Below are positions 1 through 64,000 of a stretch of DNA of 64,000 nucleotides, piece by piece. The DNA lies in NCBI RefSeq assembly GCF_008831545.1, contig NZ_CP044523.1:1426001-1490000 (forward strand), read 5' to 3'. The notes under the pieces are model-generated. The model saw only the letters and a list, made by a program, of their open reading frames with translations, was not told the DNA's origin and made no database searches. This DNA comes from Halorussus halophilus (GTDB taxonomy: Archaea; Halobacteriota; Halobacteria; Halobacteriales; Haladaptataceae). The translations under genes and the position numbers were made by a program. Numbering within the stretch: the first letter of the stretch is position 1; every line of letters starts with the position of its first letter.

Positions 1-680
1 CCATCGTCCGTCTCGATGAGCGTTTGATTACGGTTCTCGATGGCAGTGTACAGCGGGCCAAAAATCTGAGAGATGTCGGCACGTGTAATCTCGTCGAGAA
101 TAACTGCGTAGGGGATGTTGAAATCACGGGCTCTCTTGACTCCCGCAGAGACTGCTCCTAGTTCTGTCTCGTAATTTAGCGACCGATAGCCGGAGGACCC
201 CGTGAGGTTGGGGCCGATACCCCCAATTATGTCCTTGGCAGTCCACGACGGTGTAGCAGTGTGAAGGGAGTAGCCGACGCAGTGACGAAGCGCAAGCTGC
301 TTTGCGAACGTCGTCTTCCCTGTACCGGTCGGGCCATAGAGAACGACGGGCTTCCCAGTTCGAAGGGCAGTCCGCGCGTTTCGCTCGACGCTTTCCGGGA
401 CGAGTACCGTCTCCGGGGTATCGTCGCCACGCGTGATGACAGTTCGCTTCAAATCCTGTGATGCTTTCCCAGATTCGAGTACGGCGCGACGAATCTTGCC
501 AACTCCTTGATTACCTTCGTGATGCAGATCAAGTTGTTGCTCGCGGATGAGGTACTCAAGTACATCAGTGTTCTCCGCACCCTCAATGGCTTCAACGACC
601 TTCTCGTTGACGGCCCGAAGTACATCGAGATCAGCCTGCACGTCCTCAAGTGAAAAGGTCTCGTCCGAGGAACTACTCAT
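1..680 (-). CDS. McrB-like AAA+ GTPase/ATPase, 5' part (runs off the left edge)
   Basis: The reading frame is open from an ATG at 680 to the window edge, so only about 226 N-terminal residues are present. The start MSSSSDETFSLEDVQADLD is followed by a helical region, then a Walker A motif GPTGTGKT near residue 110. Walker B is VILDEI, followed by TRADISQIFGPLYTAIENR. This corresponds to the McrB signature in which DEI-NRA-(N/D)xS follows Walker B. In McrBC-type restriction, McrB forms the ring motor that translocates DNA for a McrC-type nuclease. The DNA-recognition domain and any McrC partner would lie to the left, outside the window. A TATA box 27-38 bases upstream suggests a nearly leaderless transcript. 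Family is fairly certain; the role in restriction is inferred. Confidence 0.8.
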   Translation of the reverse strand, partial: MSSSSDETFSLEDVQADLDVLRAVNEKVVEAIEGAENTDVLEYLIREQQLDLHHEGNQGVGKIRRAVLESGKASQDLKRTVITRGDDTPETVLVPESVERNARTALRTGKPVVLYGPTGTGKTTFAKQLALRHCVGYSLHTATPSWTAKDIIGGIGPNLTGSSGYRSLNYETELGAVSAGVKRARDFNIPYAVILDEITRADISQIFGPLYTAIENRNQTLIETDD

Positions 681-705
681 TTGTTGAATGACTGTTTCTG
701 CCGAG

Positions 706-718
706 GGATTAAAAATAT
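706..718 (-). promoter_or_regulatory. TATA box of the McrB-like gene
   Basis: On the minus strand this reads as an A/T block, ATATTTTTAAT, about 27-38 bases upstream of the ATG at 680. That is the usual haloarchaeal TATA spacing for a transcript starting at or just before the start codon. Confidence 0.5.
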
Positions 719-1182
719 GGTCTTGACAGACACCGACTTAGGAGGAATAGCAGACAGAGGTTATGCGGAACATGTGAAAATCGATCCTCCAAGAGTGTCC
801 GCTACCCACTTCCCGTAGAATCAACGGTCAAATACTGATCACTATGTAGGCTATCGTTTCCACGCAGTGGAAGCCTCTTTCTGGTATCCGTACCATCGCC
901 GTCCTTCGGTTAAATATTCACGGTGTTTTCACGAGCAGAGACGACATCTAATATCACGTCCTTCAAAGTGTCGTAAACGGTCGAACCTTGGAGAGGGAGC
1001 GTCTTTTCCCACCGACTCCCCATAATGACGGACAAAACGGCCGCATCCGCTTCTTCAGAAGATTGATACAGCTCTGAACAAAACACCTCCTATCGAGAAT
1101 CTCGCGGATGGCAATTGATCCCTGACTTCCGATTGTTATCGGTGTTTTAACACAGTCGCAACTAAATCGACACAGTAACCAG
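719..1182. other. Intergenic region between divergent McrB-like and nuclease genes
   Basis: I see no convincing gene here; the frames that stay open lack recognisable protein. A small palindrome (TTCCAC-GCA-GTGGAA) lies near 859-873. The segment GTGTTTTAACAC at about 1141-1152 could hold the TATA element (TTTTAA) for the gene starting at 1183. Confidence 0.45.
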
Positions 1183-1878
1183 ATGACTGACGGGCTTGAG
1201 CAGGCTGAGTTCGATATTGATAACATTCGCGCCCATAATGTTCTCCGCGCTCTGCAGGAGTTCGCCGCTGAAGCTAAGCGGCGTAAAGCGGTTAATGCTC
1301 TCAAGCAGGTGGTAAACAATTCGAACCGACAGTTCAAGGGAGGTTATGTCGATCAGGCACCAGAATACTTCACCGAACAGTATTTAATTGAGCCGATTCT
1401 CGCACAGTTGGCGCTGGAACCGTGGCCGCGGCCAGTCGATCTCGTGAAAGACGAGCGAAATCGACCCGACTACAGTCTTCGACAGGTCCCACCAAACTGC
1501 CTTGCAATCGCCGAGAGCAAAGCTCTGAATCGCGAACGCAAGCACGGCGATGCGACTGAGGATGTCCACAAGTACCTCCAAGATGAGACGTTTCTGAAGA
1601 CACTGCGGCGAGAAGAGGTGCGCTACTCAGTTGGCATCGCAACAGACGGACTGGAGTGGCGGCTGATTGCTCGCGACATTAAACAAGAAGTACAGACCGA
1701 AGTTGAAGCGTGTTCCATTGCTGGCCCCGTGGAGCTGGTCTTAGAGAAAGCCCATTCCCAAGTGGATCCGGAGGAGAACTGGACGCCCAACGCTCGGCAT
1801 CGGGTTGCCGACACGTTGATCGCCGCTTTCTCCCAAGAGAACATTGCTGAAGCCGCTATTGAGGGCTTACATTCCTGA
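1183..1878 (+). CDS. PD-(D/E)XK nuclease-fold protein, type I restriction HsdR N-terminal-like
   Basis: A 231-residue protein whose middle part resembles the nuclease domain found at the N-terminus of type I restriction R subunits. The motif order is RPDYSL (Asp96) followed by LAIAESKAL (Glu111-x-Lys113), fitting the D...E-x-K active site. Flanking text includes FTEQYLIEPILAQLAL before it and VGIATDGLEWRL after it, as in that family, where the last strand precedes a conserved T-(D/N)-G-x-x-W/R. The helicase part of HsdR is absent, so this is a stand-alone nuclease domain. It is divergent from the McrB-like gene; whether the two act together is not shown. The start is the first in-frame ATG, with a possible TATA about 35 bases upstream. 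Confidence 0.7.
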   Translation: MTDGLEQAEFDIDNIRAHNVLRALQEFAAEAKRRKAVNALKQVVNNSNRQFKGGYVDQAPEYFTEQYLIEPILAQLALEPWPRPVDLVKDERNRPDYSLRQVPPNCLAIAESKALNRERKHGDATEDVHKYLQDETFLKTLRREEVRYSVGIATDGLEWRLIARDIKQEVQTEVEACSIAGPVELVLEKAHSQVDPEENWTPNARHRVADTLIAAFSQENIAEAAIEGLHS

Positions 1879-2052
1879 GAGAACCTACATCATGGACAGT
1901 TGGACCAGAACGGATCAAACGGTGCAGACGAGTCTGTTCTGTCATCTCGTGAAGTGATAACTAAGTAATACAAACCTTAGATGGATAGTTCCGGGCAAGG
2001 CTGAAATTTTGAGTTTTATATCTTGAGGCGTCATTGAGCAATCGCCACAGGT

Positions 2053-2168
2053 TGGCTCAACCGCCCAGTACGACCTACCAGATGTAACCGCCTTTAACTC
2101 CAATCCGACCCAGGCCGCGGGGTGAGTCGGCTATCCGTAGTCATCTGGACATCACGACAGTTGAGCCA
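2053..2168. repeat. 9-bp inverted repeat in a 377-base non-coding stretch
   Basis: Between the nuclease gene and the next gene (1879-2255) I see no reading frame worth calling. TGGCTCAAC at 2053-2061 is matched by its reverse complement GTTGAGCCA at 2160-2168, with 98 bases between. This could be the edge of a small decayed element or a structured RNA, or could be chance. Confidence 0.3.
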
Positions 2169-2255
2169 CCAAACAAGCGTTCCTTTGCTCGACAGCTAGC
2201 CATCTAAGAGTCAGGATAGGGTGGAAATTCTTTCCTTTCGGCAGGGGAACTGATT

Positions 2256-2990
2256 TCACTCACGCTCTTGCATTCGCTGATCTTCAAGATGCTGGTCGAC
2301 TCGGAGTTGTTGATTCCATTCGATTAGTGCTTCTTCGATTTCTTCAGCATCGAACTCCTGGTCAAGTTCCTGAGCATCCGCAAACAGATGAACAAGATTG
2401 ACCGTTATCTCATTGCTCTCTTCCTCGATTTCCTCCAACTCATCCAACAATGTTTGAGCTCGATTTTCAGTCTTTTCGCGATGGGATTCGAATGGCCCAG
2501 AAAGCCACTCTGTTTGTTCTAAAACCCCTTCGAGGGTATTTTTCGTGATTTGGACCATCGTCTGTCTGGCATCAAGTTCTCGTTCCACTTCATGATACTC
2601 TTGAGTTTGTTCAATGAGCCATCCTTTCCACTCTGGGGCTCTTGTACGAAGATTCTTTAGGTTAGACTCAGGTGGGATTTCGTCATAATCGTGTGCGACG
2701 TTGTCTCGAAATGCCTTCAGTTGAGGGATTAGTGAACTATAACCTTCTGGAAGTGAATATTGATCTAGTGATTCAATTCGTACCCGTAGTTTCCCCCATT
2801 GGGTTTTGAGATTCATATCCCGAATCTCTTCACCTAATCCCAGATACTTTCGCCCAACATCTGCCATGGTCTTCCCATAGTACTCTTCGAGAACGTATAC
2901 TCCAACTCTTCGTTCGGCACTATCTTCAAGATCTAAATTATCAAAAAGCGCTAATAGAGACTCGTTTTCTTGAAGTTCACCTTCAGGCAT
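2256..2990 (-). CDS. Coiled-coil protein with a HEPN-like R-x4-H motif
   Basis: A 244-residue acidic, mostly helical soluble protein that I do not recognise as a named family. The middle contains FRDNVAHDYD (Arg95 to His100). This fits the R-x4-6-H motif of HEPN-fold RNases, and the N-V-A-H form is common in that clan. The C-terminal half (about 120-240) is rich in Glu and Leu heptads and probably forms coiled coil. It follows the DUF6978/DUF1828 pair on the same strand after a 54-base gap, so the three may be one transcript. A toxin or abortive-infection role would fit HEPN proteins but is inference. Base composition is AT-richer than in the core genes of this window. Confidence 0.6.
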   Translation of the reverse strand: MPEGELQENESLLALFDNLDLEDSAERRVGVYVLEEYYGKTMADVGRKYLGLGEEIRDMNLKTQWGKLRVRIESLDQYSLPEGYSSLIPQLKAFRDNVAHDYDEIPPESNLKNLRTRAPEWKGWLIEQTQEYHEVERELDARQTMVQITKNTLEGVLEQTEWLSGPFESHREKTENRAQTLLDELEEIEEESNEITVNLVHLFADAQELDQEFDAEEIEEALIEWNQQLRVDQHLEDQRMQERE

Positions 2991-3044
2991 ATCAAAAGCA
3001 CCAGTTTCCTCAGGTATATCCTTTCTCCATCAGGCCAGTGCTGT

Positions 3045-3800
3045 TTAAACCACTCCGATAAGTTCCTCTTTATCAGACCATGGGATATAATTGTCAGAAT
3101 ACTTAAAAAGAAGTCGATCGACTTCCTCATCTGCCACTCTTTCGTCATCGAGGACGGAAATTCGCTTAATGCTCGGATCTTTATCGAAGATGTCGTCCCA
3201 AGCTAGTGCTGTTCTCCGCGCCTTCGTTCTCGCTTGAGACATACTGTCTGCAGAGACGGTTTGGATGTATATTGGATCGTCACCACGAATGCGGATGTCG
3301 ATAATGTGCTTTCCAACATCGCCCATCACCTCATCATTCCTTTCGTGGTCAACCCCCCTTTTATCAAGAAATGCACTAACAATATCCGAGAACTCATTTT
3401 TGCTATAACTCTTTCGAGTGTAGGTAAGATAGGAGATTGCTTGGACAGCTTGAATAGCATCTCTGATACGAGTACCTAACTCCTTTTCATTGGCACGAAG
3501 TCGAATTTCGTACTTTGCCCTATCCAGGTCATAGAGCTCTTTGATGCTTTTCATTCTGCTCTTGCGGGTCTCTGCGCTAATATCTACATTGAGGACATAG
3601 AGCATACCAAAGGTCCTACCTTCGTCGGAGATAATATATCCATTCTCGCTTTGCGTAATCAGTAACGTAATAGAATCTAGATCTGGACGTTGGAATGGGA
3701 GCGTAACGAGGCATCCATTTTCGTCAGCTGATTCTATTTTCGCCTCTGTGGCAAAGGCTTCCTGCAGAGCCGGTCTTATGGCCTCGTCACATCCATTCAT
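3045..3800 (-). CDS. DUF1828/DUF1829 domain protein
   Basis: A 251-residue protein. The N-terminal part (about 10-95) matches the DUF1828 pattern: a strand pair with ENGCLVTLPFQRPD, then ENGYIISDEGRTFGML, where SD-(D/E)-G-x-T is the family hallmark. The C-terminal part (about 130-245), with DVGKHIIDIRIRG and a late SDKEEL segment, fits the DUF1829 domain that often follows it. Biochemical function is unknown. The ATG lies inside the end of the DUF6978-like gene (14-base overlap), so translation is probably coupled. Such genes often sit in mobile or defence regions, which agrees with the surroundings here. Family call is good; role is unknown. Confidence 0.65.
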   Translation of the reverse strand: MNGCDEAIRPALQEAFATEAKIESADENGCLVTLPFQRPDLDSITLLITQSENGYIISDEGRTFGMLYVLNVDISAETRKSRMKSIKELYDLDRAKYEIRLRANEKELGTRIRDAIQAVQAISYLTYTRKSYSKNEFSDIVSAFLDKRGVDHERNDEVMGDVGKHIIDIRIRGDDPIYIQTVSADSMSQARTKARRTALAWDDIFDKDPSIKRISVLDDERVADEEVDRLLFKYSDNYIPWSDKEELIGVV

Positions 3801-4230
3801 TGCTATTTAACACCTGTGGTCTGTGGTAACCGCCATCTCTTTCTATGTTACATTCGTCTAAGAAGTCTTCAAATGCTTGGTCGACGTCATCAGTTGCAAC
3901 GTCATCGACTTCGTATACAAGTTTGTCCTCATGATCCTCTGTCCAACGGTGTTTATGCGGACCATCACACCGTTCGCCATCAGGTAAAGTATGCCTGGAA
4001 TTATTATCCCACCGTCGTACAACTGTGGACCTCTCAAACATCAAGCTGAATTCGTATAAATCCGGTCGTTGAGGATTGCACCACCCATTGAGTGTGAGAT
4101 CATAGTCCTCACCAATACACAAGACCTCAGCACTACCAACGAGGCATTCAGGACGCTCTTCCCATTCCCAGTCCTCTTGGATAATCTTATCTATGTCGTA
4201 TATATGATCTATTAATGCGCGTGATGACAT
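3787..4230 (-). CDS. DUF6978-like protein
   Basis: A 147-residue protein with a cluster RHTLPDGERCDGPHKHRW followed by an acidic D-K-x-x-Y-E segment. This resembles DUF6978 proteins, in which a histidine, an N-P-D-G turn and a PH-x-H motif recur. The function of that family is unknown. It is the first gene of a minus-strand group, 3787-4230 then 3045-3800, with overlapping ends. The TATA-like element at 4271-4279 lies 41-49 bases before the ATG, implying a leader of about 17 bases. The family assignment rests on motif memory, not a search. Confidence 0.5.
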   Translation of the reverse strand: MSSRALIDHIYDIDKIIQEDWEWEERPECLVGSAEVLCIGEDYDLTLNGWCNPQRPDLYEFSLMFERSTVVRRWDNNSRHTLPDGERCDGPHKHRWTEDHEDKLVYEVDDVATDDVDQAFEDFLDECNIERDGGYHRPQVLNSNEWM

Positions 4231-4270
4231 TGTATCTATACTATATGTTGGTCACAAATGTATTCCAGAA

Positions 4271-4279
4271 TTATATAAA
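4271..4279 (-). promoter_or_regulatory. TATA box for the DUF6978/DUF1828 group
   Basis: TTTATATAA on the minus strand, with the expected start of transcription near 4248 and the ATG at 4230. It is the best TATA match in the gap between 4230 and 4307. Confidence 0.45.
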
Positions 4280-4306
4280 ACCATCTATGACGATTGCTAA
4301 TCGGGG

Positions 4307-5173
4307 CTAGTACGGGCCGGGGGTATGAAGATCATCAGGAGCACTACTGGGTGCGATGGTATTTTTTGTACGGTTCAGCTCGATTACACCTTTGCTAAGT
4401 AACTCCCCTAAGCAGTTTTCTTGTTCATATCGCAGCGCTGCAGACCACAAATGTTCCTCTTCTTGCTTCCCTATGAGATCCTCAAAAACAAGCCAAACAT
4501 CAAGAGTGACTGCCTCGGGTTGGTTTAGTTGTAGGTATTTGCAGACGGAATTGAAGGGAACAACGATTCTTTCCTGTGGCTTGCCTCGAGTTTCTTCAGC
4601 GTATGCATTTTGAACGAATTTAACAGATCGCTCGTCTTCTTCTAATACATTAGAGTCAATTCCATTACCGGGATTTGTTTTCTCAAGTGACTTTCTTGCT
4701 TCCAAATTTGGGCTATTCTCCTCAAAGGAGTACGAATCAATCGCGGTCCGTTCAATATTAACGACTAAACCGACTTCTTCTGCTGTACCTTGACCTACAT
4801 TTGACAAAATTATCTCTACTTCGTCTTTTCTCACATCCCACTCTTCGACAATAATGCTTGGCTTATAACTAGCTTCTAGGAATTCCTTTTGTTGCATTAG
4901 TATCTTCTTCTGTTGATTTTGTATTTCATTTCTTGTTGACTGGGTGCGGGTCATTCGAAAATAAAGATACGCTAAGATCGCAGAGAGGAATAAGGACCCA
5001 ATTGTGTTTATCGCGGTAAGAGTAGAATTTGGGTTAAACCCAAAAATCAAAACGCCAGTAAAGGTAGTCACAACGACTGAGAGAACAATAGCTATGAAGA
5101 GAAGAACAATATCCCTTTGTGAGTTCTCGGATGACGGTGGCTCCGTGGTTCCAAATTCCCTCATTGCGAACAA
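4307..5173 (-). CDS. Membrane-anchored protein with two N-terminal helices
   Basis: A 288-residue protein not recognised as a named family. Residues about 22-47 (IVLLFIAIVLSVVVTTFTGV onward) and about 55-75 (IGSLFLSAILAYLYF) form two membrane segments. A basic, Gln-rich linker follows (about 75-100, probable coiled coil), then a soluble domain of beta character (KPSIIVEEWDVRKDEVEIIL, then SNVGQGTAEEV). The SNVGxG-A phrase resembles immunoglobulin-like sensor domains of hypothetical membrane proteins in defence islands, but I cannot assign it. An alternative ATG at 5164 starts MREFGTTE. It sits 76 bases upstream of the DUF6978-like gene on the same strand. Confidence 0.6.
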   Translation of the reverse strand: MFAMREFGTTEPPSSENSQRDIVLLFIAIVLSVVVTTFTGVLIFGFNPNSTLTAINTIGSLFLSAILAYLYFRMTRTQSTRNEIQNQQKKILMQQKEFLEASYKPSIIVEEWDVRKDEVEIILSNVGQGTAEEVGLVVNIERTAIDSYSFEENSPNLEARKSLEKTNPGNGIDSNVLEEDERSVKFVQNAYAEETRGKPQERIVVPFNSVCKYLQLNQPEAVTLDVWLVFEDLIGKQEEEHLWSAALRYEQENCLGELLSKGVIELNRTKNTIAPSSAPDDLHTPGPY

Positions 5174-5374
5174 ATGAATTTCAGTATCTATTCAATATTT
5201 TGAATTACAAGAAGCAGAGTATCGTGCTGTGATTCAAATATTGCGGCCACCATGCTCCATAAAAAGTGATATTTCGGCCCATTTCGAGGATTAGTTCGTC
5301 TTGAGTTCAACAGTATGCTCGCCAAGTTGTTTATCGATTGAGGGGAGCAGAACCAAGAACTCTTCCGGGAGTTC

Positions 5375-5587
5375 ATGAACAACAGCGATCACTATGAGAT
5401 CATAACGGAACATCTCAGAAAGGAGGTGTACGAAGCCAGTATAGAGACTGGAAGGTTTAATTATATAGCTACAATAACGCTCACGGCTGTATGGATTCTA
5501 AAGCGGAAATACAATGTTCTGGGCGGATTCAAACTATTTCAGGAGCCAATAAGTCTCCACAGCAAAAATTTACTGGGAGCGTGGTAG
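5375..5587 (+). CDS. Doubtful small membrane ORF or gene remnant
   Basis: A 70-codon frame containing HLRKEVYEASIETGRFNY, then a hydrophobic stretch IATITLTAVWIL. The amphipathic run before a single membrane helix looks like real protein, but the C-terminal third looks random. It could be the decayed 5' end of a small membrane protein. There is no good TATA element in front of it. Low confidence. Confidence 0.25.
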   Translation: MNNSDHYEIITEHLRKEVYEASIETGRFNYIATITLTAVWILKRKYNVLGGFKLFQEPISLHSKNLLGAW

Positions 5588-5906
5588 AGCTATTGCTAAT
5601 TTGCCACCTTAAACAGTGATTTTCTGACATCACTCAAAAATGCAAATATCTTAGAATTTGCAGAGTTCAATTCCTGCCGCAATTTGGTTGGTTCTTAGAG
5701 TGATAGCTACGCAGGACCTCGATAAAATCTCGGCAAATCTCCAGTATCATCAAGTTCGGTTCGGACGCGACCGCACGGGGTCGTACAACCACAGAAATCA
5801 ATCCCCAGAATTGCACACATCTCGACCCGAGGCCGTTTGCAAATCAAGCGGTCGACGAAGACGAACCAACCCCCAGAATTCGTCAAATCCCCCCGGAATT
5901 CGCTCG
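5588..5906. other. Intergenic stretch with promoter-proximal repeats
   Basis: I see no gene from 5588 to the promoter at 5907. The part from about 5800 onward carries copies of CCCC(A/G)GAATT that continue into the promoter of the next gene and are described separately. Confidence 0.4.
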
Positions 5907-5971
5907 TTTATATACTGGGGCGCTTCGAGTTAGTCGATAAAACTAGGATTCTGGGGGACGTGTGCAATTCT
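5803..5971. repeat. Inverted and direct repeats around the promoter of the small DNA-binding protein
   Basis: AGAATTGCACAC at 5807-5818 is matched by its perfect 12-bp reverse complement GTGTGCAATTCT at 5960-5971, which abuts the ATG at 5972. The core CCCCAGAATT occurs at 5803-5812 and 5871-5880, a variant CCCCGGAATT at 5891-5900, and the inverted form ATTCTGGGG near 5948-5956. The arrangement brackets the TATA box and looks like an operator with several half-sites. Confidence 0.5.
5907..5914 (+). promoter_or_regulatory. TATA box for the gene at 5972
   Basis: TTTATATA, giving an expected transcript start near 5937 and a leader of about 35 bases. It lies between the repeat copies, so a bound repressor would block TBP/TFB. 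Confidence 0.55.
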
Positions 5972-6247
5972 ATGCGACTCCGAATGACCGATTCACGGGA
6001 ACGACGGATGGACAACCTCCTTGAAGCGACCGGCGAGAACACCAAGAGCAAGGCACTTGACCGGGCCGCCGAGTTCTATCTCAAGATGCGCGGGAACAAT
6101 GTGGCGGTCCCGACCGGCGCGTTCGTCGAACTCATGGAAAGAGCAGAAAAGCAGGGAAGCGTCACGGCACCAGAGATTGCTGAAATTCTCAACACGGATC
6201 AGTTGCCAGTTCAAGCCGAGATAAGCTGGGACGTTGGCAACAGGTAA
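5972..6247 (+). CDS. Small predicted DNA-binding protein, DUF7386-like (ribbon-helix-helix type)
   Basis: A 91-residue protein beginning MRLRMTDSRERRMDNL. The pattern of an alternating basic N-terminal strand (R-L-R-M-T), then helix with E-R-R-M-D, then T-K-S-K-A-L-D-R-A-A-E-F helix, is that of ribbon-helix-helix repressors and of the haloarchaeal DUF7386 group. The frame is open back to 5837, but the ATG at 5972 was chosen because the strand-helix-helix begins there, a TATA box lies at 5907-5914, and a perfect inverted-repeat arm ends exactly before the ATG. Autoregulation through these repeats is likely but inferred. It may also control the large membrane gene downstream. Confidence 0.65.
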   Translation: MRLRMTDSRERRMDNLLEATGENTKSKALDRAAEFYLKMRGNNVAVPTGAFVELMERAEKQGSVTAPEIAEILNTDQLPVQAEISWDVGNR

Positions 6248-6459
6248 CATCTCCGGTATTCACTAGGTGCTTTTGGACGTCTCGGAATGACTCGTCAGCA
6301 ATGATTGCTCCAGCGACTCTGTTAAAGTACTCCACAAGTGATACGAACAGCGTGCTGAATGGAGGGCGCGTATGTAGCATCAACTTCGAGTGTTTCGATT
6401 ACAGGATATGATCGTCGCAGGTAGATTTGAGTATTCTAATGACCTCACGTCGTTGGTAA

Positions 6460-9400
6460 ATGACTAAGGGTCTGGGATATTTCGCCATTAGTATGACTCA
6501 ACTCGGACCTTGGGGCCCTTTTGATATTCCAAACCCCAGTCAGTTCTTCACTCTGTTCGGCACGCTTCTTTTTCTCATGCTTTTGACTACGGTTATTCTA
6601 TGGTACTTCAAGTTCTTCCTCCCACCTTGGAACTCCATCCGGTCGAGGGCCACTATCGGGAATCTACTCAGCACAGGATGGATTTCATTTCGGAAAAGAG
6701 GAACCCGAGCCTATCTTTCGATATTCGGAAAAAATGGACTTCTGACAGGCCCTGCTTTTACTCTCCTCATCCTTGGCATATCCGTCTGGTTATTGCCAGA
6801 GAAAAATCTTGGAAAGAATGTTCCAAGTCAGTTATTGAGTCTTCAAATCGGGTTGACTGGTGCAGGAACTATTGTAATCGTCTTTCTAATTGAACGAATT
6901 GCGTCTCGTGACCTTGGAAAGAATATCCTCAATTTGTTCTTGGCGCGAAGTAAGGTTATTCCATTTGTCGGGTTTCTCCTTTCTGCTATTGGAGCGAATG
7001 CGGCGATTGTCCATATCGTAGACGCTTCACGACCTGTAGAAACTACGGGGGTCATTTTGCTGTCTGCTGCATCAATTTTGGCCATTGGAGTATTCTATTG
7101 GCTGACGATCTCGTTGTTGCTCGGTCATCCGTTTCGTGAACTATTGGCGTCAAGGTTGCAGTTACAGGTCAGACAAAGAATCCATAGAGAACGACTTCGT
7201 GCTGCAGCAGATGAACTCGTTACGTCTCTCTCTGGGATTGGAGTTGGTCAGTTTACGGGATCACGACGGTTTCTGGATAGCACTACAAGATTTACTGGAG
7301 CAGATATGGATGGTGGTAAATCAGACGGTTATTTGTCAGATATAAATTGCAATAATATTAAATCTCTTACAACTCAAGATAGGGTTGAGAATGGTGGACA
7401 AGGGGATGTCCAGGTCTCGGTCCAAATCGGAGACAGAATCAAGCCGAATACTACTTTGGTACAGATTGGTAACAGCGATGGAAAGCCCATCGACTCAGTC
7501 AAACTCTCTAAGATATTCAAGGTATCAAAAAATTCAGTCTGGGGGACTGATGACGAAAGCTTCGCCAATTCCCGCAGCCAACTTCGACAATTAGCTTTCG
7601 AAGCGATTCAAGAAGGGAACGAACCCCGATTTAAATCGGTTTGTGAAATATACGAGGAATTAGTGAAAACATATTACGAGGATGCCAGTGAAGAAGGGGA
7701 CTGGAATTGGTCATTAAGTATAGATCCAATTGGTCCTCTTTATAATGATCTACAGGAAATCCATGACCAAACAATTGAATTAGAAAAACCCGACTTTCGA
7801 ACAGTTGTCATTGATACAATCGCGGCGACCGGTTTTAGGTGGAGGGAAGCTCGTCTGTATTCTCCTGTGAGTAATGCGCTAACACGACTGCGTTCTTGTT
7901 ACGTTCGCTCACCTAGCGAAATCCCTCACTTGGAGTACCCTCTCTTATCCTTCCGCGAAATATTACTTGGGACGGATGTTACTAACGCAGATTCGCTTAC
8001 GGAGTTTAAACATCTTTATCGGTACAATCAGAGATCACTTGAGGAACTGGAATGGCTCCTGAAGAATTCGCTAGAAAAAGAAACAATATTAGGATTCAAG
8101 CGTTGTTGGAATTTGACTAAAGAATATTATTCTTCTGAGAGGGAGTCTGCCATTAGGAATGAAATCAACCGGATCAGGAGCAATGAAGACTCAGAGCAGG
8201 AGGATCCATCAGACAGTGTTCGAATTGACGTTCTAGAGGCTATCGAAGAACAATTTCCACAAGCGATTATCGATAGGCAACGGGTGCTGTTTACTGCAGC
8301 GTCTGCTCTTTTCCACTATTATACAGAAAGCAATCTCTCAGAGGACACACTCAATCATATAAGAGATAATGCCGTGATGGAGTATTTTGATTCAGTTGAG
8401 GTTGTAGTCGAAGGTTATAGCGCAATCTTTTCTGGGCCGAATGACCCGCTCAAATTAGAACGGTGGGGAGATATGTTCGGTCCCGACGATTTTGGCGGTG
8501 CGAAAGCAGTTCAAATGACAGTGGGAGACTGGATTTTAGATGGATACTGCTTACTCCTATTGGCAAATATCAAAGATGGCTGGGTAAAGGACAGTGGGAA
8601 CTTACCTTCTGAGAATCCAATTCCAGCAGAAGGTCCTATCGTCCAGCGTGAGGAGGAGATTATAAACCGGCTGGAAGAGATTCCCGAGCAATATGACCTA
8701 GATGGGCTGTTTGAGGGAATGGATAATGTAAATGAGCGAATATTACTGGCACGTGCATTTCATGAACTAGCTGCAGAACAGGCTGAAGATGAAGAAAGGC
8801 AACGTATCGCCGATTCGAATCTATGTCAACAACACCTGAATACGTATAAATCCCAATTCAGAAATGGATTTGAAAACCGAGTATCTCTTCGGAGAGCGTG
8901 TATCGAAGCGGGAATAATTGAGGGAGCGAATTCTATTGGAGATGATTCTCAAATACGAATAATTCAGTGGAAAAATATTCTTTCAAAACAACCATTCGTT
9001 GATGGATTCGGCCAAATTCGGCAAGATAATGCCACACGAGATGGAACACATTTCGCCGAAAAAGTTCGCACACCTTTGGTTACAGCTCTCCGACCAACGT
9101 TTGATGAAGTTGACCTTGGAAGTGTTGAAGAAGTACTAACAGAAATTGAGTATCAAATTAGAAATAACGATGATATTATAGCAGTCGTCCTCGGTGATCT
9201 CGATATCGAGGGGGAACTTTGGCAACGAGACACGTTTGAAGGAGCTAGGGAAGGTGCAGTTGGGTACCTACTTGACATCCCAGTATATCGCGATTCATAC
9301 GAGGAATTTGATGCCGCAATCATATCATCAGCAGAAACTCCTACGCTCTATGAACAATACGAAGACGATGGCGAAATACCGATTATTCACGTTCAGGAGA

Positions 9401-9543
9401 TCGATCCAGCCACAGTCGCAGATCAAGCGAGTTTGAACCCTGAGCAAAGAGTTCTGTTAGAAGTAGATTACAGATACAAAGTCGAAGCAGAAACTCAAAA
9501 TGGAATATTGTACCATCTCCGGTCATCTGAGAACGCAGAATAG
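6460..9543 (+). CDS. Large membrane protein, five N-terminal helices and a long soluble part (function unknown)
   Basis: A 1027-residue protein. Hydrophobic segments fall at about 28-52, 94-112, 124-145, 167-190 and 197-220. After them come an Arg-rich helix and a domain (about 280-340) with a D-G-Y-x-x-x-I turn, GDVQVSVQIGDRIKPNTTLVQI and similar text that recalls the pore-side domain of DUF2254 membrane proteins. The remaining 650 residues are acidic, mostly helical, and unknown to me. An internal ATG at 6493 is an alternative start. The gene is AT-rich for this genome and uses many AT-ending codons, unlike the core genes, which suggests transfer. It sits between a small repressor-like gene and an integrase. 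A defence role is possible but not shown. Confidence 0.65.
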   Translation: MTKGLGYFAISMTQLGPWGPFDIPNPSQFFTLFGTLLFLMLLTTVILWYFKFFLPPWNSIRSRATIGNLLSTGWISFRKRGTRAYLSIFGKNGLLTGPAFTLLILGISVWLLPEKNLGKNVPSQLLSLQIGLTGAGTIVIVFLIERIASRDLGKNILNLFLARSKVIPFVGFLLSAIGANAAIVHIVDASRPVETTGVILLSAASILAIGVFYWLTISLLLGHPFRELLASRLQLQVRQRIHRERLRAAADELVTSLSGIGVGQFTGSRRFLDSTTRFTGADMDGGKSDGYLSDINCNNIKSLTTQDRVENGGQGDVQVSVQIGDRIKPNTTLVQIGNSDGKPIDSVKLSKIFKVSKNSVWGTDDESFANSRSQLRQLAFEAIQEGNEPRFKSVCEIYEELVKTYYEDASEEGDWNWSLSIDPIGPLYNDLQEIHDQTIELEKPDFRTVVIDTIAATGFRWREARLYSPVSNALTRLRSCYVRSPSEIPHLEYPLLSFREILLGTDVTNADSLTEFKHLYRYNQRSLEELEWLLKNSLEKETILGFKRCWNLTKEYYSSERESAIRNEINRIRSNEDSEQEDPSDSVRIDVLEAIEEQFPQAIIDRQRVLFTAASALFHYYTESNLSEDTLNHIRDNAVMEYFDSVEVVVEGYSAIFSGPNDPLKLERWGDMFGPDDFGGAKAVQMTVGDWILDGYCLLLLANIKDGWVKDSGNLPSENPIPAEGPIVQREEEIINRLEEIPEQYDLDGLFEGMDNVNERILLARAFHELAAEQAEDEERQRIADSNLCQQHLNTYKSQFRNGFENRVSLRRACIEAGIIEGANSIGDDSQIRIIQWKNILSKQPFVDGFGQIRQDNATRDGTHFAEKVRTPLVTALRPTFDEVDLGSVEEVLTEIEYQIRNNDDIIAVVLGDLDIEGELWQRDTFEGAREGAVGYLLDIPVYRDSYEEFDAAIISSAETPTLYEQYEDDGEIPIIHVQEIDPATVADQASLNPEQRVLLEVDYRYKVEAETQNGILYHLRSSENAE

Positions 9544-9623
9544 CAATATAACTTGAAGCCCGATATTCGATTATATCATATGAATAGTAATTATGGGCTA
9601 TTTCGCTGCTAGCGCCTCAAGGT

Positions 9624-10637
9624 TTAAATGTTATCTAAGTATTCCCTCCGCTGTTCCATCTTCTCACGTTCTGTGCGTCGGTCGTAGTGCTGTTCGATCA
9701 CTCGTTGGCTGACGTTTGCCCGATCACTAACCACCTTGTCGGGCATTTCGCTGTTAAGCGGGTGCGTGATGCTTCCGCGGCGAATTGCGTGTGGACTTAC
9801 GCTTGATGGGCAGCGGTAGGCAGTGTCGCGTTCTAGTGCCGAACACTCACCGATTTCTCGGTCGTGCGGGCACTCGGCGCTGTGGGTACAGGGTCGGGTC
9901 CATCGATAGACGTACTCTCGAAGCGTTGTCTTGCTCGTACGGCCCTCCCGCGACGCGAGTAGCGGCTCTCGTCCGTACTCGTCAGTGACTGATGGTCGTC
10001 TCTCGGCTAGCCAGTCGTCGAGTACGTCGCAGAGTTGATCTGAAAGCGCAACCATTCGCTCGCCCTTCCCCTGATTCTTAATCGGCGTCCCTGATTCTGG
10101 GCGATGACGAACCTTCACGCACTGATCGTCTGGATCATAGTCATCAACGTCAAGGGCATGCACGCCGCCGACACGCATCATCGTGTGCCACATAAGTGCG
10201 ATTGCGACGTGCTCAATGCTGGCGTACTCGTACTTCTCCAAGTGTGCGAGTATTTCCGAAGCGCGGTCGCTTTCCAGCATCACGTCTCGGGAGTTCTCGT
10301 CAGGGATGATCGACGGAGACAGTACCTTCTGGCTGAGATATTGTTCTACGCCGTCGATGGACTCTAGCCACCTGATGAATACGCGGAGCGTGTCCATCTG
10401 AGTTTTCTCACTGGCCTTGTTGAGGTTGCCGTCATCCCGCCGCCAGAGCCGATACCGATGGAGCTGGCGACCGTTGAGCGTGTTGAGGTTCTCGATATCC
10501 TCAACCTCGTTGTACCAGCGGACGAAGTGACCGAGTCGGTACTTGTGACCCTTGAGCGAGGCATCCGAGAGTTCGTTCTCCTTGTCTGCGAGGTACAGTT
10601 CGAGTGCGGTTCCTGCGTCGATTGGTTCGAGACTCAT
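9624..10637 (-). CDS. Tyrosine recombinase (phage integrase family) with a Cys/His insertion
   Basis: A 337-residue site-specific recombinase. An N-terminal SAM-like core-binding domain (about 8-98) precedes the catalytic domain. The catalytic residues visible are Arg155 in MMRVGGVHAL, His283 and Arg286 in SPHAIRRGS, His317 and the nucleophile Tyr318 in IEQHYDRRT. Between the middle and the HxxR motif, residues 250-276 hold a Cys/His cluster (C250, H252, C256, H258, C265, C276) that may bind zinc. The gene is convergent with the large membrane gene, 80 bases away. Its target site is unknown; it could serve the whole element ending at tRNA-Thr or only the left cargo. Confidence 0.85.
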   Translation of the reverse strand: MSLEPIDAGTALELYLADKENELSDASLKGHKYRLGHFVRWYNEVEDIENLNTLNGRQLHRYRLWRRDDGNLNKASEKTQMDTLRVFIRWLESIDGVEQYLSQKVLSPSIIPDENSRDVMLESDRASEILAHLEKYEYASIEHVAIALMWHTMMRVGGVHALDVDDYDPDDQCVKVRHRPESGTPIKNQGKGERMVALSDQLCDVLDDWLAERRPSVTDEYGREPLLASREGRTSKTTLREYVYRWTRPCTHSAECPHDREIGECSALERDTAYRCPSSVSPHAIRRGSITHPLNSEMPDKVVSDRANVSQRVIEQHYDRRTEREKMEQRREYLDNI

Positions 10638-11139
10638 AGTTAGTCTTCTCTGGTCAAGCGAACCCCAGAGTCCCGGTTACTGCCCGACCCGAACCAACGG
10701 CTACAACGCCCGAAATCGCCAAAAGGAAGGATTGTCACGCCGCGTGACCAAGGCCTGCAGATTTGATCACGATTCGGGTTAGTAGAGTATCAACGAAATT
10801 TCTGCTCCTCCAATTAAATTTTAAAGCGGATTGAAATCAGTAACGGTGTTCATTAGTGAATCTTCGTTAACAACATGGCGCTGAATACATCCTCTGTATT
10901 CAGCACGGTCGCTGTAATCTATCACCGCTTGAGGGTTTCACCAAGACCGCTCCAGAAAGGTGGCACGCTTCTAGGACCATCTCATTGGTGGCATTGACCT
11001 CATTCAACATGACGATTAGCAAGAACAGATCGGTCGGAGAGGTTGTGGCTGCGCGCGCAGCGAAGGGAGCACGGAGCGGTGGGTGGGGAGGCGGGCGTCG
11101 GGTGGACGGGAACAAAAAGAAGAGATTCCGGTTGTCTCG
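10638..11139. other. Intergenic stretch between integrase and TFB genes
   Basis: I see no gene in these 502 bases. It contains an A/T-rich part (10800-10830), a perfect hairpin at 10880-10904, and then a GC- and purine-rich tract from 11040 that leads to the 3' end of the TFB gene. Confidence 0.45.
10880..10904. repeat. Perfect 10-bp hairpin, possible end of a miniature element
   Basis: GCTGAATACA and TGTATTCAGC flank a 5-base loop. One more G-T wobble pair would extend the stem. The sequence looks like terminal repeats of haloarchaeal insertion sequences I have seen, but there is no transposase next to it, so it may be a miniature element or a leftover end. Confidence 0.35.
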
Positions 11140-12165
11140 CTATCTGAATCTCTCCGCGTCGCGCTTGCGCGCGATCACATCTTTTGGAGTTGCTCGTCCA
11201 TGCCTCGCTTTGTAGGCGTCGTGCAACTCCTGGGAGTACCGTGAAATCACGCTTTTCGAGGTTGGGCACACTCGACTTGCCGCCTCTGCCACCTCTGCTT
11301 GGGTCACGGTCTTTTCGTCGGTTAGCTTATCCGCCGCGTACAAAGTCGCCCCGGCCATGGCTACTCGTGACGTCCCCGGCCCGACTGGCTCGACGTCCGC
11401 CACACCGAGGAGATACCGCCCAACCCGTGCGAACTCCAACACCGTCTGCACGTCCAGTCCGTCGAACTCAGCCAGTACCGCGTCCAGGGCCTCGCCCTGC
11501 ACTGGCGGGTACGCCTCCACGAGTTCACATTCGATCCGGATCTTCCGGGCTGCGGCGCACGCTCGCTCGTGCGTCGATTTCGCGTACTTCGCCACGACCT
11601 CTGTCTCCCGAGGGAATCCCCGCCGTTGGGCCGCCAACAAGACTGCGCCTGCCGCGAGTGACTCCCAGGCCATCCGTCCACCCGGCAGCCTGTTCTCAGC
11701 CGCTTGCTTGACCAGTAGGCCCGCATCCGCCGACACGTACGTTGGGAGGCCCACGTTCTCACCGATGCTTTGCACATCCCGAAGTGCCTCGTTCAGTCGC
11801 CTGTCTCGCGCCTCCATGCGCTTGTCCAGTCGTCGCATCCGCCCGAGTCGTCGTTTCTTCTCCGCCGAGAGTGGCCGACCACGGCCATCTTTTCCGAGGT
11901 TGAATCGTGATCCAAGTCCGTGATTCACTCGAAACACTGTCGTCGGCTCAACCGCCCATTCCACGGGACCGCCACGCCGCCGTGGCCCGTGCGCGCTCGG
12001 CGACACGCCCTGGTCGATGTTGTCCGTCCGAACCACTAGTCCACAGTCTCCACACACCGTCTCGATGCCTCTCGCGATGAGTCGCCCATCGCACTCCGGG
12101 CATTCACTCGTCTTACTCTGCTGGCTGTACGAACCTTCTTTACCGAAGCTGTTGCTAGTACTCAT
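11140..12165 (-). CDS. Transcription initiation factor IIB (TFB), element-borne paralogue
   Basis: A 341-residue TFB. The N-terminal zinc ribbon has C22-x2-C25 and C38-x2-C41 (CPEC and CGDC). A B-reader/linker region follows (FRVNHGLGSRFNLGKDGRG), then two cyclin-like repeats (about 125-220 and 225-320), including AAGAVLLAAQRR and AMAGATLYAADK. TFB bridges TBP and RNA polymerase and binds the BRE. Haloarchaea carry many TFB paralogues; this one lies within accessory DNA and may direct transcription of element genes. The B-linker differs from that of housekeeping TFBs, which usually read more like WDEKDYGRSV-type text. The DNA upstream is an 850-base gene-free region with strong inverted repeats. 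Confidence 0.9.
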   Translation of the reverse strand: MSTSNSFGKEGSYSQQSKTSECPECDGRLIARGIETVCGDCGLVVRTDNIDQGVSPSAHGPRRRGGPVEWAVEPTTVFRVNHGLGSRFNLGKDGRGRPLSAEKKRRLGRMRRLDKRMEARDRRLNEALRDVQSIGENVGLPTYVSADAGLLVKQAAENRLPGGRMAWESLAAGAVLLAAQRRGFPRETEVVAKYAKSTHERACAAARKIRIECELVEAYPPVQGEALDAVLAEFDGLDVQTVLEFARVGRYLLGVADVEPVGPGTSRVAMAGATLYAADKLTDEKTVTQAEVAEAASRVCPTSKSVISRYSQELHDAYKARHGRATPKDVIARKRDAERFR

Positions 12166-12264
12166 TGGAGTGCTAAGCTCCTAAAGGCGCGCTCCACCGC
12201 GTCTTCTCCGAGACTCACCTCCACGTGAGTCACATCTCTACATCGGCCAACCCCTCGTCTGCTA

Positions 12265-12310
12265 CGTTCTCGCTCGCGCCTTCAGTGCGGTCTGGGCGCG
12301 AGCGAGAACG
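12265..12310. repeat. 16-bp perfect inverted repeat (hairpin)
   Basis: Arms 12265-12280 (CGTTCTCGCTCGCGCC) and 12295-12310 are exact reverse complements with a 14-base loop. It lies about 100 bases upstream of the TFB start, in a gene-free region. Confidence 0.6.
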
Positions 12311-12752
12311 CCAGGTGAGAGTACACAAACAAGCACGCGCGCCGACCCGCCCGCCGCGAGCGACCAGCACGCAAGCCGGTTTCGCGTCCGTCGACCACCG
12401 GAAGACGCAACCGAAACTGCGCTTGGTGCTGGCGTCGAAACCACACGCCCGGACCGGCCCCGTGGGCCGCATGCCCGGACTGGTCGGTCGCGAGCGACGC
12501 GGCAGTCGGAAGCGGCGAGCGGGCGTGCCGGAGCGAGTAATTGATTTAGAGGGGCGTGATGCTCGCTGACCCAGCCGCCGTCCTGGTGGACTGAGAAAGA
12601 GCGAGGCCGCCTCAGTCGCCCCCGACCCGTAAGCACCGTAAGGACGAGGAGCGCAACGTGGGTCGTGGGATGCTGAGCGACCGAGGGCTTTCATCGCCGA
12701 TCAACTTCTGTTCGATGAGTCGAGAATGGCTGTCGACTTAGTGAGTACGAGT

Positions 12753-12794
12753 TTAACCAACAAGTGCGACCGTTAGCCTGCAGTTGTTGGTTAA
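12753..12794. repeat. 11-bp perfect inverted repeat
   Basis: TTAACCAACAA at 12753-12763 and TTGTTGGTTAA at 12784-12794 with a 20-base spacer. It is A/T-rich within GC-rich surroundings, more like a protein-binding site than a random hairpin. Confidence 0.5.
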
Positions 12795-13019
12795 CAGCTC
12801 GGTGCTTGTGGTTTCTTCAGGCGCACCTATCGAGTACTCAGGCCCGCGAAATTCGAGGGTGAAGGTCGATGGTACTACTCTAACAGGGTTGATAGCTCGG
12901 GGCTGACACGTATGGTAGGACGTGCAACTATCGCTCAATTCAGAGCGTCTACTGAACAGGATGAATCGGCGGTATACTGTTAAGTAGGACGGTCGTGTAA
13001 GAACATCGAGACAGAACAG

Positions 13020-13412
13020 ATGTTGAGGGAACTCTCGGAGGGCGTCACCTTTCGGATACTCATAGCCATCGGGCTACTTATTGCAGTCGTCGGGTCTGCA
13101 CTTCCTGACCTTCGTCACGGCCCCGCGAACATTTGGGAGCTTGTGGTCGATGTTGGAGCAATCATCGGCCTTGTGCTTATCCTGTTCTCGCTTTGGCCGC
13201 CCGGATATACGTCTCTCACTCGAATTTGGGAGAGATATCATCCGTATTTCGCAGTGGGCTTCGCCGTGTTCTTCCTTTCGTGGACGCTCTATTTACTCTC
13301 AACAGGGATAGACGACCTGAATATGTTCATCTTGGTTCTGGTCGTCGGACTGGTATACCTCATCGCATTCGTCCGATGGTATTCTTCAAAAGATACCGCC
13401 CCTTCAACGTAG
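13020..13412 (+). CDS. Small four-helix membrane protein, unknown
   Basis: A 130-residue protein with four predicted membrane segments at about 10-28, 40-60, 75-95 and 100-120, for example ILIAIGLLIAVVGSAL and MFILVLVVGLVYLIAFV. It has no recognisable motif. It starts MLRELSEG and stands alone, convergent with the membrane gene at 13493. No clear family; it may be element cargo. Confidence 0.55.
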   Translation: MLRELSEGVTFRILIAIGLLIAVVGSALPDLRHGPANIWELVVDVGAIIGLVLILFSLWPPGYTSLTRIWERYHPYFAVGFAVFFLSWTLYLLSTGIDDLNMFILVLVVGLVYLIAFVRWYSSKDTAPST

Positions 13413-13492
13413 AACGGTATCGGAATTGTCATCAAGAACTCCACTATTGACCGGTAAAACACGCGATAAGTTCGCATAGTACCGAGCAACCC

Positions 13493-13927
13493 TTACCACG
13501 GCACCGCGACCGCGCCAACGTCTACGAGTAATTGGACGTTCCCCCAGAAGAGCAGCCAGTTTGCGACGACCGCCGCGACGACGAACAGTAGGCGGTAGGG
13601 TTTCGGGAACGCTCGCCAGACGGCCGCGACGAGGCCGAGCATAACGAGTTTCTTCGGGAGGAGGCCCCACGGCCCGACTGTTTCGATTACCCACCGCGAG
13701 AGCGCGACTGACTCGTACAAGCCTTCGTACGGGCCACCGAAGACAGGCGTCACGCCGACGAGCGTCGTCAGTACATCGCCGAGTCCGAAGAGGATAGCGA
13801 GCGTCCAGAGACCGTATTCGAGGGTTCGGAACGTCTTCGAGTGGGTAGCTGTGTATCTGTACAGCGGGTCTTCAGACTGTTCGAGGAACAGAGCGTCCAT
13901 AGAGAGACTATCTTTCAGGGACCGCAT
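13493..13927 (-). CDS. Membrane protein, four helices, unknown
   Basis: About 144 residues from the ATG at 13927 (MRSLKDSLSMDALF). The frame is open to 14005, but the upstream part looks non-coding, and a T-rich TATA-like block (CTTTTA) about 25-30 bases before 13927 supports the shorter form. Membrane segments include LWTLAILFGLGDVLTTLVG and LLFVVAAVVANWLLFWG. A G-D-x-x-T pattern in the first helix followed by P-rich loops resembles small haloarchaeal membrane proteins, but I do not assign a family. It follows the pilin gene on the same strand, so it may belong with it. Confidence 0.5.
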   Translation of the reverse strand: MRSLKDSLSMDALFLEQSEDPLYRYTATHSKTFRTLEYGLWTLAILFGLGDVLTTLVGVTPVFGGPYEGLYESVALSRWVIETVGPWGLLPKKLVMLGLVAAVWRAFPKPYRLLFVVAAVVANWLLFWGNVQLLVDVGAVAVPW

Positions 13928-14027
13928 ACTTTGAGAGAATAAGTCAATCAGTAAAAGTGTAGTGCCGTTGGGAACGGCGTAGATAGCTCTCCTCAGAGTG
14001 AGCAAAAACGAAAAACCGCAAAGTCAG

Positions 14028-14417
14028 TTAGTTGTCGAAGCTGTGAACGGAAGCGTTCGAGGCATCTCCGTCTTTGCTGTAGGCAACAACTGAATCAGTA
14101 CCAGACGGACAAGTTAGTTCTGTCCCTACCTGTTCAGTGTACTTGTCGGTGTTTGTTCCATCGAACAAGTTGGAAACTCCAGAACACTTGATACCGTCAG
14201 TACTGGGTCCGAGCGAGTTCAACGTTACTGTATCACTATTTCCGGCTTCCGTGACGCCTGCGCTAGCGTTCGTCTGGACGTTCTTGCCGAGTCCGAGGAC
14301 GAACGTCCCAATAATTGCGGCCAGAATTACAGTGATAGCAACCATGAGGATGACCCCGATGACGGGGGACACACCACGGTCTTCTGTCAGCTTCTGTTTG
14401 ATGTTTTTGAGGTTCAT
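14028..14417 (-). CDS. Type IV pilin (archaeal PilA-like)
   Basis: About 129 residues from the ATG at 14417 ([15 protein letters not shown]). The class III signal is clear: basic N-terminus, then [17 protein letters not shown], with processing by the PibD-type prepilin peptidase expected just before the [10 protein letters not shown] hydrophobic segment. The mature part is short, Thr/Ser/Asn-rich, with two Cys that could pair. Haloarchaeal pilins act in surface adhesion and sometimes mating contact. Finding one in the mobile region next to a T4SS-like cluster is suggestive but not proof of a conjugative role. A TATA-like ATATAAAC lies near 14476-14484 on the minus strand, giving a leader of about 35 bases. 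Confidence 0.8.
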
Positions 14418-14729
14418 GTGTTTGATTTCTCCGTTTTCACGCACGTTCTCATAGGAGAGAATTGGCCGTTGGGTTTATATTGAAAACACTCGACTGCATG
14501 AGTGTAGGTGCGTGCCTGTCAAGCCGCCCCAACCGCCGTTTTCTCGGATGATTCACGTGCTTATCCAGCCGTACAAAGGCATACTATATAAATACTGGCT
14601 TATGTGAAAGCGTAATTACTGAAACTGAGTATTCCATCCGCCTGAAACGATTGGTAACTGATAACACACCCACCGCCACACCGAGAAAGACCATCCTTTA
14701 AGAACACTGGCTTAGTAGCAAACGACAAG
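14418..14729. other. Divergent promoter region, pilin and HNH-repeat gene
   Basis: This 312-base gap holds no gene. It has the pilin TATA on the minus strand near 14476-14484, a strong plus-strand TATA candidate CTATATAAATA near 14584-14594, and a nearer one (CTTTAAGA) about 30 bases before the ATG at 14730. Confidence 0.45.
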
Positions 14730-15617
14730 ATGAGCCACCCGACGAGCGCAGACGAAGCGACACTCCGAACAAGCCTTCAGTCGCTCGCCGCGCAACTCGG
14801 CAAAACACCAACCGTCGTGGAAATGCACGAACAGGGCGACCACGACCCACACGACTACCTCGACGTGTTCGGCGGCTGGGACCACGCGCTCCAAGAAGCA
14901 GGTCTCGACCCAGACGAAGCGAAAGTCAAAATCACCGACCGCGAACTCCTCGTCGAACTCCAACGCCTCGAACAACAACTTGGACACACGCCGACACAAG
15001 AGGACGTGGCCGAACAGAGCGACCACTCCCATCAGACGTACAAAAACCGATTCGGAAGCTGGAACAACGCGATAGAGCAAGCGATGCTTCCAACGAACGA
15101 TATTTCCGAGAAGGATCTGCGACAGGAACTCGAACGGGTCGCCGACGACCTCGGCCACCCACCGACCGCCGAGGAAATGAACCAGCACGGCGAGTACGCG
15201 GCCGTCACCTACCACCGCCGATTCGGGTCGTGGCTCGACGCACTCAACGAATGTGACTTCGACACAACCCAGACCCAGATTACAGACACAGAGCTACTCA
15301 CGGAGATTGAACGCGTAGCGACAGAACTTGAGAAATCGCCATCTGAAACCGACTTTGAAGAACATGGCCGCTTCCATCCACAAACGTACACCAAACGATT
15401 TGGGTCGTGGAATCAAGCGCGAGAACTGGCCGGTGTGGCGGTCCCAACACAGAAAATCTCCGAACAGGAACTACTGGCCGACCTCGTTCGAATTGCCGAG
15501 AGTCTCGGGCACGAACCTGTACAAGCCGAGATAGATGAGCATAGCCAATTCGGGATTGCGACGTATCATCGTCACTTCAATTCGCTCGATGAAGCCCGAC
15601 GCCGCGCGCTCGACTAA
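14730..15617 (+). CDS. Protein of five homing-endonuclease-associated repeats
   Basis: A 295-residue protein made almost entirely of five tandem units of about 57 residues, each roughly L-x3-L-x2-(L/V)-A-x-x-L-G-x-(T/P)-P-T ... Y-x3-F-G-(S/G)-W-x2-A-(L/I). The units lie at about 10-62, 68-122, 124-178, 182-236 and 240-293. This matches the helical DNA-binding repeat that accompanies HNH and other homing endonucleases (PF18780-type) in haloarchaea. No nuclease motif is present, so it is a repeat-only protein and may bind DNA in a modular way. Its neighbours are a pilin and a primase. Role unknown. Confidence 0.75.
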   Translation: MSHPTSADEATLRTSLQSLAAQLGKTPTVVEMHEQGDHDPHDYLDVFGGWDHALQEAGLDPDEAKVKITDRELLVELQRLEQQLGHTPTQEDVAEQSDHSHQTYKNRFGSWNNAIEQAMLPTNDISEKDLRQELERVADDLGHPPTAEEMNQHGEYAAVTYHRRFGSWLDALNECDFDTTQTQITDTELLTEIERVATELEKSPSETDFEEHGRFHPQTYTKRFGSWNQARELAGVAVPTQKISEQELLADLVRIAESLGHEPVQAEIDEHSQFGIATYHRHFNSLDEARRRALD

Positions 15618-15643
15618 CCTCTTCTTTTCACGCGAGAGCGTGT

Positions 15644-16819
15644 CTAAAGACGCCCCGGTCGATCACACTCCTTGAGATTGGCTTCCTGCTGTTCGAGTTC
15701 GGTTTCGAGATCGTCGATGCGGTCGTTCTTCCACTCAAGCAGCGTCTCCAGTTCTTCAACACGGTCGGTCAACAACCGATTCTTCTCGGACAGATACGCA
15801 CGACTACGTCCAGCATCTTCGCCCTCGGAGTCAGCAGCCGACACGTCTTTCCTCGTGGACTCCGCCAGGACATTCTCCCTTACGTCGGGGTCATAGAACT
15901 CTGAGGTCCGACGTACTGCTCGTTCGACGGTCTTCTCGCCGTACGTAGACCCATCGGCGTAGTGGACCTCATCCCACTTCCCACGAAGTAGTCCTGATTG
16001 GCGGAACAACCGATCAATCTGCGTCTGATCGCCACCCGTCCAGAACGCCAGCAGACAACACAACGCCATGTCGGCCTCCGACTGACTCTCATACCCCACC
16101 GTGTTTCCAAGGTAGAGACGCTCGAACTTCTCCCCATTCGACGCCTCTCGAGCCTTCGCTACTAGCTCCTCGTCGTCGAGGCCTACGTCACTACCGCCCT
16201 TGGATGGACCACCACTCCCAGACTGCTCGCTCGGACCGCCACGCTCCCCGGACGTAGACGGATTCGCACCAACGGTGTCCTGAACGTACTCACGATGGAT
16301 CGCCGCGAGCGCGTCCTGCCGCCGGGCAACACGCGTCGGTGTCCCCGCGACATGGTCACCCGTCACCGTGAAGAACCGAGCGTGCTCGTACAACTCAACA
16401 CTCCCGCGACGATTCCCACCGTCTGGCAGCTCCCCCTCAACGAGTACATGGAACCCAGTCCCGGACGGCGACACCTCCGTGTAGGAGTCCAATCGCTCGA
16501 TGATATCCGCCGCCACACCATCGACATCACCCGTTTCCGGGTTCCGGAAGTCATCTAGGTCAACCCCCACGAAGGGATCGTCTTCGGTGAACACGAAGCC
16601 CACACCATCCGCACCCCCGGTTTCAGCATAGTCGAGCGCGGCCTCGAACGTAGTCCATGTCTCCCGGTCCGTCGACGACGCAAACTCACCGCTTCCTGGT
16701 GTCACTGGAATCTTCGTTGCCTTCCCATTACGCTGCTCGGAACGCCAACACACCCACTGCTCACAATCCCGAAGACAACTCGGAACCACATCTCGTTCAC
16801 CCTCTAGTATCGACCCCAT
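15644..16819 (-). CDS. NrS-1-type primase-polymerase-like protein (AEP superfamily)
   Basis: About 391 residues from the ATG at 16819. The N-terminal archaeo-eukaryotic primase fold is visible: WVCWR near the start, VGVDLDDFRNPETG (catalytic D-x-D), SPSGTGFHVLVEG (the S-G-T-G-x-H motif) and ARFFTVTGDH. Then follows the helical domain of NrS-1 polymerase-like proteins, SEADMALCCLLAFWTGGD and IDRLFRQSGLLRGKWDE. The end (about 325-390) is a coiled coil. Such proteins start replication of phages and plasmids. The frame extends to 16924, and a TATA-like TAGTATAGATAG near 16950 would fit that start, but the extra residues are Cys/Trp-rich and unlike haloarchaeal protein. The same catalytic pattern recurs in the large gene at 32301. 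Confidence 0.8.
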   Translation of the reverse strand: MGSILEGERDVVPSCLRDCEQWVCWRSEQRNGKATKIPVTPGSGEFASSTDRETWTTFEAALDYAETGGADGVGFVFTEDDPFVGVDLDDFRNPETGDVDGVAADIIERLDSYTEVSPSGTGFHVLVEGELPDGGNRRGSVELYEHARFFTVTGDHVAGTPTRVARRQDALAAIHREYVQDTVGANPSTSGERGGPSEQSGSGGPSKGGSDVGLDDEELVAKAREASNGEKFERLYLGNTVGYESQSEADMALCCLLAFWTGGDQTQIDRLFRQSGLLRGKWDEVHYADGSTYGEKTVERAVRRTSEFYDPDVRENVLAESTRKDVSAADSEGEDAGRSRAYLSEKNRLLTDRVEELETLLEWKNDRIDDLETELEQQEANLKECDRPGRL

Positions 16820-17165
16820 CACAGACACCTCCACCACTCGAACCCCCGACCCACAACACCAGGAACACAGACCTGCCTCACTCCTCGAGAACCAAGCCAT
16901 CGACCCAACCCCCGTCCACCCCATCCCACTGCGGATGCTCCCCTATCTATACTAGTTGGTTTCTGCGGGCGATTCTGCATGGACAGCACACCCGTCATGC
17001 GATTTTCAGTGGACACGGCCGACCGACAGTTGCGCTGTATGACCAGGCTCTGTGGACGGCCAGAGTACGACCGAGGTAGTGGGCGGAGAACCCCTGAGAC
17101 TGGGCGTATATCGGGAACAGGTCGACGGAACTCGTGGGAGGCGTCGCTATCTCTCAAACTCTGCA
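16820..17165. other. Intergenic region before the primase gene
   Basis: No gene recognised in these 346 bases. A TATA-like block on the minus strand near 16945-16957 is the likely promoter of the primase gene, which would separate it from the coupling-protein operon upstream. Confidence 0.4.
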
Positions 17166-20100
17166 TCATTCTGGTTCGCCTCCTTGGTCGAGAAGTTCGT
17201 ATCCTGTTTCCGTGAGGGCGAGATCGGTGTAGAATTGGACACGAGTGCCGTCCACTCTGCGCCGTTTGGTATCGAACTCGATTACGTCCCCTAATTTCCG
17301 GGTGAACCAGCTTTTGGTCGTTCCATCGATACCCTGTTGGTCCGCCCACTTCGTGTACGCTCGGTACACTTCGTCCTTCGGGACGCGGGTGTCCTCGGTC
17401 TGCGTGATGTACATCGCAGCGAACGCCTCGATACCGTTAGCAGTCACATCACCCTCCAACAAGGCGTCCGCCTCGGCAGATGCCGGGATATCCTCTACTC
17501 CAGCGTCAGACTCGATACCCCATGACTCATTCTCCCGGCGGGGTTCGTCAGTCGAGTCACCCGTAGTCGGCCAGAGAGTGCCGTCCTGAACGCATGTAGC
17601 GAGCGGGTAGGTGAGTCCGTGCTGAAAGAGGAGTGGAGCGTCGTCGCTGGGGAGAATCAGGATAAGGTACTGGTCGCGCGAGAGTGGTGGGTCCGGAAGT
17701 TCAACGTCGGGGACGAACGGTCGTTTGACTGGAACCCACGCTGCTTCGAAGTCGTCTTTCGAGTCGTAGACTGTGGTCTCCCCTGGTTCATGCACCGTGT
17801 ACTGGCCGGTTTCACGGTCATGGCTGTAATAGGCTGGAACGCGGTCCTTCGACAGACTCTCGTGGTCGGGGATGCGGGCGAACTCCGTCTTACCGTCCGA
17901 GAGGACTCGCTCATCCTCGTCGCGGGTCCAGACTGTCCGGTTCGAGTCAGCAGTTCGTGGTCGAATGGCTGTCACGCCGCCGCGAGTCGTCGCGCCACCG
18001 CTGAAGGTCACGACCTCGTCGCAGTTGTAGAACTGCTCGGTTCCATCGGCGAGTTCTCGCCACGGTGGCGAACACATATTCTCGATTCGGTCAGCCCACT
18101 CTGTCGTCGTCTCGCCGGGGCGAACGACGAAGATGGGAATCCTGCCGTCCTCGTGGGCGCGGGCGAGATTTCGGAGGACTTTCGCCGGACGCTCTGGCGT
18201 CGTTGACTCAGCTTCGATAGTGAACGCAGTATCGTACTCGGGATGCGTAGCGGTGGCGTCGGGTTGCGTGCTTCCGTCCTGCTCAACGATTTGAACGCTA
18301 AATCCTTGCTCAGTGAGTACTCGTTCGGTGTCACTCAGGAGTGCATCGTGTTCTGAGCCTCCGGCCGACCGCACGTCGCCTGTATCGGGTTGGACGATGT
18401 CTTCGCCGTCCTCGGAAAGTCGCGTTACGACGGCGTCGTTCTGAAGGTCGATATCGACCTCAATGAGCCGTGATGTGTCGCGTACATCGGGGAACTCCAG
18501 CGGGTCAGTTTCGATGTCGAGGTGGTCGTGGTCGGTCTGGTCGAGGCGAACCAATAGTTCCTCGTCAACCGTGGGGGCGTCCACCCAGCCATTGGTCTCG
18601 CGCACACCCTCTCGGAGTTGGACGGCACGAATCGCTTCCGCCATCGTCTCGGCCAGCAACTTCTCCGGGTTCGCCGCGTCGTTTGAATCGCTGTACAGGA
18701 GGTTCTGGAGGATTTCACCGTCGGTGAGTCGGTCGGCTCCATACCGGTGGAGACTCTCTTCGATGACGCCCTCGACAGCGTTAGCTGATCGGAGCGGTGG
18801 GTATGGTGGGAACGACTGGATGCGGACTGGCTCGGAGTACTGACCTCCATCGAGTGGGAGTTTCGTCCACGCTTGATACTGGTCGGTCGAGATGAGGTCA
18901 TCGGCCGTATACCCACGGAATCGCTTCATTAGGAGATGGGCGTCGTCCACGTCGTTCACCGAGAACGCGAGGAGGTTGTCGCAGTTGTTCAGCATTGCCT
19001 TGCGTGTCTCCTCGTCGAATTGCGAGGGAAACTGGGACGCAAGCGTCACCGAGAGCCGCATCGATCGGGCGCGGGCGAGCATTGATTTGATGCTGAGGTT
19101 GTCGCTTGCGATGTCGTCGAACTCGTCACACAATACGAAGTACGGGTCCGGCTTGGTGTCCTGTTCGTAGGACCGCTGCTGGATGGCGCTCCAGAGGTTC
19201 CGCATCACGCCGAGCGCGACCATCGTCTTGATGTCCGTGTTTTCCACGGGCGTGGACACGATGACGATCCGGTCGTTCTCGATGATATCCCGGAAGTCGA
19301 TGGTGCTCTCGCGGTGGGCGATGATGCGTCGGATGACTGCGTTCTCGACCCACGACTTGATTCGTTTCAGGAGTGGCCGTACCGTCTCGTCGTCCATGCG
19401 GGCGATTTCGAGACAGAACTCCCGCACATAGGGGTCTTCTACGTCACGGGCGAATTCCTCGCGACGCTTGGCGTTCAGCAGCGTGAAGTACATATCGATC
19501 ACCGAGAACGGCTTCTCGGACTGCAGCATCGCCCGGCCCATCGACTCGGTGATCGACTCCATGTTCACGCCCCAGTACTCGTCCGTGTCGAGGATTGCTT
19601 TCAGGTTCTCGATGCGGTTCTCGATCTCGTTCTCTCGCTCAGTTGTGGTGGCACAGTCGGGGAGTTTGAGGAAGTTCAGCCCAATCGTCTTGCCGTGGTC
19701 GGCCGCACCGGGTTCGATCCAGACCACGTCGTCAAGGCGGTGGGCGGGGAGTTTCCGCAAGAGTTCACGGGAGTCACGGGCTTTCGGGTCGATGTAGACG
19801 AAGCCATACCCGGCGTACGCCCACTGCACCATCATGTTCAGTAGCTCCGTGGTTTTGCCGTAGCCCGTCACGCCCGTAATCCAGTTATGCCGGAACAGGG
19901 AGTCGAACCGAAGTGGTGCTTCGCGGAACCCGCGACGAGCGTTCTGGTCGTAGCCAACCCAGAGCGGGCCACCCGGATTGTCGACCCCAGACTCGAACAT
20001 CTCGCGGACGTATTCTCCTGCCACGGTGCCTTCATTCGCTGTTTCAGTTTTGATGGCTTTGCCACCGACTGCGACGGTGTCGAGAGCGGTGATGTCGTAC

Positions 20101-20312
20101 GTCTCGTCAAGCCGCGAGCAGGGTACGGCGTCTGATTCGGGAACAGACGCCTCCTCGTCATTGGTCTCAGTACGGGCTGTTGTCTCTCCCGGTGGTGTAG
20201 CCGGGTCAGATTGAGACGACGGATCGGAGTCGGCATCATCTTGTCCGAAGAATCGATCAAGCACCGTCTTTCCCTCCGAGTCCGGTTCTGTCCTGTCGAT
20301 TCTCGCTATCAC
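17166..20312 (-). CDS. VirD4/TraD-like conjugative coupling ATPase
   Basis: A 1048-residue RecA-type motor of the HerA/FtsK/VirD4 group. A disordered acidic N-terminus (about 1-70) precedes the motor. Walker A is GVTGYGKTT at 147-155, followed by a membrane-protein-like MVQWAYAGYGFVYIDPKARD. Walker B is YFVLCDEFDD at 391-400 and the ASQFPSQFDEETR sensor region follows near 425. Coupling proteins bring DNA-protein substrates to the T4SS channel. Beyond about residue 540 is a 500-residue extension with a nuclease/Mrr-like stretch (EQDGSTQPDATATHPEYDTAF with IEAESTT following, a D...E-x-E arrangement near 690) and a C-terminal wHTH-like end. No N-terminal membrane helices are seen; the DUF8128-like protein upstream may supply the anchor. 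The ATG overlaps the upstream gene by 56 bases. Confidence 0.8.
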   Translation of the reverse strand: MIARIDRTEPDSEGKTVLDRFFGQDDADSDPSSQSDPATPPGETTARTETNDEEASVPESDAVPCSRLDETYDITALDTVAVGGKAIKTETANEGTVAGEYVREMFESGVDNPGGPLWVGYDQNARRGFREAPLRFDSLFRHNWITGVTGYGKTTELLNMMVQWAYAGYGFVYIDPKARDSRELLRKLPAHRLDDVVWIEPGAADHGKTIGLNFLKLPDCATTTERENEIENRIENLKAILDTDEYWGVNMESITESMGRAMLQSEKPFSVIDMYFTLLNAKRREEFARDVEDPYVREFCLEIARMDDETVRPLLKRIKSWVENAVIRRIIAHRESTIDFRDIIENDRIVIVSTPVENTDIKTMVALGVMRNLWSAIQQRSYEQDTKPDPYFVLCDEFDDIASDNLSIKSMLARARSMRLSVTLASQFPSQFDEETRKAMLNNCDNLLAFSVNDVDDAHLLMKRFRGYTADDLISTDQYQAWTKLPLDGGQYSEPVRIQSFPPYPPLRSANAVEGVIEESLHRYGADRLTDGEILQNLLYSDSNDAANPEKLLAETMAEAIRAVQLREGVRETNGWVDAPTVDEELLVRLDQTDHDHLDIETDPLEFPDVRDTSRLIEVDIDLQNDAVVTRLSEDGEDIVQPDTGDVRSAGGSEHDALLSDTERVLTEQGFSVQIVEQDGSTQPDATATHPEYDTAFTIEAESTTPERPAKVLRNLARAHEDGRIPIFVVRPGETTTEWADRIENMCSPPWRELADGTEQFYNCDEVVTFSGGATTRGGVTAIRPRTADSNRTVWTRDEDERVLSDGKTEFARIPDHESLSKDRVPAYYSHDRETGQYTVHEPGETTVYDSKDDFEAAWVPVKRPFVPDVELPDPPLSRDQYLILILPSDDAPLLFQHGLTYPLATCVQDGTLWPTTGDSTDEPRRENESWGIESDAGVEDIPASAEADALLEGDVTANGIEAFAAMYITQTEDTRVPKDEVYRAYTKWADQQGIDGTTKSWFTRKLGDVIEFDTKRRRVDGTRVQFYTDLALTETGYELLDQGGEPE

Positions 20313-21495
20313 GACTCGGTCTTGAGCCGTCAGTCGCTCGAACGTCAGTTGACAGTCTGTCGTGGTTGGTGCGGCTAGTTTGGGCGTTTTTGCTGAAATG
20401 GCTACGGTCAGCCTGAAACGATGATACAGAGTACGACTGGCTGTCGGCAGGGACGCCGACGCCAGCGGCCAGTCGCGACCAGTCGATATCAGAGTTCTCG
20501 ATATCCTCGTTCGGGAAGTGGACGAGTCCGGCGAGTTCGTTCACCGTCAGGACGTTTGCTCGCCCCCAGAGCGTGCGTTTGAGCCAGCTTCTGGGCGTGA
20601 GCGTTCGCATTCCTGCGGCCTCAAGAACAGCGGGAAGGTGAGACGAACTCGCGTATCTTGGTTCGAAGCCTTGGCTCGTATGGTCGTGGTCGAAGACACG
20701 GACGGCGTCGGTAATGCGCTGCAGTCGGTGTGCTGCCGTTGGTCCATCAGGAGCAATCGAGAGAACGCGGATGGTAGTGGCGAACGCTGGGTGGCCCAGT
20801 TGGGCGGCGATATCGTCGGCAGCCTGTGTGTCGCGTTTCGACTGCACGACTTGCGGGTCAAGATACCCCTCGACGGTTCCTTGGCGGCGCGAGTGGGCGA
20901 GACGGGTGACGTCGCCGTGTCCGGATCGTCCGAGGAGTCCGCGTCGAGTCCATGTCTGGGTGACGGGCATGAACACGATTTGGAGGATGGTCGTTTCCTC
21001 ATCAGCGCCGACGAGGCGTGACAGGAGCGTCCGATACGGGTCGTCGTCAAGTGGGGGCCGTGAGTCGAGGTGTTTTATCGGAAATGCGGTGTCCTGCTTG
21101 AGCTGGAGGTGACCGCCGGCAACGTGCTGGCCGGGGATGATATCCGGAAACCCGCTGTCATCGACTGTTTGCGTCTCGCTGTTCGGATAGTGGGCGTTAA
21201 CGAGCGCGATTGCGTCCTGCTGGTCTGGTGCGCGAAGGTAGAATTGGAGTTGCCCATCTTCGAACCAGATTTCGGCGGCGTACACGGGCGCGCCACGACG
21301 ACGGAATGTCCGGGCGGGCGTGGTGTGGAGTCCACGGAGAAAGCGAGGACCAGCTTGAATGCCGTCCGTATCGAGGAATGGGCGAACCTGTATGAGTGGC
21401 TCGTCGGCTGCGGCTTCACGTGTCTGGGCGACTAGCTCGGATGTTAGTTCGATGCTGTGTGGTGAGGTCGTAGTCGTTGAGGTGGTGAATCCCAT
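20257..21495 (-). CDS. DUF8128-like T4SS adaptor (coupling-protein N-terminal module)
   Basis: About 412 residues from the ATG at 21495 (MGFTTSTTTT); the frame is open to 21573, but that would overlap the upstream gene. The body has ferredoxin-like alternation of strands and helices: a VYAAEIWFEDGQLQFYLRAP strand pair, PFLDTDGIQAGPRFL, ATTIRVLSIAPDG, and VLTVNELAGLVHFPNEDIEN near the end. In Gram-positive and candidate-phyla conjugation systems, a similar module with an L-S-x-E-E-L-A-x-x-x-H-x-P end (DUF8128) sits directly before the TraD-type motor in one chain. Here it is encoded separately, just before the motor gene. The C-terminal 60 residues are polar and likely disordered. Assignment rests on pattern, not a search. 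Confidence 0.55.
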   Translation of the reverse strand: MGFTTSTTTTSPHSIELTSELVAQTREAAADEPLIQVRPFLDTDGIQAGPRFLRGLHTTPARTFRRRGAPVYAAEIWFEDGQLQFYLRAPDQQDAIALVNAHYPNSETQTVDDSGFPDIIPGQHVAGGHLQLKQDTAFPIKHLDSRPPLDDDPYRTLLSRLVGADEETTILQIVFMPVTQTWTRRGLLGRSGHGDVTRLAHSRRQGTVEGYLDPQVVQSKRDTQAADDIAAQLGHPAFATTIRVLSIAPDGPTAAHRLQRITDAVRVFDHDHTSQGFEPRYASSSHLPAVLEAAGMRTLTPRSWLKRTLWGRANVLTVNELAGLVHFPNEDIENSDIDWSRLAAGVGVPADSQSYSVSSFQADRSHFSKNAQTSRTNHDRLSTDVRATDGSRPSRDSENRQDRTGLGGKDGA

Positions 21496-21530
21496 GATGT
21501 TGGGGTGGAGTCGTGTGGTTGGTCGGTGTG

Positions 21531-22637
21531 TTACTTGCGGTGCTGGTCGTCTGTGAGTGCTGAGCGAAGCCACTGGGGAAACACGTCGAGGATGGCGTCA
21601 CGGACGTTGGAGTCGTATGGCAGTCGTCGCGCGGTGAACGTGAGCGCGACGATGGCGGGAATCGCGGCGAGAATTCCAGTCGTGGTCGGTGCGAAGACGC
21701 CGGGGAACGGAACGCCGAAGGTGAGTGCGAGTAGGCCGGGGAGGATGCCGACTCGACCGGCAATCATCCACGGACCACGAGAGGGCTTCCAGATGCCGAT
21801 AGCGAGGTCGTGACGGATGGCGAGGTCGATGTACCACGCGACACCGACGGCACCTATCGTCCAGATAGTACCGGCGAGCAGTTGTGTAAGCGGTGTTGTA
21901 GGGCCGACTCCCGTTGTGGTGCCCAAGAGACTGAGTGCGCCGATGCCAGCGGTCACACCAGCGGCGGTGAGTGGGACCCACGGATGGTGCGTTCGGGTGC
22001 GATACCCGCGTGGGTCGAAGTGCACGCGCTCAACGGCATGGGCCGTGTACGCGACACCGACGAATCCACCGACGAGCCATGGCCGTGCGACGAACTCAAC
22101 ACCAATTGTGCCCGCCGTCATGACGGTCGTGTAGGCCCAGTGACTGCCGTTGTTGGCATCCGCTGTGAGACTTCCGACAATGCCAGCCACGATGACGATG
22201 GCTGCGACGAGGGCGACAGCGCCGACGATGCTTGCGGCGACGCGGCGCGCGAACAGTGATGTTGCAGTCGGGTCGGACACCCAGTACGCGAGATACTCCA
22301 ACCGAGTGGGTTCGTGCTCGCGTTCTTGGACCCGTTTGGCACAGACGTCAGCCCGCCATGCAGCGGTCGGCCGATTCACACATGATTCGCACAGCAGGAC
22401 TTGGTTCTCGACGGTGTACACGTTCTCGACGAGTTCACGGAGAACGAACGGATCGCCCTCAGCTAAATCGCCAGCGGCAGGGAGGTAGACAGTCTCCTGG
22501 CATGCCTCACAGGTCGCGCTCTCCCGTCCGAGCACTTCCGCAATCACCGCTGGCAGGTCGTATTCGCGGGTGAGCGGTGACCATACGACGGCCGTCCGTC
22601 GTGTTTCCTCGATTGGAGTGTAGTCCTCGGGGTCCAT
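21531..22637 (-). CDS. T4SS-cluster membrane protein with a CxxC zinc knuckle
   Basis: About 368 residues from the ATG at 22637 (MDPEDYTPIEE). A longer start is possible at a GTG (22724) that overlaps the stop of the VirB4 gene as GTGACTAG. The N-terminal cytoplasmic part has C-E-A-C and C-E-S-C pairs about 45 residues apart, fitting a zinc ribbon. At least six membrane segments follow, for example VGAVALVAAIVIVAGIVGSL, FVGVAYTAHAVERVHF, LLAGTIWTIGAVGVAWYI and GILAAIPAIVALTF. It lies within the secretion operon between VirB4 and the DUF8128-like gene, so it probably belongs to the transfer apparatus. No bacterial counterpart is recognised. Confidence 0.6.
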   Translation of the reverse strand: MDPEDYTPIEETRRTAVVWSPLTREYDLPAVIAEVLGRESATCEACQETVYLPAAGDLAEGDPFVLRELVENVYTVENQVLLCESCVNRPTAAWRADVCAKRVQEREHEPTRLEYLAYWVSDPTATSLFARRVAASIVGAVALVAAIVIVAGIVGSLTADANNGSHWAYTTVMTAGTIGVEFVARPWLVGGFVGVAYTAHAVERVHFDPRGYRTRTHHPWVPLTAAGVTAGIGALSLLGTTTGVGPTTPLTQLLAGTIWTIGAVGVAWYIDLAIRHDLAIGIWKPSRGPWMIAGRVGILPGLLALTFGVPFPGVFAPTTTGILAAIPAIVALTFTARRLPYDSNVRDAILDVFPQWLRSALTDDQHRK

Positions 22638-22716
22638 GGCGGTGTTCGTCGAAGGAACGGTCTTGGCTCTCGTCTGGTTGGGGTCGTCGCTCGGTTTCGT
22701 GCTGGTGGAGATGACG

Positions 22717-24711
22717 CTAGTCACTGGACTGCCCCCTCTCCTCTGCCGGTGAAGTGTCTCGATCCGGTTGCGAATCTCGTGAGTCGTCGGCTTCGATGAG
22801 TGCTTCCTCTTCAGGGAGCGCAGTGACGCGAAGCGGGTAGGTGCCGTCTTCGTCGATGTCGAGGAGCGCGGTACTGAATCCAAGTCCCTCTTTCCCGACG
22901 ACGGCGTCGCGGACGAATGCGGCCTGTGCGTCGGTGAGTCCGAGCGCGTCGGCGTGCGCTTGCGTGAGGTTGCCCTGGCGATGCAGGAGTTTAATCGAGG
23001 ACTGGTTGATGAACGTCTCCGCGCCGTCGGTATCGTAGAAGTCCGCGAGTTCCTGCGTGACGAAATGCAGGGAGAGATCGAGATGACGCGAGTGGCGGGT
23101 CGTCCGCTTTAACCACTCGACGCTCCCTGGTGACTCGACGAGGTAGTGGCCCTCGTCAATCGCGACGATAGTGTTACCGGTTGCGCCCTTGAGGCGTTCG
23201 TAGACCGCATCGTACAGTGGCTGCATCACGAGGCCTGCGAGCGCGCCATCTGAACTGCCGCCAAACTGCTGTAAGTCGAGGTAGATGACGCGACTGTCCG
23301 TGAGATCAACTTCGGTCTGGCCGTTCAGGAACGCGAACTGGCCGCCAGTCGTGAACGGTTCGAAGTTCAGGCGGAGGTCTTCGGCGTGGTGTTGCCACGT
23401 GTCGAGTTCGCCCGACGAGTAGTCCTCGCCATTGAGGACCGTTCGCGGGTCGGTGGCGATGTCGCCGAGAACGACACGCACGTCCTCGATGATTGGACTG
23501 TCATGGTGATGGGTCGTGGGGTCGTCTGTAATGCCGTTTCGGGCGTAGGCTTCCCGGACGCATCGTTCGAGGACTTGCCGTCGGTCGCCGAGTGGCGCGC
23601 CGATGTACGCGAAGAACGATTCGAAGAACGCCATTACGGCGCTAGTTCGCTCGGTGAATGGGCTGCCGGATTCGTTCTCAAGGAGGTGGGCGGGCGTTGG
23701 CCGTATTTCGAGGGGGTTGACCGTCCGTGTGCCGCCGATGACGTAGTGTTCGGCGTCAAGACTCTCGGCGAGGCTGGCGAACCCACCGACAGGGTCGATC
23801 ATGACGAGTCCAGTGTCGCGGTCTTTCGCCATTCGCCGAAGCAGAAGCCGCTTCGTGTCGTATGATTTCCCGGACCCAATCTCACCAGCGACCAAGACGT
23901 TGTAGCCGTTTTCACGGGCAAATCGGTCGAGATAGATTGGCGCGCCGGTCGTGGCGTGATACCCGTAGAGGACGCCGCTCTCCTCAATTGTCGTGCTCGC
24001 GGCGAACGGGAATAGCGCGCCTACTGCCTGCCCGAGCATCGGCGTCGTTTGTTTGAGTTCGTCTTTCGCGACCGGACTCCCTGTGACGAGCGCGTCGTCC
24101 TGCCGGTAGGCTGCTGTCTTCGTCGTCAATCGCTGGCGTTCGAGTTCCCCACGAATGCTCGTGGCCACGCTTTCGACTTGCTCCTCGGACGTGCCACGGA
24201 TGGTCAGATAGACGCCGACGTTGAGGACGCGCTGGGCGTTCTCCTGCAGTTGTGCGTACACCGACTCGTGGTCACGGATCCGACGCTCTGTGACTGTCGT
24301 CTTTGCCGACCCCTGCTCTTGAGCCTCGATGTGGTCGACTTTGAGTGACTTAATCGCGCTCTCGAATTGAAGAAGTGACGACCGAGGGTCCTCTGGGTCA
24401 GCGTAGATTGTCACGTCCACGTCGGCACTTGGATGCGTGCAGACGCGGTCGAGCAGTCCCGGTGACGCAGACTCCGGAAATCCGGTGACGAACAGCGTCT
24501 TCACCCATCGATCCCCTGTCCGTGTGGTCCTTGATTCGAGACGTACGCCCGATGGGGCCACTTGAGTCGCATACGTTGCCCTGCGAGTCCCCTCCCGGCC
24601 ATTGCCAGAAGACGAGTCATCGGTATCTTCGTCGGTGTCAGTAGGGGTGTGAGTAGCTGTCTCGGCGGTACGTCCGGGGATGAAGTCGGTGAGTCGGGAG
24701 AGGATGTTCAT
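22717..24711 (-). CDS. VirB4/TrbE-like conjugation ATPase
   Basis: A 664-residue protein of the CagE/TrbE/VirB4 family. The N-terminal part (about 55-250) is the end of the VirB4 N-domain (VTGFPESASPGLL, ADVDVTIYADPEDP). The motor has Walker A GEIGSGKS at 276-283, MIDPVGGF near 305, YLDLQQFGG near 480 and Walker B TIVAIDEGHYL at 514-523, followed by RHSRHLDLSLHFVTQE. VirB4 powers T4SS pilus assembly and substrate transfer. Part of the N-domain appears to be on the preceding protein, whose stop overlaps this ATG (ATGA at 24708-24711). It is the most diagnostic gene of the cluster. Confidence 0.85.
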   Translation of the reverse strand: MNILSRLTDFIPGRTAETATHTPTDTDEDTDDSSSGNGREGTRRATYATQVAPSGVRLESRTTRTGDRWVKTLFVTGFPESASPGLLDRVCTHPSADVDVTIYADPEDPRSSLLQFESAIKSLKVDHIEAQEQGSAKTTVTERRIRDHESVYAQLQENAQRVLNVGVYLTIRGTSEEQVESVATSIRGELERQRLTTKTAAYRQDDALVTGSPVAKDELKQTTPMLGQAVGALFPFAASTTIEESGVLYGYHATTGAPIYLDRFARENGYNVLVAGEIGSGKSYDTKRLLLRRMAKDRDTGLVMIDPVGGFASLAESLDAEHYVIGGTRTVNPLEIRPTPAHLLENESGSPFTERTSAVMAFFESFFAYIGAPLGDRRQVLERCVREAYARNGITDDPTTHHHDSPIIEDVRVVLGDIATDPRTVLNGEDYSSGELDTWQHHAEDLRLNFEPFTTGGQFAFLNGQTEVDLTDSRVIYLDLQQFGGSSDGALAGLVMQPLYDAVYERLKGATGNTIVAIDEGHYLVESPGSVEWLKRTTRHSRHLDLSLHFVTQELADFYDTDGAETFINQSSIKLLHRQGNLTQAHADALGLTDAQAAFVRDAVVGKEGLGFSTALLDIDEDGTYPLRVTALPEEEALIEADDSRDSQPDRDTSPAEERGQSSD

Positions 24712-25859
24712 TGTCGGGGTTCCTCTGTGTCAGCGGGAGTCGTGGGGTTAGTCGGCGAACGGGGCGTTCCGGGGTCAGGGTCAGGTTCGGAAGTGTGGTC
24801 ACTCAGGACGACGGGTGTGGTTCGGAGATGTGGGCCAGCGTCGGGGTACGCGGTTCGCTGCCCGGACCAGTATTCTTCGACGAGCGTGACGAGGTCGGCC
24901 GCTGGCACTGTTTGGACGCCGATATCCTCGACACTCCGCAATTGGTCTGAAAGATGGGAGCGTCGCTCATCGAGAAGCGCGCGCTGTCGTGCTTCGATGG
25001 CTTCCCGGCGGTCGTCCCGCAGGAGTACATCGGCGAACAGCGATGCGAGTGGGTCACCGACGAGTGGAATGGTCGCGAGGCGACTAACCCACGTATGCTC
25101 CTCAAGACTGACCGACTCGATTCCAACCGGGACGAGAACGTGGTATTGGCGAACACTCGTCCCACGCTCGCGGAATTCCTGTGGCCGACGCCGACGGTAT
25201 ACGTCGACGATTTCTGCGAGTGCCGGTGTTGACCTGACGTCAGGGTCGGTTCGTCGGTCGTCGTACGCGGCGGTCAGTTGCGCGGGGTTGACGCGACGCG
25301 CCGACGAATGAATCTGGACGGGATAGTCGAGTGTGTTCAAGACGGCTCCGAGTCCGCGTGCCGACCGCTCCCACTGGTCGCGGTCAGCGAGCGCGAGATT
25401 CGCTGGCTCGATGCGGACTGCACCGACGAGCGTCTCGTCCCGACGCCGAATCGCGTCGGCTTCCGGTTCGACTGTCTGAATCTGCGTTAGCTTCCGCGCG
25501 TCTGGCGGTGGGTCGGTGGCTGAATCGGTGGTTTCGTTGGTGAGTGTCATGGTGGTCTCGCGTCGATGATACGTGATGAACGACCGGAGGAGGCCAAGCG
25601 GCGTCCGGTGGTCCGGACAGATGTGGACGTATGCACCAGCAACGCCGAGGACGAGTACTGCGAGCGCGACGCCGACGAAGAAGCGGCCCGTCGCGATGAC
25701 GACTACTTCGAGCGTCACCATCGCGGCGAGGAGTGCTGGGACGAGAAAGAGGAGGTCCGAATTGGAAATCTCTGCAAACGCGAGGAAGCCAGAGTCAGAC
25801 CCCACGTCGTCGAGGATACGGCGCTCCGGGTCGTCGCCCTGTGGACCAAGGCGCGTCAT
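24708..25859 (-). CDS. PrgI-like membrane protein fused to a VirB4 N-terminal segment
   Basis: A 383-residue protein. Residues about 35-80 hold two adjacent membrane helices (VPALLAAMVTLEVVVIATG and FFVGVALAVLVLGVAGAYV) and a short P-rich turn, RTPLGLLRSFITYHR, as in PrgI proteins of Gram-positive conjugation. The rest (about 110-330) reads like the N-domain of VirB4: ADAIRRRDETLVGAVRIEP, DYPVQIHSSARRVNP and RQYHVLVPVGIESVSLEE. In Gram-positive systems PrgI is a separate small protein and this domain belongs to VirB4. The fusion and the split are therefore unusual. It overlaps its neighbours by ATGA at both ends (25856-25859 and 24708-24711), so translation is coupled. Confidence 0.65.
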   Translation of the reverse strand: MTRLGPQGDDPERRILDDVGSDSGFLAFAEISNSDLLFLVPALLAAMVTLEVVVIATGRFFVGVALAVLVLGVAGAYVHICPDHRTPLGLLRSFITYHRRETTMTLTNETTDSATDPPPDARKLTQIQTVEPEADAIRRRDETLVGAVRIEPANLALADRDQWERSARGLGAVLNTLDYPVQIHSSARRVNPAQLTAAYDDRRTDPDVRSTPALAEIVDVYRRRRPQEFRERGTSVRQYHVLVPVGIESVSLEEHTWVSRLATIPLVGDPLASLFADVLLRDDRREAIEARQRALLDERRSHLSDQLRSVEDIGVQTVPAADLVTLVEEYWSGQRTAYPDAGPHLRTTPVVLSDHTSEPDPDPGTPRSPTNPTTPADTEEPRQ

Positions 25860-27733
25860 CGTGGCCCACCGTCCTCACTGCGTGCGTCGAAGACAGCATC
25901 ACGACTGATGCCTGTTTGTTCGGATGTACTCGTACCCCACTCCTCGCCCGCAACGGGTGTCGCGTCGTACAGGACGCCGTCGCTTTCACCACGGTGGTAG
26001 ACACCCGGATGGTCGCCATCGGAGTCGTAGGCCGCCGCAAAGCGGTCGTGTTCTCGAACGACGAGTTCTCGGGTCTGTCCACTAGATTCGATTGGCTGGA
26101 ATTCTCCATTAGAGACGTACCCCGGCTGGTAGCGCTGTCCATCCGGCATATCACGCTGGTTCTCAACCAGAACCTGATTCGTCTCATCAACGGCACCAGC
26201 AGCTGTACTCGTGCTTCTGTTTGTCGTCGCGCCCACGGCTGTGTTCGTGGTGCCGGGACGACCGCCGGTCGGCGTCCCAAGTGTAGCGATATCGCTGGAT
26301 TGGCTGGTGTGGCCCTCTGTTTCAAGTGCGCCGACTGTGCTGGCAGTCCCACTACTCTTTACGCTACTGTGGGTAGACGCCATGCCACCAAATTGAGCAG
26401 ATGGGCTGCGAGAGCCAACCGTCGCGCCGGTCGCTGAACCAGCACCGACGCTTGCTCCGCGACTCGACATGGAGGCTTTGCTGGCGAGAGTTCTTGCTCC
26501 CGATTTCGCCCGTGAGTACATCGCGGCACCGCCGAGTCCGGCCATGACACCACCGGCAGTCCTCGCTGCTCGCGACCCCAAAAGCATCCAGAGGGTCGCC
26601 ACCAGTGCCGCGAGTTGTGTGACGAACGTGACGGCGGCAAACGCAAGCGTGCCAGCGACCTCCGCAAAGCCACCGACTGCGACTGCGCTCTCAACGAATC
26701 CCATTGTGCCGCCTGCGATGTAGCCACCGGCACCGAGGACAAGTGCTGCTGGGAGCGGGAAGAACGCGGCGCGAATGAAGATATCCCATCCGGTTTGGCC
26801 GAACTGTCCTATCGTCTGTAGGACGCCCCCAGTGTCGAACAGCATGAGCGCTGAGAACACTGGCAGAAACACCATGAACGTGAGACACAGGACGTAGGCC
26901 ATGAGGGTCGTGACGAGCAGAATCGTCACGACGGCCGCCGTCGCAACCCACAGCAAGCCTGCGAGGAGTCCTGTACCGAGGAGCGTTCCAATGCCGGATT
27001 TCGGGCCTGCAATCAGCTGGTCGCCGCGTGGGGCGACGGCGAGAATCAACGCGTTCGCGAGGTGCAGGACGAACGCGCCCAGCCACCACGACCCGATGGT
27101 GAGCACGAGATTTCGTGCGAGGTTCTGCTCGATCTGGAAGCCATGGGTGGCGAACGTGGCGTCCGGTCGGAATCGGCTGGCGAGTGCGACGCCAACGCCG
27201 ACCACCCACACGAGGAACCCAAGCGGCAGGCCAACTGTGGTCCACCCGTGGTATGCGCCTACCAGCGGCTGGTTCGTCGGTGGTCGGAAGACCACGATAA
27301 CGCCATCGCTCTTCGGCACGGGTCGCCGGAGGATTAACTCGAGCGTACTGCGGGCGATGTCCTGTGTGGCGTCGAGGGCGCCACCGAGAATACTTCGTTT
27401 GGTGTTCTCGATGACGTTACAGAGTGCACCCCGAATCGGTCCTTTCCCAGCACACGAGGCATAGGAGTTAGTATCCTCCGACGAACTAGTCGAGATGAGG
27501 ACGCTCGACGCGGGCAATCCCTGGAACGGCGTTGATTCAGGTGAGGCCGTTGGGTGAAGATTCGTGGTTGTAGTCGTCGTGTTCGCGCTAATCTCGTTTG
27601 GTGGTCTGCTGGCTGGGGCTGCAAGGGCAGGCGTCACGAGGCTGGTCGTGATGAGTACGAGAGTAGCAAATACGACTACCCGGTGCCGCGCTCGTACTGT
27701 CGGAGCGATGTCGAAGCCTGTCGTCGGGAGCAT
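25856..27733 (-). CDS. VirB6/TrbL-like multi-pass channel protein
   Basis: About 625 residues from the ATG at 27733; the frame runs on to 28099, but that part lies under the next gene. The start MLPTTGFDIAPTVRARH leads into a signal-like VVVFATLVLITTSLVTPALA. At least six membrane segments follow between about residues 150 and 420, including VGLPLGFLVWVVGVGVALA, TVVTILLVTTLMAYVLCLTF-type text and AALVLGAGGYIAGG. The C-terminal 200 residues are Ser/Gly/Thr-rich and polar. This layout, long polar tail after clustered helices, is that of VirB6/TrbL inner-membrane channel proteins. Stop and next start overlap as ATGA. Function by analogy only. Confidence 0.6.
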   Translation of the reverse strand: MLPTTGFDIAPTVRARHRVVVFATLVLITTSLVTPALAAPASRPPNEISANTTTTTTNLHPTASPESTPFQGLPASSVLISTSSSEDTNSYASCAGKGPIRGALCNVIENTKRSILGGALDATQDIARSTLELILRRPVPKSDGVIVVFRPPTNQPLVGAYHGWTTVGLPLGFLVWVVGVGVALASRFRPDATFATHGFQIEQNLARNLVLTIGSWWLGAFVLHLANALILAVAPRGDQLIAGPKSGIGTLLGTGLLAGLLWVATAAVVTILLVTTLMAYVLCLTFMVFLPVFSALMLFDTGGVLQTIGQFGQTGWDIFIRAAFFPLPAALVLGAGGYIAGGTMGFVESAVAVGGFAEVAGTLAFAAVTFVTQLAALVATLWMLLGSRAARTAGGVMAGLGGAAMYSRAKSGARTLASKASMSSRGASVGAGSATGATVGSRSPSAQFGGMASTHSSVKSSGTASTVGALETEGHTSQSSDIATLGTPTGGRPGTTNTAVGATTNRSTSTAAGAVDETNQVLVENQRDMPDGQRYQPGYVSNGEFQPIESSGQTRELVVREHDRFAAAYDSDGDHPGVYHRGESDGVLYDATPVAGEEWGTSTSEQTGISRDAVFDARSEDGGPR

Positions 27734-27794
27734 CAGATTGACTGGCGAAAATCTGGATTGTTGTACTTCCGTCCGATGAGGTGGGAGTACGTGG

Positions 27795-28271
27795 TTAGAA
27801 CCATGGCGTGAGTTGCGCGCATTGGGCGGCGTTGAAGCCTGCGGCACCAGCGGCCTGTTCGCCGAGGACGATGACGAGGCCGAAGATCGGGCCAGCGACC
27901 ATCGCCATCGTACCCGTTTGCCGGTGTTCACTCGACCGCTCCGGGTTCCGTGACATCCCGGCACGGGCGTGTTTGAAGCCACCGTAAAGTAAACCTCCAA
28001 GGAAGAGTACGCCAGCACCAGTCCGCGCTGCCCATTCGAACAGGTCGATAGCGGGCGTACCACAGAGGCCACTGCCACTTGTCTGGGCGGCTGCAACACT
28101 CGTCATCGCGACGAGAGTGAGTATCGCGGGACCCGCCGGCGTCAGAGCACGGCCAGCAGCTGTGAAACATTGAGTGACGGCTTCACTTACTTGGTCATGG
28201 ACATGCGTCTCGGAGTCCTCGGTTGTTTGTCCAAAAGTCGACTTCTCACGGTGTAGGTTCCTGTTTTCCAT
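27795..28271 (-). CDS. VirB2/TrbC-like pilin or small channel subunit
   Basis: About 158 residues from the ATG at 28271 (MENRNLHREKSTFG); the frame continues to 28511 through promoter DNA and is not used. A long leader ends in GRALTPAGPAILTLVAMTSVAAAQ, a plausible signal with cleavage after A-A-A. The mature part has two hydrophobic segments, AARTGAGVLFLGGLLYGG and MAMVAGPIFGLVIVLGEQAAG, joined by a basic loop KHARAGMSRNPERSS. VirB2-type subunits have this two-helix form. It is first in the T4SS operon, 62 bases from the channel gene. Two palindromes lie in its promoter. Confidence 0.55.
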   Translation of the reverse strand: MENRNLHREKSTFGQTTEDSETHVHDQVSEAVTQCFTAAGRALTPAGPAILTLVAMTSVAAAQTSGSGLCGTPAIDLFEWAARTGAGVLFLGGLLYGGFKHARAGMSRNPERSSEHRQTGTMAMVAGPIFGLVIVLGEQAAGAAGFNAAQCAQLTPWF

Positions 28272-28275
28272 TTCT

Positions 28276-28300
28276 CTACGATTCGTACTACGAATCGTAG
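28276..28300. promoter_or_regulatory. Palindromic operator at the T4SS operon start
   Basis: CTACGATTCGT, 3 bases, ACGAATCGTAG: 11-bp perfect arms. It lies 5 bases upstream of the operon's first ATG (28271, minus strand), in the right place to block transcription or early translation. The divergent winged-helix protein is the obvious candidate to bind it. Confidence 0.6.
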
Positions 28301-28315
28301 AACGATATATCCTTC

Positions 28316-28341
28316 GTATAGTAGAATAGAGTTTACTATAC
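28316..28341. promoter_or_regulatory. Second inverted repeat in the divergent promoter region
   Basis: GTATAGTA at 28316-28323 and TACTATAC at 28334-28341 with a 10-base spacer. The region 28272-28417 is A/T-rich, contains TATA-like runs for both directions, and has several TAGAAT boxes (near 28323, 28383 and again near 28672). Confidence 0.5.
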
Positions 28342-28417
28342 ATAGAGAAAAAGACCGTAGTACTAATGGCCTGAAGATATGTAGAATAAAATAGCGTGCG
28401 TGTCGAGATAGGAGCGA

Positions 28418-28636
28418 ATGGAACTGACAGCTCTTGACGAAGCAATCCTTGACGAACTCGGCGAAGGAGCACGCACGCAAGGATTCCTTGTCGATGCGAC
28501 TGGGGAACCACGGTACAAGGTTCACGAGCGGCTAAAGTTGCTCGTAGCGGCGGGGTATATCGAGAATATCCACGAGAATACCGCGCTCTACGAATTGCGA
28601 ACTGATTCTAAAACCTCCGATGAGGATTCCGATTGA
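28418..28636 (+). CDS. Winged-helix transcription regulator (PhiH1-repressor-like)
   Basis: A 72-residue protein. The whole length fits a minimal winged helix: helix 1 LDEAILDELGEG, helix 2 TQGFLVDATG, recognition helix PRYKVHERLKLLVAAG, wing YIENIHENTALYELR. Haloarchaeal virus and plasmid repressors of the PhiH1 type have this size and form. It is divergent from the T4SS operon across a 146-base region with two palindromes, so it probably represses its own and the transfer operon. Start taken at the ATG that opens MELTALDEA. Confidence 0.75.
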   Translation: MELTALDEAILDELGEGARTQGFLVDATGEPRYKVHERLKLLVAAGYIENIHENTALYELRTDSKTSDEDSD

Positions 28637-28700
28637 TTTGCAGTCCAAGAGATGCTCGGTAGAGGGTCTGTAGAATAAGCGAATAGTGGATTATTGTATG

Positions 28701-31130
28701 TTAGTAGTTCACCGTAATTGAGCCCGAACCAGTGTCAACTACTGCGCTGTGGTCGAAATCTACAGCTGCTTTTCTTTGCAGACCTTGCATCAGGTTTGAG
28801 AATTGTTCTTCATCCGCAAGAACCAGTCCTGTTTCCGAAGGAAGAACATCTCTCCACTCTATATCGATCTGGTTTTTCTTCTCCAGATTTTCTAGCTCGT
28901 GAAGTCCAGTGAGGTATTTCTGGCTTGCTTGAAGGGACGCCCAGTATTCAAAGCTAGCTGGCAAAACGACTTTGAAACGGGACTCATACCGGGAGAGGTC
29001 AATTCTGTCGGCAAGGTCTCCTTCTTGAATCTTTTCTGGAGTCACCCCGTTCTCAATAGCGTTCAGAGAGGGAACGATTGCGACCTCTTTTTTCAGTCCG
29101 ACTTGCTCACCACGACTGTATATTTCTCCTCGACGTTCAAGCCGGTCTATCTCCTCATTGATTGCCATCTCAGTGGCTAAATCCTCTTGAGGGACCCGAC
29201 CAGGGTTCCAGAACATGTTTCTTTGAACAGAATCTTCTGAAACTCTCCTCTCTTGCATCTGCTGGTAGACCATCCTGATGAGCTCCGTTCTGGGAAGTTC
29301 TCCTCTTTGTTTCAGTGAATTCTTTATCAGCTGGTTCCATTGGGATAGCTCCTGCTTCAAGGGGTACGCGGTAACACCGGCTGCCTCCGCTAATTGCAAA
29401 AGAGTCTCGTCTGCAGAGCAAAGAGGTACTTCCCGTTTCTTAGCGATGCGCATCAATGCCTGATCCACCGATATGTTGTCTTCTGTGTCAACAGAGTCTT
29501 CAACGGGGACAACCTCGAAATCAAGAATTCCTTTCTCTGATAGCTCCCTCAACGCCGTCAGCTCTTCAAGACCAAGCTTTCCACGGGAAGTATCTTGGTC
29601 TACTTGCCGATGCACTTCCTCTAACACTACCTCGGGTACCACAATGGTTGTATCATACAGATCCCCTTCCGAGACTAGCCGAGTAATGATCTGTGCGTCA
29701 ATAATACTGGTGTCTGCAACAAACTCCGAAAGGTCACTCGGAAAAAGCGGGGCATCAATACCCTCGACTTCTTCACTATTACTAGCAAATCCCCCGACGG
29801 CTTCGATAATTGCATCTTGATCCGGCGGTGCACGGGCTTCTTCTCTCATCTGATCTATAACCGTAGACTGTTGAATAGGGGTCTTTTGAACCCTCTCACC
29901 CCCAAACTCTCGCCAAGATACATCGCACCCCATTTCTGACTCTATTATATCGACAAGGGCCTCAACGTCTTCTTCGAATTCCCTCTTCTTTCTATATTTC
30001 TCTCCGTGAATCACCCAGTACTTGTGTGCGAAAAGCCGACGTCGAATCTCTCTCCTCCCATCCAGACTGTGGAAGGCAAATCCGTCATTCGCTGCACTCC
30101 ACCCCGAGAACTGTTCATGATCCCTGTCCCAGTCCGCTGTTTCTTGGGCCACCTTATTGGTCAAGAAAGGTGCTTCTGGTACACGAAGAGCAGTATAGAA
30201 GTCATATACTAGAGAAATATCTGCTTCTGTGGAAACTCGAACGAAGCCGTGGTAGTCATCTTGGTCTTCATTGAGAACTATCTTTGTGACTGATCCGACT
30301 TGGGCGAGTAGTCCTCTCCCACTTGGGTCCCGGATTGTACAAGATTCGGCCCATCCGAGAACTCTTCCCCGAAGAGATGAAGCTATCTCGTTGGATGAGA
30401 TTTGATACTCAGAAGCTACGACCCGTTTGTTCTGGTGGACATATACCTTCTTTACCTCAGGGAGGTCGTCATTCGAGAGTGGTTTTGCGCGGATAACCTT
30501 GTCAAACTCCACTTCATCCTCCTTCTCTTGTTTACCTTCCTGAAAGTTCCGGTACGTGAGGGAACACTCATATTGGAAGGCAAGAACTAGCGTCCGTAGA
30601 ACATCGAAACTCACGATGACGTCGGGATCGTCCAAGGATAGAGATTGCTCTGCTGCCTTCGAAGCTAAAAGGGAATCACGTTCACTCCAAGCATTTCCAA
30701 AGGCATCGACGATACCCTGGTCCTCATGGCGCGCTATGATTTCCCTTAGGGTACTCGGCGGAGACGCAGAAGTATCCCCAAGTTCATGGAGTTCGACGAC
30801 TGTACGCGCTAATACTTCTTCGTGCCCTTCTGATTCCTCTGGTGTGATGTTGCCTGGCTGATGACCAGGACCGACAGGAAAAATATCTGTCTTTATGTTC
30901 CCCGAATCATCCGCGTACTCTTCCGGAATCTGCTCGGAAATGCGACCAAGAACAGGAATTTCGATCAGCTCTGAGGAAGGACCATCTACAGCGACCATTC
31001 CAGATTGGCCAAAAGCGACCTTCCAATCTGGACTTTCAAGTTCAAAGCAGTCAGAAAGCCAGGTCTCCAAGTTCTCTAACGTAGTCCTTACTCCCTCCTC
31101 TATGGGTAAATAGCCCAGAGCTCCACTCAT
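28701..31130 (-). CDS. Large PIN-domain protein
   Basis: An 809-residue protein. A PIN nuclease domain at about 470-600 is clear: ADTSIIDAQ (Asp473), VPEVVLEEV (Glu504/505), SVDQALMRIAKKR (Asp556) and CSADETLLQLAEAAGVTAYP (Asp574), giving the acidic D-E-D-D set. The N-terminal 470 residues and the C-terminal 200 are unknown to me; the C-terminus has a wHTH-like stretch around VYQQMQERRVSEDSVQRN. PIN domains usually cut RNA. The length and central placement are unlike VapC toxins (about 130 residues). The gene has AT-rich composition and its own TATA (near 31160). It may be defence cargo. Confidence 0.65.
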   Translation of the reverse strand: MSGALGYLPIEEGVRTTLENLETWLSDCFELESPDWKVAFGQSGMVAVDGPSSELIEIPVLGRISEQIPEEYADDSGNIKTDIFPVGPGHQPGNITPEESEGHEEVLARTVVELHELGDTSASPPSTLREIIARHEDQGIVDAFGNAWSERDSLLASKAAEQSLSLDDPDVIVSFDVLRTLVLAFQYECSLTYRNFQEGKQEKEDEVEFDKVIRAKPLSNDDLPEVKKVYVHQNKRVVASEYQISSNEIASSLRGRVLGWAESCTIRDPSGRGLLAQVGSVTKIVLNEDQDDYHGFVRVSTEADISLVYDFYTALRVPEAPFLTNKVAQETADWDRDHEQFSGWSAANDGFAFHSLDGRREIRRRLFAHKYWVIHGEKYRKKREFEEDVEALVDIIESEMGCDVSWREFGGERVQKTPIQQSTVIDQMREEARAPPDQDAIIEAVGGFASNSEEVEGIDAPLFPSDLSEFVADTSIIDAQIITRLVSEGDLYDTTIVVPEVVLEEVHRQVDQDTSRGKLGLEELTALRELSEKGILDFEVVPVEDSVDTEDNISVDQALMRIAKKREVPLCSADETLLQLAEAAGVTAYPLKQELSQWNQLIKNSLKQRGELPRTELIRMVYQQMQERRVSEDSVQRNMFWNPGRVPQEDLATEMAINEEIDRLERRGEIYSRGEQVGLKKEVAIVPSLNAIENGVTPEKIQEGDLADRIDLSRYESRFKVVLPASFEYWASLQASQKYLTGLHELENLEKKNQIDIEWRDVLPSETGLVLADEEQFSNLMQGLQRKAAVDFDHSAVVDTGSGSITVNY

Positions 31131-31156
31131 TAGTTAACGAAGAATCACCACTCAAT

Positions 31157-31168
31157 ACTCTTAAATGT
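31157..31168 (-). promoter_or_regulatory. TATA box of the PIN-domain gene
   Basis: The minus-strand text CATTTAAGAGT centres about 30-35 bases before the ATG at 31130. Between it and the pseudogene at 31422 I see no gene. Confidence 0.4.
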
Positions 31169-31421
31169 CCTTCTCCGTATTCCATCTGCTCATCCAGTTC
31201 AGTGACCCGTGACATGCAACGGTCGTGAGTTCGCGGCGTCTGAACTGAGATGGCATACGGATTACTAAGACTTCGTACGGACGGAGCGCGCTCTACACTG
31301 CTTACTACCCAATTCACTCCCATCCGTAGAAGGAGAATACAGAAAGACCGAGCCGCGGTATACGCAGACTTTCAGAGTAGTGCTGCTCACAGAAATGCGC
31401 GAACAATCCGTTAAACGGTCG

Positions 31422-31556
31422 CTATTCTGGTGGTGGACCTTCCTGAAACGCAGCCAGTGACACTGTTCGTAGCCTAGGCGCGGGGGCACCAGGCCTTGCA
31501 AGTGTCACTTGCGGAGCTTCAACATCGTTGATCGCGAACCACCATGTAGAGGAATC
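31422..31556 (-). pseudogene. Decayed copy of the primase-helicase 3' end
   Basis: Read on the minus strand, this gives SSTWWFAINDVEAPQVTLA, then RPGAPAPRLRTVSLAAFQ and EGPPPE-stop. The intact gene at 32301-35795 ends SSTWSFAVSEVEPPQVAPA, then KPGDPAPTYRTVSLAAFQ, DGPPPE-stop. DNA similarity continues past both stops (gcgaacaa...ctattctgg). No upstream part of the gene remains, so it is a remnant of a related but not identical allele, left when the toxin-antitoxin pair and the present primase-helicase gene came in. Confidence 0.7.
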
Positions 31557-31611
31557 CCGGCTGGGAGTGACTAGCAGTATGTTTTTGCAGTTGTAGGTGA
31601 TGGTAGTAAAC

Positions 31612-31905
31612 ATGGCCGAGCGCGACACACGTCGGATTGCGCACGACATCATGGAAGAGCCACATATCCAGGGACGGCGAATCACCGTCCGCCAAGTGTA
31701 CGCGCTCGTCGAGGAACGCGACGAAGCCCCAGAAGCGGTCGCCGACCGATACGACCTCGATGTCGCCGACGTCTATCACGCCCTCGCCTACTACCACGAC
31801 CATCCGCGTGAAATGCGGACTGTGGAAGCAGAGCGAGCGGAGGACATGGAGGCGTTCCGCGAGACGATCGAGCGTCCTGAAGGAGTCGATCCGGACACGG
31901 CCTAA
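31612..31905 (+). CDS. DUF433 antitoxin-type protein
   Basis: A 97-residue protein with the DUF433 pattern of a winged/helix-turn-helix domain: HIQGRRITVRQVYALVEER followed by APEAVADRYDLDVADVYHALAYYHDHP. DUF433 proteins are antitoxins that pair with DUF5615 PIN-like toxins. The ATG at 31612 was chosen over upstream codons because family members begin with the short charged helix found there. It is followed after a single base by the toxin gene, the usual order. Confidence 0.8.
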   Translation: MAERDTRRIAHDIMEEPHIQGRRITVRQVYALVEERDEAPEAVADRYDLDVADVYHALAYYHDHPREMRTVEAERAEDMEAFRETIERPEGVDPDTA

Positions 31906-31906
31906 G

Positions 31907-32251
31907 ATGAGTGAGTGGCGTTTTCTTCTCGACGAAAATATTGACCCGAAGACCGCAACCTATCTGCAGAAAGAGGAGGTACACGCAGAACATGTCCGCG
32001 ACACCCTCTGGCAGGGCGCGGATGATGAAGACGATGTGCTGCCGTACGCGAAAAAACACGACCTCGTGGTCGTCACAAGCGACGTGAAAGACTTTGGCGA
32101 TCTACCGGCTGCTGCCCACGCAGGTATCGTGCTGCTCTATGACGATACGATGCCCGCCTACCAAGTCGCATCAGCCCTTATTGCGATGGTCGATGCCTAT
32201 CCGAGTCGCGATGCGTTTGCGGGGCGCGAAGAACTCGACCCGTGGGCATGA
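31907..32251 (+). CDS. DUF5615 PIN-like toxin
   Basis: A 114-residue protein: MSEWRFLLDENIDPKTATYL at the start has the first acidic pair (L-D-E-N) typical of DUF5615. VVVTSDVKDFGDL in the middle has the (S/T)-x-D-x-D-F motif, and GIVLLYDD follows. The fold is a reduced PIN domain, thought to act as RNase toxin. The ATG lies one base after the antitoxin stop, so the two are translated together. The pair sits between a remnant and the intact 3' end of the primase-helicase gene, so it looks like inserted cargo. Confidence 0.8.
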   Translation: MSEWRFLLDENIDPKTATYLQKEEVHAEHVRDTLWQGADDEDDVLPYAKKHDLVVVTSDVKDFGDLPAAAHAGIVLLYDDTMPAYQVASALIAMVDAYPSRDAFAGREELDPWA

Positions 32252-32300
32252 GGGCAGCCCTGCCGCTCACGACGGTGGGCGAACAAGCCGGTGAACAACC

Positions 32301-35300
32301 CTATTCTGGCGGCGGGCCGTCCTGAAACGCCGCGAGTGACACGGTTCGATACGTCGGTGCCGGATCTCCAGGCTTTGCGGGTGCCACCTGCGGAGGTTCC
32401 ACCTCTGAAACCGCGAACGACCACGTACTAGAACTCCATACGCCCTTGTTAGTGATTTCTTCCGGCGTCAACTCAACCACACCGTCAGTCGGCTCTCCGT
32501 CGGCGTGGAACACGTCTGCGCCGTGTGCACCGACACCCTCATGACAGCGAACGAGGTCCTCGTCAAGGAGGCGTGCGAGTGTCTTGGCGACATGGCGTTT
32601 GGATACGTCCGTTTCCTCAGCGAGTTCGCGGGCCGTTGCAGATTGACGATCGCGGAGTGCTTTCATGATCGAGCGTTGTGCATCGGTTGCGACCCACTGG
32701 ACGCCGGGAACTTGGTGGTCGGCGAAGCCTGCTGGGATGGCGCTAGTGTGGACGAAGACGGTGGCGTGGTTGTCTGGGTCGTCGGCGTTGCGTGCGTATC
32801 GGCCAGCGGATTGGGCGATATGGTTTTCACGGACTGACGCGAGGATTTCGTCGGCGATGTCGGCGTCGGGGCCGACGAAGCCACGACCGTGAGCGCGGCG
32901 TTCGTCACCGTCCTCGGTTTCGGTGGTTTCTGGTTGGGCGTGGAGGTCGCATTCGGCGAGAATGTTGAGGACGTAGTCGTCACCGGGGTCGATTGACCCG
33001 TGGACGAGTCCGACGGTTCGGTGGCCGAAGTCGTCGCGGGAGCGTTCTTCACCGAAGTGCATCGTCTCGGGCTTGCGGATACCGGCCTCACGCATGAGTT
33101 GCGTGACGTCATGTTCGACGCTTGCAGCGGTAATACAGGTGTTGAAGGCGTCGCCGAAGTGGTGGGAGAGGTGGTTGAGGAGGACGCGTGTCGTGTTTGG
33201 GTTGAAGTATTCGCCGCTGGCGAGCGGGCGAACCGCGTCACCAACCTGCACAACTCTGAGCCCGCGTTCGTAACGCCGCCAGAGCCGTCGCTCCTCAACG
33301 TCGAGAACGCGCTCTGGGAGAACATCGGTAGTAGTGTTGCGTTGCCAGAGTGGAAGACTCGGGTGGGCATCGAGGCCGACCATCGAGCGCGCGCCAGAGA
33401 AGTCGGGAACACTGCGGATGGTTTGGACGCGGTTGTCGTCGTCAACGACGACAGTGACCCACGTGCGCGACCACGAATCGTCGTCTCGGGCGTTGGTATC
33501 GAGACGTGGCGGATTGTGCGTCACAGTGCCGACGCCGCGGCCGTTCTCGTCGAAGCCTTGGGCGAGCGCGGACCACACCGCGCGGACGAGTGCGGGCGCA
33601 AGCGTGTGGGCACCCGAATGTTCGAGATACCATTCACGGGCTGGCTCGTAGTCGAACTTCGCAATCGTCGCGTTTGCTTCACGAAGGGCGTCACCGTGGA
33701 CGTTCCGTCCGTAGGTCTGGCGTGCAAGTTGCACGAACGACTCCCATGTGCTGACGGGCGCGCCTGCTTCTTGGAGAAATGCTGCGACGGCGCGCTGGAT
33801 GCGGTCGTTCGTGAGGTGTTCGCCACCGATACCGAAGTCCGGTCGCTCGTCGAAGATGACGTTGCATGACTGGGTGAGGCCGGGGACGTATGCGAACTGG
33901 TGGGTGGCGTGTATCACGTCAACCGCTGGGACGCCGTCTTCGTCTCGCGGCAGGCCCTCCCATTGGCCGACTGCCGGGCAGGGGTCCTCGCCACGGCAGC
34001 AGGGGAGTTCGAGGTCTTGGTCGTTGTGTTCGGCGAGGTAGGAGTGGGCTGTCGAGAACGGCACGCCGCGGCCGTCACAGACGGCATCGAACCACTCGGA
34101 GGCGGGCGTTCGGTTCATCGTGATCTCGGCAACGTCGCTGTCTTCGTCGTCCTTTGTCGGGTCGTGGATGCCGTGAGCGACTGGGCATCGTTCCTTTCGG
34201 CCACGCAGGACGGCATGGGTCACACCGTCGGCCTCGCGGCTGTGTTCGGCTGCTGCGTCCCGGGAGTCTCGCGTTGGGCTGAAGTGGATGATTGGTTGCT
34301 TGTCGGTGATGTCGGCGTGGGTCAGCCATGGTTCGGTCGCGACGGTGTAGCTTTTTCCGAGGCCGGTGGGAGCGTCGATCACGACCTCTTCTTGGTTCCT
34401 GACCGCGTCGAGCACGCGGTTTCGGAGGCGTTTGCGGGCTTCGGCTGTCGATGGCCACTCGATGTCGCGGGCCGCTGCCGCGCGCTCTCGCTCTCCGTCT
34501 GAAAGCGAATCGAGTTTCGCGAGCGGCAGCGCGCTCACTGGCTCGGAGGTATCGGGTTCGTACTTGGGGATGTGCGCGCCACGATTCCGGAGTGCGTCGA
34601 CGGCGTCCCAGAACTCCTCGCCGCTGGGATACTCGGTTTCGGTGGTGATGATGCGTTCTTCGAGCGCGACGACTTGGAGCGCGTCCAGTCCCTGCATGCC
34701 TTTGCGGTAGACCCAGCCGTCGCCGACCTGTGCGAGTCGCGTCCCACTCTTGGACTGCGCCCAACTCGGATCGAGGTCCGTGCTGCCGTCACCGCGTTCA
34801 TGAGTGACGGTCGACCGAAGCCGGATGTCTCGTGGGCCGGTGTGCTGGATGGCGTCGAAGACGTCCTGGATGTCGGATGTGGTCTCGATGTCTGCGAGTT
34901 CAGCTTTGGATGTTTCGGGTTCGCGATCCAGTTCGTCTGGGCGACCGGAGGGGTTCGTGGCGCGTGCGGCGTCGAGTGCGCCGGGGTGGGCGGCGATGAT
35001 GTCCTCGAGGATGCCGTGAATGTCGTTCGTCTCGGTGGCGGTGCCGGGGATGTGGTCGCCGGTGACTGTGGTGTATCGGCGTCCGGGATAGATTTCGAGT
35101 TCGGCGTCCGGCCACTCGGGCGACGAGAGGTCGATGGTAAGTGTCTTCACGCTGTCGGGGAGACGGAAGCCACCGAGTGCGTGTGCGCCGGTGCCGGATG
35201 GTGACCACTCGCAGAACGTCCCGGAGAGGCGTTCGAGCAGGTCGGCAGCGGCGGGGGCGACGGCACCGGTGTCTGGGTCGCGGATGTCATCGAAATCGAG

Positions 35301-35795
35301 CAGGCCGACGTGTGGTTCGTCGGGGACGTCCTCGTCGGGGTCGACGTGATTGTATTTGCCGTCATTGTCCCAGTCGTCGCGGTCGGGGCTCGTGAGGTAG
35401 TATGCGAACCCGAGGTCGTCGTCGTGGTTGATCCAGCGAGCGGCGGCCTCGAAGTCGAACCAGGCTTCGGGGTCTTTTGCGCCGACGAATGCGTAGCCGA
35501 CGCCGTGGTTGGTGTAGCCCCATGCTGGGTTGCGGGGGACTTTCCGGTCGTCGCTGTACTGCCAGAGAAGCCAGCGCGCGCCGTTCTCGACGAGGTCGGT
35601 GGGGAAGGTGTCGGGATTGACGCCTTGGAGGTCGAGCGTCTGTTCGCTCGATTCGGTGGAACGCTGCGCTTGGGCGTTGGCGGTGTCTATGTTGGGTGGC
35701 TGGTCGTCGTTGGTGAGTTCGCGTGCGTCGGCGTCTGCTTCGGTGCCCTTGGGGTCGATGTAGTGGGGTGGGCGTTTGGACGGGCGCTCGGTCAC
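32301..35795 (-). CDS. Primase-helicase replication protein with C-terminal winged helix
   Basis: An 1164-residue replication-type protein. After a disordered acidic N-terminus (about 1-60) comes an AEP primase-like domain: ENGARWLLWQY, HVGLLDFDDIRDPDTG (D-x-D), EWSPSGTGAHALGG, and PGRRYTTVTGDH. It ends near residue 290. A helicase follows: Walker A DAPTGLGKSYT near 475, NVIFDERPDF as a possible Walker B, and IAQSAGRYARN near 1020 as motif VI. A winged helix with SATARELAEETDVSKRHVAKTL lies near 1070-1110. Such proteins replicate archaeal plasmids and viruses. The gene starts about 100 bases from tRNA-Thr, at the right end of the element. The primase part repeats the motif set of the protein at 15644. 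Confidence 0.8.
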   Translation of the reverse strand: MTERPSKRPPHYIDPKGTEADADARELTNDDQPPNIDTANAQAQRSTESSEQTLDLQGVNPDTFPTDLVENGARWLLWQYSDDRKVPRNPAWGYTNHGVGYAFVGAKDPEAWFDFEAAARWINHDDDLGFAYYLTSPDRDDWDNDGKYNHVDPDEDVPDEPHVGLLDFDDIRDPDTGAVAPAAADLLERLSGTFCEWSPSGTGAHALGGFRLPDSVKTLTIDLSSPEWPDAELEIYPGRRYTTVTGDHIPGTATETNDIHGILEDIIAAHPGALDAARATNPSGRPDELDREPETSKAELADIETTSDIQDVFDAIQHTGPRDIRLRSTVTHERGDGSTDLDPSWAQSKSGTRLAQVGDGWVYRKGMQGLDALQVVALEERIITTETEYPSGEEFWDAVDALRNRGAHIPKYEPDTSEPVSALPLAKLDSLSDGERERAAAARDIEWPSTAEARKRLRNRVLDAVRNQEEVVIDAPTGLGKSYTVATEPWLTHADITDKQPIIHFSPTRDSRDAAAEHSREADGVTHAVLRGRKERCPVAHGIHDPTKDDEDSDVAEITMNRTPASEWFDAVCDGRGVPFSTAHSYLAEHNDQDLELPCCRGEDPCPAVGQWEGLPRDEDGVPAVDVIHATHQFAYVPGLTQSCNVIFDERPDFGIGGEHLTNDRIQRAVAAFLQEAGAPVSTWESFVQLARQTYGRNVHGDALREANATIAKFDYEPAREWYLEHSGAHTLAPALVRAVWSALAQGFDENGRGVGTVTHNPPRLDTNARDDDSWSRTWVTVVVDDDNRVQTIRSVPDFSGARSMVGLDAHPSLPLWQRNTTTDVLPERVLDVEERRLWRRYERGLRVVQVGDAVRPLASGEYFNPNTTRVLLNHLSHHFGDAFNTCITAASVEHDVTQLMREAGIRKPETMHFGEERSRDDFGHRTVGLVHGSIDPGDDYVLNILAECDLHAQPETTETEDGDERRAHGRGFVGPDADIADEILASVRENHIAQSAGRYARNADDPDNHATVFVHTSAIPAGFADHQVPGVQWVATDAQRSIMKALRDRQSATARELAEETDVSKRHVAKTLARLLDEDLVRCHEGVGAHGADVFHADGEPTDGVVELTPEEITNKGVWSSSTWSFAVSEVEPPQVAPAKPGDPAPTYRTVSLAAFQDGPPPE

Positions 35796-35897
35796 GCCGT
35801 CTCACCCTTGTTGTGCGCGGCCTGTCGAGGATAGAAAACGAGGTTTTCGGCTGCGCTATGGGAGTTTATTATTTGGCTTGTAAGGATATTGGTATAA

Positions 35898-35970
35898 GCC
35901 AGGGGTGGGATTTGAACCCACGAACTCCCGATTACAAGTCGGGTGCTTGAACCGCCCAAGCTCCCCTGGC
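35898..35970 (-). tRNA. tRNA-Thr (anticodon UGU)
   Basis: 73 bases folding as a full cloverleaf: acceptor GCCAGGG/CCCTGGC, D arm GCTT/AAGC, anticodon stem CCCGA/TCGGG with loop CTTGTAA, T arm GTGGG/CCCAC with TTCAAAT. The anticodon UGU reads ACA (Thr). No CCA is encoded and no intron is seen. The 3' end faces the mobile element and is its likely attachment site. Confidence 0.93.
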
Positions 35971-35988
35971 GCTACTGCGACGTTCTGG

Positions 35989-36468
35989 CTACTCCTTTGT
36001 GAGCGTATCGTTTTCGGCCCGTTTTTCCAGTTCGATTCGGTGTGGACGATAGCCGTGCCGACGATAGAACCGCCGGGAGGCGTCGTTGTCGGCCATCACC
36101 TCCAGTGCGAGCGCGTCCACTCCTCGGTCTCGAAGTATCGCTTCCGCCGATTCGAGGAGTTCCGTGCCGACACCCGCGTCTCGATGCCCCGGTTCGACGT
36201 AGACGTTCGAAACGATGCCTCGCGTGACATCTTGTGCGTACGTTCCAGATTCGACGCTGAAGGTGATGAAGCCGACGAGTTCCGCATTCTTTCGAGCGAC
36301 CAACACGTCGTCCGCCACGATGTGCCGGGCGAACATGTGCTGAACTTCAGTGCGGTTCTCTTCGGCGAACAGGTGCGAGCGGTAGGTTCGTTGCTCGGCG
36401 GCTAACTCGACCCAGAGATCTACGAGTCGGTCGAGTGCGTCGTTCGCCGCGGGTTCGATAGCGACCAT
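35989..36468 (-). CDS. GNAT-family N-acetyltransferase
   Basis: A 159-residue GNAT protein. The acetyl-CoA binding segment is GIVSNVYVEPGHRDAGVGTELL (V-x-P-x-x-R-x-x-G-V-G), followed by AEAILRDRGVDALALEVMADN and SRRFYRRHGYRPHRIELEK, the final family motif. The substrate is not predictable. The start is 20 bases after the phosphoglycerate kinase stop on the same strand, so it is probably co-transcribed with it. It is the first core gene right of the tRNA. Confidence 0.85.
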   Translation of the reverse strand: MVAIEPAANDALDRLVDLWVELAAEQRTYRSHLFAEENRTEVQHMFARHIVADDVLVARKNAELVGFITFSVESGTYAQDVTRGIVSNVYVEPGHRDAGVGTELLESAEAILRDRGVDALALEVMADNDASRRFYRRHGYRPHRIELEKRAENDTLTKE

Positions 36469-36487
36469 CGAGTAGTACGACGACCGG

Positions 36488-37714
36488 TCAGGGCTTCAGG
36501 GCGTCGAGTGACTGGGAGTTTTCGAGTGCGTCTACCGCGGGGAGCGGTTCGCCGGTCAACATCCGCAGTGCGGCACCGCCGCCGGTGCTGACGTGGTCGA
36601 AACCGTCGAGGTCGAACTTGCGGATGGCCGCCGCCGTGTCGCCGCCGCCGACGATGCTGAACTCTGCCGTCGAGGCGTGCTCGAACAGGTTTTTCGTCCC
36701 GTCGGCGAATCGCTCGTCCTCGAAGACGCCTGCGGGGCCGTTCAGTACGACCGTTCCGGAGTCTGCGAGGACGTCGCCGTAGGTCGCCACCGTCTCCGAG
36801 CCGATGTCCATCGCGGCCTCGCCCGATTCCGGTGGGAGTTCGTCGAGCGAGAGTTCGTGGCGCTCGCCGTCGCGCTCGACTGCCAAGTCTTCGGGCAGTC
36901 GAATCTTCTCGTCGTACTCCGCGAGGAGTTCTCCGGCACGGTCGATTTCGGACTCGTAGCCTTGGTCGTAGACGAACTCGGTACTCGCTTTGCCGATGTC
37001 CACGTCGGCGGCGAGGAGGAAGACGTTAGCGACGACGCCTGTCGTCAGCACTTCGTCGGCGAGTCCGCGTTCGAGTACGCTTTCGGCGACTGCTATCGAG
37101 TCGGGCACTTTCGCGCCACCGACCACGTACGTTCGCGGTTCGGGAGTACTCTCGATGTCGCCCAACACGTCGAGTTCGCGTTCCATCACGCGGCCCGCGT
37201 AGCCCGAGAGTCGGGTGGGGAACCCGACGATAGAGGGCTGAGAGCGGTGTGCGGCCGCGAACGCGTCGTTGACGAAGGCGTCCAGTGACGGCGCGAGTTT
37301 GGCGACGAGGTTGGTGTCGCCGGCGCGGTCCGGTGGGAACTCCATGTACTCTTCGCTGTAGAAGCGAGTGTTTTCGAGGACGACAGCCTCGCCGTCGTCC
37401 AAATTTTCGACGGCGCGGCGCGCGTCTTCGGAGAACGTCGCGTCGCAGTACGAAACCGAGCTATCGAGTAGTTCGTTCAGACGGTCGGCGTGCGGTTCGA
37501 GGTCGCGGAACTCGTCGCCCCCGGGTCGTCCTTGGTGGGCGAGGACGGCGACGCGGCCGCCGCGGTCGAGCAACTCAGATAGAGTGTCTACGTGCGCGCG
37601 TAGCCGGGCGTCGTCTGCGAGTTCGCCGTCGTCGGCGAGCGGACTGTTGATGTCGATTCGCACCCCGAGCGTGGTCCCTTGGACGGGGAGGTCGTCCAGG
37701 GTTTCTATCGCCAT
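36488..37714 (-). CDS. pgk: Phosphoglycerate kinase
   Basis: About 408 residues from the ATG at 37714 (MAIETLDDLPVQG). Typical motifs are present: GVRIDINSPL at the N-terminus (the R-x-D-x-N substrate site), AHQGRPGGDE, ENTRFYSEE, FVNDAFAAAHRSQPSIVGF, the transition VVGGAKVPDS, and the nucleotide site VLNGPAGVFE with FSIVGGGDTAAAI and HVSTGGGAALRMLTG. It converts 1,3-bisphosphoglycerate and ADP to 3-phosphoglycerate and ATP in lower glycolysis. The longer frame to 37741 is not used because a TATA box (37738-37747) sits inside it, about 27 bases from the chosen start. Confidence 0.96.
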   Translation of the reverse strand: MAIETLDDLPVQGTTLGVRIDINSPLADDGELADDARLRAHVDTLSELLDRGGRVAVLAHQGRPGGDEFRDLEPHADRLNELLDSSVSYCDATFSEDARRAVENLDDGEAVVLENTRFYSEEYMEFPPDRAGDTNLVAKLAPSLDAFVNDAFAAAHRSQPSIVGFPTRLSGYAGRVMERELDVLGDIESTPEPRTYVVGGAKVPDSIAVAESVLERGLADEVLTTGVVANVFLLAADVDIGKASTEFVYDQGYESEIDRAGELLAEYDEKIRLPEDLAVERDGERHELSLDELPPESGEAAMDIGSETVATYGDVLADSGTVVLNGPAGVFEDERFADGTKNLFEHASTAEFSIVGGGDTAAAIRKFDLDGFDHVSTGGGAALRMLTGEPLPAVDALENSQSLDALKP

Positions 37715-37737
37715 ACGTGAGGGGTCAACAGCTAAAC

Positions 37738-37747
37738 GCATATATGT
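37738..37747 (-). promoter_or_regulatory. TATA box of pgk
   Basis: ACATATATGC on the minus strand, centred about 28 bases upstream of the pgk ATG at 37714. The spacing implies a leaderless mRNA. Confidence 0.55.
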
Positions 37748-37823
37748 GTCGGGCGAACTTACAAATCTAGATTCGGAACTGAGTTAATTTCTCCGGATGT
37801 TAACTGCTGACGCATTGCAAATC

Positions 37824-37834
37824 TTTTTATACTC
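37824..37834 (+). promoter_or_regulatory. TATA box of the first binding-protein gene
   Basis: CTTTTTATACT, centred about 28 bases upstream of the ATG at 37858, which fits a leaderless transcript. Confidence 0.6.
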
Positions 37835-37857
37835 GGTGTGAGACCTTCTGGTAGAGT

Positions 37858-39123
37858 ATGTCAGGCATGGATAAGTCGCGTCGCACGTATCTGAAAACGA
37901 CTGGAGCAATCGGGGCAGCAGGACTGACCGGATTGTCGGGTTGTATCGGAAGCATCTCGGGCGGCGGCGGAGGCAGCGGCCCAATCAAGACCGGGTCGAT
38001 TCTCCCCATTACCGGTGCGCTCAGTGCGTACGGGAGCGGCATGCAGGAGGCAGTCAACCTCGCAAAGAAGCACATCAACGACGCTGACGGTCCCTTGGGG
38101 CGCGAACTCCAAGTCATCAACAAGGACAGCGAGACGAAACCGGACAAGGCCAACCAGAAGTACGACGCTTTGGTCAACGAGGAGAACATCGTCGGCTTCG
38201 TCGGTGCCGCGTCGAGCGGTGTCTCGGTGCCGCTGGCGAAGAAGGTCGGTAGCGACCAAGTGATGCAGGTCAGTAACGCGAGCACGTCCCCTGCGCTCGC
38301 CCAACTCGGTTACAACGACGACCAGAGTTCGAAGTACTTCGGCCGGACGGCCCCGAACGACGGCCAACAGGGCATCGTCATGGGTCGCATCCTCAGCGAG
38401 AGCAAGTACATCGGCGCGGACAAAGCCGCGTTCCTCTACGTCAACAACGCGTACGGGAAAGGTCTCGCCGAGAAGGCGAAGGCGGCGTTCAAGGGCGAGA
38501 CGACCGCGATGGTCCCGTACGACAAGAAGTCGAGCGACTACACCTCGACGCTCGACAAGGTGTTCGAAGGCGACCCCGGCGCAGTCGGGTTCGTCGGCTA
38601 CCCCGGTAACGGTCAGACCATCCTCAAGCAGTGGCAGAACGGCGGCTACGGTGGTCAATGGGTGCTCAGCGAGGGTCTGAACTCCTCGGAGTTCTTCCAG
38701 AACCTCAAGGAGATCACCGACGGAATGTACCTCGCGTCGCCGAGTCCCGAAGGCACCGACGGTGCGTCGAAGTTCAACAACCAGATGAGTGCGAAGAATA
38801 CCTTGTTCGCGGCCCACGCGTACGACGGCCTCTTCCTGCAAGCGCTCGCCATGCACAAGGCTGGCGAAGCGTCCGGAAAGGCCATCGCGAACAACATCCG
38901 CTCGGTCTCCCGGGGCGGCCAGAAGGTCACCGTCGGCGAGTTCCAGAAGGCCAAGGACCTACTGGACGACGGCAAAGACATCAACTTCGAAGGGGCGTCC
39001 AGTCCCGTGGACATGAACAAGTCGCTCGAACCGCTCAACCGCTTCGCCATCATGCAAGTCAAGAGTGGAAAGGCGAAGGAACTCGAAACCATCCCACGGT
39101 CGTACTTCGAGGGGAAACTGTAA
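37858..39123 (+). CDS. Tat-exported lipoprotein, branched-chain-amino-acid-type ABC substrate-binding protein
   Basis: A 421-residue binding protein of the LivK/periplasmic-binding type I fold. The signal has the twin-arginine motif SRRTYLKTTG and a lipobox LSGC followed by a Gly/Ser spacer, so the mature protein is lipid-anchored outside the cell. The ligand domain starts IKTGSILPITGALSAYGSGMQ, with VGFVGAASSGVSVPLA, NDGQQGIVMGRIL, GFVGYPGNGQTILKQW and FAAHAYDGLFLQALAMH, as in LIV-type receptors. No permease or ATPase gene is next to it. A close paralogue follows at 39296. Substrate is unknown; amino acid or amide is a guess. Confidence 0.88.
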   Translation: MSGMDKSRRTYLKTTGAIGAAGLTGLSGCIGSISGGGGGSGPIKTGSILPITGALSAYGSGMQEAVNLAKKHINDADGPLGRELQVINKDSETKPDKANQKYDALVNEENIVGFVGAASSGVSVPLAKKVGSDQVMQVSNASTSPALAQLGYNDDQSSKYFGRTAPNDGQQGIVMGRILSESKYIGADKAAFLYVNNAYGKGLAEKAKAAFKGETTAMVPYDKKSSDYTSTLDKVFEGDPGAVGFVGYPGNGQTILKQWQNGGYGGQWVLSEGLNSSEFFQNLKEITDGMYLASPSPEGTDGASKFNNQMSAKNTLFAAHAYDGLFLQALAMHKAGEASGKAIANNIRSVSRGGQKVTVGEFQKAKDLLDDGKDINFEGASSPVDMNKSLEPLNRFAIMQVKSGKAKELETIPRSYFEGKL

Positions 39124-39260
39124 CGCCATTCGAACAGCGTGCTGCGTTTTTCGACGCAGCCTAACCGACCGCTCACGCGCAGATTCCGGTCCTTTTTTCG
39201 TCGAACCCACGTCCCACGAGCTTGAACTATCTATCTCACCTACAACAAAGTTACACAATC

Positions 39261-39269
39261 ATTTATTAG
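39261..39269 (+). promoter_or_regulatory. TATA box of the second binding-protein gene
   Basis: ATTTATTAG, about 30 bases upstream of the ATG at 39296. The gene therefore appears to have its own promoter rather than reading through from its paralogue. Confidence 0.55.
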
Positions 39270-39295
39270 GAACGTCGTAGTCCACTACCCCGGAG

Positions 39296-40594
39296 ATGTC
39301 AGAGAAATATCGAACGACGCGACGAGCGTATCTAAAGGGCGCGACGGCCGCGGGGGTGGCCGGGTTGGTCGGTCTGTCAACGTCGGCGAGTGGACAGGGC
39401 GGTCCCATTCCGATGGGGTCGATTCTCCCGATTACGGGGAATCTGAGTGCGTACGGGAGCGGGATGCAAGCCGCTGTCAATCAAGCGGTACAAGACGTGA
39501 ACGACGCTGGTGGGCCGCTCGGGCGGAACATCAACATGACGAACACCGACAGTCAGACCCAACCGTCTCGTGGGATTCAACAGTACAATTCGCTGGTCAA
39601 CGAACAGAACATCGTCGGCTTCGTCGGTGCGGCGTCGAGCGGCGTGTCAGTGCCGCTCGCACAGAACGTCGCTGCCGACCAAGTAATGCAGATGAGCAAC
39701 GCGAGTACGTCGCCCGCGCTCGCCGAAATCGGCTACAACGAAGACGAGAGTCTGAAGTTCTTCGGCCGGACGGCCCCGAACGACGGCCAGCAGGGCATCG
39801 TCATGGGTCAGATACTGAACGACGACCAGTTCATCGGCGCAAGCAACGCGGCGTTCCTGTACGTCAACAACCCCTACGGGCAGGGGTTGGCAGAGAAAGC
39901 CAGCGAGCAGTTCCAAGGGGAGACAGTCGGAATGGTCGGGTACGACGAGCAGGCGACTGACTACACGTCCACGCTCGACCAAGTGTACAGCAACGACCCC
40001 GACGCAGTCGGATTCATCGGTTACCCCGGTAACGGCCGCACTATCCTCAACCAGTGGCAAAACGGCGGCTACGGTGGCCAGTGGGTGCTCAGTGAGGGCC
40101 TGAACGACCCGCAGTTCCTCCAAGAACTGAGCAACATCACGTCCGGAATGTACGTCGCCTCGCCGAACCCCGAGCAGACGCAGGGGCGGACGACGTTCGA
40201 AGAGAAACTCGGCGAACAAGCGAGTACGCTGTTCGCACCACACGCCTACGACGGACTGTTCCTGATGGCACTCGCCATGGAGGCCGGCGGGGAAGCTACG
40301 GGGACGGCAATCGCACAGAACATCCGCTCGGTGTCGCGGCCAGAGGGCGGCGACGGGGGACAGACGACGACGGGCGACGGCGGAGAGAACATCGTCACCG
40401 TCGGCGAGTTCCAGAAGGGCAAGGACCTCATCGCCAACGGCGCGGACATCAACTATCAGGGTGCGTCTAGTCCGGTCAACCTCAACGAGTCGCTGGAACC
40501 ACTGAACCAGTTCGCCATCCTGCAGGTGGCCGACGACGGGTCGCTCGAAACCTTGGAGACGATTCCACGGTCGTTCTTCGAGGGCAAACTGTAG
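39296..40594 (+). CDS. Tat-exported substrate-binding protein, paralogue without lipobox
   Basis: A 432-residue paralogue of the preceding protein with the same motif series: GSILPITGNLSAYGSGMQAA, VGFVGAASSGVSVPLAQ, NDGQQGIVMGQIL, IGYPGNGRTILNQWQNGGYG, FEGKL at the end. The signal has TTRRAYLKGATAAG and then runs through GLSTSASGQGG with no Cys, so it should be released rather than lipid-anchored. It also has a Gly/Thr-rich insertion near residue 365 (GGDGGQTTTGDGG) that the paralogue lacks. Both copies lack transporter partners nearby. Tandem duplication followed by divergence in anchoring is the simplest reading. Confidence 0.88.
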   Translation: MSEKYRTTRRAYLKGATAAGVAGLVGLSTSASGQGGPIPMGSILPITGNLSAYGSGMQAAVNQAVQDVNDAGGPLGRNINMTNTDSQTQPSRGIQQYNSLVNEQNIVGFVGAASSGVSVPLAQNVAADQVMQMSNASTSPALAEIGYNEDESLKFFGRTAPNDGQQGIVMGQILNDDQFIGASNAAFLYVNNPYGQGLAEKASEQFQGETVGMVGYDEQATDYTSTLDQVYSNDPDAVGFIGYPGNGRTILNQWQNGGYGGQWVLSEGLNDPQFLQELSNITSGMYVASPNPEQTQGRTTFEEKLGEQASTLFAPHAYDGLFLMALAMEAGGEATGTAIAQNIRSVSRPEGGDGGQTTTGDGGENIVTVGEFQKGKDLIANGADINYQGASSPVNLNESLEPLNQFAILQVADDGSLETLETIPRSFFEGKL

Positions 40595-40670
40595 GCCGAC
40601 TACCGCTCCAATTTTTTGGGCCGAACGTTCAAATACGGAGCCGCGGCCACCTTCGGGTGGACGTTTCGCG

Positions 40671-40696
40671 TGGTTGCGATGGAGTGGTCGCAACCA
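40671..40696. terminator. Hairpin between convergent genes
   Basis: TGGTTGCGA at 40671-40679 and TCGCAACCA at 40688-40696, 9-bp perfect arms, in the gap between the binding-protein gene and the reductase gene that face each other. A role in 3'-end formation is possible, although archaeal termination relies mainly on T-runs, which are only weakly present here. Confidence 0.35.
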
Positions 40697-40726
40697 CCAG
40701 TCCGACTACCCCGAAAGGGCTGAGCT

Positions 40727-41389
40727 TCAGACGACAGCGTAGCGCAACAGGACGCCGTCGTCGATGCGCTCGACGGCTTCGAGGTCCAAGGCCGGGAACT
40801 CCGAGACGAATCCGTCTCCGTCGGCCAGCGTGGGCGCGTCTCGACCCCCGATGACCTTCGACCCGACGTAGACGCGCAACTCGTCTACCAGTGCCGCCTC
40901 GAACAGCGAGAAGATGAGTTCGCCCCCGCCTTCGACCATCAACTGCTCGACGCCTTCGCGTTCGAGTCGGGGGAGCGCGGCCGCCAAATCGACGCGCTCG
41001 TCTCCGGCCGTGATGAGCCGTGCGCCCGTCGATTCGAGTGCGTCGAGTCGTTCCTTCGGTGCGTCCTCCGAGACCAGCAGGTACGTCGTCGCGGCGTCGT
41101 CCAGAATCCGGGCGTCTGTCGGCGTTCGTGCCCGCGAATCGGCGACGACGCGTGCGGGATGAATAGACTCGTCTCTGTCGCGTCGCGCACTCTGTCGGTC
41201 GGTGTCGTCCAGCGTCAGGTGTGGGTCGTCTGCGAGGACCGTCCCGACGCCGACCATGACGGCGTCGCTGCCCGCGCGGAGCGCGTCCATCCGGTCGAAG
41301 TCGGCCTCTCCGCTGATGGCTATCTGTTCGCGCCGCCGCGAGGATAGCTTGCCGTCCGCACTCATCGCGGCGTTAACGACCACGCGCAT
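40727..41389 (-). CDS. 2,5-diamino-6-(ribosylamino)pyrimidinone 5'-phosphate reductase (riboflavin pathway)
   Basis: About 220 residues from the ATG at 41389 (MRVVVNAAMSADGKL). The RibD C-terminal fold shows VNAAMSADGKLSS, the nucleotide segment GSDAVMVGVGTVLADDPHLT, ARVVADSRARTP, and LMVEGGGELIFSLFEAALVDEL. It reduces the ribosyl group with NADPH in the archaeal/fungal order of riboflavin synthesis. The stretch upstream to 41452 is excluded because the protein family begins exactly at this Met. It is convergent with the paralogous binding-protein gene. Confidence 0.9.
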   Translation of the reverse strand: MRVVVNAAMSADGKLSSRRREQIAISGEADFDRMDALRAGSDAVMVGVGTVLADDPHLTLDDTDRQSARRDRDESIHPARVVADSRARTPTDARILDDAATTYLLVSEDAPKERLDALESTGARLITAGDERVDLAAALPRLEREGVEQLMVEGGGELIFSLFEAALVDELRVYVGSKVIGGRDAPTLADGDGFVSEFPALDLEAVERIDDGVLLRYAVV

Positions 41390-41508
41390 ACCACCTCGTA
41401 TTCGCCCGCCGGGAAAACCGCTTTCGGTCGTCCGCACTCCGTCGGTTTCCACACGACTCCCGGCCGCCTTCCGGTCGTTTTATGTCGCTATCGGAAGAGT
41501 TCGAGACA

Positions 41509-42840
41509 ATGGGCCGCCACCGCGTCGCGTTCGCCGCCCTCGTCGTCCTCTGTTCGGTCGTGCTCGCTCACAGCTACGTGACTTCGCCAGCGAGTGCCGC
41601 GATTTCGGAGTACGACCAGCAGGCGACACTCGACCCCACCGCGCGCGAAGAAGTCGTCCCCGACCGGAACGGCACCACCGTCGTCTCAGGGCACGGCATC
41701 GACGGGGACTCTGCGGCACTCGTCGCCTTCGGACCCGACGGGAGTGTTCGCTACTACAACGACACCTACCACGGCTACTTCGACGTAGACCCGGTCGAAG
41801 GCACGGAATCGACCGTCGAGTACGTCGCCGAACGCCCCTACGACAACGAGAGTTGCAACGCCAAGTGTACGCTCTCGGTCGTCGAGCGCGTCAACCTGAC
41901 CACCGGCGAACTCACGCGAGTCTACCGACGAATCATCCCGCAGGACCGCGGGGCGAACTGGCACGACGTGGACCGCGTCGGAGACCACCGACTACTCGTA
42001 GGCGACATCCACCGCGACGAGATGTACGTCGTAGACACCAAAACGGGTCTCACTCGATGGGAGTGGGAAGTCCAGCACGACTTCCCAATCTCCGGCGGCG
42101 GCGAGTACCCGACTGACTGGGCGCACTTGAACGACGTAGAGAAACTCCCTGACGGCCGGTACATGACGAGTCTGCGCAACCAGGACCAGGTCGTCTTCGT
42201 AGACCCCGAGACGGGGATGCAGGACGACTGGACGCTCGGCGCAGACGACGAGTACAGCGTCCTCTACGAGCAGCACAACCCCGACTACATCCCCAAGTCA
42301 GAGGGCGGTCCCGCCGTCCTCGTCGCCGACTCGCTGAACCACCGCGTCGTTGAGTACCAGCGAACGAACGGGTCGTGGGAGCAGTCGTGGGTCTGGTCGG
42401 ACGAGCGCATGCAGTGGTCGCGCGACGCGGACCGACTCCCGAACGGCAACACGCTCGTCGCGGACACCAACGGCAATCGAGTGGTGGAGGTGAACGAGTC
42501 AGGAGACGTCGTTTGGAGCATCGACTTCTACTCGCCGTACGAAGTCGAACGACTCGGCACGGGCGACGAGAGTGCAGGCGGGCCGTCCGCTGAGAGAGCA
42601 AATCTAACCTCCCAGCGCGTCTCCGGCGACTCCGGTGACACCGAGACCACCGTCGTCGCTGGCGTCAAACCCCAGAAACTGCTGAACGGCCTCTCGTACA
42701 TGTTGCCCGTCTGGATGGGCGTTACCGACGCATTCGTGGCGGCTATGCTGGCACTTACGGCTATCGTCTGGGTGATAGTCGAGCTTCGCGCCCTCGTCCC
42801 GCCAATTTCTCTCCGCTCGCCGTTCGAGTTCGAGCGGTGA
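41509..42840 (+). CDS. Arylsulfotransferase-like beta-propeller membrane protein
   Basis: About 443 residues from the ATG at 41509 (MGRHRVAFAALVVLC). There is an N-terminal signal/anchor (FAALVVLCSVVLAHSYV) and a C-terminal membrane helix (VAAMLALTAIVWVIVELRAL). The body is a propeller with repeated blade motifs such as GHGIDGDSAALVAFGPDG, NWHDVDRVGDHRLLVGD, DWAHLNDVEKLPDGRYMTSL and QWSRDADRLPNGNTLVADT. The last form (A-x-x-L-P-N-G-N-T-L) and the H-(D/H)-(D/N) pattern occur in the arylsulfotransferase (ASST) family. Sulfotransferase activity is not shown. An upstream ATG at 41482 is less likely because it overlaps a TATA-like GTTTTATG. Confidence 0.7.
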   Translation: MGRHRVAFAALVVLCSVVLAHSYVTSPASAAISEYDQQATLDPTAREEVVPDRNGTTVVSGHGIDGDSAALVAFGPDGSVRYYNDTYHGYFDVDPVEGTESTVEYVAERPYDNESCNAKCTLSVVERVNLTTGELTRVYRRIIPQDRGANWHDVDRVGDHRLLVGDIHRDEMYVVDTKTGLTRWEWEVQHDFPISGGGEYPTDWAHLNDVEKLPDGRYMTSLRNQDQVVFVDPETGMQDDWTLGADDEYSVLYEQHNPDYIPKSEGGPAVLVADSLNHRVVEYQRTNGSWEQSWVWSDERMQWSRDADRLPNGNTLVADTNGNRVVEVNESGDVVWSIDFYSPYEVERLGTGDESAGGPSAERANLTSQRVSGDSGDTETTVVAGVKPQKLLNGLSYMLPVWMGVTDAFVAAMLALTAIVWVIVELRALVPPISLRSPFEFER

Positions 42841-42876
42841 CGAACACTTTTAATCCATCCGGGCAAAGTGAAAGTG

Positions 42877-44148
42877 ATGAGTTTAGACGACCATGCTGAG
42901 GACCTCGCCTCCGACCTCGGCGTAGACAAAGAGGAGGTCAAAGCAGACCTGCAGAATCTCGTGGAGTACAGCGTCCCAATCGAGGAGGCCAAACAGAGCC
43001 TGCGCCGGAAGTACGGCGACGGCGGTGGCGGCGGTTCGAGTGGCCCCTCGCGCGCGGACATCGGCGACATCACCCCCGACGACGGAAACGTCACCGTCAC
43101 GGGCAAAGTGCTGACGGTCGGCAAACGCTCGATTCGCTATCAGGGCAACGACCAGACCATCTTCGAGGGAGAAATCGCCGACGAGAGCGGGAAAATCTCC
43201 TACACCGCGTGGGACGACTTCGGACTCTCGGCGGGCGACACCATCACCGCGGGCAACGCTGGCGTCCGCGAGTGGGAGGGCAACCCCGAACTCAACCTCG
43301 GCGAGAGTACGAACGTCGCCTTCGAGGAGGACGTAGAGGTACCGTACCCCGTCGGCGGCGATGCGACTCTCTCTGAACTACACCCCGGCGACCGCGGCGT
43401 CAACTTGGAAGTGCAGGTCGTGGAAGTCGAACAGAAGACCATCGACGGCCGCGACGGCGAGACAGAAATCAAGAGCGGCGTCCTCGCCGACGAGAGCGCA
43501 CGGCTCCCCTTCACCGACTGGGAGGCCCGCGAGGAAGTCGTCGAAGGCGCGAACCTTCGCGTCGAAGACACCTACGTCCGGGAGTTCCGAGGCGTCCCCT
43601 CGGTCAACCTCTCTGAGTTTACGACGGTTTCGCCGGTCGGCCACGAGTTGGACGTGAGCGACACCGCGACCAAGATGAGCGTGGACGAAGCAGTCGGCAC
43701 CGGCGGGGCCTACGACGTGGAACTCGTCGGCAACGTCGTCGCAGTCCGCGACGGCTCTGGCCTCATCGAACGCTGTCCGGAGTGCGGGAGAGTCATCCAG
43801 AACGGTCAGTGTCGAAGCCACGGCGCAGTCGAAGGCGAAGACGATCTGCGCGTCAAGGCGATTCTGGACGACGGCACCGGCACCGTGACGGCAGTCCTCG
43901 ACGCCGACCTCACCGCCGAGGTGTACGGCGGTGGCGTCGAGAAAGCCAAAGAGCAGGCCCGCGACGCGATGGACAAGGAAGTCGTTGCCGAGTCGATTCG
44001 CGACGTCATCGTCGGCCGGGAGTTCCGCGTGCGCGGCAACCTCTCGGTGGACGACTACGGAGCGAACGTCGAAGTGACAGATTTTGACGAGACGGAAGAC
44101 GACCCCGCCGCGCGTGCGACGGACCTTCTCTCGGAGGTGGCCCAATGA
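42877..44148 (+). CDS. rpa1: Replication protein A, RPA1-type single-stranded DNA-binding protein
   Basis: About 423 residues from the ATG at 42877 (MSLDDHAEDLASDLGV), 25-30 bases after a TATA-like CTTTTAAT. Several OB folds are visible: near 70-165 (GNVTVTGKVLTVGKR), near 180-280 (VNLEVQVVEVEQKT) and near 290-400 (YDVELVGNVVAVRDGSG). In the third lies a zinc motif, C-P-E-C ... C-x-S-H, between strands. RPA protects single-stranded DNA in replication and repair. The gene order RPA, RPA-associated protein, phosphoesterase matches the rpa1 operon known from Haloferax volcanii. The stop overlaps the next start (ATGA). Confidence 0.88.
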   Translation: MSLDDHAEDLASDLGVDKEEVKADLQNLVEYSVPIEEAKQSLRRKYGDGGGGGSSGPSRADIGDITPDDGNVTVTGKVLTVGKRSIRYQGNDQTIFEGEIADESGKISYTAWDDFGLSAGDTITAGNAGVREWEGNPELNLGESTNVAFEEDVEVPYPVGGDATLSELHPGDRGVNLEVQVVEVEQKTIDGRDGETEIKSGVLADESARLPFTDWEAREEVVEGANLRVEDTYVREFRGVPSVNLSEFTTVSPVGHELDVSDTATKMSVDEAVGTGGAYDVELVGNVVAVRDGSGLIERCPECGRVIQNGQCRSHGAVEGEDDLRVKAILDDGTGTVTAVLDADLTAEVYGGGVEKAKEQARDAMDKEVVAESIRDVIVGREFRVRGNLSVDDYGANVEVTDFDETEDDPAARATDLLSEVAQ

Positions 44149-45923
44149 GTTCGAACGGCAACGACGAGCAAAACGGCGACGAGAGCAACAACGACGGTTC
44201 CAGTCAAGGGGGCGCAGGCCGCCGCGAAGTCGCGTGGCGAGTCTTCGCCGCCGAGTACGACGACGCGACGCTCTCGCACTCCGAAAGCGACGAAGAACGC
44301 GCGCCGAACTACGTTATCACGCCGACCGGCGCGCGAATCAACCGCCTGTTCGTCGTCGGCGTGCTGACGCAGGTCGAGCAGGTCAGCGACGACGTGCTTC
44401 GCGGTCGCATCGTAGACCCGACTGGCGCGTTCGTCGTCTACGCTGGACAGTACCAACCAGACGAGATGGCGTTCTTGGAGAGTGCGGAACCGCCTGCGTT
44501 CGTCGCGGTGACGGGGAAGGCTCGGACCTTCCAACCGGACGATTCGGACCGCGTGTTCACCTCGGTTCGGCCGGAGTCCATCAACCACGTAGACGCCGAG
44601 ACGCGCGACCGCTGGGTGGTCCAGACAGCCGAACAGACGCTCCGGCGCGTCTCCACGATGGCCGACGCGCTCGAACTGGACCAGCGTGGTGACGCTCTCC
44701 GCGACTTGCTCGACAGGCAAGGCGTAGACGATGGCCTTGCGGCGGGCATCCCGCTGGCAATCGACCACTACGGGACGACGCCCGGCTATCTCGCCGCGGT
44801 TTGGGGGCTTTCTCTCGACGCCGCGCGAGTCGTCGCGGGCGAAATTGCCGCCGACGAAGTCGGACCGCTCGACCTCGCTCCCGACGAGGGTGGCGACGTG
44901 GCGGGCGTGGAGTTCGACTACTCGCTCGTGGAAATCGAAGCGGATGCCGAGAGCGATGCCGTCGGCGCGGACGAAGTTGTCGCCGACGCCGAGGCGGGTC
45001 TCGAACCCGAGGCCCAGACCGAGACCGAGGGCGAAGTCGCCGACACCAGCGTCGGCGACTTCGATGCAGAAGAAGCGGAAACCGAGACGACTGCCGACGC
45101 ACAGTCGGCCGACGAAACGGCGATAGAACCGGAGCAGAGCGCGGAGATGACGCCAGAGTCGGAGACGCCGCCCGCAGAGTCTCGGACCGAGGCGACCGAA
45201 ACGGACGCCGCGAGCGAAGCGAGCGCGGACCCCGAACCCACCGAGGCAGTCGAGTCGGACTCGACCGACTCGGAACCAGACCTTGGCGACGCGCCGACGA
45301 GTTCGTTCGACGAGACGAGTAGCGACGAGTCCGAGTCTGAACCGGCGACGCCAGACGACTCGCCCGAATCGGAGTCTGAGACGGCAACGGAAGCCGACCT
45401 CGGTGACGCTGGCGACGAGATGTACGAGTTCGACGAGGGCGAACGCGAACAAATCGAAGAAGAACACGGTCTGGAGTTCTCCTCTGGGTCCGACGTGAGC
45501 GACCCCGGCGAAGCCGACATCGAGACGCCGGAACCCGAACCGGAGACGCCGGAATCCGAAGCCGAGACGGACGAACCGACGACTGGCGGCCTCGACGACT
45601 TCGAACCGTCCGCCGAGTCGCCGGAACCAGAGTCGGAAGCGGAGTCAGAATCTCCAAGCGACGAAGAAGGCGAGGCAGAACCAGAACCTGAGTCCGAGTC
45701 CGACGAGAGTGCCGCTCCGGAACCGGACGACCTCGAAGACGCCGTCATGGACGCGATGCGCGACCTGAACGACGACGATGGCGTCGGCCGCGAGGAACTG
45801 CTCGCGGCCGTCGTCCAGCAGTACGACGGTGTCGGCCCCGCGGACGTGGAAGACGCGCTGCAGGCCGCACTGCTCGACGGGCGGTGCTACGAGTCCGGCG
45901 AGGAGACGATGAAGCCAATCTGA
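44145..45923 (+). CDS. rpap1: RPA-associated protein (RPAP, COG3390 type) with a very long acidic linker
   Basis: A 592-residue protein. The N-terminal 240 residues hold an OB-like domain: REVAWRVFAAEYDDATLSHS, YVITPTGARINRLFVVGVLT, GRIVDPTGAFVVYAGQYQPD, RTFQPDD. Residues about 255-535 are a low-complexity run of Glu, Asp, Ser, Thr and Pro. The last 55 residues form a winged helix (DDGVGREELLAAVVQQYDG). RPA-associated proteins work with their partner RPA, as shown genetically in Haloferax. The ATG overlaps the RPA stop by 4 bases, and the next start overlaps its own stop, so the three proteins are coupled. Confidence 0.85.
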   Translation: MSSNGNDEQNGDESNNDGSSQGGAGRREVAWRVFAAEYDDATLSHSESDEERAPNYVITPTGARINRLFVVGVLTQVEQVSDDVLRGRIVDPTGAFVVYAGQYQPDEMAFLESAEPPAFVAVTGKARTFQPDDSDRVFTSVRPESINHVDAETRDRWVVQTAEQTLRRVSTMADALELDQRGDALRDLLDRQGVDDGLAAGIPLAIDHYGTTPGYLAAVWGLSLDAARVVAGEIAADEVGPLDLAPDEGGDVAGVEFDYSLVEIEADAESDAVGADEVVADAEAGLEPEAQTETEGEVADTSVGDFDAEEAETETTADAQSADETAIEPEQSAEMTPESETPPAESRTEATETDAASEASADPEPTEAVESDSTDSEPDLGDAPTSSFDETSSDESESEPATPDDSPESESETATEADLGDAGDEMYEFDEGEREQIEEEHGLEFSSGSDVSDPGEADIETPEPEPETPESEAETDEPTTGGLDDFEPSAESPEPESEAESESPSDEEGEAEPEPESESDESAAPEPDDLEDAVMDAMRDLNDDDGVGREELLAAVVQQYDGVGPADVEDALQAALLDGRCYESGEETMKPI

Positions 45924-46669
45924 TGGCGCTGGTCGAGCCGATCCCTGGTGCCCCCGCTGCGGTCGCCGACTTCGAATCCGAGCGCGCGCTCGTCGTCGCC
46001 GATTTTCACGCGGGCGTCGAGCAAGCAATGCGCACAGACGGCGTGAGTATCGACAGCCGTGCGAGCGAACGCCGCGAGCGACTGCTCGACTTGCTCGACC
46101 GCACGGACGTCCAGCGCGTCGTCTTCCTCGGCGACCTGATGCACGCCATCGGCGGACCGGGCGGCGCGGAGCGCGGCGAAATCGAGGTCCTCGTGGAGGA
46201 AATCGAAGTCCGGGGCGTTTCTGTCACGCTGGTCAAGGGGAACCACGACGGCGCAATCGAGGAGTGGGTCGAGTGCGACGTGACCGACGGCAAGGGAGCC
46301 AGATTCGGCGACGTCGGCTTCGCGCACGGTCACACGTGGCCTGCACGCGAGGTCTTAGAAGCCGAGACGGTCTGTGTCGGCCACGAACACCCGACCGTGC
46401 GACTCGAAGATTCGGTCGGCGGAACGCGCATCGAGCGCGTCTGGTTGCGAGGGGAACTCGATTCCGAACCGTTCGAAGAGCGATTCGGTTCCGCGGTCGA
46501 TACACGTGCCGAACTCGTCGTCTTCCCGGCGTTCAACGACTTGACGGGCGGCACGTGGGTCAACGTCGAAGGACAGGAGTTTCTGGCTCCGTTTCTGCCC
46601 GACGCGCTCCCCGACGGCGAGGCGTACCTACTCGACGGGACGCGGTTGGGGCGCTACGACGAGATTTAA
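45923..46669 (+). CDS. rpe: Calcineurin-like metallophosphoesterase of the rpa operon
   Basis: About 248 residues from the ATG at 45923, whose A overlaps the upstream TGA. Metal-binding motifs in order: LVVADFHAGVE (D-x-H), VFLGDLMHA (G-D-x-x-x), VKGNHDGAIE (G-N-H-D), FAHGHTW (H-G-H) and VCVGHEHPTV (G-H-x-H). This is a full set for a binuclear phosphoesterase. The substrate is not known. The position as third gene of the RPA operon matches the Haloferax rpa1 operon, where it was named rpe. It is convergent with the DUF6141-like gene, one base away. Confidence 0.85.
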   Translation: MALVEPIPGAPAAVADFESERALVVADFHAGVEQAMRTDGVSIDSRASERRERLLDLLDRTDVQRVVFLGDLMHAIGGPGGAERGEIEVLVEEIEVRGVSVTLVKGNHDGAIEEWVECDVTDGKGARFGDVGFAHGHTWPAREVLEAETVCVGHEHPTVRLEDSVGGTRIERVWLRGELDSEPFEERFGSAVDTRAELVVFPAFNDLTGGTWVNVEGQEFLAPFLPDALPDGEAYLLDGTRLGRYDEI

Positions 46670-46670
46670 G

Positions 46671-47144
46671 TTAGATTTCGGGGTCGGTCGCCTCCTGTAC
46701 CGCGGCGACCAGTTCGTCCGGTCGGTCAGAGCCGACGTACAGCGACTTCCCGTTGGCGCGCTCGAACTGCACGCCGCTCCGCCCGCTAACTGTGTAGGCG
46801 AGTCTGCGCGGCGTCCACCGGAACCCCCAGCCACCGTACCGGAGTGGACTGTACCCCGCCGATTCGAACGACGAAATGTCGGCGAAGGGAATCCGTTCGA
46901 ACGACCGATGGAACGGTTCGAACTTCACGTAGAGTCCGTCGTCGCGCACCTCCGTCACCAGTCGGGCAGAGCCGAGGAGAACCGCGACCGAGAGGGAAAC
47001 GAACAGTTCACGGGCGGCGTCACCTCTCGTCTTCGTCCCGCGCGCAAGGCCGACGAGGGCGAGAACTGGCCGAATCGCGAGCAATCCCCACAGCCACCAC
47101 TGGCGGAACTGCTGGACTTCCCGGAAGCGGACTTCTGCGTTCAT
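46671..47144 (-). CDS. DUF6141-like membrane protein
   Basis: About 157 residues from the ATG at 47144 (MNAEVRFREVQQFRQ). Two membrane segments lie at the N-terminus (WWLWGLLAIRPVLALVGLA and ELFVSLSVAVLLGSARL). A PH-like beta domain follows: VRDDGLYVKFEPFHRSFERI, LRYGGWGFRW, and AYTVSGRSGVQFERANGKSLYVGSDRPDEL. This arrangement is that of DUF6141/bacterial PH-domain membrane proteins. Function unknown. It is 82 bases downstream of the zinc-ribbon membrane gene on the same strand. Confidence 0.65.
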   Translation of the reverse strand: MNAEVRFREVQQFRQWWLWGLLAIRPVLALVGLARGTKTRGDAARELFVSLSVAVLLGSARLVTEVRDDGLYVKFEPFHRSFERIPFADISSFESAGYSPLRYGGWGFRWTPRRLAYTVSGRSGVQFERANGKSLYVGSDRPDELVAAVQEATDPEI

Positions 47145-47226
47145 CTGGCGAGTAACTACGACGGCCGCGAACAAATTCTATTCGCCCGTCACGACAACGG
47201 CGCGTCAGTCACGAACGTGAGGTGAC

Positions 47227-47478
47227 TCACGACAGCGGCGCGTCGCAGTATTCGCAGTCGCTGCGGTCGGTCGAATTGCGCGCGCCACATTCCGGGCAGT
47301 TCGTCTTGTCCGGGGTCGTCGTATCCGAGTTCGACGAACTGCCGCGCACTAGCCACGCGACGATGATCAAGCCACCGACGAGCCACCCCAGAGGCCCCAG
47401 CGAAAAGAGAATAATCGCGCCGAAGAAGGCGGCTATCCCGACGAGCAGGTAGAGGAGGGCTTTCGAAGTGGTGTCCAT
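47227..47478 (-). CDS. Small membrane protein with C-terminal zinc ribbon
   Basis: About 83 residues from the ATG at 47478 (MDTTSKALLYLLVG). Two closely spaced membrane segments (YLLVGIAAFFGAIILFSL and LVGGLIIVAWLV) are followed by a linker and a zinc ribbon C-P-E-C ... C-E-Y-C near the C-terminus. Many haloarchaeal proteins of this plan are known without function. It is divergent from the Lhr-type helicase gene. Confidence 0.65.
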   Translation of the reverse strand: MDTTSKALLYLLVGIAAFFGAIILFSLGPLGWLVGGLIIVAWLVRGSSSNSDTTTPDKTNCPECGARNSTDRSDCEYCDAPLS

Positions 47479-47604
47479 GCCGTCGATACTCTCACTCACC
47501 GAAAAAAATCTATCCTCCTCTCGCATCCGCTGGTCGCTCGACGTTCGCTGCGCAATTGGCCGAAGCCAACGCGCTTATGCCCCTCTCCCCGCTAGAAACC
47601 GGCG

Positions 47605-50460
47605 ATGAGCGACGGAGCGGCCGCGGGTTCTGCGGCCTTCGCGGAGTTGGGCCAGCAGGTGCGGGCCGCGCTCTCCGAGCGGGGCTTCTCGACGCCGACG
47701 GAGCCACAGCGCCGCGCAATTGGGCCGCTGGCCGCCGGGGAACACGCGCTGGTCGTCGCACCTACCGGAACCGGCAAGACCGAGACGGCGATGCTACCGG
47801 TGCTGGATGCGATAGCGCGAAACCAAGCCGAGAACGGACCTCGGTTCGGGATCTCTGCCTTGTACGTCACGCCGCTCCGGGCGCTGAACCGCGACATGCG
47901 CCAGCGACTCGACTGGTGGGGCGATCAGCTCGACTTGGACGTAGACGTGCGCCACGGCGACACCACCGACTACCAGCGTTCGAAGCAGGCCAACGACCCG
48001 CCGGACGTGCTGGTGACGACCCCCGAGACGCTGCAGGCGATGTTGACTGGTTCGAAACTTCGGACCGCACTCGAAGACGTACACCACGTCGTCGTGGACG
48101 AGGTCCACGAACTCGCCAGCGCGAAGCGCGGCGCGCAGTTGACCATCGGTTTGGAGCGCCTGCACGAACTTGCGGGCGAGTTCCAGCGAATCGGTCTCTC
48201 TGCGACCGTCGGGGACCCCGAGGAAGTCGGACGCTTCCTGACCGGAGATAGGGGGTGTGAAATCGTCGAAGTAGACGTGGGGAGCAAAGTCGAATTTTCT
48301 GTTCGAGAGCCAGAAATCCGCGAGGAGGACGAGCAACTGGCGGGCCAACTCATGACCGACGCCACCGTCGCCAGTCACGTCCGGGCCATGCTGGACATCG
48401 TCGAGGACCACGACTCGACGCTGCTTTTCGTGAATACGCGACAAACCGCCGAGGCGTTGGGGTCGAGATTCAAGGAACTCGACGCCAACGTCGGCGTCCA
48501 CCACGGTTCGCTATCGAAGGAGGCCCGAATCGACGTAGAGGACCGATTCAAAGCGGGAGAGTTGGACGGTCTGCTCTGTACCTCCTCGATGGAACTCGGC
48601 ATCGACGTGGGCCGCATCGACCACGTGGTGCAGTATTCGAGTCCTCGCGAAGTCGCGCGCCTGCTCCAGCGCGTCGGCCGCGCGGGCCACCGCTCGGAGG
48701 CTGTCTCGCACGGCACAATCATCACGAAGCGACCGGACGACACGCTCGAAGCCCTCGCCATCGCCCGGCGCGCGAAAGACGGCGAAGTCGAACCCGCCGA
48801 GATTCACGACGGGAGTCTCGACACGGTAGCCAATCAGGTCGCCGGACTCGTCATGGACTTCGGCGAGTTGTCGGCGATGAAAGCCTACGACGTGGTGACG
48901 CGGGCCTATCCGTTCCGAGACCTCTCCGAAGAGAACTTCAAATCGGTCCTCTCGGAGTTGAAGAGCAATCGAATCGTCTGGGTAGACGAAGAGGACGACG
49001 AGTTGTCGAAGGCGGGCCAGACGTGGCAGTACTTCTACGCCAACCTGTCGATGATTCCCGACGAAGAGAAGTTCGCCGTCGAGGACATCGCCAGCGGGTC
49101 CCAGATAGGAACCTTGGACGAGCGGTTCGTCGTCAACTTCGCCCAACCCGGCGAGGTGTTCATCCAGCGCGGCGAGATGTGGCGCATCAGTGAAGTCGAT
49201 CCGGAGGACAAGACGGTCAAAGTCTCGCCCATCGAGGACCCCGGCGGCGAGATTCCCTCGTGGGTCGGCGAGGAGATTCCGGTGCCGTTCGCCGTCGCCC
49301 AAGAAGTCGGCGAGATGCGCGCTGTCGCCGGACCGCAGTTCGAGCGCGGTGCGCCCCGTGACGGTGTCGCGCGGGAGTTCACGAACCGCTATCCCGCCGA
49401 CGAGTACACCGCGAGCGAAGCCCTCGACCAACTCGACAAGCACGCCGAGGCGGAGGCCCCAGTGCCGACTGCCGACCGAATCGTGGTCGAGCACGCCGCC
49501 CGAACCATCGTCGTCAACGCCTGTTTCGGGCACAAGGTCAACGAGACGCTCGGGCGCGTGATTTCCTCGCTCGTCGGCCAGCAGACCGGTTCGTCGGTCG
49601 GACTGGAGGTTGACCCCTACCGAATCGAGTTGGACGTGCCAGCGAAAGTTTCTGGGCAAGACGTGGAGGGCGTTCTCAGGAATACGGACCCCGACCACGT
49701 CGCGGCCATCATCGAGTTGAGCCTCAAGCACTCCGATACCCTCAAATTCAAACTCTCGCAGGTCGCCGCGAAGTTCGGCGCGCTCCGTCGCTGGCAGGGC
49801 GACTCCACTGACCGCGCGTCGATGAATCGACTTATGGCCGCGCTCGAAGACACGCCGATGTACGACGAAGCGGTCAGAGAGGTGTTCCACGACAAACTCG
49901 CCGTCGAGCAGGCGAGCGAGATTCTCGAAGACATCCAGTCGGGCGACACCGATGTCGTCCGCACCGGCGGTCGAACACCCGTCGGAAGCGGCGGCCGTTC
50001 TTCGGGGAGAGAACTTCTCGCGCCCGAGAACGCCGACGCTAGCGTCATCCAGACGGTGAAAGATCGGATTCAGGACGACGACGTGTTGCTGTGCTGTCTC
50101 CACTGCAAAGAGTGGCAGTACAAGAAACCGGTTCGGAGGGTCCGCGACCAACCGACGTGTCCCGAGTGCGATTCGACGCACGTCGCCGCGCTGAATCCGT
50201 GGGCCGACGAGGTGGTGAAGGCAGTTCGTGCAGACGAGAAAGACGACGAACAGGAGAAGATGACCCAGCGCGCCTACAAGGCCGGAAACCTCGTGCAGAG
50301 CCACGGCAAGCAAGCCGTCGTCGCGCTCGCGGCGCGGGGCGTCGGCCCGCGAAACGCCGCCCGAATCATCGGAAAGTTGCGGGAGGACGAGGACGATTTT
50401 TATAGGGATATTCTCACGCAGGAACGCCAGTACGCTCGCACGCAATCGTTCTGGGACTGA
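47605..50460 (+). CDS. Lhr-type ATP-dependent helicase
   Basis: A 951-residue superfamily 2 helicase. Motif I is APTGTGKT at 52-59, motif Ia LYVTPLRALNRD, motif II VVDEVHEL, motif III GLSATVGD, motif IV LLFVNTRQTAEALG, motif V LCTSSMELGIDVGRI and motif VI QRVGRAGHR. The Lhr winged-helix and beta-barrel part follows, and the last 130 residues add a zinc cluster (CCLHCKEW and CPECDST) and a basic end. Lhr enzymes act in DNA repair. The length is close to archaeal Lhr. The start is the ATG after a TATA-like block near 47575. Confidence 0.92.
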   Translation: MSDGAAAGSAAFAELGQQVRAALSERGFSTPTEPQRRAIGPLAAGEHALVVAPTGTGKTETAMLPVLDAIARNQAENGPRFGISALYVTPLRALNRDMRQRLDWWGDQLDLDVDVRHGDTTDYQRSKQANDPPDVLVTTPETLQAMLTGSKLRTALEDVHHVVVDEVHELASAKRGAQLTIGLERLHELAGEFQRIGLSATVGDPEEVGRFLTGDRGCEIVEVDVGSKVEFSVREPEIREEDEQLAGQLMTDATVASHVRAMLDIVEDHDSTLLFVNTRQTAEALGSRFKELDANVGVHHGSLSKEARIDVEDRFKAGELDGLLCTSSMELGIDVGRIDHVVQYSSPREVARLLQRVGRAGHRSEAVSHGTIITKRPDDTLEALAIARRAKDGEVEPAEIHDGSLDTVANQVAGLVMDFGELSAMKAYDVVTRAYPFRDLSEENFKSVLSELKSNRIVWVDEEDDELSKAGQTWQYFYANLSMIPDEEKFAVEDIASGSQIGTLDERFVVNFAQPGEVFIQRGEMWRISEVDPEDKTVKVSPIEDPGGEIPSWVGEEIPVPFAVAQEVGEMRAVAGPQFERGAPRDGVAREFTNRYPADEYTASEALDQLDKHAEAEAPVPTADRIVVEHAARTIVVNACFGHKVNETLGRVISSLVGQQTGSSVGLEVDPYRIELDVPAKVSGQDVEGVLRNTDPDHVAAIIELSLKHSDTLKFKLSQVAAKFGALRRWQGDSTDRASMNRLMAALEDTPMYDEAVREVFHDKLAVEQASEILEDIQSGDTDVVRTGGRTPVGSGGRSSGRELLAPENADASVIQTVKDRIQDDDVLLCCLHCKEWQYKKPVRRVRDQPTCPECDSTHVAALNPWADEVVKAVRADEKDDEQEKMTQRAYKAGNLVQSHGKQAVVALAARGVGPRNAARIIGKLREDEDDFYRDILTQERQYARTQSFWD

Positions 50461-50619
50461 TTTCCCGCGCAGCGACGTGACCGAACCCGTGCGTTGTCGC
50501 TCTGTATCGAGCGATTCGACACCCGACCAGCGATGAATCAGCCAATACGACTGCGACCAGACGACGAACAGTCTGAACGACCGCGATGGTATTTCTCCGT
50601 GGCCGGTGACTCGCGGTCG

Positions 50620-51222
50620 ATGACGAGAGACAGCAACTTCGACCGACGCGAACTGCTCAAGACGGGGACCGCCGCTGGCGCACTCGCGATAAGCGGTTGG
50701 ACGGTCGTCGGGGCCGCGGGACAGGAGACGACCACCGAAGCGCAGGCTGAGGGCGGTGCATTCAGCTTCAGTTTGCAGGACGGCGACCTGTTCAGAGTCC
50801 GGTTCCGGCCGCGAGACCCTGCGGGGAACCCGGCGACCGAGACCGTTCCGGCGGCCTGTCTCGGCACCGAAGAAGACGAGGAGTACCAACTCGTAATCGT
50901 CCGCGCGTTCAGGGGCGACCGAAATCTGGGCTTCCGTGGCCTGCTGATTCCCGTCGAGCGGTTCGTTCCCGAACCGACGCAGACTGAAACCCAAACTACC
51001 CCGGAGACGACGCCCGAGTCGGAGCGTGCCCGCATCGCCCTCGGTCGGTGGTTCCAAGTCACCGCCTCGGAACCGTGCGACGGTCTCAACCGCGTCACGC
51101 TCGAACGAACCGAACCACCGGAGACGACTGCCGTCGGAACCGAGACGACGACAGCGGTGGCAGGTGAGGAAACGATGACCGAAGCGGGGACGATGGGGAA
51201 CGAAACGACGACGGAGATGTGA
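50620..51222 (+). CDS. Tat-exported protein with Thr-rich tail, unknown
   Basis: About 200 residues from the ATG at 50620 (MTRDSNFDRRELLKTG). The twin-arginine signal reads DRRELLKTGTAAGALAISGW, cleaved after GAAG-Q. The mature part (about 40-170) is a small domain with FSFSLQDGDLFRVRFRPRDP and an even spread of Cys (two). The tail repeats T-E-T-T, ending METT-like EMs. Upstream in-frame Mets are not used because the Tat motif should be near the start. The frame ends in a 20-bp tandem duplication (51203-51242). No known family. Confidence 0.65.
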   Translation: MTRDSNFDRRELLKTGTAAGALAISGWTVVGAAGQETTTEAQAEGGAFSFSLQDGDLFRVRFRPRDPAGNPATETVPAACLGTEEDEEYQLVIVRAFRGDRNLGFRGLLIPVERFVPEPTQTETQTTPETTPESERARIALGRWFQVTASEPCDGLNRVTLERTEPPETTAVGTETTTAVAGEETMTEAGTMGNETTTEM

Positions 51223-51395
51223 AAACGACGACGGAAATGTGAGGCTGAACGTGTGCGCGTCTCGAACGTACCGTCACACGAGGTAGCAACACTGCAAGAC
51301 GAGCGACGAAAGTGTCGCCAGCACTGACGGCGGGTCCTCCCGAATGCCGTCGATTCTGCCCAACGCGTTATACGTTTTCCCGTGGAAATAACTGC

Positions 51396-52178
51396 ATGGT
51401 CAGTACGACGACCGTCCGTCGAGTCGTCTCCGTCGCTCGGGATAGAAACCTCACGTTCTTGGCGGCAAGTGTCGCGTACTACGCGTTCGTCTCGCTCGTT
51501 CCGCTGGCGGTACTCGCCCTCGTCGTCGGCAGTCTCGTCGGTGGCGACGCGTTCGCCGACTCGATCATCTCCCAGTTCGAGAGTCTGTTGTCGTCTTCGG
51601 GCCAGCAGGTGCTTCACCGAGCGTTGACGAACACGACCGGTCGAACAGGTGCGGGTCTCGTCGGAATCGTCATGCTCGTCTGGAGCGCGACGAGACTGTT
51701 CCGCGGCCTCGACGTAGCGTTCTCGGAGGCGTACGGAACGACGACGGACCCCTCGTTTGTCCAACAGTTGCTCGACGGCGCCCTCACTGTCACGCTCGTC
51801 GTCGTCTCCGTCGGGGTGACGCTCGGTGCGGGTTACTTCCTGGGGAGTCCTGCGCTGGACGGCGTCGTTCCGTATCCCGGCGCGGTCAGCACGCTCTTTT
51901 TCTTCGCTACGCTGTCGGTCGTGTTTCTCCCGCTGTACTACGTCCTCCCGCCGGTCGAGATGACGGTTCCGCGCGCGATTCCGGGCGCAGTCGTCGCGGC
52001 GGTCGGGTGGCTACTCCTCCAGATTCTGTTCCGGTGGTACGCCAGCAGCGCCGACAAGTATCAGGCCTACGGGTTCCTCGGCGCGATTCTGTTGCTGGTG
52101 ACGTGGCTCTACTTCGCGGGCGTCGTCGTCCTCTTCGGCGCAGTGGTAAACGCGGTGCTGTCCGGGCGGAGTGGGTGA
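51396..52178 (+). CDS. YihY/BrkB-type membrane protein
   Basis: About 260 residues from the ATG at 51396 (MVSTTTVRRVVSVARD). The family pattern is clear: LTFLAASVAYYAFVSLVPL near the start, RTGAGLVGIVMLVWSATRLF, YVLPPVEMTVPRAIPGAVVAA and YQAYGFLGAILLLVTWLYFAGVVVLFGA. Six membrane helices result. Older records call this family ribonuclease BN, which is a known mis-annotation; a transport or envelope role is more likely. A TATA-like GTTATACG lies 29 bases upstream. Confidence 0.85.
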   Translation: MVSTTTVRRVVSVARDRNLTFLAASVAYYAFVSLVPLAVLALVVGSLVGGDAFADSIISQFESLLSSSGQQVLHRALTNTTGRTGAGLVGIVMLVWSATRLFRGLDVAFSEAYGTTTDPSFVQQLLDGALTVTLVVVSVGVTLGAGYFLGSPALDGVVPYPGAVSTLFFFATLSVVFLPLYYVLPPVEMTVPRAIPGAVVAAVGWLLLQILFRWYASSADKYQAYGFLGAILLLVTWLYFAGVVVLFGAVVNAVLSGRSG

Positions 52179-52371
52179 CGCGGAAAAAGGGCGGCGGTGC
52201 CGTCGTCGCAGCAGTCCGGTTCAGATTGGCTTCCGATGTCTCAATGTCTCGGTTCGCGTCCGACGGCGTGACGGAGTCGATGCGGGGGTCGGGTTCGGCA
52301 ACTGCGGGGAATCGCGGCAACTGCGGGGGTCGGGAACGGCGGGGACCGATGTGAAACCGACGAGCGGGGCG

Positions 52372-53358
52372 TTACTCGCCCCGAGACTGCTTCGTCACTT
52401 CGACCGATTCGTCGTTGGACTCGTGGACGACCACGACGGTGCCGGGGAAGTCGTTCTCGAACGTGACCTCGGCTTCGTAGGGGACCTCGCCGACGCACTG
52501 CGTACCGGCGCCCGAGCTGGAGTCGGACTCTGACTGTTCGGCTTTCACCCGAACGGTCAACGTGTCGGCGTCTTTGTCGTAGCTCGCGTCGGCGAGCGTG
52601 ATGGGCGTGCGGGGGTTCGGCGTCCGGACTGCACCGCGCAGAAGGACGCGGTCCTGGCTTCCGAAGGTGACGGACGCACTGTGCTCTTTCCCACACTGAC
52701 CCTCTCCGGCTTGGAAACCGGTGTCTGCGACTTTCGGTCCGGGGCACGCCATCGCAGTCGAGACGGTCTGGGTCTCGACTGCCCCGTCGGTCATGACGCC
52801 GACGTGGGTCGTGGCACTGTTGCAGTCGAACGATGCTCGGGGGACCGAGAACGTCGAGGAACCGGCCGAGGAGTCACCGGAGACGCCGAGCGAGACGCGG
52901 TAGTCTGCGGGGTCGTTCAGCACGACGTTCAGGTAGGCGTCGGCTTCGAACTCGATTCGCTCGTCGAACAGCGTCTCGCCCTTCTGGGCGACCGAGAGGC
53001 GAATCGTTCGCGCCGACTCGACGGCGTTCCAGACGAGGAGACCGCGAGGGCGGTTGTTCTCGGCGAACGCCGCGTCCTCGCGCTTGCCGAGTTCGACCGT
53101 CCGGAACGGGTTCTCGGCGTCGGATTCGACGCCGGAGAACGACGATTCGTCGCTCTTGGTCTTCTCCGACTCGGAACCGTCGGTCGTGGTCGTCGCTTCG
53201 GTCGCGGACTTCGTGCTGGTCTTCCCGGCCGCCGTCTGTTGGGCCGTGTTCTGGTCACCCGCTGGGGACGACCCGCCAGACGAACTACCGAGGCAACCGG
53301 CCAGTCCGGCGACCGTGGCCAATGCGCCTGTTCTGTGGAGGAGTTCGCGTCGGTTCAC
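52372..53358 (-). CDS. Tat-exported lipoprotein, unknown
   Basis: A 328-residue protein beginning MNRRELLHRTGALATVAG and then LAGC, giving a Tat signal with lipobox. A Ser/Thr/Asp-rich tether (about 25-80) follows, then a beta-rich ectodomain with FRTVELGKREDAAFAENNRP, ARTIRLSVAQKGETLFDERI and a Cys pair. The second half resembles a repeat of the first (strand motifs RTPNPRTPITLADASYDKD and TLTVRVKAEQ), suggesting two immunoglobulin-like domains. A minus-strand TATA (TTTGAATAG near 53380) implies a leaderless mRNA. Confidence 0.75.
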   Translation of the reverse strand: MNRRELLHRTGALATVAGLAGCLGSSSGGSSPAGDQNTAQQTAAGKTSTKSATEATTTTDGSESEKTKSDESSFSGVESDAENPFRTVELGKREDAAFAENNRPRGLLVWNAVESARTIRLSVAQKGETLFDERIEFEADAYLNVVLNDPADYRVSLGVSGDSSAGSSTFSVPRASFDCNSATTHVGVMTDGAVETQTVSTAMACPGPKVADTGFQAGEGQCGKEHSASVTFGSQDRVLLRGAVRTPNPRTPITLADASYDKDADTLTVRVKAEQSESDSSSGAGTQCVGEVPYEAEVTFENDFPGTVVVVHESNDESVEVTKQSRGE

Positions 53359-53671
53359 ACTTCCACATTGCCACCCCTATTCAAAGGACCTTGCGTAAGC
53401 ACAAATGGCGTTTTTACTTACCCGAGATGGCTGTGAACGAATTCTCTCACTCGAACATGTCGTCCCGGCTAAAAGTGGTTTCAGCCCCTCACGCGACTCG
53501 TCTGCCAGCGAATCGGCCTTTTTCGAGTCGTAGTTGGTAGTCCCCTCACATCTCGACTATCGGAACAGTTTCTGCGACTCGTCCGTCTTCGGAGAACTGA
53601 TTGAAAATACAACATTACCGGCGCTTCCACCAACCGGAGCCGTTTTCTCATCTCCTTCCGACACGTCGCCT
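53359..53671. other. Intergenic region between divergent lipoprotein and MFS genes
   Basis: A 313-base gap with no gene seen. The left end carries the lipoprotein promoter. The A/T block GAAAATACAACATTA near 53599-53613 may be part of the MFS promoter. Confidence 0.4.
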
Positions 53672-54991
53672 ATGCCGGTCGAGAATCGGAGTCGGGCCTT
53701 GGCGGTCGTGTTCGGTATCGTCTTCTTGGACCTGCTGGGCTTCGGCATCCTCATCCCGGTCATCCCGCTGTACGCGCTGGAGTTCGGAGCGAGCGAGTTC
53801 GTCGGCAGTCTGCTCATCGCCTCCTACTCTGCGATGCAGTTCCTCTTCGCGCCGATTCTCGGCCGAATCTCCGACCGGAGAGGGAGACGACCCGTCCTCC
53901 TGCTCTCGCTGTCGGGAAGCGTCATCGCGTGGACGCTGTTCGGATTCGCCGGAAGCCTCGCCGTTCTCTTCCTCGCGCGAATGCTCGCAGGGGCGATGGG
54001 CGGCAACATCGCCACCGCACAAGCCTACATCGCCGACATCACGCCTCCGGAGGACCGCGCGAAGGGACTCGGACTGCTCGGCGCGGCGTTCGGCATCGGA
54101 TTCATCTTCGGTCCCGCACTCGGTGGATTCGTCGCCAGCGCGCCCGTCGTCGCACTGGCTCGGGACGTGCTTCCCGCAATCGTTCCGGTCTCTGAGTTCA
54201 CCTTGCCGAGTTTCGCCGCCGCGATTATCACCGCCGCGAACCTGCTCGTTGCGGTCGTCGTCCTCCCCGAGTCGCGGCCGCCCGAGGAACGAGACGAATC
54301 GGCGGACGCTGACGTAGAGAGCCAGTCGCGAATCGCCGTCCTCCTCGACGCACTCACGACGCGCGGCCTCGCCGCGCTCGTCGTCTCCTTCTTCCTCGTC
54401 TCGTTCGCGTTCTCCGCGCTCGAAAGCCAGTTCATCTTCCTCACGAACGACCAGTACGGCTACGGCACCACCGAGAACGCCTTCCTGCTCGCGTACTTCG
54501 GCGTGGTCCTCGCTATCGTGCAGGGCGGTCTCGTCGGCCCGCTGACCGACCGCTTCGGCGAACGCCGACTCGCAATCGGGGGAACAGGAATTCAAGTCGC
54601 CACGCTTGCGCTGGTACCGTTCGCACCTGAACTCGCAACGCTGATTCCGCGCGTCGGACCGCTCTCGGGTGCCCTGCCAACCGTACCCTCCGCCATCCTC
54701 GCGCTGTTCGTCGTCGTCACGCCACTCGCCGCCGGAAACGCCGTGACGAACGTCTCGCTGAACACGCTCGTCTCGCGCAGTTCGAGCGGCGACGACCAAG
54801 GCAGTGCGTTCGGCCTGACCCAGAGCGCGGGCAGTCTCGCCCGTACGTTCGGCCCGGCGCTCGCTGGCGCGCTCTACACCGGCATCGCCTACTGGGCACC
54901 GTTCGTCGTGGGGAGCATCCTACTGGTGCCGATTCTCGGACTGCTGACTCGGGTTCGTGGTCGCGGAACCGTCCGCACGACGGCCGATTGA
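53672..54991 (+). CDS. Major facilitator superfamily transporter
   Basis: About 439 residues from the ATG at 53672 (MPVENRSRALAVVFGIVF). Twelve membrane segments fit the length. The loop 2-3 motif is GRISDRRGRRPVLLLS, the 4-5 region GAMGGNIATAQAYIADITPPEDRAKGLGLL, and GPLTDRFGERRLAIGG repeats the loop motif in the second half. The pattern is that of tetracycline/multidrug-type exporters. The substrate is not predictable. The upstream frame to 53534 is not used. It stands alone on the plus strand. Confidence 0.9.
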   Translation: MPVENRSRALAVVFGIVFLDLLGFGILIPVIPLYALEFGASEFVGSLLIASYSAMQFLFAPILGRISDRRGRRPVLLLSLSGSVIAWTLFGFAGSLAVLFLARMLAGAMGGNIATAQAYIADITPPEDRAKGLGLLGAAFGIGFIFGPALGGFVASAPVVALARDVLPAIVPVSEFTLPSFAAAIITAANLLVAVVVLPESRPPEERDESADADVESQSRIAVLLDALTTRGLAALVVSFFLVSFAFSALESQFIFLTNDQYGYGTTENAFLLAYFGVVLAIVQGGLVGPLTDRFGERRLAIGGTGIQVATLALVPFAPELATLIPRVGPLSGALPTVPSAILALFVVVTPLAAGNAVTNVSLNTLVSRSSSGDDQGSAFGLTQSAGSLARTFGPALAGALYTGIAYWAPFVVGSILLVPILGLLTRVRGRGTVRTTAD

Positions 54992-55006
54992 GACACGACG
55001 GTCGAA

Positions 55007-55261
55007 TCAGCGTTCGAAACCGTCGAATAGGCGACATATTCGGTCCACCGCGACCACAGCGACACCGATGACCAGCCAGAGAGTCGGAACTGCCACGAGC
55101 AGAACTACCCAGTGAGGCACCGGCACCGATGGCGTGGCTCCGTGTAACGGGCCCACCAGCAGTAGCAGTTCGATTGCCGACGATGCGTACAGTTTCACGA
55201 TGGATTGTCCAGTTGGTGGCGTTTCGCTGACTGAGTCACGAGTCGGGTTCCGCTTCGGCAT
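55007..55261 (-). CDS. Small membrane protein next to the DUF2243 gene
   Basis: About 84 residues from the ATG at 55261 (MPKRNPTRDSVSETPPTG). Two membrane segments: YASSAIELLLLVGPLHG and HWVVLLVAVPTLWLVIGVAVVAV. It overlaps the end of the DUF2243 gene by 26 bases on the same strand, so the two are probably made together. No family recognised. Confidence 0.6.
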   Translation of the reverse strand: MPKRNPTRDSVSETPPTGQSIVKLYASSAIELLLLVGPLHGATPSVPVPHWVVLLVAVPTLWLVIGVAVVAVDRICRLFDGFER

Positions 55262-55775
55262 CTCGTTGTTGTACCCCTGCGCGGTAGACGTAGTACCCTG
55301 CGGCGACGAACAGGAGACTGACGACGAGCCAGTGAGGGTTGTATCGACCACCCAGCGACAGCGGTTGACCGCCCGCCCCCACGGGTTGGTGCAGGCCCAA
55401 GAGAGCGTGGTCGACTACGGCGTCGAACACGTCGAACACACCGAGACCGATTATCGCAGCACCGGCGAGTGGTTTCACGGCCAACGGCGCGTACGTTCGC
55501 CGTTTGGACTGCCAGAGGAGTCCCGCTCCCACGCTCATGATGGTCACCATTCCTATCGAGAATATACCGTCGGCGAGGATGTTCGTTCGGAGGCCGCTCA
55601 GGGTATCCATCGAGTAAATCCCCGAAACGAGATGGTGCCACTGGAGAACGTGGTGCAACACTAACACGTCGACAAGTCCGCTGAACCCGAATCCGAACAC
55701 CCCCGCTGCGAGGAGGGCCCGTCGAGTTACCACGTGCTGGTCGTCACTGAATGCGGTGTTCGTCTCTTCGGTCAT
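55236..55775 (-). CDS. DUF2243 family membrane protein
   Basis: A 179-residue four-helix membrane protein. The hallmark is near the N-terminus: GFSGLVDVLVLHHVLQWHHLVSG, where H-H-x-L-Q-W-H-H is conserved in DUF2243. A second His-bearing helix, FDAVVDHALLGLHQ, follows the linker. The conserved His suggest metal or heme binding, but no function is established. It heads a two-gene unit with the small membrane gene. Confidence 0.85.
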   Translation of the reverse strand: MTEETNTAFSDDQHVVTRRALLAAGVFGFGFSGLVDVLVLHHVLQWHHLVSGIYSMDTLSGLRTNILADGIFSIGMVTIMSVGAGLLWQSKRRTYAPLAVKPLAGAAIIGLGVFDVFDAVVDHALLGLHQPVGAGGQPLSLGGRYNPHWLVVSLLFVAAGYYVYRAGVQQRDAEAEPDS

Positions 55776-55912
55776 GGCCCCGGAAGTTCGCTGGCCTCAC
55801 AGAAAGTTCTGCGTGTGAACGTTCTGTGTGTTCGTGCAGAATCCGTTCGATACGTCGACTGACGATTCACTGCGCCGAAAGAAAGCGGCTGATTGACGCG
55901 GAGTCGCTGTTT
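55776..55912. other. Short gap between DUF2243 and RuBisCO genes
   Basis: Nothing recognised. It contains the 3' flank of the RuBisCO gene and the upstream region of the DUF2243 gene. Confidence 0.3.
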
Positions 55913-57160
55913 CTACCGCGGCGTCTCGGTGCCCCACTTGTCGAGGGCCGTCTGTAGCTCTGGGTGGTCGGCGGCGTACTCGTGGATGTCGATGCCCTCC
56001 GCAGTCGCGTCCACTGCCTGCCGGAATGCTTTCGCGCCCGCGTACGTTCCGTCGGGGTGGCCGTGGACGCCGCCACCGGCCTGCACGCCGATGTTGGTGC
56101 CGACGCGGTCCACGAGTTCCGGGACGAGACCGGGGTGAAGGCCCCCGGAGGCCATCGGCAGCACGTCGTTCATGCCGTAGAGGTCCGAGTACATCCACTC
56201 GTTGATGCCGACGGTGTCTTCGTTGGCGAGTTTACCCAGGTCGGCGGTGCCGGTGTGGAGCTGATCCACGCCGCAGAGCCGACAGATTTGGGCGATGACG
56301 CGCATGGAGACGCCGTGTTCCTCCACGCGGTCGAAGGCGGCGTGCATCGCGCGGTGGGCGTGGATGGCGAGTCCGAGGTCCTCACACAGTTCGCGGACCT
56401 GCTGGACGGCGGCCCATCCGGTCGTCACCACGTCCACCATGACGTACTCACAGCCCTCGTCGGCGACTAGTTCCGCACGCCGGAGCATCTCGTCGCCGTC
56501 GGCGGTGATGTTGATGAGGTAACTCTTCTTCTCGCCAGTCTCTTCTTCGGCTTTGTCGCGGGCCTCGATGCTGTCGTAGAGGCGCTTCTCGAAGGGGTTG
56601 AAATCCTGGTCGGTCAGATTTTCGTCGTCTTTCAGAAGGTCGAGACCGCCAGTCCACGCTTCGTAGCCGACCTGCACGTGTTGGTCCGTCGAGAGGCCGA
56701 CCTTCGGCTTCGGGACGGTTGCAGTAATCGGTCGGTCGCCCGCGTCGAAGATTTCGTTCCGCACGGAGGAACCGAACTGCGGTCCCATGAAGGAAGTCGC
56801 AATCGCCTCGGGCCACTCGCAGTCGAGCAGTCGGATGTTGTCCACGGCCTTCATGCCCATGATGTTGCCCGCGATGCAGGAGAGAATCTGGGGCATGCTC
56901 CCCTTCTCGAACAGCGCGTCGGGGTACGCCACCGTGATGTGGTTGCCGTCGATGTCACAGGCCGTCGCGCTCAAGTCGGTGATAGAGCCGTCCACTTGGA
57001 GTTCGGCCCACGTGCCGTTCGAACTCTCAGAGGCGACGCGCGAGGCGGCCTCCTCCATGTTCATGTCGTGTGCTGGTTCGATGTAGAAGTCGCAGACGAG
57101 TTCCGAATCCGCCGGTTCGTAGCCCAGGTCGAGGAAGTCTTCGTATTTGATGCCAGTCAT
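55913..57160 (-). CDS. rbcL: Type III RuBisCO large subunit
   Basis: A 415-residue archaeal RuBisCO. Catalytic residues: KPK at 151-153 (VPKPKVGLS), the carbamylated Lys177 with Asp179 and Glu180 in LLKDDEN, HAHRAMHAAFDR near 292, GTADLGKL as loop 6 with its Lys, SGGLHPGLVPEL and AGGGVHGHPDG for phosphate binding. Type III enzymes fix CO2 onto ribulose bisphosphate made from nucleosides in the AMP pathway. The partner genes (AMP phosphorylase, ribose bisphosphate isomerase) are not in this window. It is divergent from the small membrane gene at 57311; a TATA-like ATATTATT lies near 57194-57204. Confidence 0.95.
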   Translation of the reverse strand: MTGIKYEDFLDLGYEPADSELVCDFYIEPAHDMNMEEAASRVASESSNGTWAELQVDGSITDLSATACDIDGNHITVAYPDALFEKGSMPQILSCIAGNIMGMKAVDNIRLLDCEWPEAIATSFMGPQFGSSVRNEIFDAGDRPITATVPKPKVGLSTDQHVQVGYEAWTGGLDLLKDDENLTDQDFNPFEKRLYDSIEARDKAEEETGEKKSYLINITADGDEMLRRAELVADEGCEYVMVDVVTTGWAAVQQVRELCEDLGLAIHAHRAMHAAFDRVEEHGVSMRVIAQICRLCGVDQLHTGTADLGKLANEDTVGINEWMYSDLYGMNDVLPMASGGLHPGLVPELVDRVGTNIGVQAGGGVHGHPDGTYAGAKAFRQAVDATAEGIDIHEYAADHPELQTALDKWGTETPR

Positions 57161-57256
57161 CGTTGTACCCCCGGAACTATCGCACCGCTAGACAATAATA
57201 TTTGAGGCTGATTTTCGTGATGGTTCCTCGCCGCGACCCCTGCCAGTCCGTATATT

Positions 57257-57272
57257 TCGTTCGACCGAACGA
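57257..57272. promoter_or_regulatory. Palindrome in the rbcL divergent promoter region
   Basis: TCGTTCG, AC, CGAACGA: 7-bp perfect arms, directly after a plus-strand TATA-like TATATTT (57251-57257). It could be an operator for the small membrane gene or for both directions. Confidence 0.4.
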
Positions 57273-57310
57273 CCAGAAAACACTTGTCGTCTATCGGAAT
57301 ACTCTCTCGC

Positions 57311-57523
57311 ATGGCCGTATCGGCACTCTACCGACGCCGTCCGATTCCTGTCCTACTCACGACGGCGTTCGCCGTGTCGCTAGCGGTAACTGCCGCCTTC
57401 TGGGCCGGTTTCGTTCCCGGCGTCCCGAAGACGCTCCCGACGTTCGCTAAACTACTGATGGCGACTATCGGACTCCTCGTCGGTACCGTGGCCGCGTGGG
57501 GCGTGTCGCTCCTCGTAGACTGA
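57311..57523 (+). CDS. Small two-helix membrane protein
   Basis: About 70 residues from the ATG at 57311 (MAVSALYRRRPIPVLL). Two membrane segments, LLTTAFAVSLAVTAAFWAGF and LMATIGLLVGTVAAWGVSLLV, with a short proline-rich turn (PGVPKTLPTF). Basic start, acidic end. The type is common among haloarchaeal small proteins, without function. It is convergent with the Cdc48 gene, 12 bases apart. Confidence 0.6.
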   Translation: MAVSALYRRRPIPVLLTTAFAVSLAVTAAFWAGFVPGVPKTLPTFAKLLMATIGLLVGTVAAWGVSLLVD

Positions 57524-57535
57524 AGACTCGCTCGG

Positions 57536-59737
57536 CTACCCCAACGTCGGCCGCACTTTCTCGATTGCCGCCTCGAAGTGCTTCTCCTCGATTGCTATCT
57601 CGTCGGCTTTCCTATCTGCTTCCTCGACGCCCCACGCCTCTGCGGCCTCTCGAATCGCGCGCATCGAGGCGTCTCGGACGATGGCCTCCAAATCCGCGCC
57701 GGTGTAGTTCTCCAAGTCGGCCGCGAGTTCGTCCAGGTCTACGTCCTCCGAAATCGGCTTGTCGCCAGCGTGTACTTGGATGATTTTCTTGCGGCCCTCG
57801 GCGTCCGGCGCGGGCACCTCGACGTGTTCTTCGAGTCGTCCCGGTCGGAGCAAGGCCGGGTCCAACACCTCCAATCTGTTCGTCGCAGCGAGGACGACGA
57901 GGTTGGGGTTCTCCGCGAGGCCGTCCATCTCCGTCAGCAGTTGCGAGACGACCCGTTCGGTCACTTCGTGGCTGTTCTCGTCGCGTTTGCCCGCCAACGA
58001 GTCTATCTCGTCGAAGAAGATGATGGCCGGACTCGCCTGCCGCGCGCGCTCGAAGATTTCCCGCACGGACTTTTCGGACTCGCCGACGTAGCGGTCCAGC
58101 AGTTCCGGGCCGTCCACGTGGATGAAGTTCACGTCGCTCTGGCCCGCGAGTGCCCGTGCGAGCAGGGTCTTCCCCGTGCCTGGCGGCCCGTGCAGAAGGA
58201 TGCCCGTCGGCGGTTCCGTGTTCGTCGCGTCGAAGAGGTTCCGGTACGCTAGCGGCCACTCGACCGCTTCGGTCAAGGTCTGCTTTGCGTCGTCGAGATT
58301 CCCGACGTCCTCGAAGTCGATTTCCGGAGCTTCGGCGACGAACTCCCGCATCGCGGAGGGGTCAACGGAAGTCATCGCCGTCTCGAAGTCGGTTCGAGTG
58401 ACTTTCACGTCCATCAACTCCGCTTCGTCCGCGCCGTCGTCGCGCGCTCGCCGGAGGGCGGCCATCGCGGCCTCGGTGGCCAGCGTGTGGAGGTCTGCGC
58501 CGACGAAACCGTGGGTACTCCCCGCGAGTCTGTCTAAGTCAACGTCTTCCGCCAGCGGCATCCCCCGCGTGTGAACGTCCAGAATCTCCCTTCTTCCGCC
58601 CTCGTCGGGCGCGCCGATTTCGATTTCGCGGTCGAACCGGCCGCCTCGACGCAGGGCGGGGTCGATAGCATCGACGCGGTTCGTCGCACCGATGACGACT
58701 ACTTCGCCGCGCGATTCGAGGCCGTCCATCAGCGAGAGCAGTTGCGCGACGATGCGGTTCTCCACGTCGCTCTCGTCGTCGCGCTTGCCTGCGATGGCGT
58801 CGATTTCGTCGAAGAAGATGATGGTCGGGGCGTTCTCGCGGGCGTTCTCGAAGATGTCGCGGATGCGCTCCTCGCTCTCGCCCTTGTACTTGCTCATGAT
58901 TTGCGGGCCGGAGATGGTGACGAAGTTGGCGTCTACCTCGTTGGCGACTGCCTTCGCAATCATCGTCTTCCCCGTGCCTGGCGGCCCGTACAGCAGGACG
59001 CCCTTCGGCGGGTTGATGCCCAGTCGCTGGAACAGTCGGGGGTTCGACAGCGGGAGTTCTATCATCTCGCGCACGCGCCTGAGTTCCTCGTCGAGACCAC
59101 CGATGTCCTCGTAGGTCGCACCAGTCGGCTTGTTAGGCGTGGAACTGTCTTTCTCGTCGGAGACCGTGATAGAGATTGCTTCGTCGCTCTGTCCGCGCGA
59201 ACTTCTCGCGCTGCTGTTTCCGCCGCTATCGGGGAGCGTCACCGTCACGCGCGTGTCGCCGCTCACTCGAACCACGCCGTCGGGATTCGTCTCCGCGACG
59301 TGGAACGTACCGGAGTCGCCCAGTCGCTCGATGCGCACGCGCTCGCTCTGCTTGACCGGGCGGTCTCGAAGCGTGCGCTTGAGCGCGGTTTCGAGCGTGT
59401 CGCGGTCGTCGGGGTCGAATCTCGCAGTGGGAGTGAGCGTCACCGAGTTCGCGTCCTCGACTGCAATCTGGCGAATCGTCACGGTGTCGCCGATGCTGAT
59501 GCCCGCGTTCGCGCGCGTCTCGCCATCGACTTGCACCACGCCGGTCTTCACGTCGCCGCTCGCGGGCCAGACCTTCACGACGGTGTCGCGCTCGCCTTCC
59601 ACGACGACGGTGTCGCCGCTCAAGACGCTCAATGCCGAGCGGGCAGACTCGGGAATTCGAGCGATTCCGCGCCCGGCGTCTCGTTTCTCCGCGCCCTGCA
59701 CGGTCAACTCGACCGCCGTGGAACCCTTCGCGTTCAT
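57536..59737 (-). CDS. Cdc48/VAT-type AAA+ ATPase
   Basis: A 733-residue two-ring unfoldase. The N-domain (about 5-190) has the double-psi barrel text [22 protein letters not shown]. The first AAA domain has GPPGTGKT at 251-258, [14 protein letters not shown] and [20 protein letters not shown]. The second has [30 protein letters not shown] and [14 protein letters not shown]. These proteins extract and unfold proteins, often feeding the proteasome. The C-terminus ends VRPTLG without an HbYX motif. Haloarchaea have several paralogues, so no letter is assigned. The 5' flank is a 295-base region full of hairpins. Confidence 0.95.
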
Positions 59738-60032
59738 GTCAGCGTCTCGTGGCTCTACGGTATTTAGCGTTCCCCCTCCACCTTTTTTCGCGCAGGGGTG
59801 CCGTCGCGCCGCAGGCGCTCAGCACCCCTGCGCAAAAAATCTGCACCGTCAGAGCGAAGCTCTGACGAGCCTTGCTTCGCTTCGCTCAGCAAGAGACCAA
59901 AAAAGAGATGCGGCGAAATCTGGCCGCTAAACGGCCAGATTTCGCGCGTCTGCTTCGTGCTGGTGCGACTACCGCTCAGCACCGCAACCGCTCAGCACAG
60001 CACCGCAACCACAATGTCCCGACAACCTCCAT
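59738..60032. repeat. Cluster of four perfect hairpins upstream of cdc48
   Basis: No gene. In order: GCGCAGGGGTGC (59790-59801) with GCACCCCTGCGC (59822-59833), flanked by T6 and A6. CGTCAGAGC-GAA-GCTCTGACG (59847-59867). CTTGCT ... AGCAAG (59871-59893). A 14-bp pair at 59913-59926 and 59932-59945 with loop CTAAA. After them the phrase CAGCACCGCAACC recurs near 59990 and 60000. As cdc48 and the upstream gene run the same way, this could be 3'-end structure of one or leader structure of the other. Confidence 0.6.
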
Positions 60033-61268
60033 CTACCGTAGTTCGTCCATCCCAACCGTCGCGAGCGGAACCAGCATCTCCTCGGGAGTCAGCCCGCCGT
60101 GCATGCCGACGAGTTCCAACTCGTCCGGTTCCTCGTCGGCCCACCACACGCCCAGATTGCGATGCGTGACCACCACGTCGCCGAGTCGTCGCCGGAACGT
60201 CTCGCTCGCCTCGCTCCCACACAGTTCCATCTCCAGCACGTCGGCCTTGGTGAGTACCTTCGCGTCGAGTTCCTCGCGGAGCAGTCCAGCGATTCGCTCT
60301 GCGGACTCTTCGCCCTCCAGATGCAGATGCAAATTCCGTGGACTCCCCGAGAACTTCACCGGGGTGTCGTTCGCGTGACGTTTCAGAGCGGCCGTGACTG
60401 CCTCGAATTCACTGATATCTACGTTTCGCTCCGGGTCGGTGTTCACGTGGCCGTGGTCGGCCGTCACGACCAGCAGGGTCTCGTTCGCAGTCTCGTCGTC
60501 GATGCCAGAAACGGCTGCTTCGAGCATTTCGAACACGTCACCGACCGTCTGGCGATAGCCCTCGGAGTGGGTTCCGTACTCGTGTCCCGCGTGGTCTACC
60601 TGCGGCAGATAACAGTAGCAGTACGAGCGACTGTCGGCAGACGCATCCAGCGCCGCCTCGATTTTCTCCGGCACCTCCCCGAGCGAGTCGTAACTGTGCG
60701 CAGTCGCACCCGCCAGCGTCTCCGGGAACGGAATCACGTGGTGCGATTCGACGCCCGCATCGGCGAGTTCCGGATACAGCGGTTCCGCATCGAGCAACTC
60801 TTCCGGGGGGAGTTTCGGCGTTTCGCCGTCTTTCGTCTGGAACGGCAGCGCCTCGAACTCCTCGTCCGTGGTCGGTTCGTAGATGTTCCACCCGACGACG
60901 CCGTGTTCGGCGGGCAGTGCGCCGGTGTGGAAGGTCGGTATTGCCGCCGAAGTTTCGCTCGGGTAGATGGAAGTCAACGGCGTCACGCGACTGTCTGCAG
61001 TAAGTCTGTCGAGAAACGGGTGGTGGTCGCGCTCGCGCCGCCACTGCTCGTAGCCGAAACCATCGACCAGCACGACGAGGACGTTCTTGCTGTCAGTACT
61101 CTCCGCAGAAAGTACGTCCTCGGGGAGCGTCCGCCCGAAATCTGTGCCCAATACCGACGCTATCGTCTGGGGAACGCGCGCGAAGCAGTAGCCGCCGTAG
61201 TCGGGAAAGAGATACCCGTCTTCTTCGCACTCTTCTCGGAGGGACGCGGCGAGGTCGTCGCGGAGCAT
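60033..61268 (-). CDS. Alkaline-phosphatase-superfamily phosphodiesterase/pyrophosphatase-like protein
   Basis: A 411-residue soluble enzyme of the type I phosphodiesterase/nucleotide pyrophosphatase group. Metal sites: VLVVLVDGFGYEQW near 65 (first Asp), TSIYPSETSAAIPTFHTGALPAEHGVVGW (nucleophile Ser/Thr region and the characteristic E-H-G-V-x-G), PQVDHAGHEYGTHS and VVTADHGHVNTD. All needed Asp/His are present. No signal peptide, so it is cytoplasmic. The substrate is unknown. It follows aroA on the same strand after a 74-base gap. Confidence 0.88.
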   Translation of the reverse strand: MLRDDLAASLREECEEDGYLFPDYGGYCFARVPQTIASVLGTDFGRTLPEDVLSAESTDSKNVLVVLVDGFGYEQWRRERDHHPFLDRLTADSRVTPLTSIYPSETSAAIPTFHTGALPAEHGVVGWNIYEPTTDEEFEALPFQTKDGETPKLPPEELLDAEPLYPELADAGVESHHVIPFPETLAGATAHSYDSLGEVPEKIEAALDASADSRSYCYCYLPQVDHAGHEYGTHSEGYRQTVGDVFEMLEAAVSGIDDETANETLLVVTADHGHVNTDPERNVDISEFEAVTAALKRHANDTPVKFSGSPRNLHLHLEGEESAERIAGLLREELDAKVLTKADVLEMELCGSEASETFRRRLGDVVVTHRNLGVWWADEEPDELELVGMHGGLTPEEMLVPLATVGMDELR

Positions 61269-61342
61269 AGCGTTCGGTTCAGTCGGCCAGTAAAAAGCGA
61301 TGGCGATGGTGCGGGTGGGTCTGTCAGACCCAGCGTCAAGGG

Positions 61343-62635
61343 TTACTGCCGTTCCACGGTCGCGCCGAGGTCGTACAGCACGTCGAAGAACTTCGGGAAC
61401 GACACGTCTACGTGTTCGCCACCCGCAATCATCGTCGGACCGTCGCTGGCGAGTGCCGCGACGGCGAGCGCCATCACGATGCGGTGGTCGCCCCGGCCGT
61501 CCACCACGCCACCGGTCAACTGGCTGTCGTCGCCGTGGATAGTCAGCACGTCTGCTTCCTCCTCGGTCTTCGCCCCCATATTCGCCAGTTCTTCGGCCAT
61601 CGCGCTCACCCGGTCGGTTTCCTTGTACCGAACGTGTTCGCAGTTGACGATGCGCGTCTCGCCGTCTGCGACCGCACCCAGTGCGGCGATGGTTGGGAGC
61701 AGGTCCGGTGTGTCGCCAACGTCTACTTCGACGCCGGAGAGGTCGGATTTCGTGACGGTGAGAATTCCGTCGTCGCGGTTCCAGTCTACGTCCGCGCCCA
61801 TCCGTCCGAGGACGCCGACGATTTTGCTGTCGCCCTGCGCGCTCGGGTAGGCACCCTCGATGCGGACCTCTTCGCCGTCTTCAGCCGCGATGGCCCCCGA
61901 AGAGAGCAAATACGAGATAGAGGAGAAGTCACCGGGCACGTGGTACTCGCCGTCTTCCGGTTCGTAGAACTGTCCACCTTCGACGTGGTAACTATCTTTT
62001 CGCTTCCCAGCCTCGACGCCGAATTCGTCGAGCAGTTCGAGCGTGATATCGACGTACGGCGCGGATTTGAGTTCGGTTTCGAGTTCGACTTCGATGCCCT
62101 CGTCCGTAACCGCTCCGGCCATGAGAAGCGACGTGACGAACTGCGAAGACACGTCGCCGGGCATCGAGACGGTATCGCCCGAGATAGGTCCTTTGACGAC
62201 CAGCGGGGCCTGTCCGTTGTTTCGCGTGCTCTCGGCGCGACCCCCGAGGTCGTCCACAGCGGAGAGGAGTGGGTCGTGCGGCCGCGAGCGCAAGGAGCTA
62301 TCGCCGGTCAGCACAGTAATGCCGTCACCGAGTGCGGCCGTGCCGGTCACCAGACGCATGGTCGTCCCGCTGTTGCCGCAGTCGATGACGTCGCCCGGAA
62401 TCTCGGGGCGACCGTCGAAGCCGTCCACGACGAGATGGTCCGACTCGATGGTCACGTCGCCGCCGAAGGCGTCCACTGCTCGCATCGTCGCTTTCGTGTC
62501 TGCGCTCACTAGCGGGTCGTACACTAGCGCGCCGCCCGCGTACCCGGCGGCCAGAATCGCCCGGTGGGTGTAACTCTTCGAGGAGGGTGCCCGCGCGACC
62601 CCCGAGAGCGTCGATGGCTCGATTTCTACGTCCAT
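61343..62635 (-). CDS. aroA: 3-phosphoshikimate 1-carboxyvinyltransferase (EPSP synthase)
   Basis: A 430-residue enzyme. Motifs: [15 protein letters not shown] (S-K-S), [48 protein letters not shown]-like text, [44 protein letters not shown] and [15 protein letters not shown]. It joins shikimate-3-phosphate and phosphoenolpyruvate in aromatic amino acid synthesis. It begins the minus-strand pair with the phosphodiesterase gene. The start is an ATG with only about 86 bases to the UspA gene. Confidence 0.96.
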
Positions 62636-62721
62636 GTCCGACCCGACGACCGCATTCCGTATCAGGATACCGGAGGTGGCAGTGTTGTCGAGCCCAGAGA
62701 ACTATCTTGTTACCGGCATCG

Positions 62722-63168
62722 TCACCTGACGACCGTCACCGGCACCGTGGCGCGCCCGACGACTTCCTTGGCGGTACTCCCGAGCAGTCCCTCGAATCGC
62801 TCGGAGAGGCCGCGGTGGCCGATGTAAATCACGTCTACGTCGTTGGCGTCTGCGTACTCCACGATGGCTTCGACTGGTTCGCCGTACAGTAGACCGGTTT
62901 CGAGGTCGATACCTGACTCCTCGGCGCGCTCTTGGGCACGTTCGAGAGTTCGCTGTCCGCGCTCTTCTGCGTCGGTGGCGTCGTCCAGCAGTTCTTCGGA
63001 CGCCTCGGCGAAACTCGTGGGCGCTTCGTCGTCACCGATGAAGGTCAGTTCCGGGACGACGACGTGGAGAGCGACGACCGACGCACCGGTCGCTTCGGCG
63101 GTTTCGAGTGCGGTGGCGAGTGCGTCCATGCTCGACTCCGAACCATCGACTGCGACGAGGTATTTCAT
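62722..63168 (-). CDS. UspA-type universal stress protein
   Basis: About 148 residues from the ATG at 63168 (MKYLVAVDGSESSMDAL). The family motif G-x2-G-x9-G-(S/T) is seen as GHRGLSERFEGLLGSTAKEV followed by VPVTVVR, so ATP binding is likely. It has an acidic helix (ASEELLDDATDAEERGQ). The longer frame to 63222 is not used, because the first strand of the fold begins at this Met. It is divergent from the membrane gene at 63290. Confidence 0.9.
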   Translation of the reverse strand: MKYLVAVDGSESSMDALATALETAEATGASVVALHVVVPELTFIGDDEAPTSFAEASEELLDDATDAEERGQRTLERAQERAEESGIDLETGLLYGEPVEAIVEYADANDVDVIYIGHRGLSERFEGLLGSTAKEVVGRATVPVTVVR

Positions 63169-63289
63169 GATCGGAATTAGTTCGACTCGCACGAAGATTT
63201 CCGTTTCGGCTAGAGACTGCAACTTGTAGAACGCCCTTGTAAAACCTCAGGCAGTGTATACTTACTTTCAGATAGATTGTGGGAGAGGT

Positions 63290-63754
63290 ATGTCAAGTGG
63301 TTCGGAACGTTACTCGAATTCGTTCGACGACGAAATACCGACAGCTGACTCCGAACGAGCCTATCGCCGGACTATCGAAGATTCGGGATGGTGGCGAGCC
63401 CACTTTCTCGTTTTGGCCACCGGCGTCTTTGTAATCACGCTCGGCGTCTTTCTGCTTGCTCTCGTCTGGCTTTCGTCATACGGTTCCACCCTCTACTGGA
63501 CGAGCGCAAATCTTCTCGGATACGTCGTCTGGGGTTCGTTCGTGGTCTTCATGGGGAGTTCGTTCGCTTCGCTCTACGGCTACTACGCAGAAGCGAAGAT
63601 CCTCCGGGAGTCGAACGCGGATTGGCAACCACACTGATGGCTCTACGTCGTCGCGACGCCGTTGTTGTCAATTTTCATCACCTCACTGATATATCTCGTC
63701 CAGCGAGGGAGACACGTCGGGATTCGATGGGAGCAGTTGGCCGTTTGGCGGTGA
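63290..63754 (+). pseudogene. Membrane protein interrupted by an in-frame TGA
   Basis: From the ATG at 63290 the frame codes for about 115 residues (MSSGSERYSNSFDDE onward) with two membrane helices, HFLVLATGVFVITLGVFLLALV and LLGYVVWGSFVVFMGSSFASLY. It then stops at TGA (63635-63637) after DWQPH. The same frame continues without break for 38 codons as WLYVVATPLLSIFITSLIYL, then VQRG and a basic end to TGA at 63752-63754. That tail is a clear third membrane helix. A single TGG to TGA change would explain it, in the genome or in the read. If the stop is real, the protein ends at 63637. Confidence 0.55.
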
Positions 63755-63786
63755 GTCGGCACTTCGATTCGACGTTTCGTTCGTCG

Positions 63787-64000
63787 TCAGAACTCTCGTT
63801 CTCGCTCGACTTCCTCCGAACCCACTCGACTACCAACCGAATCGTCTCCCTGCTCCATCGAATCTGCAATCCGTTCCAATGCGACCACGAACCGCTTGGC
63901 GATACCTAAAAACTGCCACGCGAGATACGCGAGGAACAGGAAGACGACGAAGAACACGCCCAGAAGCGGTTGCGTGGCGATGAGAATGCTGTACAGAAAC
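63787..64000 (-). CDS. Membrane protein, 3' part (runs off the right edge)
   Basis: An open minus-strand frame enters at the window edge and ends at a TGA at 63787-63789. The 70 visible codons give a hydrophobic helix (SILIATQPLLGVFFVVFLFL), AYLAWQFLGIAKRFVVALERI and an acidic Ser/Glu-rich tail ending EREREF. It is therefore the C-terminal end of a membrane protein of unknown family. The rest lies to the right. Confidence 0.6.
   Translation of the reverse strand, partial: FLYSILIATQPLLGVFFVVFLFLAYLAWQFLGIAKRFVVALERIADSMEQGDDSVGSRVGSEEVEREREF

Follow-up and report, generated by a model that had tools for sequence, protein, structure and literature searches.

A 64,000-nucleotide stretch of Halorussus halophilus DNA (the window) carries what is, on balance, probably the transfer operon of a haloarchaeal integrative conjugative element whose coupling ATPase, TraD, recognizes an iteron origin and possibly cuts it in place of a relaxase. 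Judged by its sequence, the seven-gene operon is a minimal type IV secretion system (T4SS), MPF_FATA-like. All seven ORFs are carried on the minus strand, most overlapping their neighbors (Table 1), just as a first-pass annotation of this DNA had placed them, and its T4SS-like reading was confirmed by VirB4 and TraD family matches and by a recurrent gene order.

Table 1. Features of the transfer operon, the adjoining array, and the integration site (window coordinates)
Feature	Coordinates	Strand	Basis or remarks
tRNA-Thr(TGT), integration site	35897..35970	-	element right end at 35896
VirB2-like small subunit	27795..28271	-	signal-like stretch and C-terminal hydrophobic segments
VirB6/TrbL-like polytopic channel protein	25856..27733	-	7 hydrophobic segments across whole ORF
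PrgI4N	24708..25859	-	VirB3/PrgI-like TM pair (31-49, 60-78) and first part of VirB4 N-terminal domain
VirB4 motor ATPase	22717..24711	-	family and PDB matches
Zinc-knuckle membrane protein	21531..22724	-	C125-x2-C and C165-x2-C, at least 3 hydrophobic segments
Adaptor, predicted stand-alone VirB4-type N-terminal domain	20257..21495	-	AF2 model and fold search; no TM
TraD	17166..20264	-	VirD4-like motor aa 96-540; predicted PD-(D/E)XK-like domain ~aa 640-760; predicted RFX/P4-like winged helix ~aa 955-1040
Iteron 1, CGTCCACAGAG	17048..17058	-	degenerate; fixed offset from anchor, common to relatives
Iteron 2, TGGTCATACAG	17035..17045	-	degenerate
Iteron 3, TGTCCACTGAA	17005..17015	-	array comparison across loci
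Iteron 4, TGTCCATGCAG	16975..16985	-	array comparison across loci
Conserved anchor, AACCAACTAGTATA	16948..16961	-	near-invariant in array-bearing loci
NrS-1 polymerase/primase-like protein	15644..16924	-	PF22763 1.4e-30; just past array

Both ATPases proved to be T4SS motors, as annotated. VirB4 matched the NCBIfam model CD1110 (E = 4.8e-50; the alignment begins at profile position 189), the Mbov_0397 model (E = 1.1e-40), Pfam P-loop_TraG (E = 3.9e-9), and the VirB4 structure 4ag5 of the PDB (E = 8.5e-10), while the TraD motor, with Walker A and DE invariant, matched TraG-D_C (2.5e-5), TIGR03743 (6.4e-10), and IcmO/DotL (6.9e-5). The VirB2- and VirB6-like proteins matched none of the family models scanned, and both fit in topology and position. 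On these two grounds the VirB2-like assignment is plausible; homologs occupy the equivalent place in loci L073, L075, L143, and E1, and ATG 28271 is the most likely start. VirB6/TrbL-like homologs (likely start here, ATG 27733) lie directly upstream of PrgI4N in 63 loci. The zinc-knuckle membrane protein, present as described, is confined to one sub-lineage (the window, L073, L075, L143, L105, and E1 only). A decayed, nonfunctional operon is unlikely, the motor and channel genes being open and full length.

Identical gene order was recovered in G238, G017, and Halogranum amylolyticum (L073, L075, and L143), with MPF proteins 72 to 86% identical, and variant orders in dozens of further haloarchaea, so that across the compared loci the gene set recurs far beyond chance. 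The TM pair of PrgI4N was seen as annotated, and the protein is, by comparison with its relatives, the front of VirB4. The two form one protein in 48 of 61 related haloarchaeal loci and are split in 13; one fused relative (L083) aligns end to end with Mbov_0397-type VirB4 (34-994), and 5 of 20 PrgI4N members matched a VirB4 ATPase model. In 71 loci the adaptor is a protein apart from TraD; six giants combine the two, as apparently do TraDs of ca. 1,540 aa. Thus, the two altered joints that the annotation had pointed out, PrgI joined to VirB4 N-domain sequence and an adaptor not joined to TraD, are not unique to this operon. Modular exchange among these transfer systems is strongly supported by comparison, the TraD motor being 81 to 85% identical to that of systems whose remaining parts are only 22 to 35% identical.

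The adaptor, previously annotated as DUF8128-like, is instead predicted from its AF2 model (pLDDT 64.5) to be a stand-alone VirB4-type N-terminal domain. Each of the first 10 Foldseek rows named R388 TrwK/VirB4 or its inner-membrane complex, with 2.6e-4 as the lowest E value, and VIA aligned 253 residues with TrwK at a Z score of 15.3. A sequence profile did not reach the adaptor, Pfam and NCBIfam scans of single PrgI4N and adaptor proteins returned nothing useful, and the adaptor had no match in a Pfam library scanned without PF26449, which we take to be DUF8128. A plausible start codon is ATG 21495. A recent duplication is unsupported, because profile comparison of PrgI4N with the adaptor shows no sequence kinship.

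Neither TraD nor the adaptor has a hydrophobic segment, and the classical N-terminal transmembrane anchor of VirD4 is absent; TMD-less coupling proteins are a recognized class (PMC7431656). Behind the motor, TraD (residues numbered from GTG 20312) has a tail predicted to hold a PD-(D/E)XK nuclease fold. The model has an alpha-beta-beta-beta-alpha-beta core (DSSP order) in which D126 precedes strand 2 and E141-x-E143 lies on strand 3 (model numbering), and the VIA rows for model residues ~93 to 357 are nearly all PD-(D/E)XK-type proteins (Can2, PaqCI, FokI, NucS, Hjc, BspD6I, and DdmD; Z scores of 5 to 8, each below 8). D685, E700, and E702 are invariant (30 and 32 sequences). At the C terminus, a winged helix is predicted, most like those of RFX (1dp7, Z = 11.2) and of the origin-binding domain of phage P4 (1ka8, Z = 9.3) and also matching Pox_D5 (2.5e-5). 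This tail and the iteron array adjoining it had been overlooked in the first-pass annotation.

The operon lies, as comparison strongly supports, in an integrative element of ca. 62.5 kb at a tRNA-Thr gene. Synteny with 18 Halorussus-group genomes ends at the 3' end of this tRNA gene, the left end (G000:C1:1399403) has a 14-bp repeat and an adjoining integrase, and related genomes have empty integration sites. A repeat search of the window missed the att repeat because its left copy is outside the window, and the iteron array because its copies are short or degenerate. The relaxase reported missing is indeed absent from the Pfam families matched by the 46 ORFs of the element, and neither PF03432 nor PF13814 was found in the whole genome; the annotation had supposed that DNA is processed in another way or by a relaxase encoded outside, while processing may instead reside within TraD. 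Among 234 haloarchaeal genomes, 17 have a PF03432 relaxase, few of them with the adaptor, and Replic_Relax (PF13814) gave subthreshold matches only. Of 119 plasmids with TraD relatives, 118 were typed as non-mobilizable. Natrinema pallidum and Halorussus litoreus, members of different families, have 10 kb in common at 94% DNA identity, which speaks for horizontal spread; tblastn found no relative in viral contigs.

Directly 3' of traD is an array of fixed geometry, with spacing constant among relatives. Arrays held four to six iterons in 20 loci (at most 0.13 expected); two of the four in the window are degenerate. Type-B TraD tails (L082 to L085, L089, and L144) lack such an array. The anchor is a candidate nick or melt site. 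The array has traD on one side and, in 46 loci, an NrS-1 polymerase/primase-like gene immediately downstream on the other; this adjoining gene is also compatible with a replication origin. The recognition-helix class of the winged helix equaled the iteron class in all 44 systems, through at least nine switches on the motor tree and without one mismatch; these include 14 plasmids examined once the rule was fixed (14/14). Given motor identity, winged-helix and iteron identity correlated with a partial r of 0.65 (0 of 2,000 permutations), against 0.24 for the nuclease domain and 0.23 for the downstream gene. Recognition of the adjacent array by the TraD winged helix is therefore well supported by comparison.

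The same agreement might reflect physical linkage only, if a block made up of the final ~100 traD codons and intergenic DNA were swapped with no binding involved. Linked inheritance does account for part of it, because covariation extends to the spacers that separate the iterons (partial r of 0.37 to 0.64), and correlation with the iterons grows toward the traD 3' end. However, the pattern is asymmetric: the downstream gene, about equally close to the array, covaries weakly (0.23 and 0.08 for two parts of it, against 0.66 for the winged helix). The residues most informative for iteron class include 1000, 1001, and 1004 of the recognition helix, among them its first residues, and iterons repeat within every array at fixed geometry, which, with the lack of any mismatch through the switches, makes linkage alone quite improbable. 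The weak covariation of the primase-like protein also argues against a role of the array as replication origin (oriV) or as operator of that gene, in which the TraD winged helix would link the T4SS with replication or expression and transfer would not start by cutting. The position of the array and a winged helix of the type found in replication proteins such as P4 alpha would suit this reading, but array class follows TraD, and we consider it rather unlikely.

As to cutting, another endonuclease might process the DNA, such as a rolling-circle endonuclease of the Rep-Arvir (DUF7845) kind or a relaxase not yet known, the TraD tail merely tethering DNA with a catalytically dead nuclease fold. 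Such proteins have been reported on archaeal ICEs (PMC13107129), and PF25227 lies 17 to 43 kb from the T4SS in G101, G043, G058, G208, and G091; however, this genome has a single PF25227, ca. 590 kb from the element, and T4SS-bearing G162, G065, G066, G088, and G027 have none. The third catalytic position of TraD is a Glu (E700-x-E702) where PD-(D/E)XK enzymes have Lys, as a dead fold might, but no change in the acidic triad occurs across 32 diverse sequences, as would be expected for an active site. We regard this alternative as unlikely, if the most credible of those weighed. DNA import or protein secretion (Ced/Ted-like or an effector T4SS) instead of conjugation would fit the absence of a relaxase, and this genome has two more VirB4 loci, lacking VirD4, that could serve for import. 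Nevertheless, a VirD4-type motor is present here, Ced/Ted systems are described as DNA importers without VirD4 (PMC9905601), and the system occurs on plasmids as well as on an integrated element, so this explanation seems very doubtful.

For the preferred reading, conjugation started by TraD, we infer docking of TraD via the adaptor, nicking by its PD-(D/E)XK-like domain, and an array that is the origin of transfer, not of replication. VirB2, VirB6, PrgI4N, and VirB4 would form the membrane channel and energy unit, to which TraD, without a membrane anchor, would dock through the second VirB4-type N-terminal domain. Its C-terminal winged helix would bind the array, the nuclease-like domain would cut or nick there, replacing the missing relaxase, and the motor would then pass DNA to the channel. 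In general terms, we tentatively suggest, at somewhat less than even odds, a relaxase-free conjugation with a coupling ATPase that has its own origin-recognition domain and endonuclease, docks by a borrowed VirB4 N-terminal domain, starts at an iteron-type origin beside its gene, and exchanges specificity by joint swaps of winged helix and array.

The MPF_FATA systems of monoderm bacteria (CD1110/CD1115, PrgI-PrgJ of pCF10, and the Mbov_0397 ICE) have in common with this one VirB4 with an adjoining VirB3/PrgI-like TM pair, the position of VirB6, a VirD4-type motor, and the absence of outer-membrane parts. In contrast, in the haloarchaeal system the PrgI protein bears a split-off part of the VirB4 N-terminal domain, a stand-alone VirB4-type domain is predicted before TraD, TraD has no TM but a nuclease-like and winged-helix tail, and a relaxase is missing. 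Conjugative plasmids and ICEs of Sulfolobales and Thaumarchaeota share the VirB4/VirD4 pair, a VirB6-like channel, a TFB gene in the element, and the lack of a relaxase, but the TraD tail, adaptor, and iteron array are not described there (PMC6563490). In fusexin-carrying haloarchaeal IMEs, too, VirB4 and TraG/TraD genes accompany XerC/D-type recombinases within an integrated element; the genes are listed there only as IME signatures (PMC9259645). The relaxase-less Ced/Ted systems share VirB4 and VirB2- and VirB6-like parts (PMC9905601). Phage P4 alpha and D5-type primases have the same winged-helix type, neighboring iterons, and a primase-like gene nearby, although in TraD the winged helix is joined with a coupling motor and a nuclease fold instead of a P4 helicase.

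How archaeal conjugative elements without a recognizable relaxase prepare their DNA has been named explicitly as an open problem (PMC3158045, PMC6563490, PMC9905601). The TraD system offers a concrete, mutable candidate for a relaxase-free start, in D685/E700/E702, the recognition helix, and the array, and its VirB4-type adaptor gives a testable model for the docking of a membrane-free coupling motor. If true, it would explain why relaxase-based typing labels these plasmids non-mobilizable despite near-identical transfer regions across families.

The seven minus-strand genes were found where the first-pass annotation had placed them, and the replicon that carries them is a 3.6-Mb chromosome. 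At the 3' end of a tRNA-Thr gene, similarity to the same-genus genomes stops in 18 of the 18 searched. This junction, together with the corresponding left-hand flank of the empty site and a 14-bp copy of the tRNA end beside an integrase (see the table), indicates that the operon lies inside an integrated element of ca. 62.5 kb, whose other cargo comprises a TFB gene, a second tyrosine recombinase, a type IV pilin gene, and a defence island. Directly upstream of the operon, a PIN-domain protein of 809 aa is encoded in a low-GC patch (ca. 49%), and just past the primase-like gene a protein consists of five HNH_repeat (homing-endonuclease-associated) units (E value of 4.3e-90).

Coordinates of the features discussed (window, the 64,000-nt stretch; G000:C1, chromosome of the source genome; L numbers, individual loci)
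Feature	Location	Remarks
Left flank of empty site, matching	G000:C1:1396989-1398985	
tRNA-Thr 3' end	window 35896	
14-bp repeat of tRNA end	G000:C1:1399403	adjoins tyrosine integrase, 445 aa
Defence island in element	L009:920-14001	DrmD/BrxHII-like helicase, DNA methylase, DUF499 protein, Mrr and McrBC-like proteins
Archaeal type IV pilin and small membrane protein, in element	window 14028-14444 and 13493-14005	Pilin_N 1.8e-15
HNH_repeat protein	window 14730-15617	
Adaptor (modelled)	window 20260-21492	
PIN-domain protein	window 28701-31130	
Giants	L097:6525-13748, L098:2864-12745, L099, L100, L104, L109	adaptor, TraD motor, and nuclease-like tail in one protein, 2,400-3,400 aa
Further VirB6-PrgI4N-VirB4 loci	G000:C1:2703585-2709988 (L005/L006); 432786-437130 (L007/L008)	TFB gene near each; no VirD4

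Of 242 haloarchaeal genomes, 163 had relatives of TraD, the VirD4-like coupling motor, and 59 (27 of 73 genera) had the adaptor. Across the loci read (40 from the genome search and 45 named from GTDB genomes), the order VirB6, PrgI4N (a VirB3/PrgI-like transmembrane pair with the VirB4 N-part), VirB4, (zinc protein), adaptor, and TraD was kept, and the complete seven-gene form including the zinc protein was found in the window, two other haloarchaeal genomes (G238 and G017), and Halogranum amylolyticum. Two more VirB4 loci of the source genome, E1 and E2, are both devoid of TraD, and the VirB6-PrgI4N-VirB4 loci without VirD4 in this genome are possibly import or orphan systems. TraD relatives also occur on 119 PLSDB plasmids, 118 of them typed as non-mobilizable, presumably because the typing relies on relaxases.

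PrgI4N and VirB4 form a single protein in 48 loci and are split in 13, a pattern that needs only two changes on the VirB4 tree. Residues 34 to 994 of a fused relative, the transmembrane pair among them, aligned to the VirB4 model of the mycoplasma ICE; the split point lies within the VirB4 N-terminal domain, and the window VirB4 enters the CD1110 model at position 189. In 71 loci the adaptor and TraD are two proteins; six giants join them, and a DnaG-type primase domain (TIGR01391, 5.3e-7) is present in at least one giant, L098. The earlier description of both joints as changed holds for the window operon, but both are fluid across the family.

Sequence comparisons indicate that motor, tail, and channel are swapped between systems independently of one another. 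Some 25 systems have a TraD motor 81 to 85% identical to that of the window, with VirB6, PrgI4N, VirB4, and adaptor at 22 to 35%; high identity of both the motor and the channel/adaptor set was limited to G238, G017, and Halogranum. Between L082 to L085 and L089, of the clade with fused PrgI4N-VirB4, and L072, VirB4 and adaptor are 78 to 90% identical and the TraD tail 31 to 34%. In the trees, window-type and fused-clade motors are near kin, and their adaptors are ca. 3 changes per site apart.

The AF2 model of the adaptor (pLDDT of 64.5) matched R388 TrwK/VirB4 in Foldseek rows 1 to 10 (VIA, Z of 15.3, 253 residues), followed by ESX-3 EccE (Z of 10.3). This fold match suggests that a VirB4-type N-terminal domain stands before each of the two motors, with no detectable sequence kinship between the adaptor and the PrgI4N N-terminal domains. 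In R388, paired VirB4 protomers are connected by their N-terminal domains and anchored to VirB3/VirB8 (PMC12857230). Neither adaptor nor TraD has a transmembrane segment, and by analogy we infer that the adaptor may dock TraD much as those domains do. A likeness to EccE of type VII secretion was also seen in PrgI4N (sequence model match, 6 of 20 members); this likeness of both VirB4-type N-terminal proteins hints that the inner-membrane parts of T4SS and T7SS may be linked.

The model of the TraD tail (489 residues, pLDDT of 78.7) has two parts of interest. In a second structure search, residues ca. 93 to 357 matched almost only PD-(D/E)XK-type proteins; every score was <8, too low for any one match to show much, but the matches agree with one another. 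Model residues D126, E141, and E143 (D685, E700, and E702 of TraD) are predicted at the expected active site and were invariant in sets of 30 and 32 sequences, with identity down to ca. 22 to 26%. The final part is a predicted winged helix (RFX, Z of 11.2; P4 origin-binding domain, Z of 9.3; Pfam match, Pox_D5).

Between the traD 3' end and the primase-like gene, relatives carry four to six iterons (in 20 loci, versus ≤0.13 expected) at fixed offsets of -102, -89, -58, and -28 from a conserved AACCAACTAGTATA. They fall into three classes, A to C (TGTCCAnnCA, TGTTCAGGG, and TGTCCnGGGTA); that of the window belongs to class A, and two of its copies are degenerate. Winged-helix identity correlated with iteron identity (r of 0.67; 0.65 with motor identity removed; 0 of 2,000 permutations), far more strongly than the nuclease domain (0.24); the gene that flanks the array opposite traD hardly correlated (0.23 for its first 100 residues and 0.08 beyond). 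Among the residues of high information are 1000, 1001, and 1004, where the predicted recognition helix begins. A rule derived from the first 32 systems (helix KGWFT for A, [AS]xWF for B, and xVWF for C) predicted the class correctly in 14 of 14 plasmid systems left out of its making. Helix and iteron class agreed in 44 of 44 systems, with nine switches on the motor tree; all five supported independent pairs were concordant, a number with which a sign test is unable to pass 0.05. Linkage of neighbouring sequences is kept as a partial explanation of this agreement because the spacers covary as well; recognition of the array by TraD is likely. Apparent arrays of their own, GTTCCACCCAA and GGTCAGGGgAAA, also lie downstream of traD in the ca. 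1,540-aa TraD type (L094, L093, and L095), adjoining a AACCAACTAG-like motif.

PF03432 relaxases were absent from the source genome and present in 17 of 234 genomes, and PF13814 gave nothing above threshold in 30 genomes. The rolling-circle endonuclease PF25227 (Rep-Arvir, PMC13107129) lies 590 kb from the element in the source genome and is missing in several carriers of the system. Earlier authors have remarked that archaeal conjugation lacks relaxases (PMC3158045, PMC6563490, PMC9905601). With no relaxase found, the modelled fold and the invariance of its acidic residues suggest that TraD itself may nick or cut the DNA. The system is a T4SS of the monoderm/archaeal type with a coupling protein of new architecture and an origin-like array to match, a finding that makes the long-standing question of relaxase-less archaeal conjugation directly testable.

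Follow-up and report, generated by a model that had tools for sequence, protein, structure and literature searches.

A winged-helix gene and a conserved palindromic site in the probable control region of a haloarchaeal transfer operon

Introduction

How is the transfer operon of a probable haloarchaeal mobile element controlled, and by which protein? The question is raised by a short stretch of Halorussus halophilus DNA in which a gene for a small winged-helix protein (wHTH) stands back to back with genes resembling those of type IV secretion systems (T4SS). The regulation of archaeal transfer operons is little described, and no report of a regulator of a haloarchaeal VirB4-type operon was found in the literature searched on archaeal and haloarchaeal conjugation control, most subscription papers lying outside this search. 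An earlier note on this DNA had pointed to two palindromes between the divergent genes and had seen in them a virus-style switch controlling transfer. Here, we examine the locus within the 64-kb window, that is, the whole stretch of 64,000 nucleotides analysed, and compare it with related loci in other haloarchaea.

The divergent region and the transfer operon

The region extends over exactly 146 bases (28272-28417), from the start codon of a minus-strand gene at 28271 to that of the wHTH gene at 28418, in agreement with the divergent region of this length claimed previously. On the minus strand, the operon codes successively for a 158-aa protein, a large protein, a 383-aa protein, a VirB4-like ATPase, two more proteins and a coupling-protein-like ATPase. 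The first product (27795..28271, minus strand) is a small membrane protein, syntenic in relatives, with a signal-like segment and two hydrophobic segments. It matches no family in Pfam, PHROGs or NCBIfam, its structure model is of low confidence (pLDDT 56), and it is possibly a VirB2-like pilin, which is a guess from its sequence. A match of its profile to a solved structure, the SAKeCEref chain, was weak, with no single stretch passing, and was set aside. The large protein (25856..28099, minus strand), probably a membrane protein, was recognised from the open reading frame listing and synteny; its GTG start is probably placed too far upstream, since the frame overlaps the preceding gene. The 383-aa protein (24708..25859, minus strand) is likewise syntenic in relatives and has no family match.

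Both the VirB4-type ATPase and the coupling protein of a T4SS transfer operon were recognised by Pfam. The 664-aa VirB4-like transfer ATPase (22717..24711, minus strand) matches the TraG P-loop domain above the cutoff; it also matches the NCBIfam VirB4-like CD1110 family with an E-value of 4.8e-50, yet under the curated cutoff. The 1048-aa coupling-protein-like ATPase (17166..20312, minus strand) reaches 24.6 bits with TraG-D_C (cutoff 22), its matches to T4SS-DNA_transf and TrwB being below cutoff. The same frame carries a C-terminal Pox_D5-like domain, so that the coupling protein appears to be fused to a primase-type domain. No relaxase family was matched among the subset of window open reading frames scanned with Pfam, NCBIfam and other profiles; archaeal conjugative plasmids are reported to lack recognisable relaxases (PMC9905601).

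Profile matches identified a tyrosine integrase (9624-10637) and a TFB-like protein (11140-12165), and a primase-polymerase is also encoded near the operon; the presence of these three genes makes a mobile element likely. Element boundaries were sought by means of tRNA-Thr, but this approach was dropped, as no att repeat of the tRNA-Thr end is present in the window and the genome holds a single exact copy; the ends of the element were not found. The 146-base gap is probably the control region of an archaeal type IV secretion-like transfer operon carried by a probable mobile element.

Several other features of the locus and genome deserve mention. Directly behind the wHTH gene, an 809-aa protein (28701-31130) with a weak PIN-domain match and a low third-position GC (0.47) is possible cargo. 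The frame at 14730-15617 contains five HNH_repeat repeats, which are associated with homing endonucleases, and a 1027-aa frame at 6460-9543 has a third-position GC as low as 0.38 and no Pfam match. A second VirB4-type operon is found in the same genome (locus L095, G000:C1 about 2703600-2709900), with VirB4 46% and the pilin-like protein 31% identical; within the stretch fetched, it has no relative of the 72-aa wHTH protein.

The 72-residue winged-helix protein

The wHTH gene (28418..28636, plus strand) encodes a 72-aa protein, predicted to be a repressor, with its recognition helix at residues 32-44. In the AlphaFold2 model, helices at residues 5-14, 21-28 and 32-44 are followed by strands at 48-52 and 57-60, with pLDDT values of 93-97 over residues 1-60. 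No helix follows the wing, no dimerisation helix is present, and the tail (residues 64-72) has a pLDDT below 50. With high confidence, the protein is thus modelled as a bare winged helix made of three helices and a two-strand wing, which bears out its earlier description as a minimal winged-helix protein.

Its family assignment is less straightforward. Against Pfam MarR_2, the protein scores 20.5 bits, below the cutoff of 27, and it does not qualify as a MarR family member; 15 of 19 aligned family members match MarR_2, with E-values up to 0.01. Among its best fold matches are members of the ArsR/SmtB and MarR families (M. smegmatis SmtB, ZitR and AdcR, for instance), none with an E-value below 0.001, and the wHTH profile has no match by sequence among solved structures. 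Members of the MarR and ArsR families possess dimerisation helices; the 72-aa protein thus resembles MarR/ArsR-type repressors in fold but differs from them by the absence of these helices. All 25 plasmid records matching the wHTH protein bear haloarchaeal genus names.

Palindromes and promoter elements

The first palindrome, previously described as an 11-bp palindrome at 28276-28300, proved to be real and longer than stated. In this segment, 12-bp arms are inverted around a single central nucleotide, and the perfect arms reach 13 bp at 28275..28301 (no strand assigned), so that the earlier figure understates it. Palindrome 1, the predicted operator, consists of two tandem 11-bp dyads, TACGAtTCGTA-c-TACGAaTCGTA, with TACGATTCGTA at 28277-28287 and TACGAATCGTA at 28289-28299, 12 bp apart; each arm is itself a 5-1-5 palindrome. 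None of 2000 dinucleotide-preserving shuffles of the 146 bases produced arms of at least 13 bp at gaps of up to 3, the longest being 11 bp, obtained once, and palindrome 1 is not a chance occurrence. Across the window, inverted repeats with gaps of up to 10 include three whose arms measure 13 bp and one whose arms measure 14 bp; since such long-armed repeats occur elsewhere, the case for palindrome 1 rests on its conservation. The two dyads are the only exact TACGAWTCGTA sites in the window, and the genome contains no second copy of palindrome 1 within three mismatches. A regulon extending beyond the gap was considered and rejected, the window's 12 further TACGAWTCGTA sites carrying two mismatches and being scattered.

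Next to palindrome 1 lies the predicted TATA element of the minus-strand operon (28303..28312, minus strand), which reads CGATATATCC on the plus strand and GGATATATCG on the minus strand and to which a promoter role is tentatively attributed; the start of the conserved dyad lies 22 nt further downstream. For the wHTH gene, an AT-rich segment (28384..28392, plus strand) is a weak candidate TATA element, proposed from sequence.

Palindrome 2 (28316..28341, no strand assigned) is present as the earlier note described it, namely, an 8-bp inverted repeat with arms GTATAGTA and TACTATAC and a gap of 10. It is not clearly above chance, because arms of at least 8 bp at gaps of up to 10 were found in 4.65% of 2000 dinucleotide-preserving shuffles of the gap, and its symmetry is kept in none of the four orthologous gaps; on this account it was rejected, as a palindrome, as another conserved operator. 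In two related loci (L058 and L059), a third exact operator copy occupies the position of its right arm; palindrome 2 may therefore be a decayed or degenerate extra operator site.

Conservation in close relatives

Four close orthologues of the wHTH protein, sharing 80-90% identity with it, are found in four further genera, spread over two further families. They come from Halogranum amylolyticum (locus L027, the same place as G464) and from genomes G255, G097 and G335. In all four loci, the divergent operon is kept in the same order, and VirB4 is 78-81% identical; the stretch available for L027 ends within VirB4. Together with the window, these loci form group A of our own sorting, which was based on the recognition helix and on gap comparison.

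In all five group A loci, and hence in five genera, the distance from the operon's TATA downstream to the start of the dyad is exactly 22 nt. The 13-mer CTACGAWTCGTAG is exact in the window and in L058, L059 and L060, and carries one mismatch in L027. Even the most diverged gap, that of L060, with 71 of 146 positions identical to the window, retains one dyad intact, and between the window and L058 the operator is identical at 20 of 23 positions, compared with 94 of 146 over the whole gap. Only the window shows perfect symmetry over 27 bp; in L027, L058 and L059, a well-preserved dyad stands next to a decayed one, and L060 has a single dyad. The further exact dyad copy of L058 and L059 lies farther out, where palindrome 2 has its right arm. 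Among 384 genomes of the order, the tandem 20-mer was detected in three, always at this gap, and its reversed control in none; G335, which has the regulator and one dyad, is missed by this pattern. Since group A consists of five homologous elements, some of the conservation seen in the operator reflects shared ancestry. Loss of the palindromes from related elements had been named beforehand as an argument against the switch; palindrome 1 is conserved, whereas palindrome 2 is not conserved as a palindrome.

The wider family and its operator classes

The pairing of wHTH and VirB4 genes extends to more distant relatives. A VirB4 homologue is present in the divergent operon at 11 of 12 loci of a set of wHTH relatives, and in many such operons it is 24-41% identical to that of the window. 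Among loci L058-L094, some of which are the same places as members of the 12-locus set, a wHTH match was obtained in 34 of 37, and half of them (17 of 34) also show a VirB4 match within the stretch fetched; many other wHTH relatives do not have VirB4 as a neighbour.

Group B, with wHTH proteins about 50% identical and a common PRYKxH recognition helix, served as a held-out test of the 13-mer. The latter is found with one or two mismatches in three of four loci (p <=0.003, 300 shuffles), these three being close relatives of one another, and with three mismatches in the fourth (p 0.033). In group C, the A-type 13-mer occurs with two mismatches in three of four loci, and these matches would fall within the reading frame if translation began at the upstream start. 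Haladaptatus relatives with RSRQYxH or YTRQYIH recognition helices carry different inverted repeats with TTACGSACA arms in the same gap, and these arms abut TATA-like elements on both sides. Across the 28 family genomes examined, the pattern TTACGSACA-N10..38-TGTSCGTAA yields 13 sites, 12 of them beside a wHTH gene; the thirteenth (G026) falls inside an ABC-transporter frame and was rejected as an operator. Of the 15 Haladaptatus wHTH loci of these groups, 12 match the pattern exactly and three are off by at least one base in an arm. The D/E consensus was derived from the same loci, and its match there is therefore no independent test. The longest operator-like arms of the set, 20 bp and perfect, were noticed in the Haladaptatus locus L038, about -113 to -59 upstream of the wHTH gene. 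In groups F, G and H and in L074, neither operator consensus was matched at p<0.05, despite the same gene layout.

These comparisons suggest that the operator class switches together with the recognition helix, and thus with the regulator class, across relatives. As the classes change together only a few times, the trend is suggestive and does not amount to statistical covariation.

Proposed mechanism and alternatives

With regard to function, we propose, with a probability of about 0.7, that the wHTH protein represses the transfer operon by binding palindrome 1 over the start point, and that it limits its own synthesis. The pairing of protein and site is suggested by the layout, with a regulator divergent from the operon and a conserved palindromic site in their common gap, by the position and conservation of this site, and by the match between regulator class and operator class. 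The 72-residue protein would bind the tandem TACGAWTCGTA dyads and, sitting just downstream of the TATA element, where transcription of the operon is expected to begin, would block RNA polymerase and keep the transfer genes repressed. Without a dimerisation helix, it therefore most likely pairs only on DNA; the tandem dyads would favour such an assembly, and neighbouring dyads could give cooperative, dose-dependent control. Autoregulation of the wHTH gene is proposed as a further step. In the Haladaptatus relatives, the arms directly adjoin a TATA-like element on either side, which would suit repression of the two divergent genes alike, whereas in the window there is no operator copy near the probable TATA of the wHTH gene, and autoregulation would therefore be weaker there. 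Binding, repression, autoregulation and cooperativity, as well as DNA transfer by the operon, are each advanced as a proposal. At a more general level, there is good support for a regulator–operator module, of an ordinary type, that belongs to an archaeal transfer operon.

The same operator could serve activation, the wHTH protein helping to bring the transcription machinery to its own promoter or to that of the transfer genes. Archaeal activators bind directly upstream of TATA, and the Haladaptatus arms are placed in this way; in group A, the dyad lies downstream of the operon's TATA in five of five loci, over the expected start, which suits a block and not recruitment, and makes activation unlikely. 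It is also rather improbable that the palindrome is bound by another protein, such as a host regulator, the TFB-like protein encoded nearby or the transfer machinery, with the wHTH protein as a bystander, given that the tandem site is present in 3 of 384 genomes, exclusively next to this class of wHTH, and that relatives differ in operator type according to their recognition helix.

An RNA hairpin in the operon leader, acting as an attenuator or a translation block, could be imagined from the 13-bp perfect inverted repeat just ahead of the start codon in the window, but the long pairing is confined to the window, the relatives keeping the primary sequence of an 11-13-bp dyad. Archaeal transcription starts about 25-27 nt below TATA; with such a start, much of palindrome 1 would be absent from the transcript, and we regard this explanation as very improbable. 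Palindromes and AT-rich DNA are usual at origins, and no relaxase or origin was identified in the element, but a transfer or replication origin with a nick site or iterons, in place of promoter elements, accords so poorly with the fixed 22-nt spacing to TATA, with the location of the site between divergent start codons in the groups examined and with its change in sequence along with the regulator that we give it hardly any credence.

Returning to repression by the wHTH protein, a broader and doubtful extension can be formulated for the whole family of bare winged helices. These proteins might assemble on DNA along dyad arrays, with dyads 12 bp apart and half-sites that alternate every 6 bp, resulting in a cooperative nucleoprotein block at the start point and a repression that is steep in element dosage, and might have switched between two operator geometries while the type of target operon stayed constant: in one, tandem dyads cover the start point; in the other, inverted repeats with long arms abut both divergent TATA boxes. 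If so, transfer would be induced on entry into a repressor-free recipient (zygotic induction), and cells already holding the element would be immune.

With the gene, a 23-bp site and a family of natural variants in hand, the control of archaeal conjugation becomes directly testable, and the predicted repressor–operator pair may serve haloarchaeal genetics.

Comparison with known systems

In bacterial conjugative plasmids, KorA and KorB are repressors encoded near transfer genes and acting on palindromic operators; their folds differ from that of the wHTH protein. As for haloarchaeal viruses, the likeness expressed as a virus-style switch holds for the layout, with a small regulator divergent from the transfer operon and palindrome 1 as its likely operator, and does not go beyond it. 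Homology to Rep (ORF48) and Imm (ORF55) of phiCh1 was rejected, with hhalign probabilities of 1.1% and 9.3%, respectively. The nearest named viral sequence, from phage ChaoS9, is a weak match (47% over 49 residues) and also ranks first by structure in the viral library. In IMG/VR, one contig with a wHTH relative was found, which also bears a VirB4 homologue. The tandem pattern occurs there in four contigs and was discounted, none having a tblastn match to the wHTH or operon proteins of the window; in two contigs (L118 and L119), runs of a ACGAATCGT-like repeat mimic the operator pattern without related proteins.

RepR of phiH1 and Rep of phiCh1 are described as small winged-helix repressors encoded back to back with the repressed gene, the promoter region of which they bind (PMC4284463). 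This layout is similar to that of the wHTH gap; the target differs, viral lytic genes in one case and a transfer operon in the other. The closest described analogue of the 72-aa protein is Stf76 of pSSVx, a 76-aa bare winged helix without a dimerisation element, reported to be a monomer in solution and to dimerise on DNA (PMC4027180). Stf76 has two sites in its own promoter, one of which partly overlaps the BRE (PMC4027180); the sites of the ORF80-type archaeal plasmid regulators read TTAAN7TTAA. The Stf76/ORF80 type thus shares the bare winged helix with the 72-aa protein, but these proteins are crenarchaeal and target their own promoter, whereas the haloarchaeal protein would act on a transfer operon.
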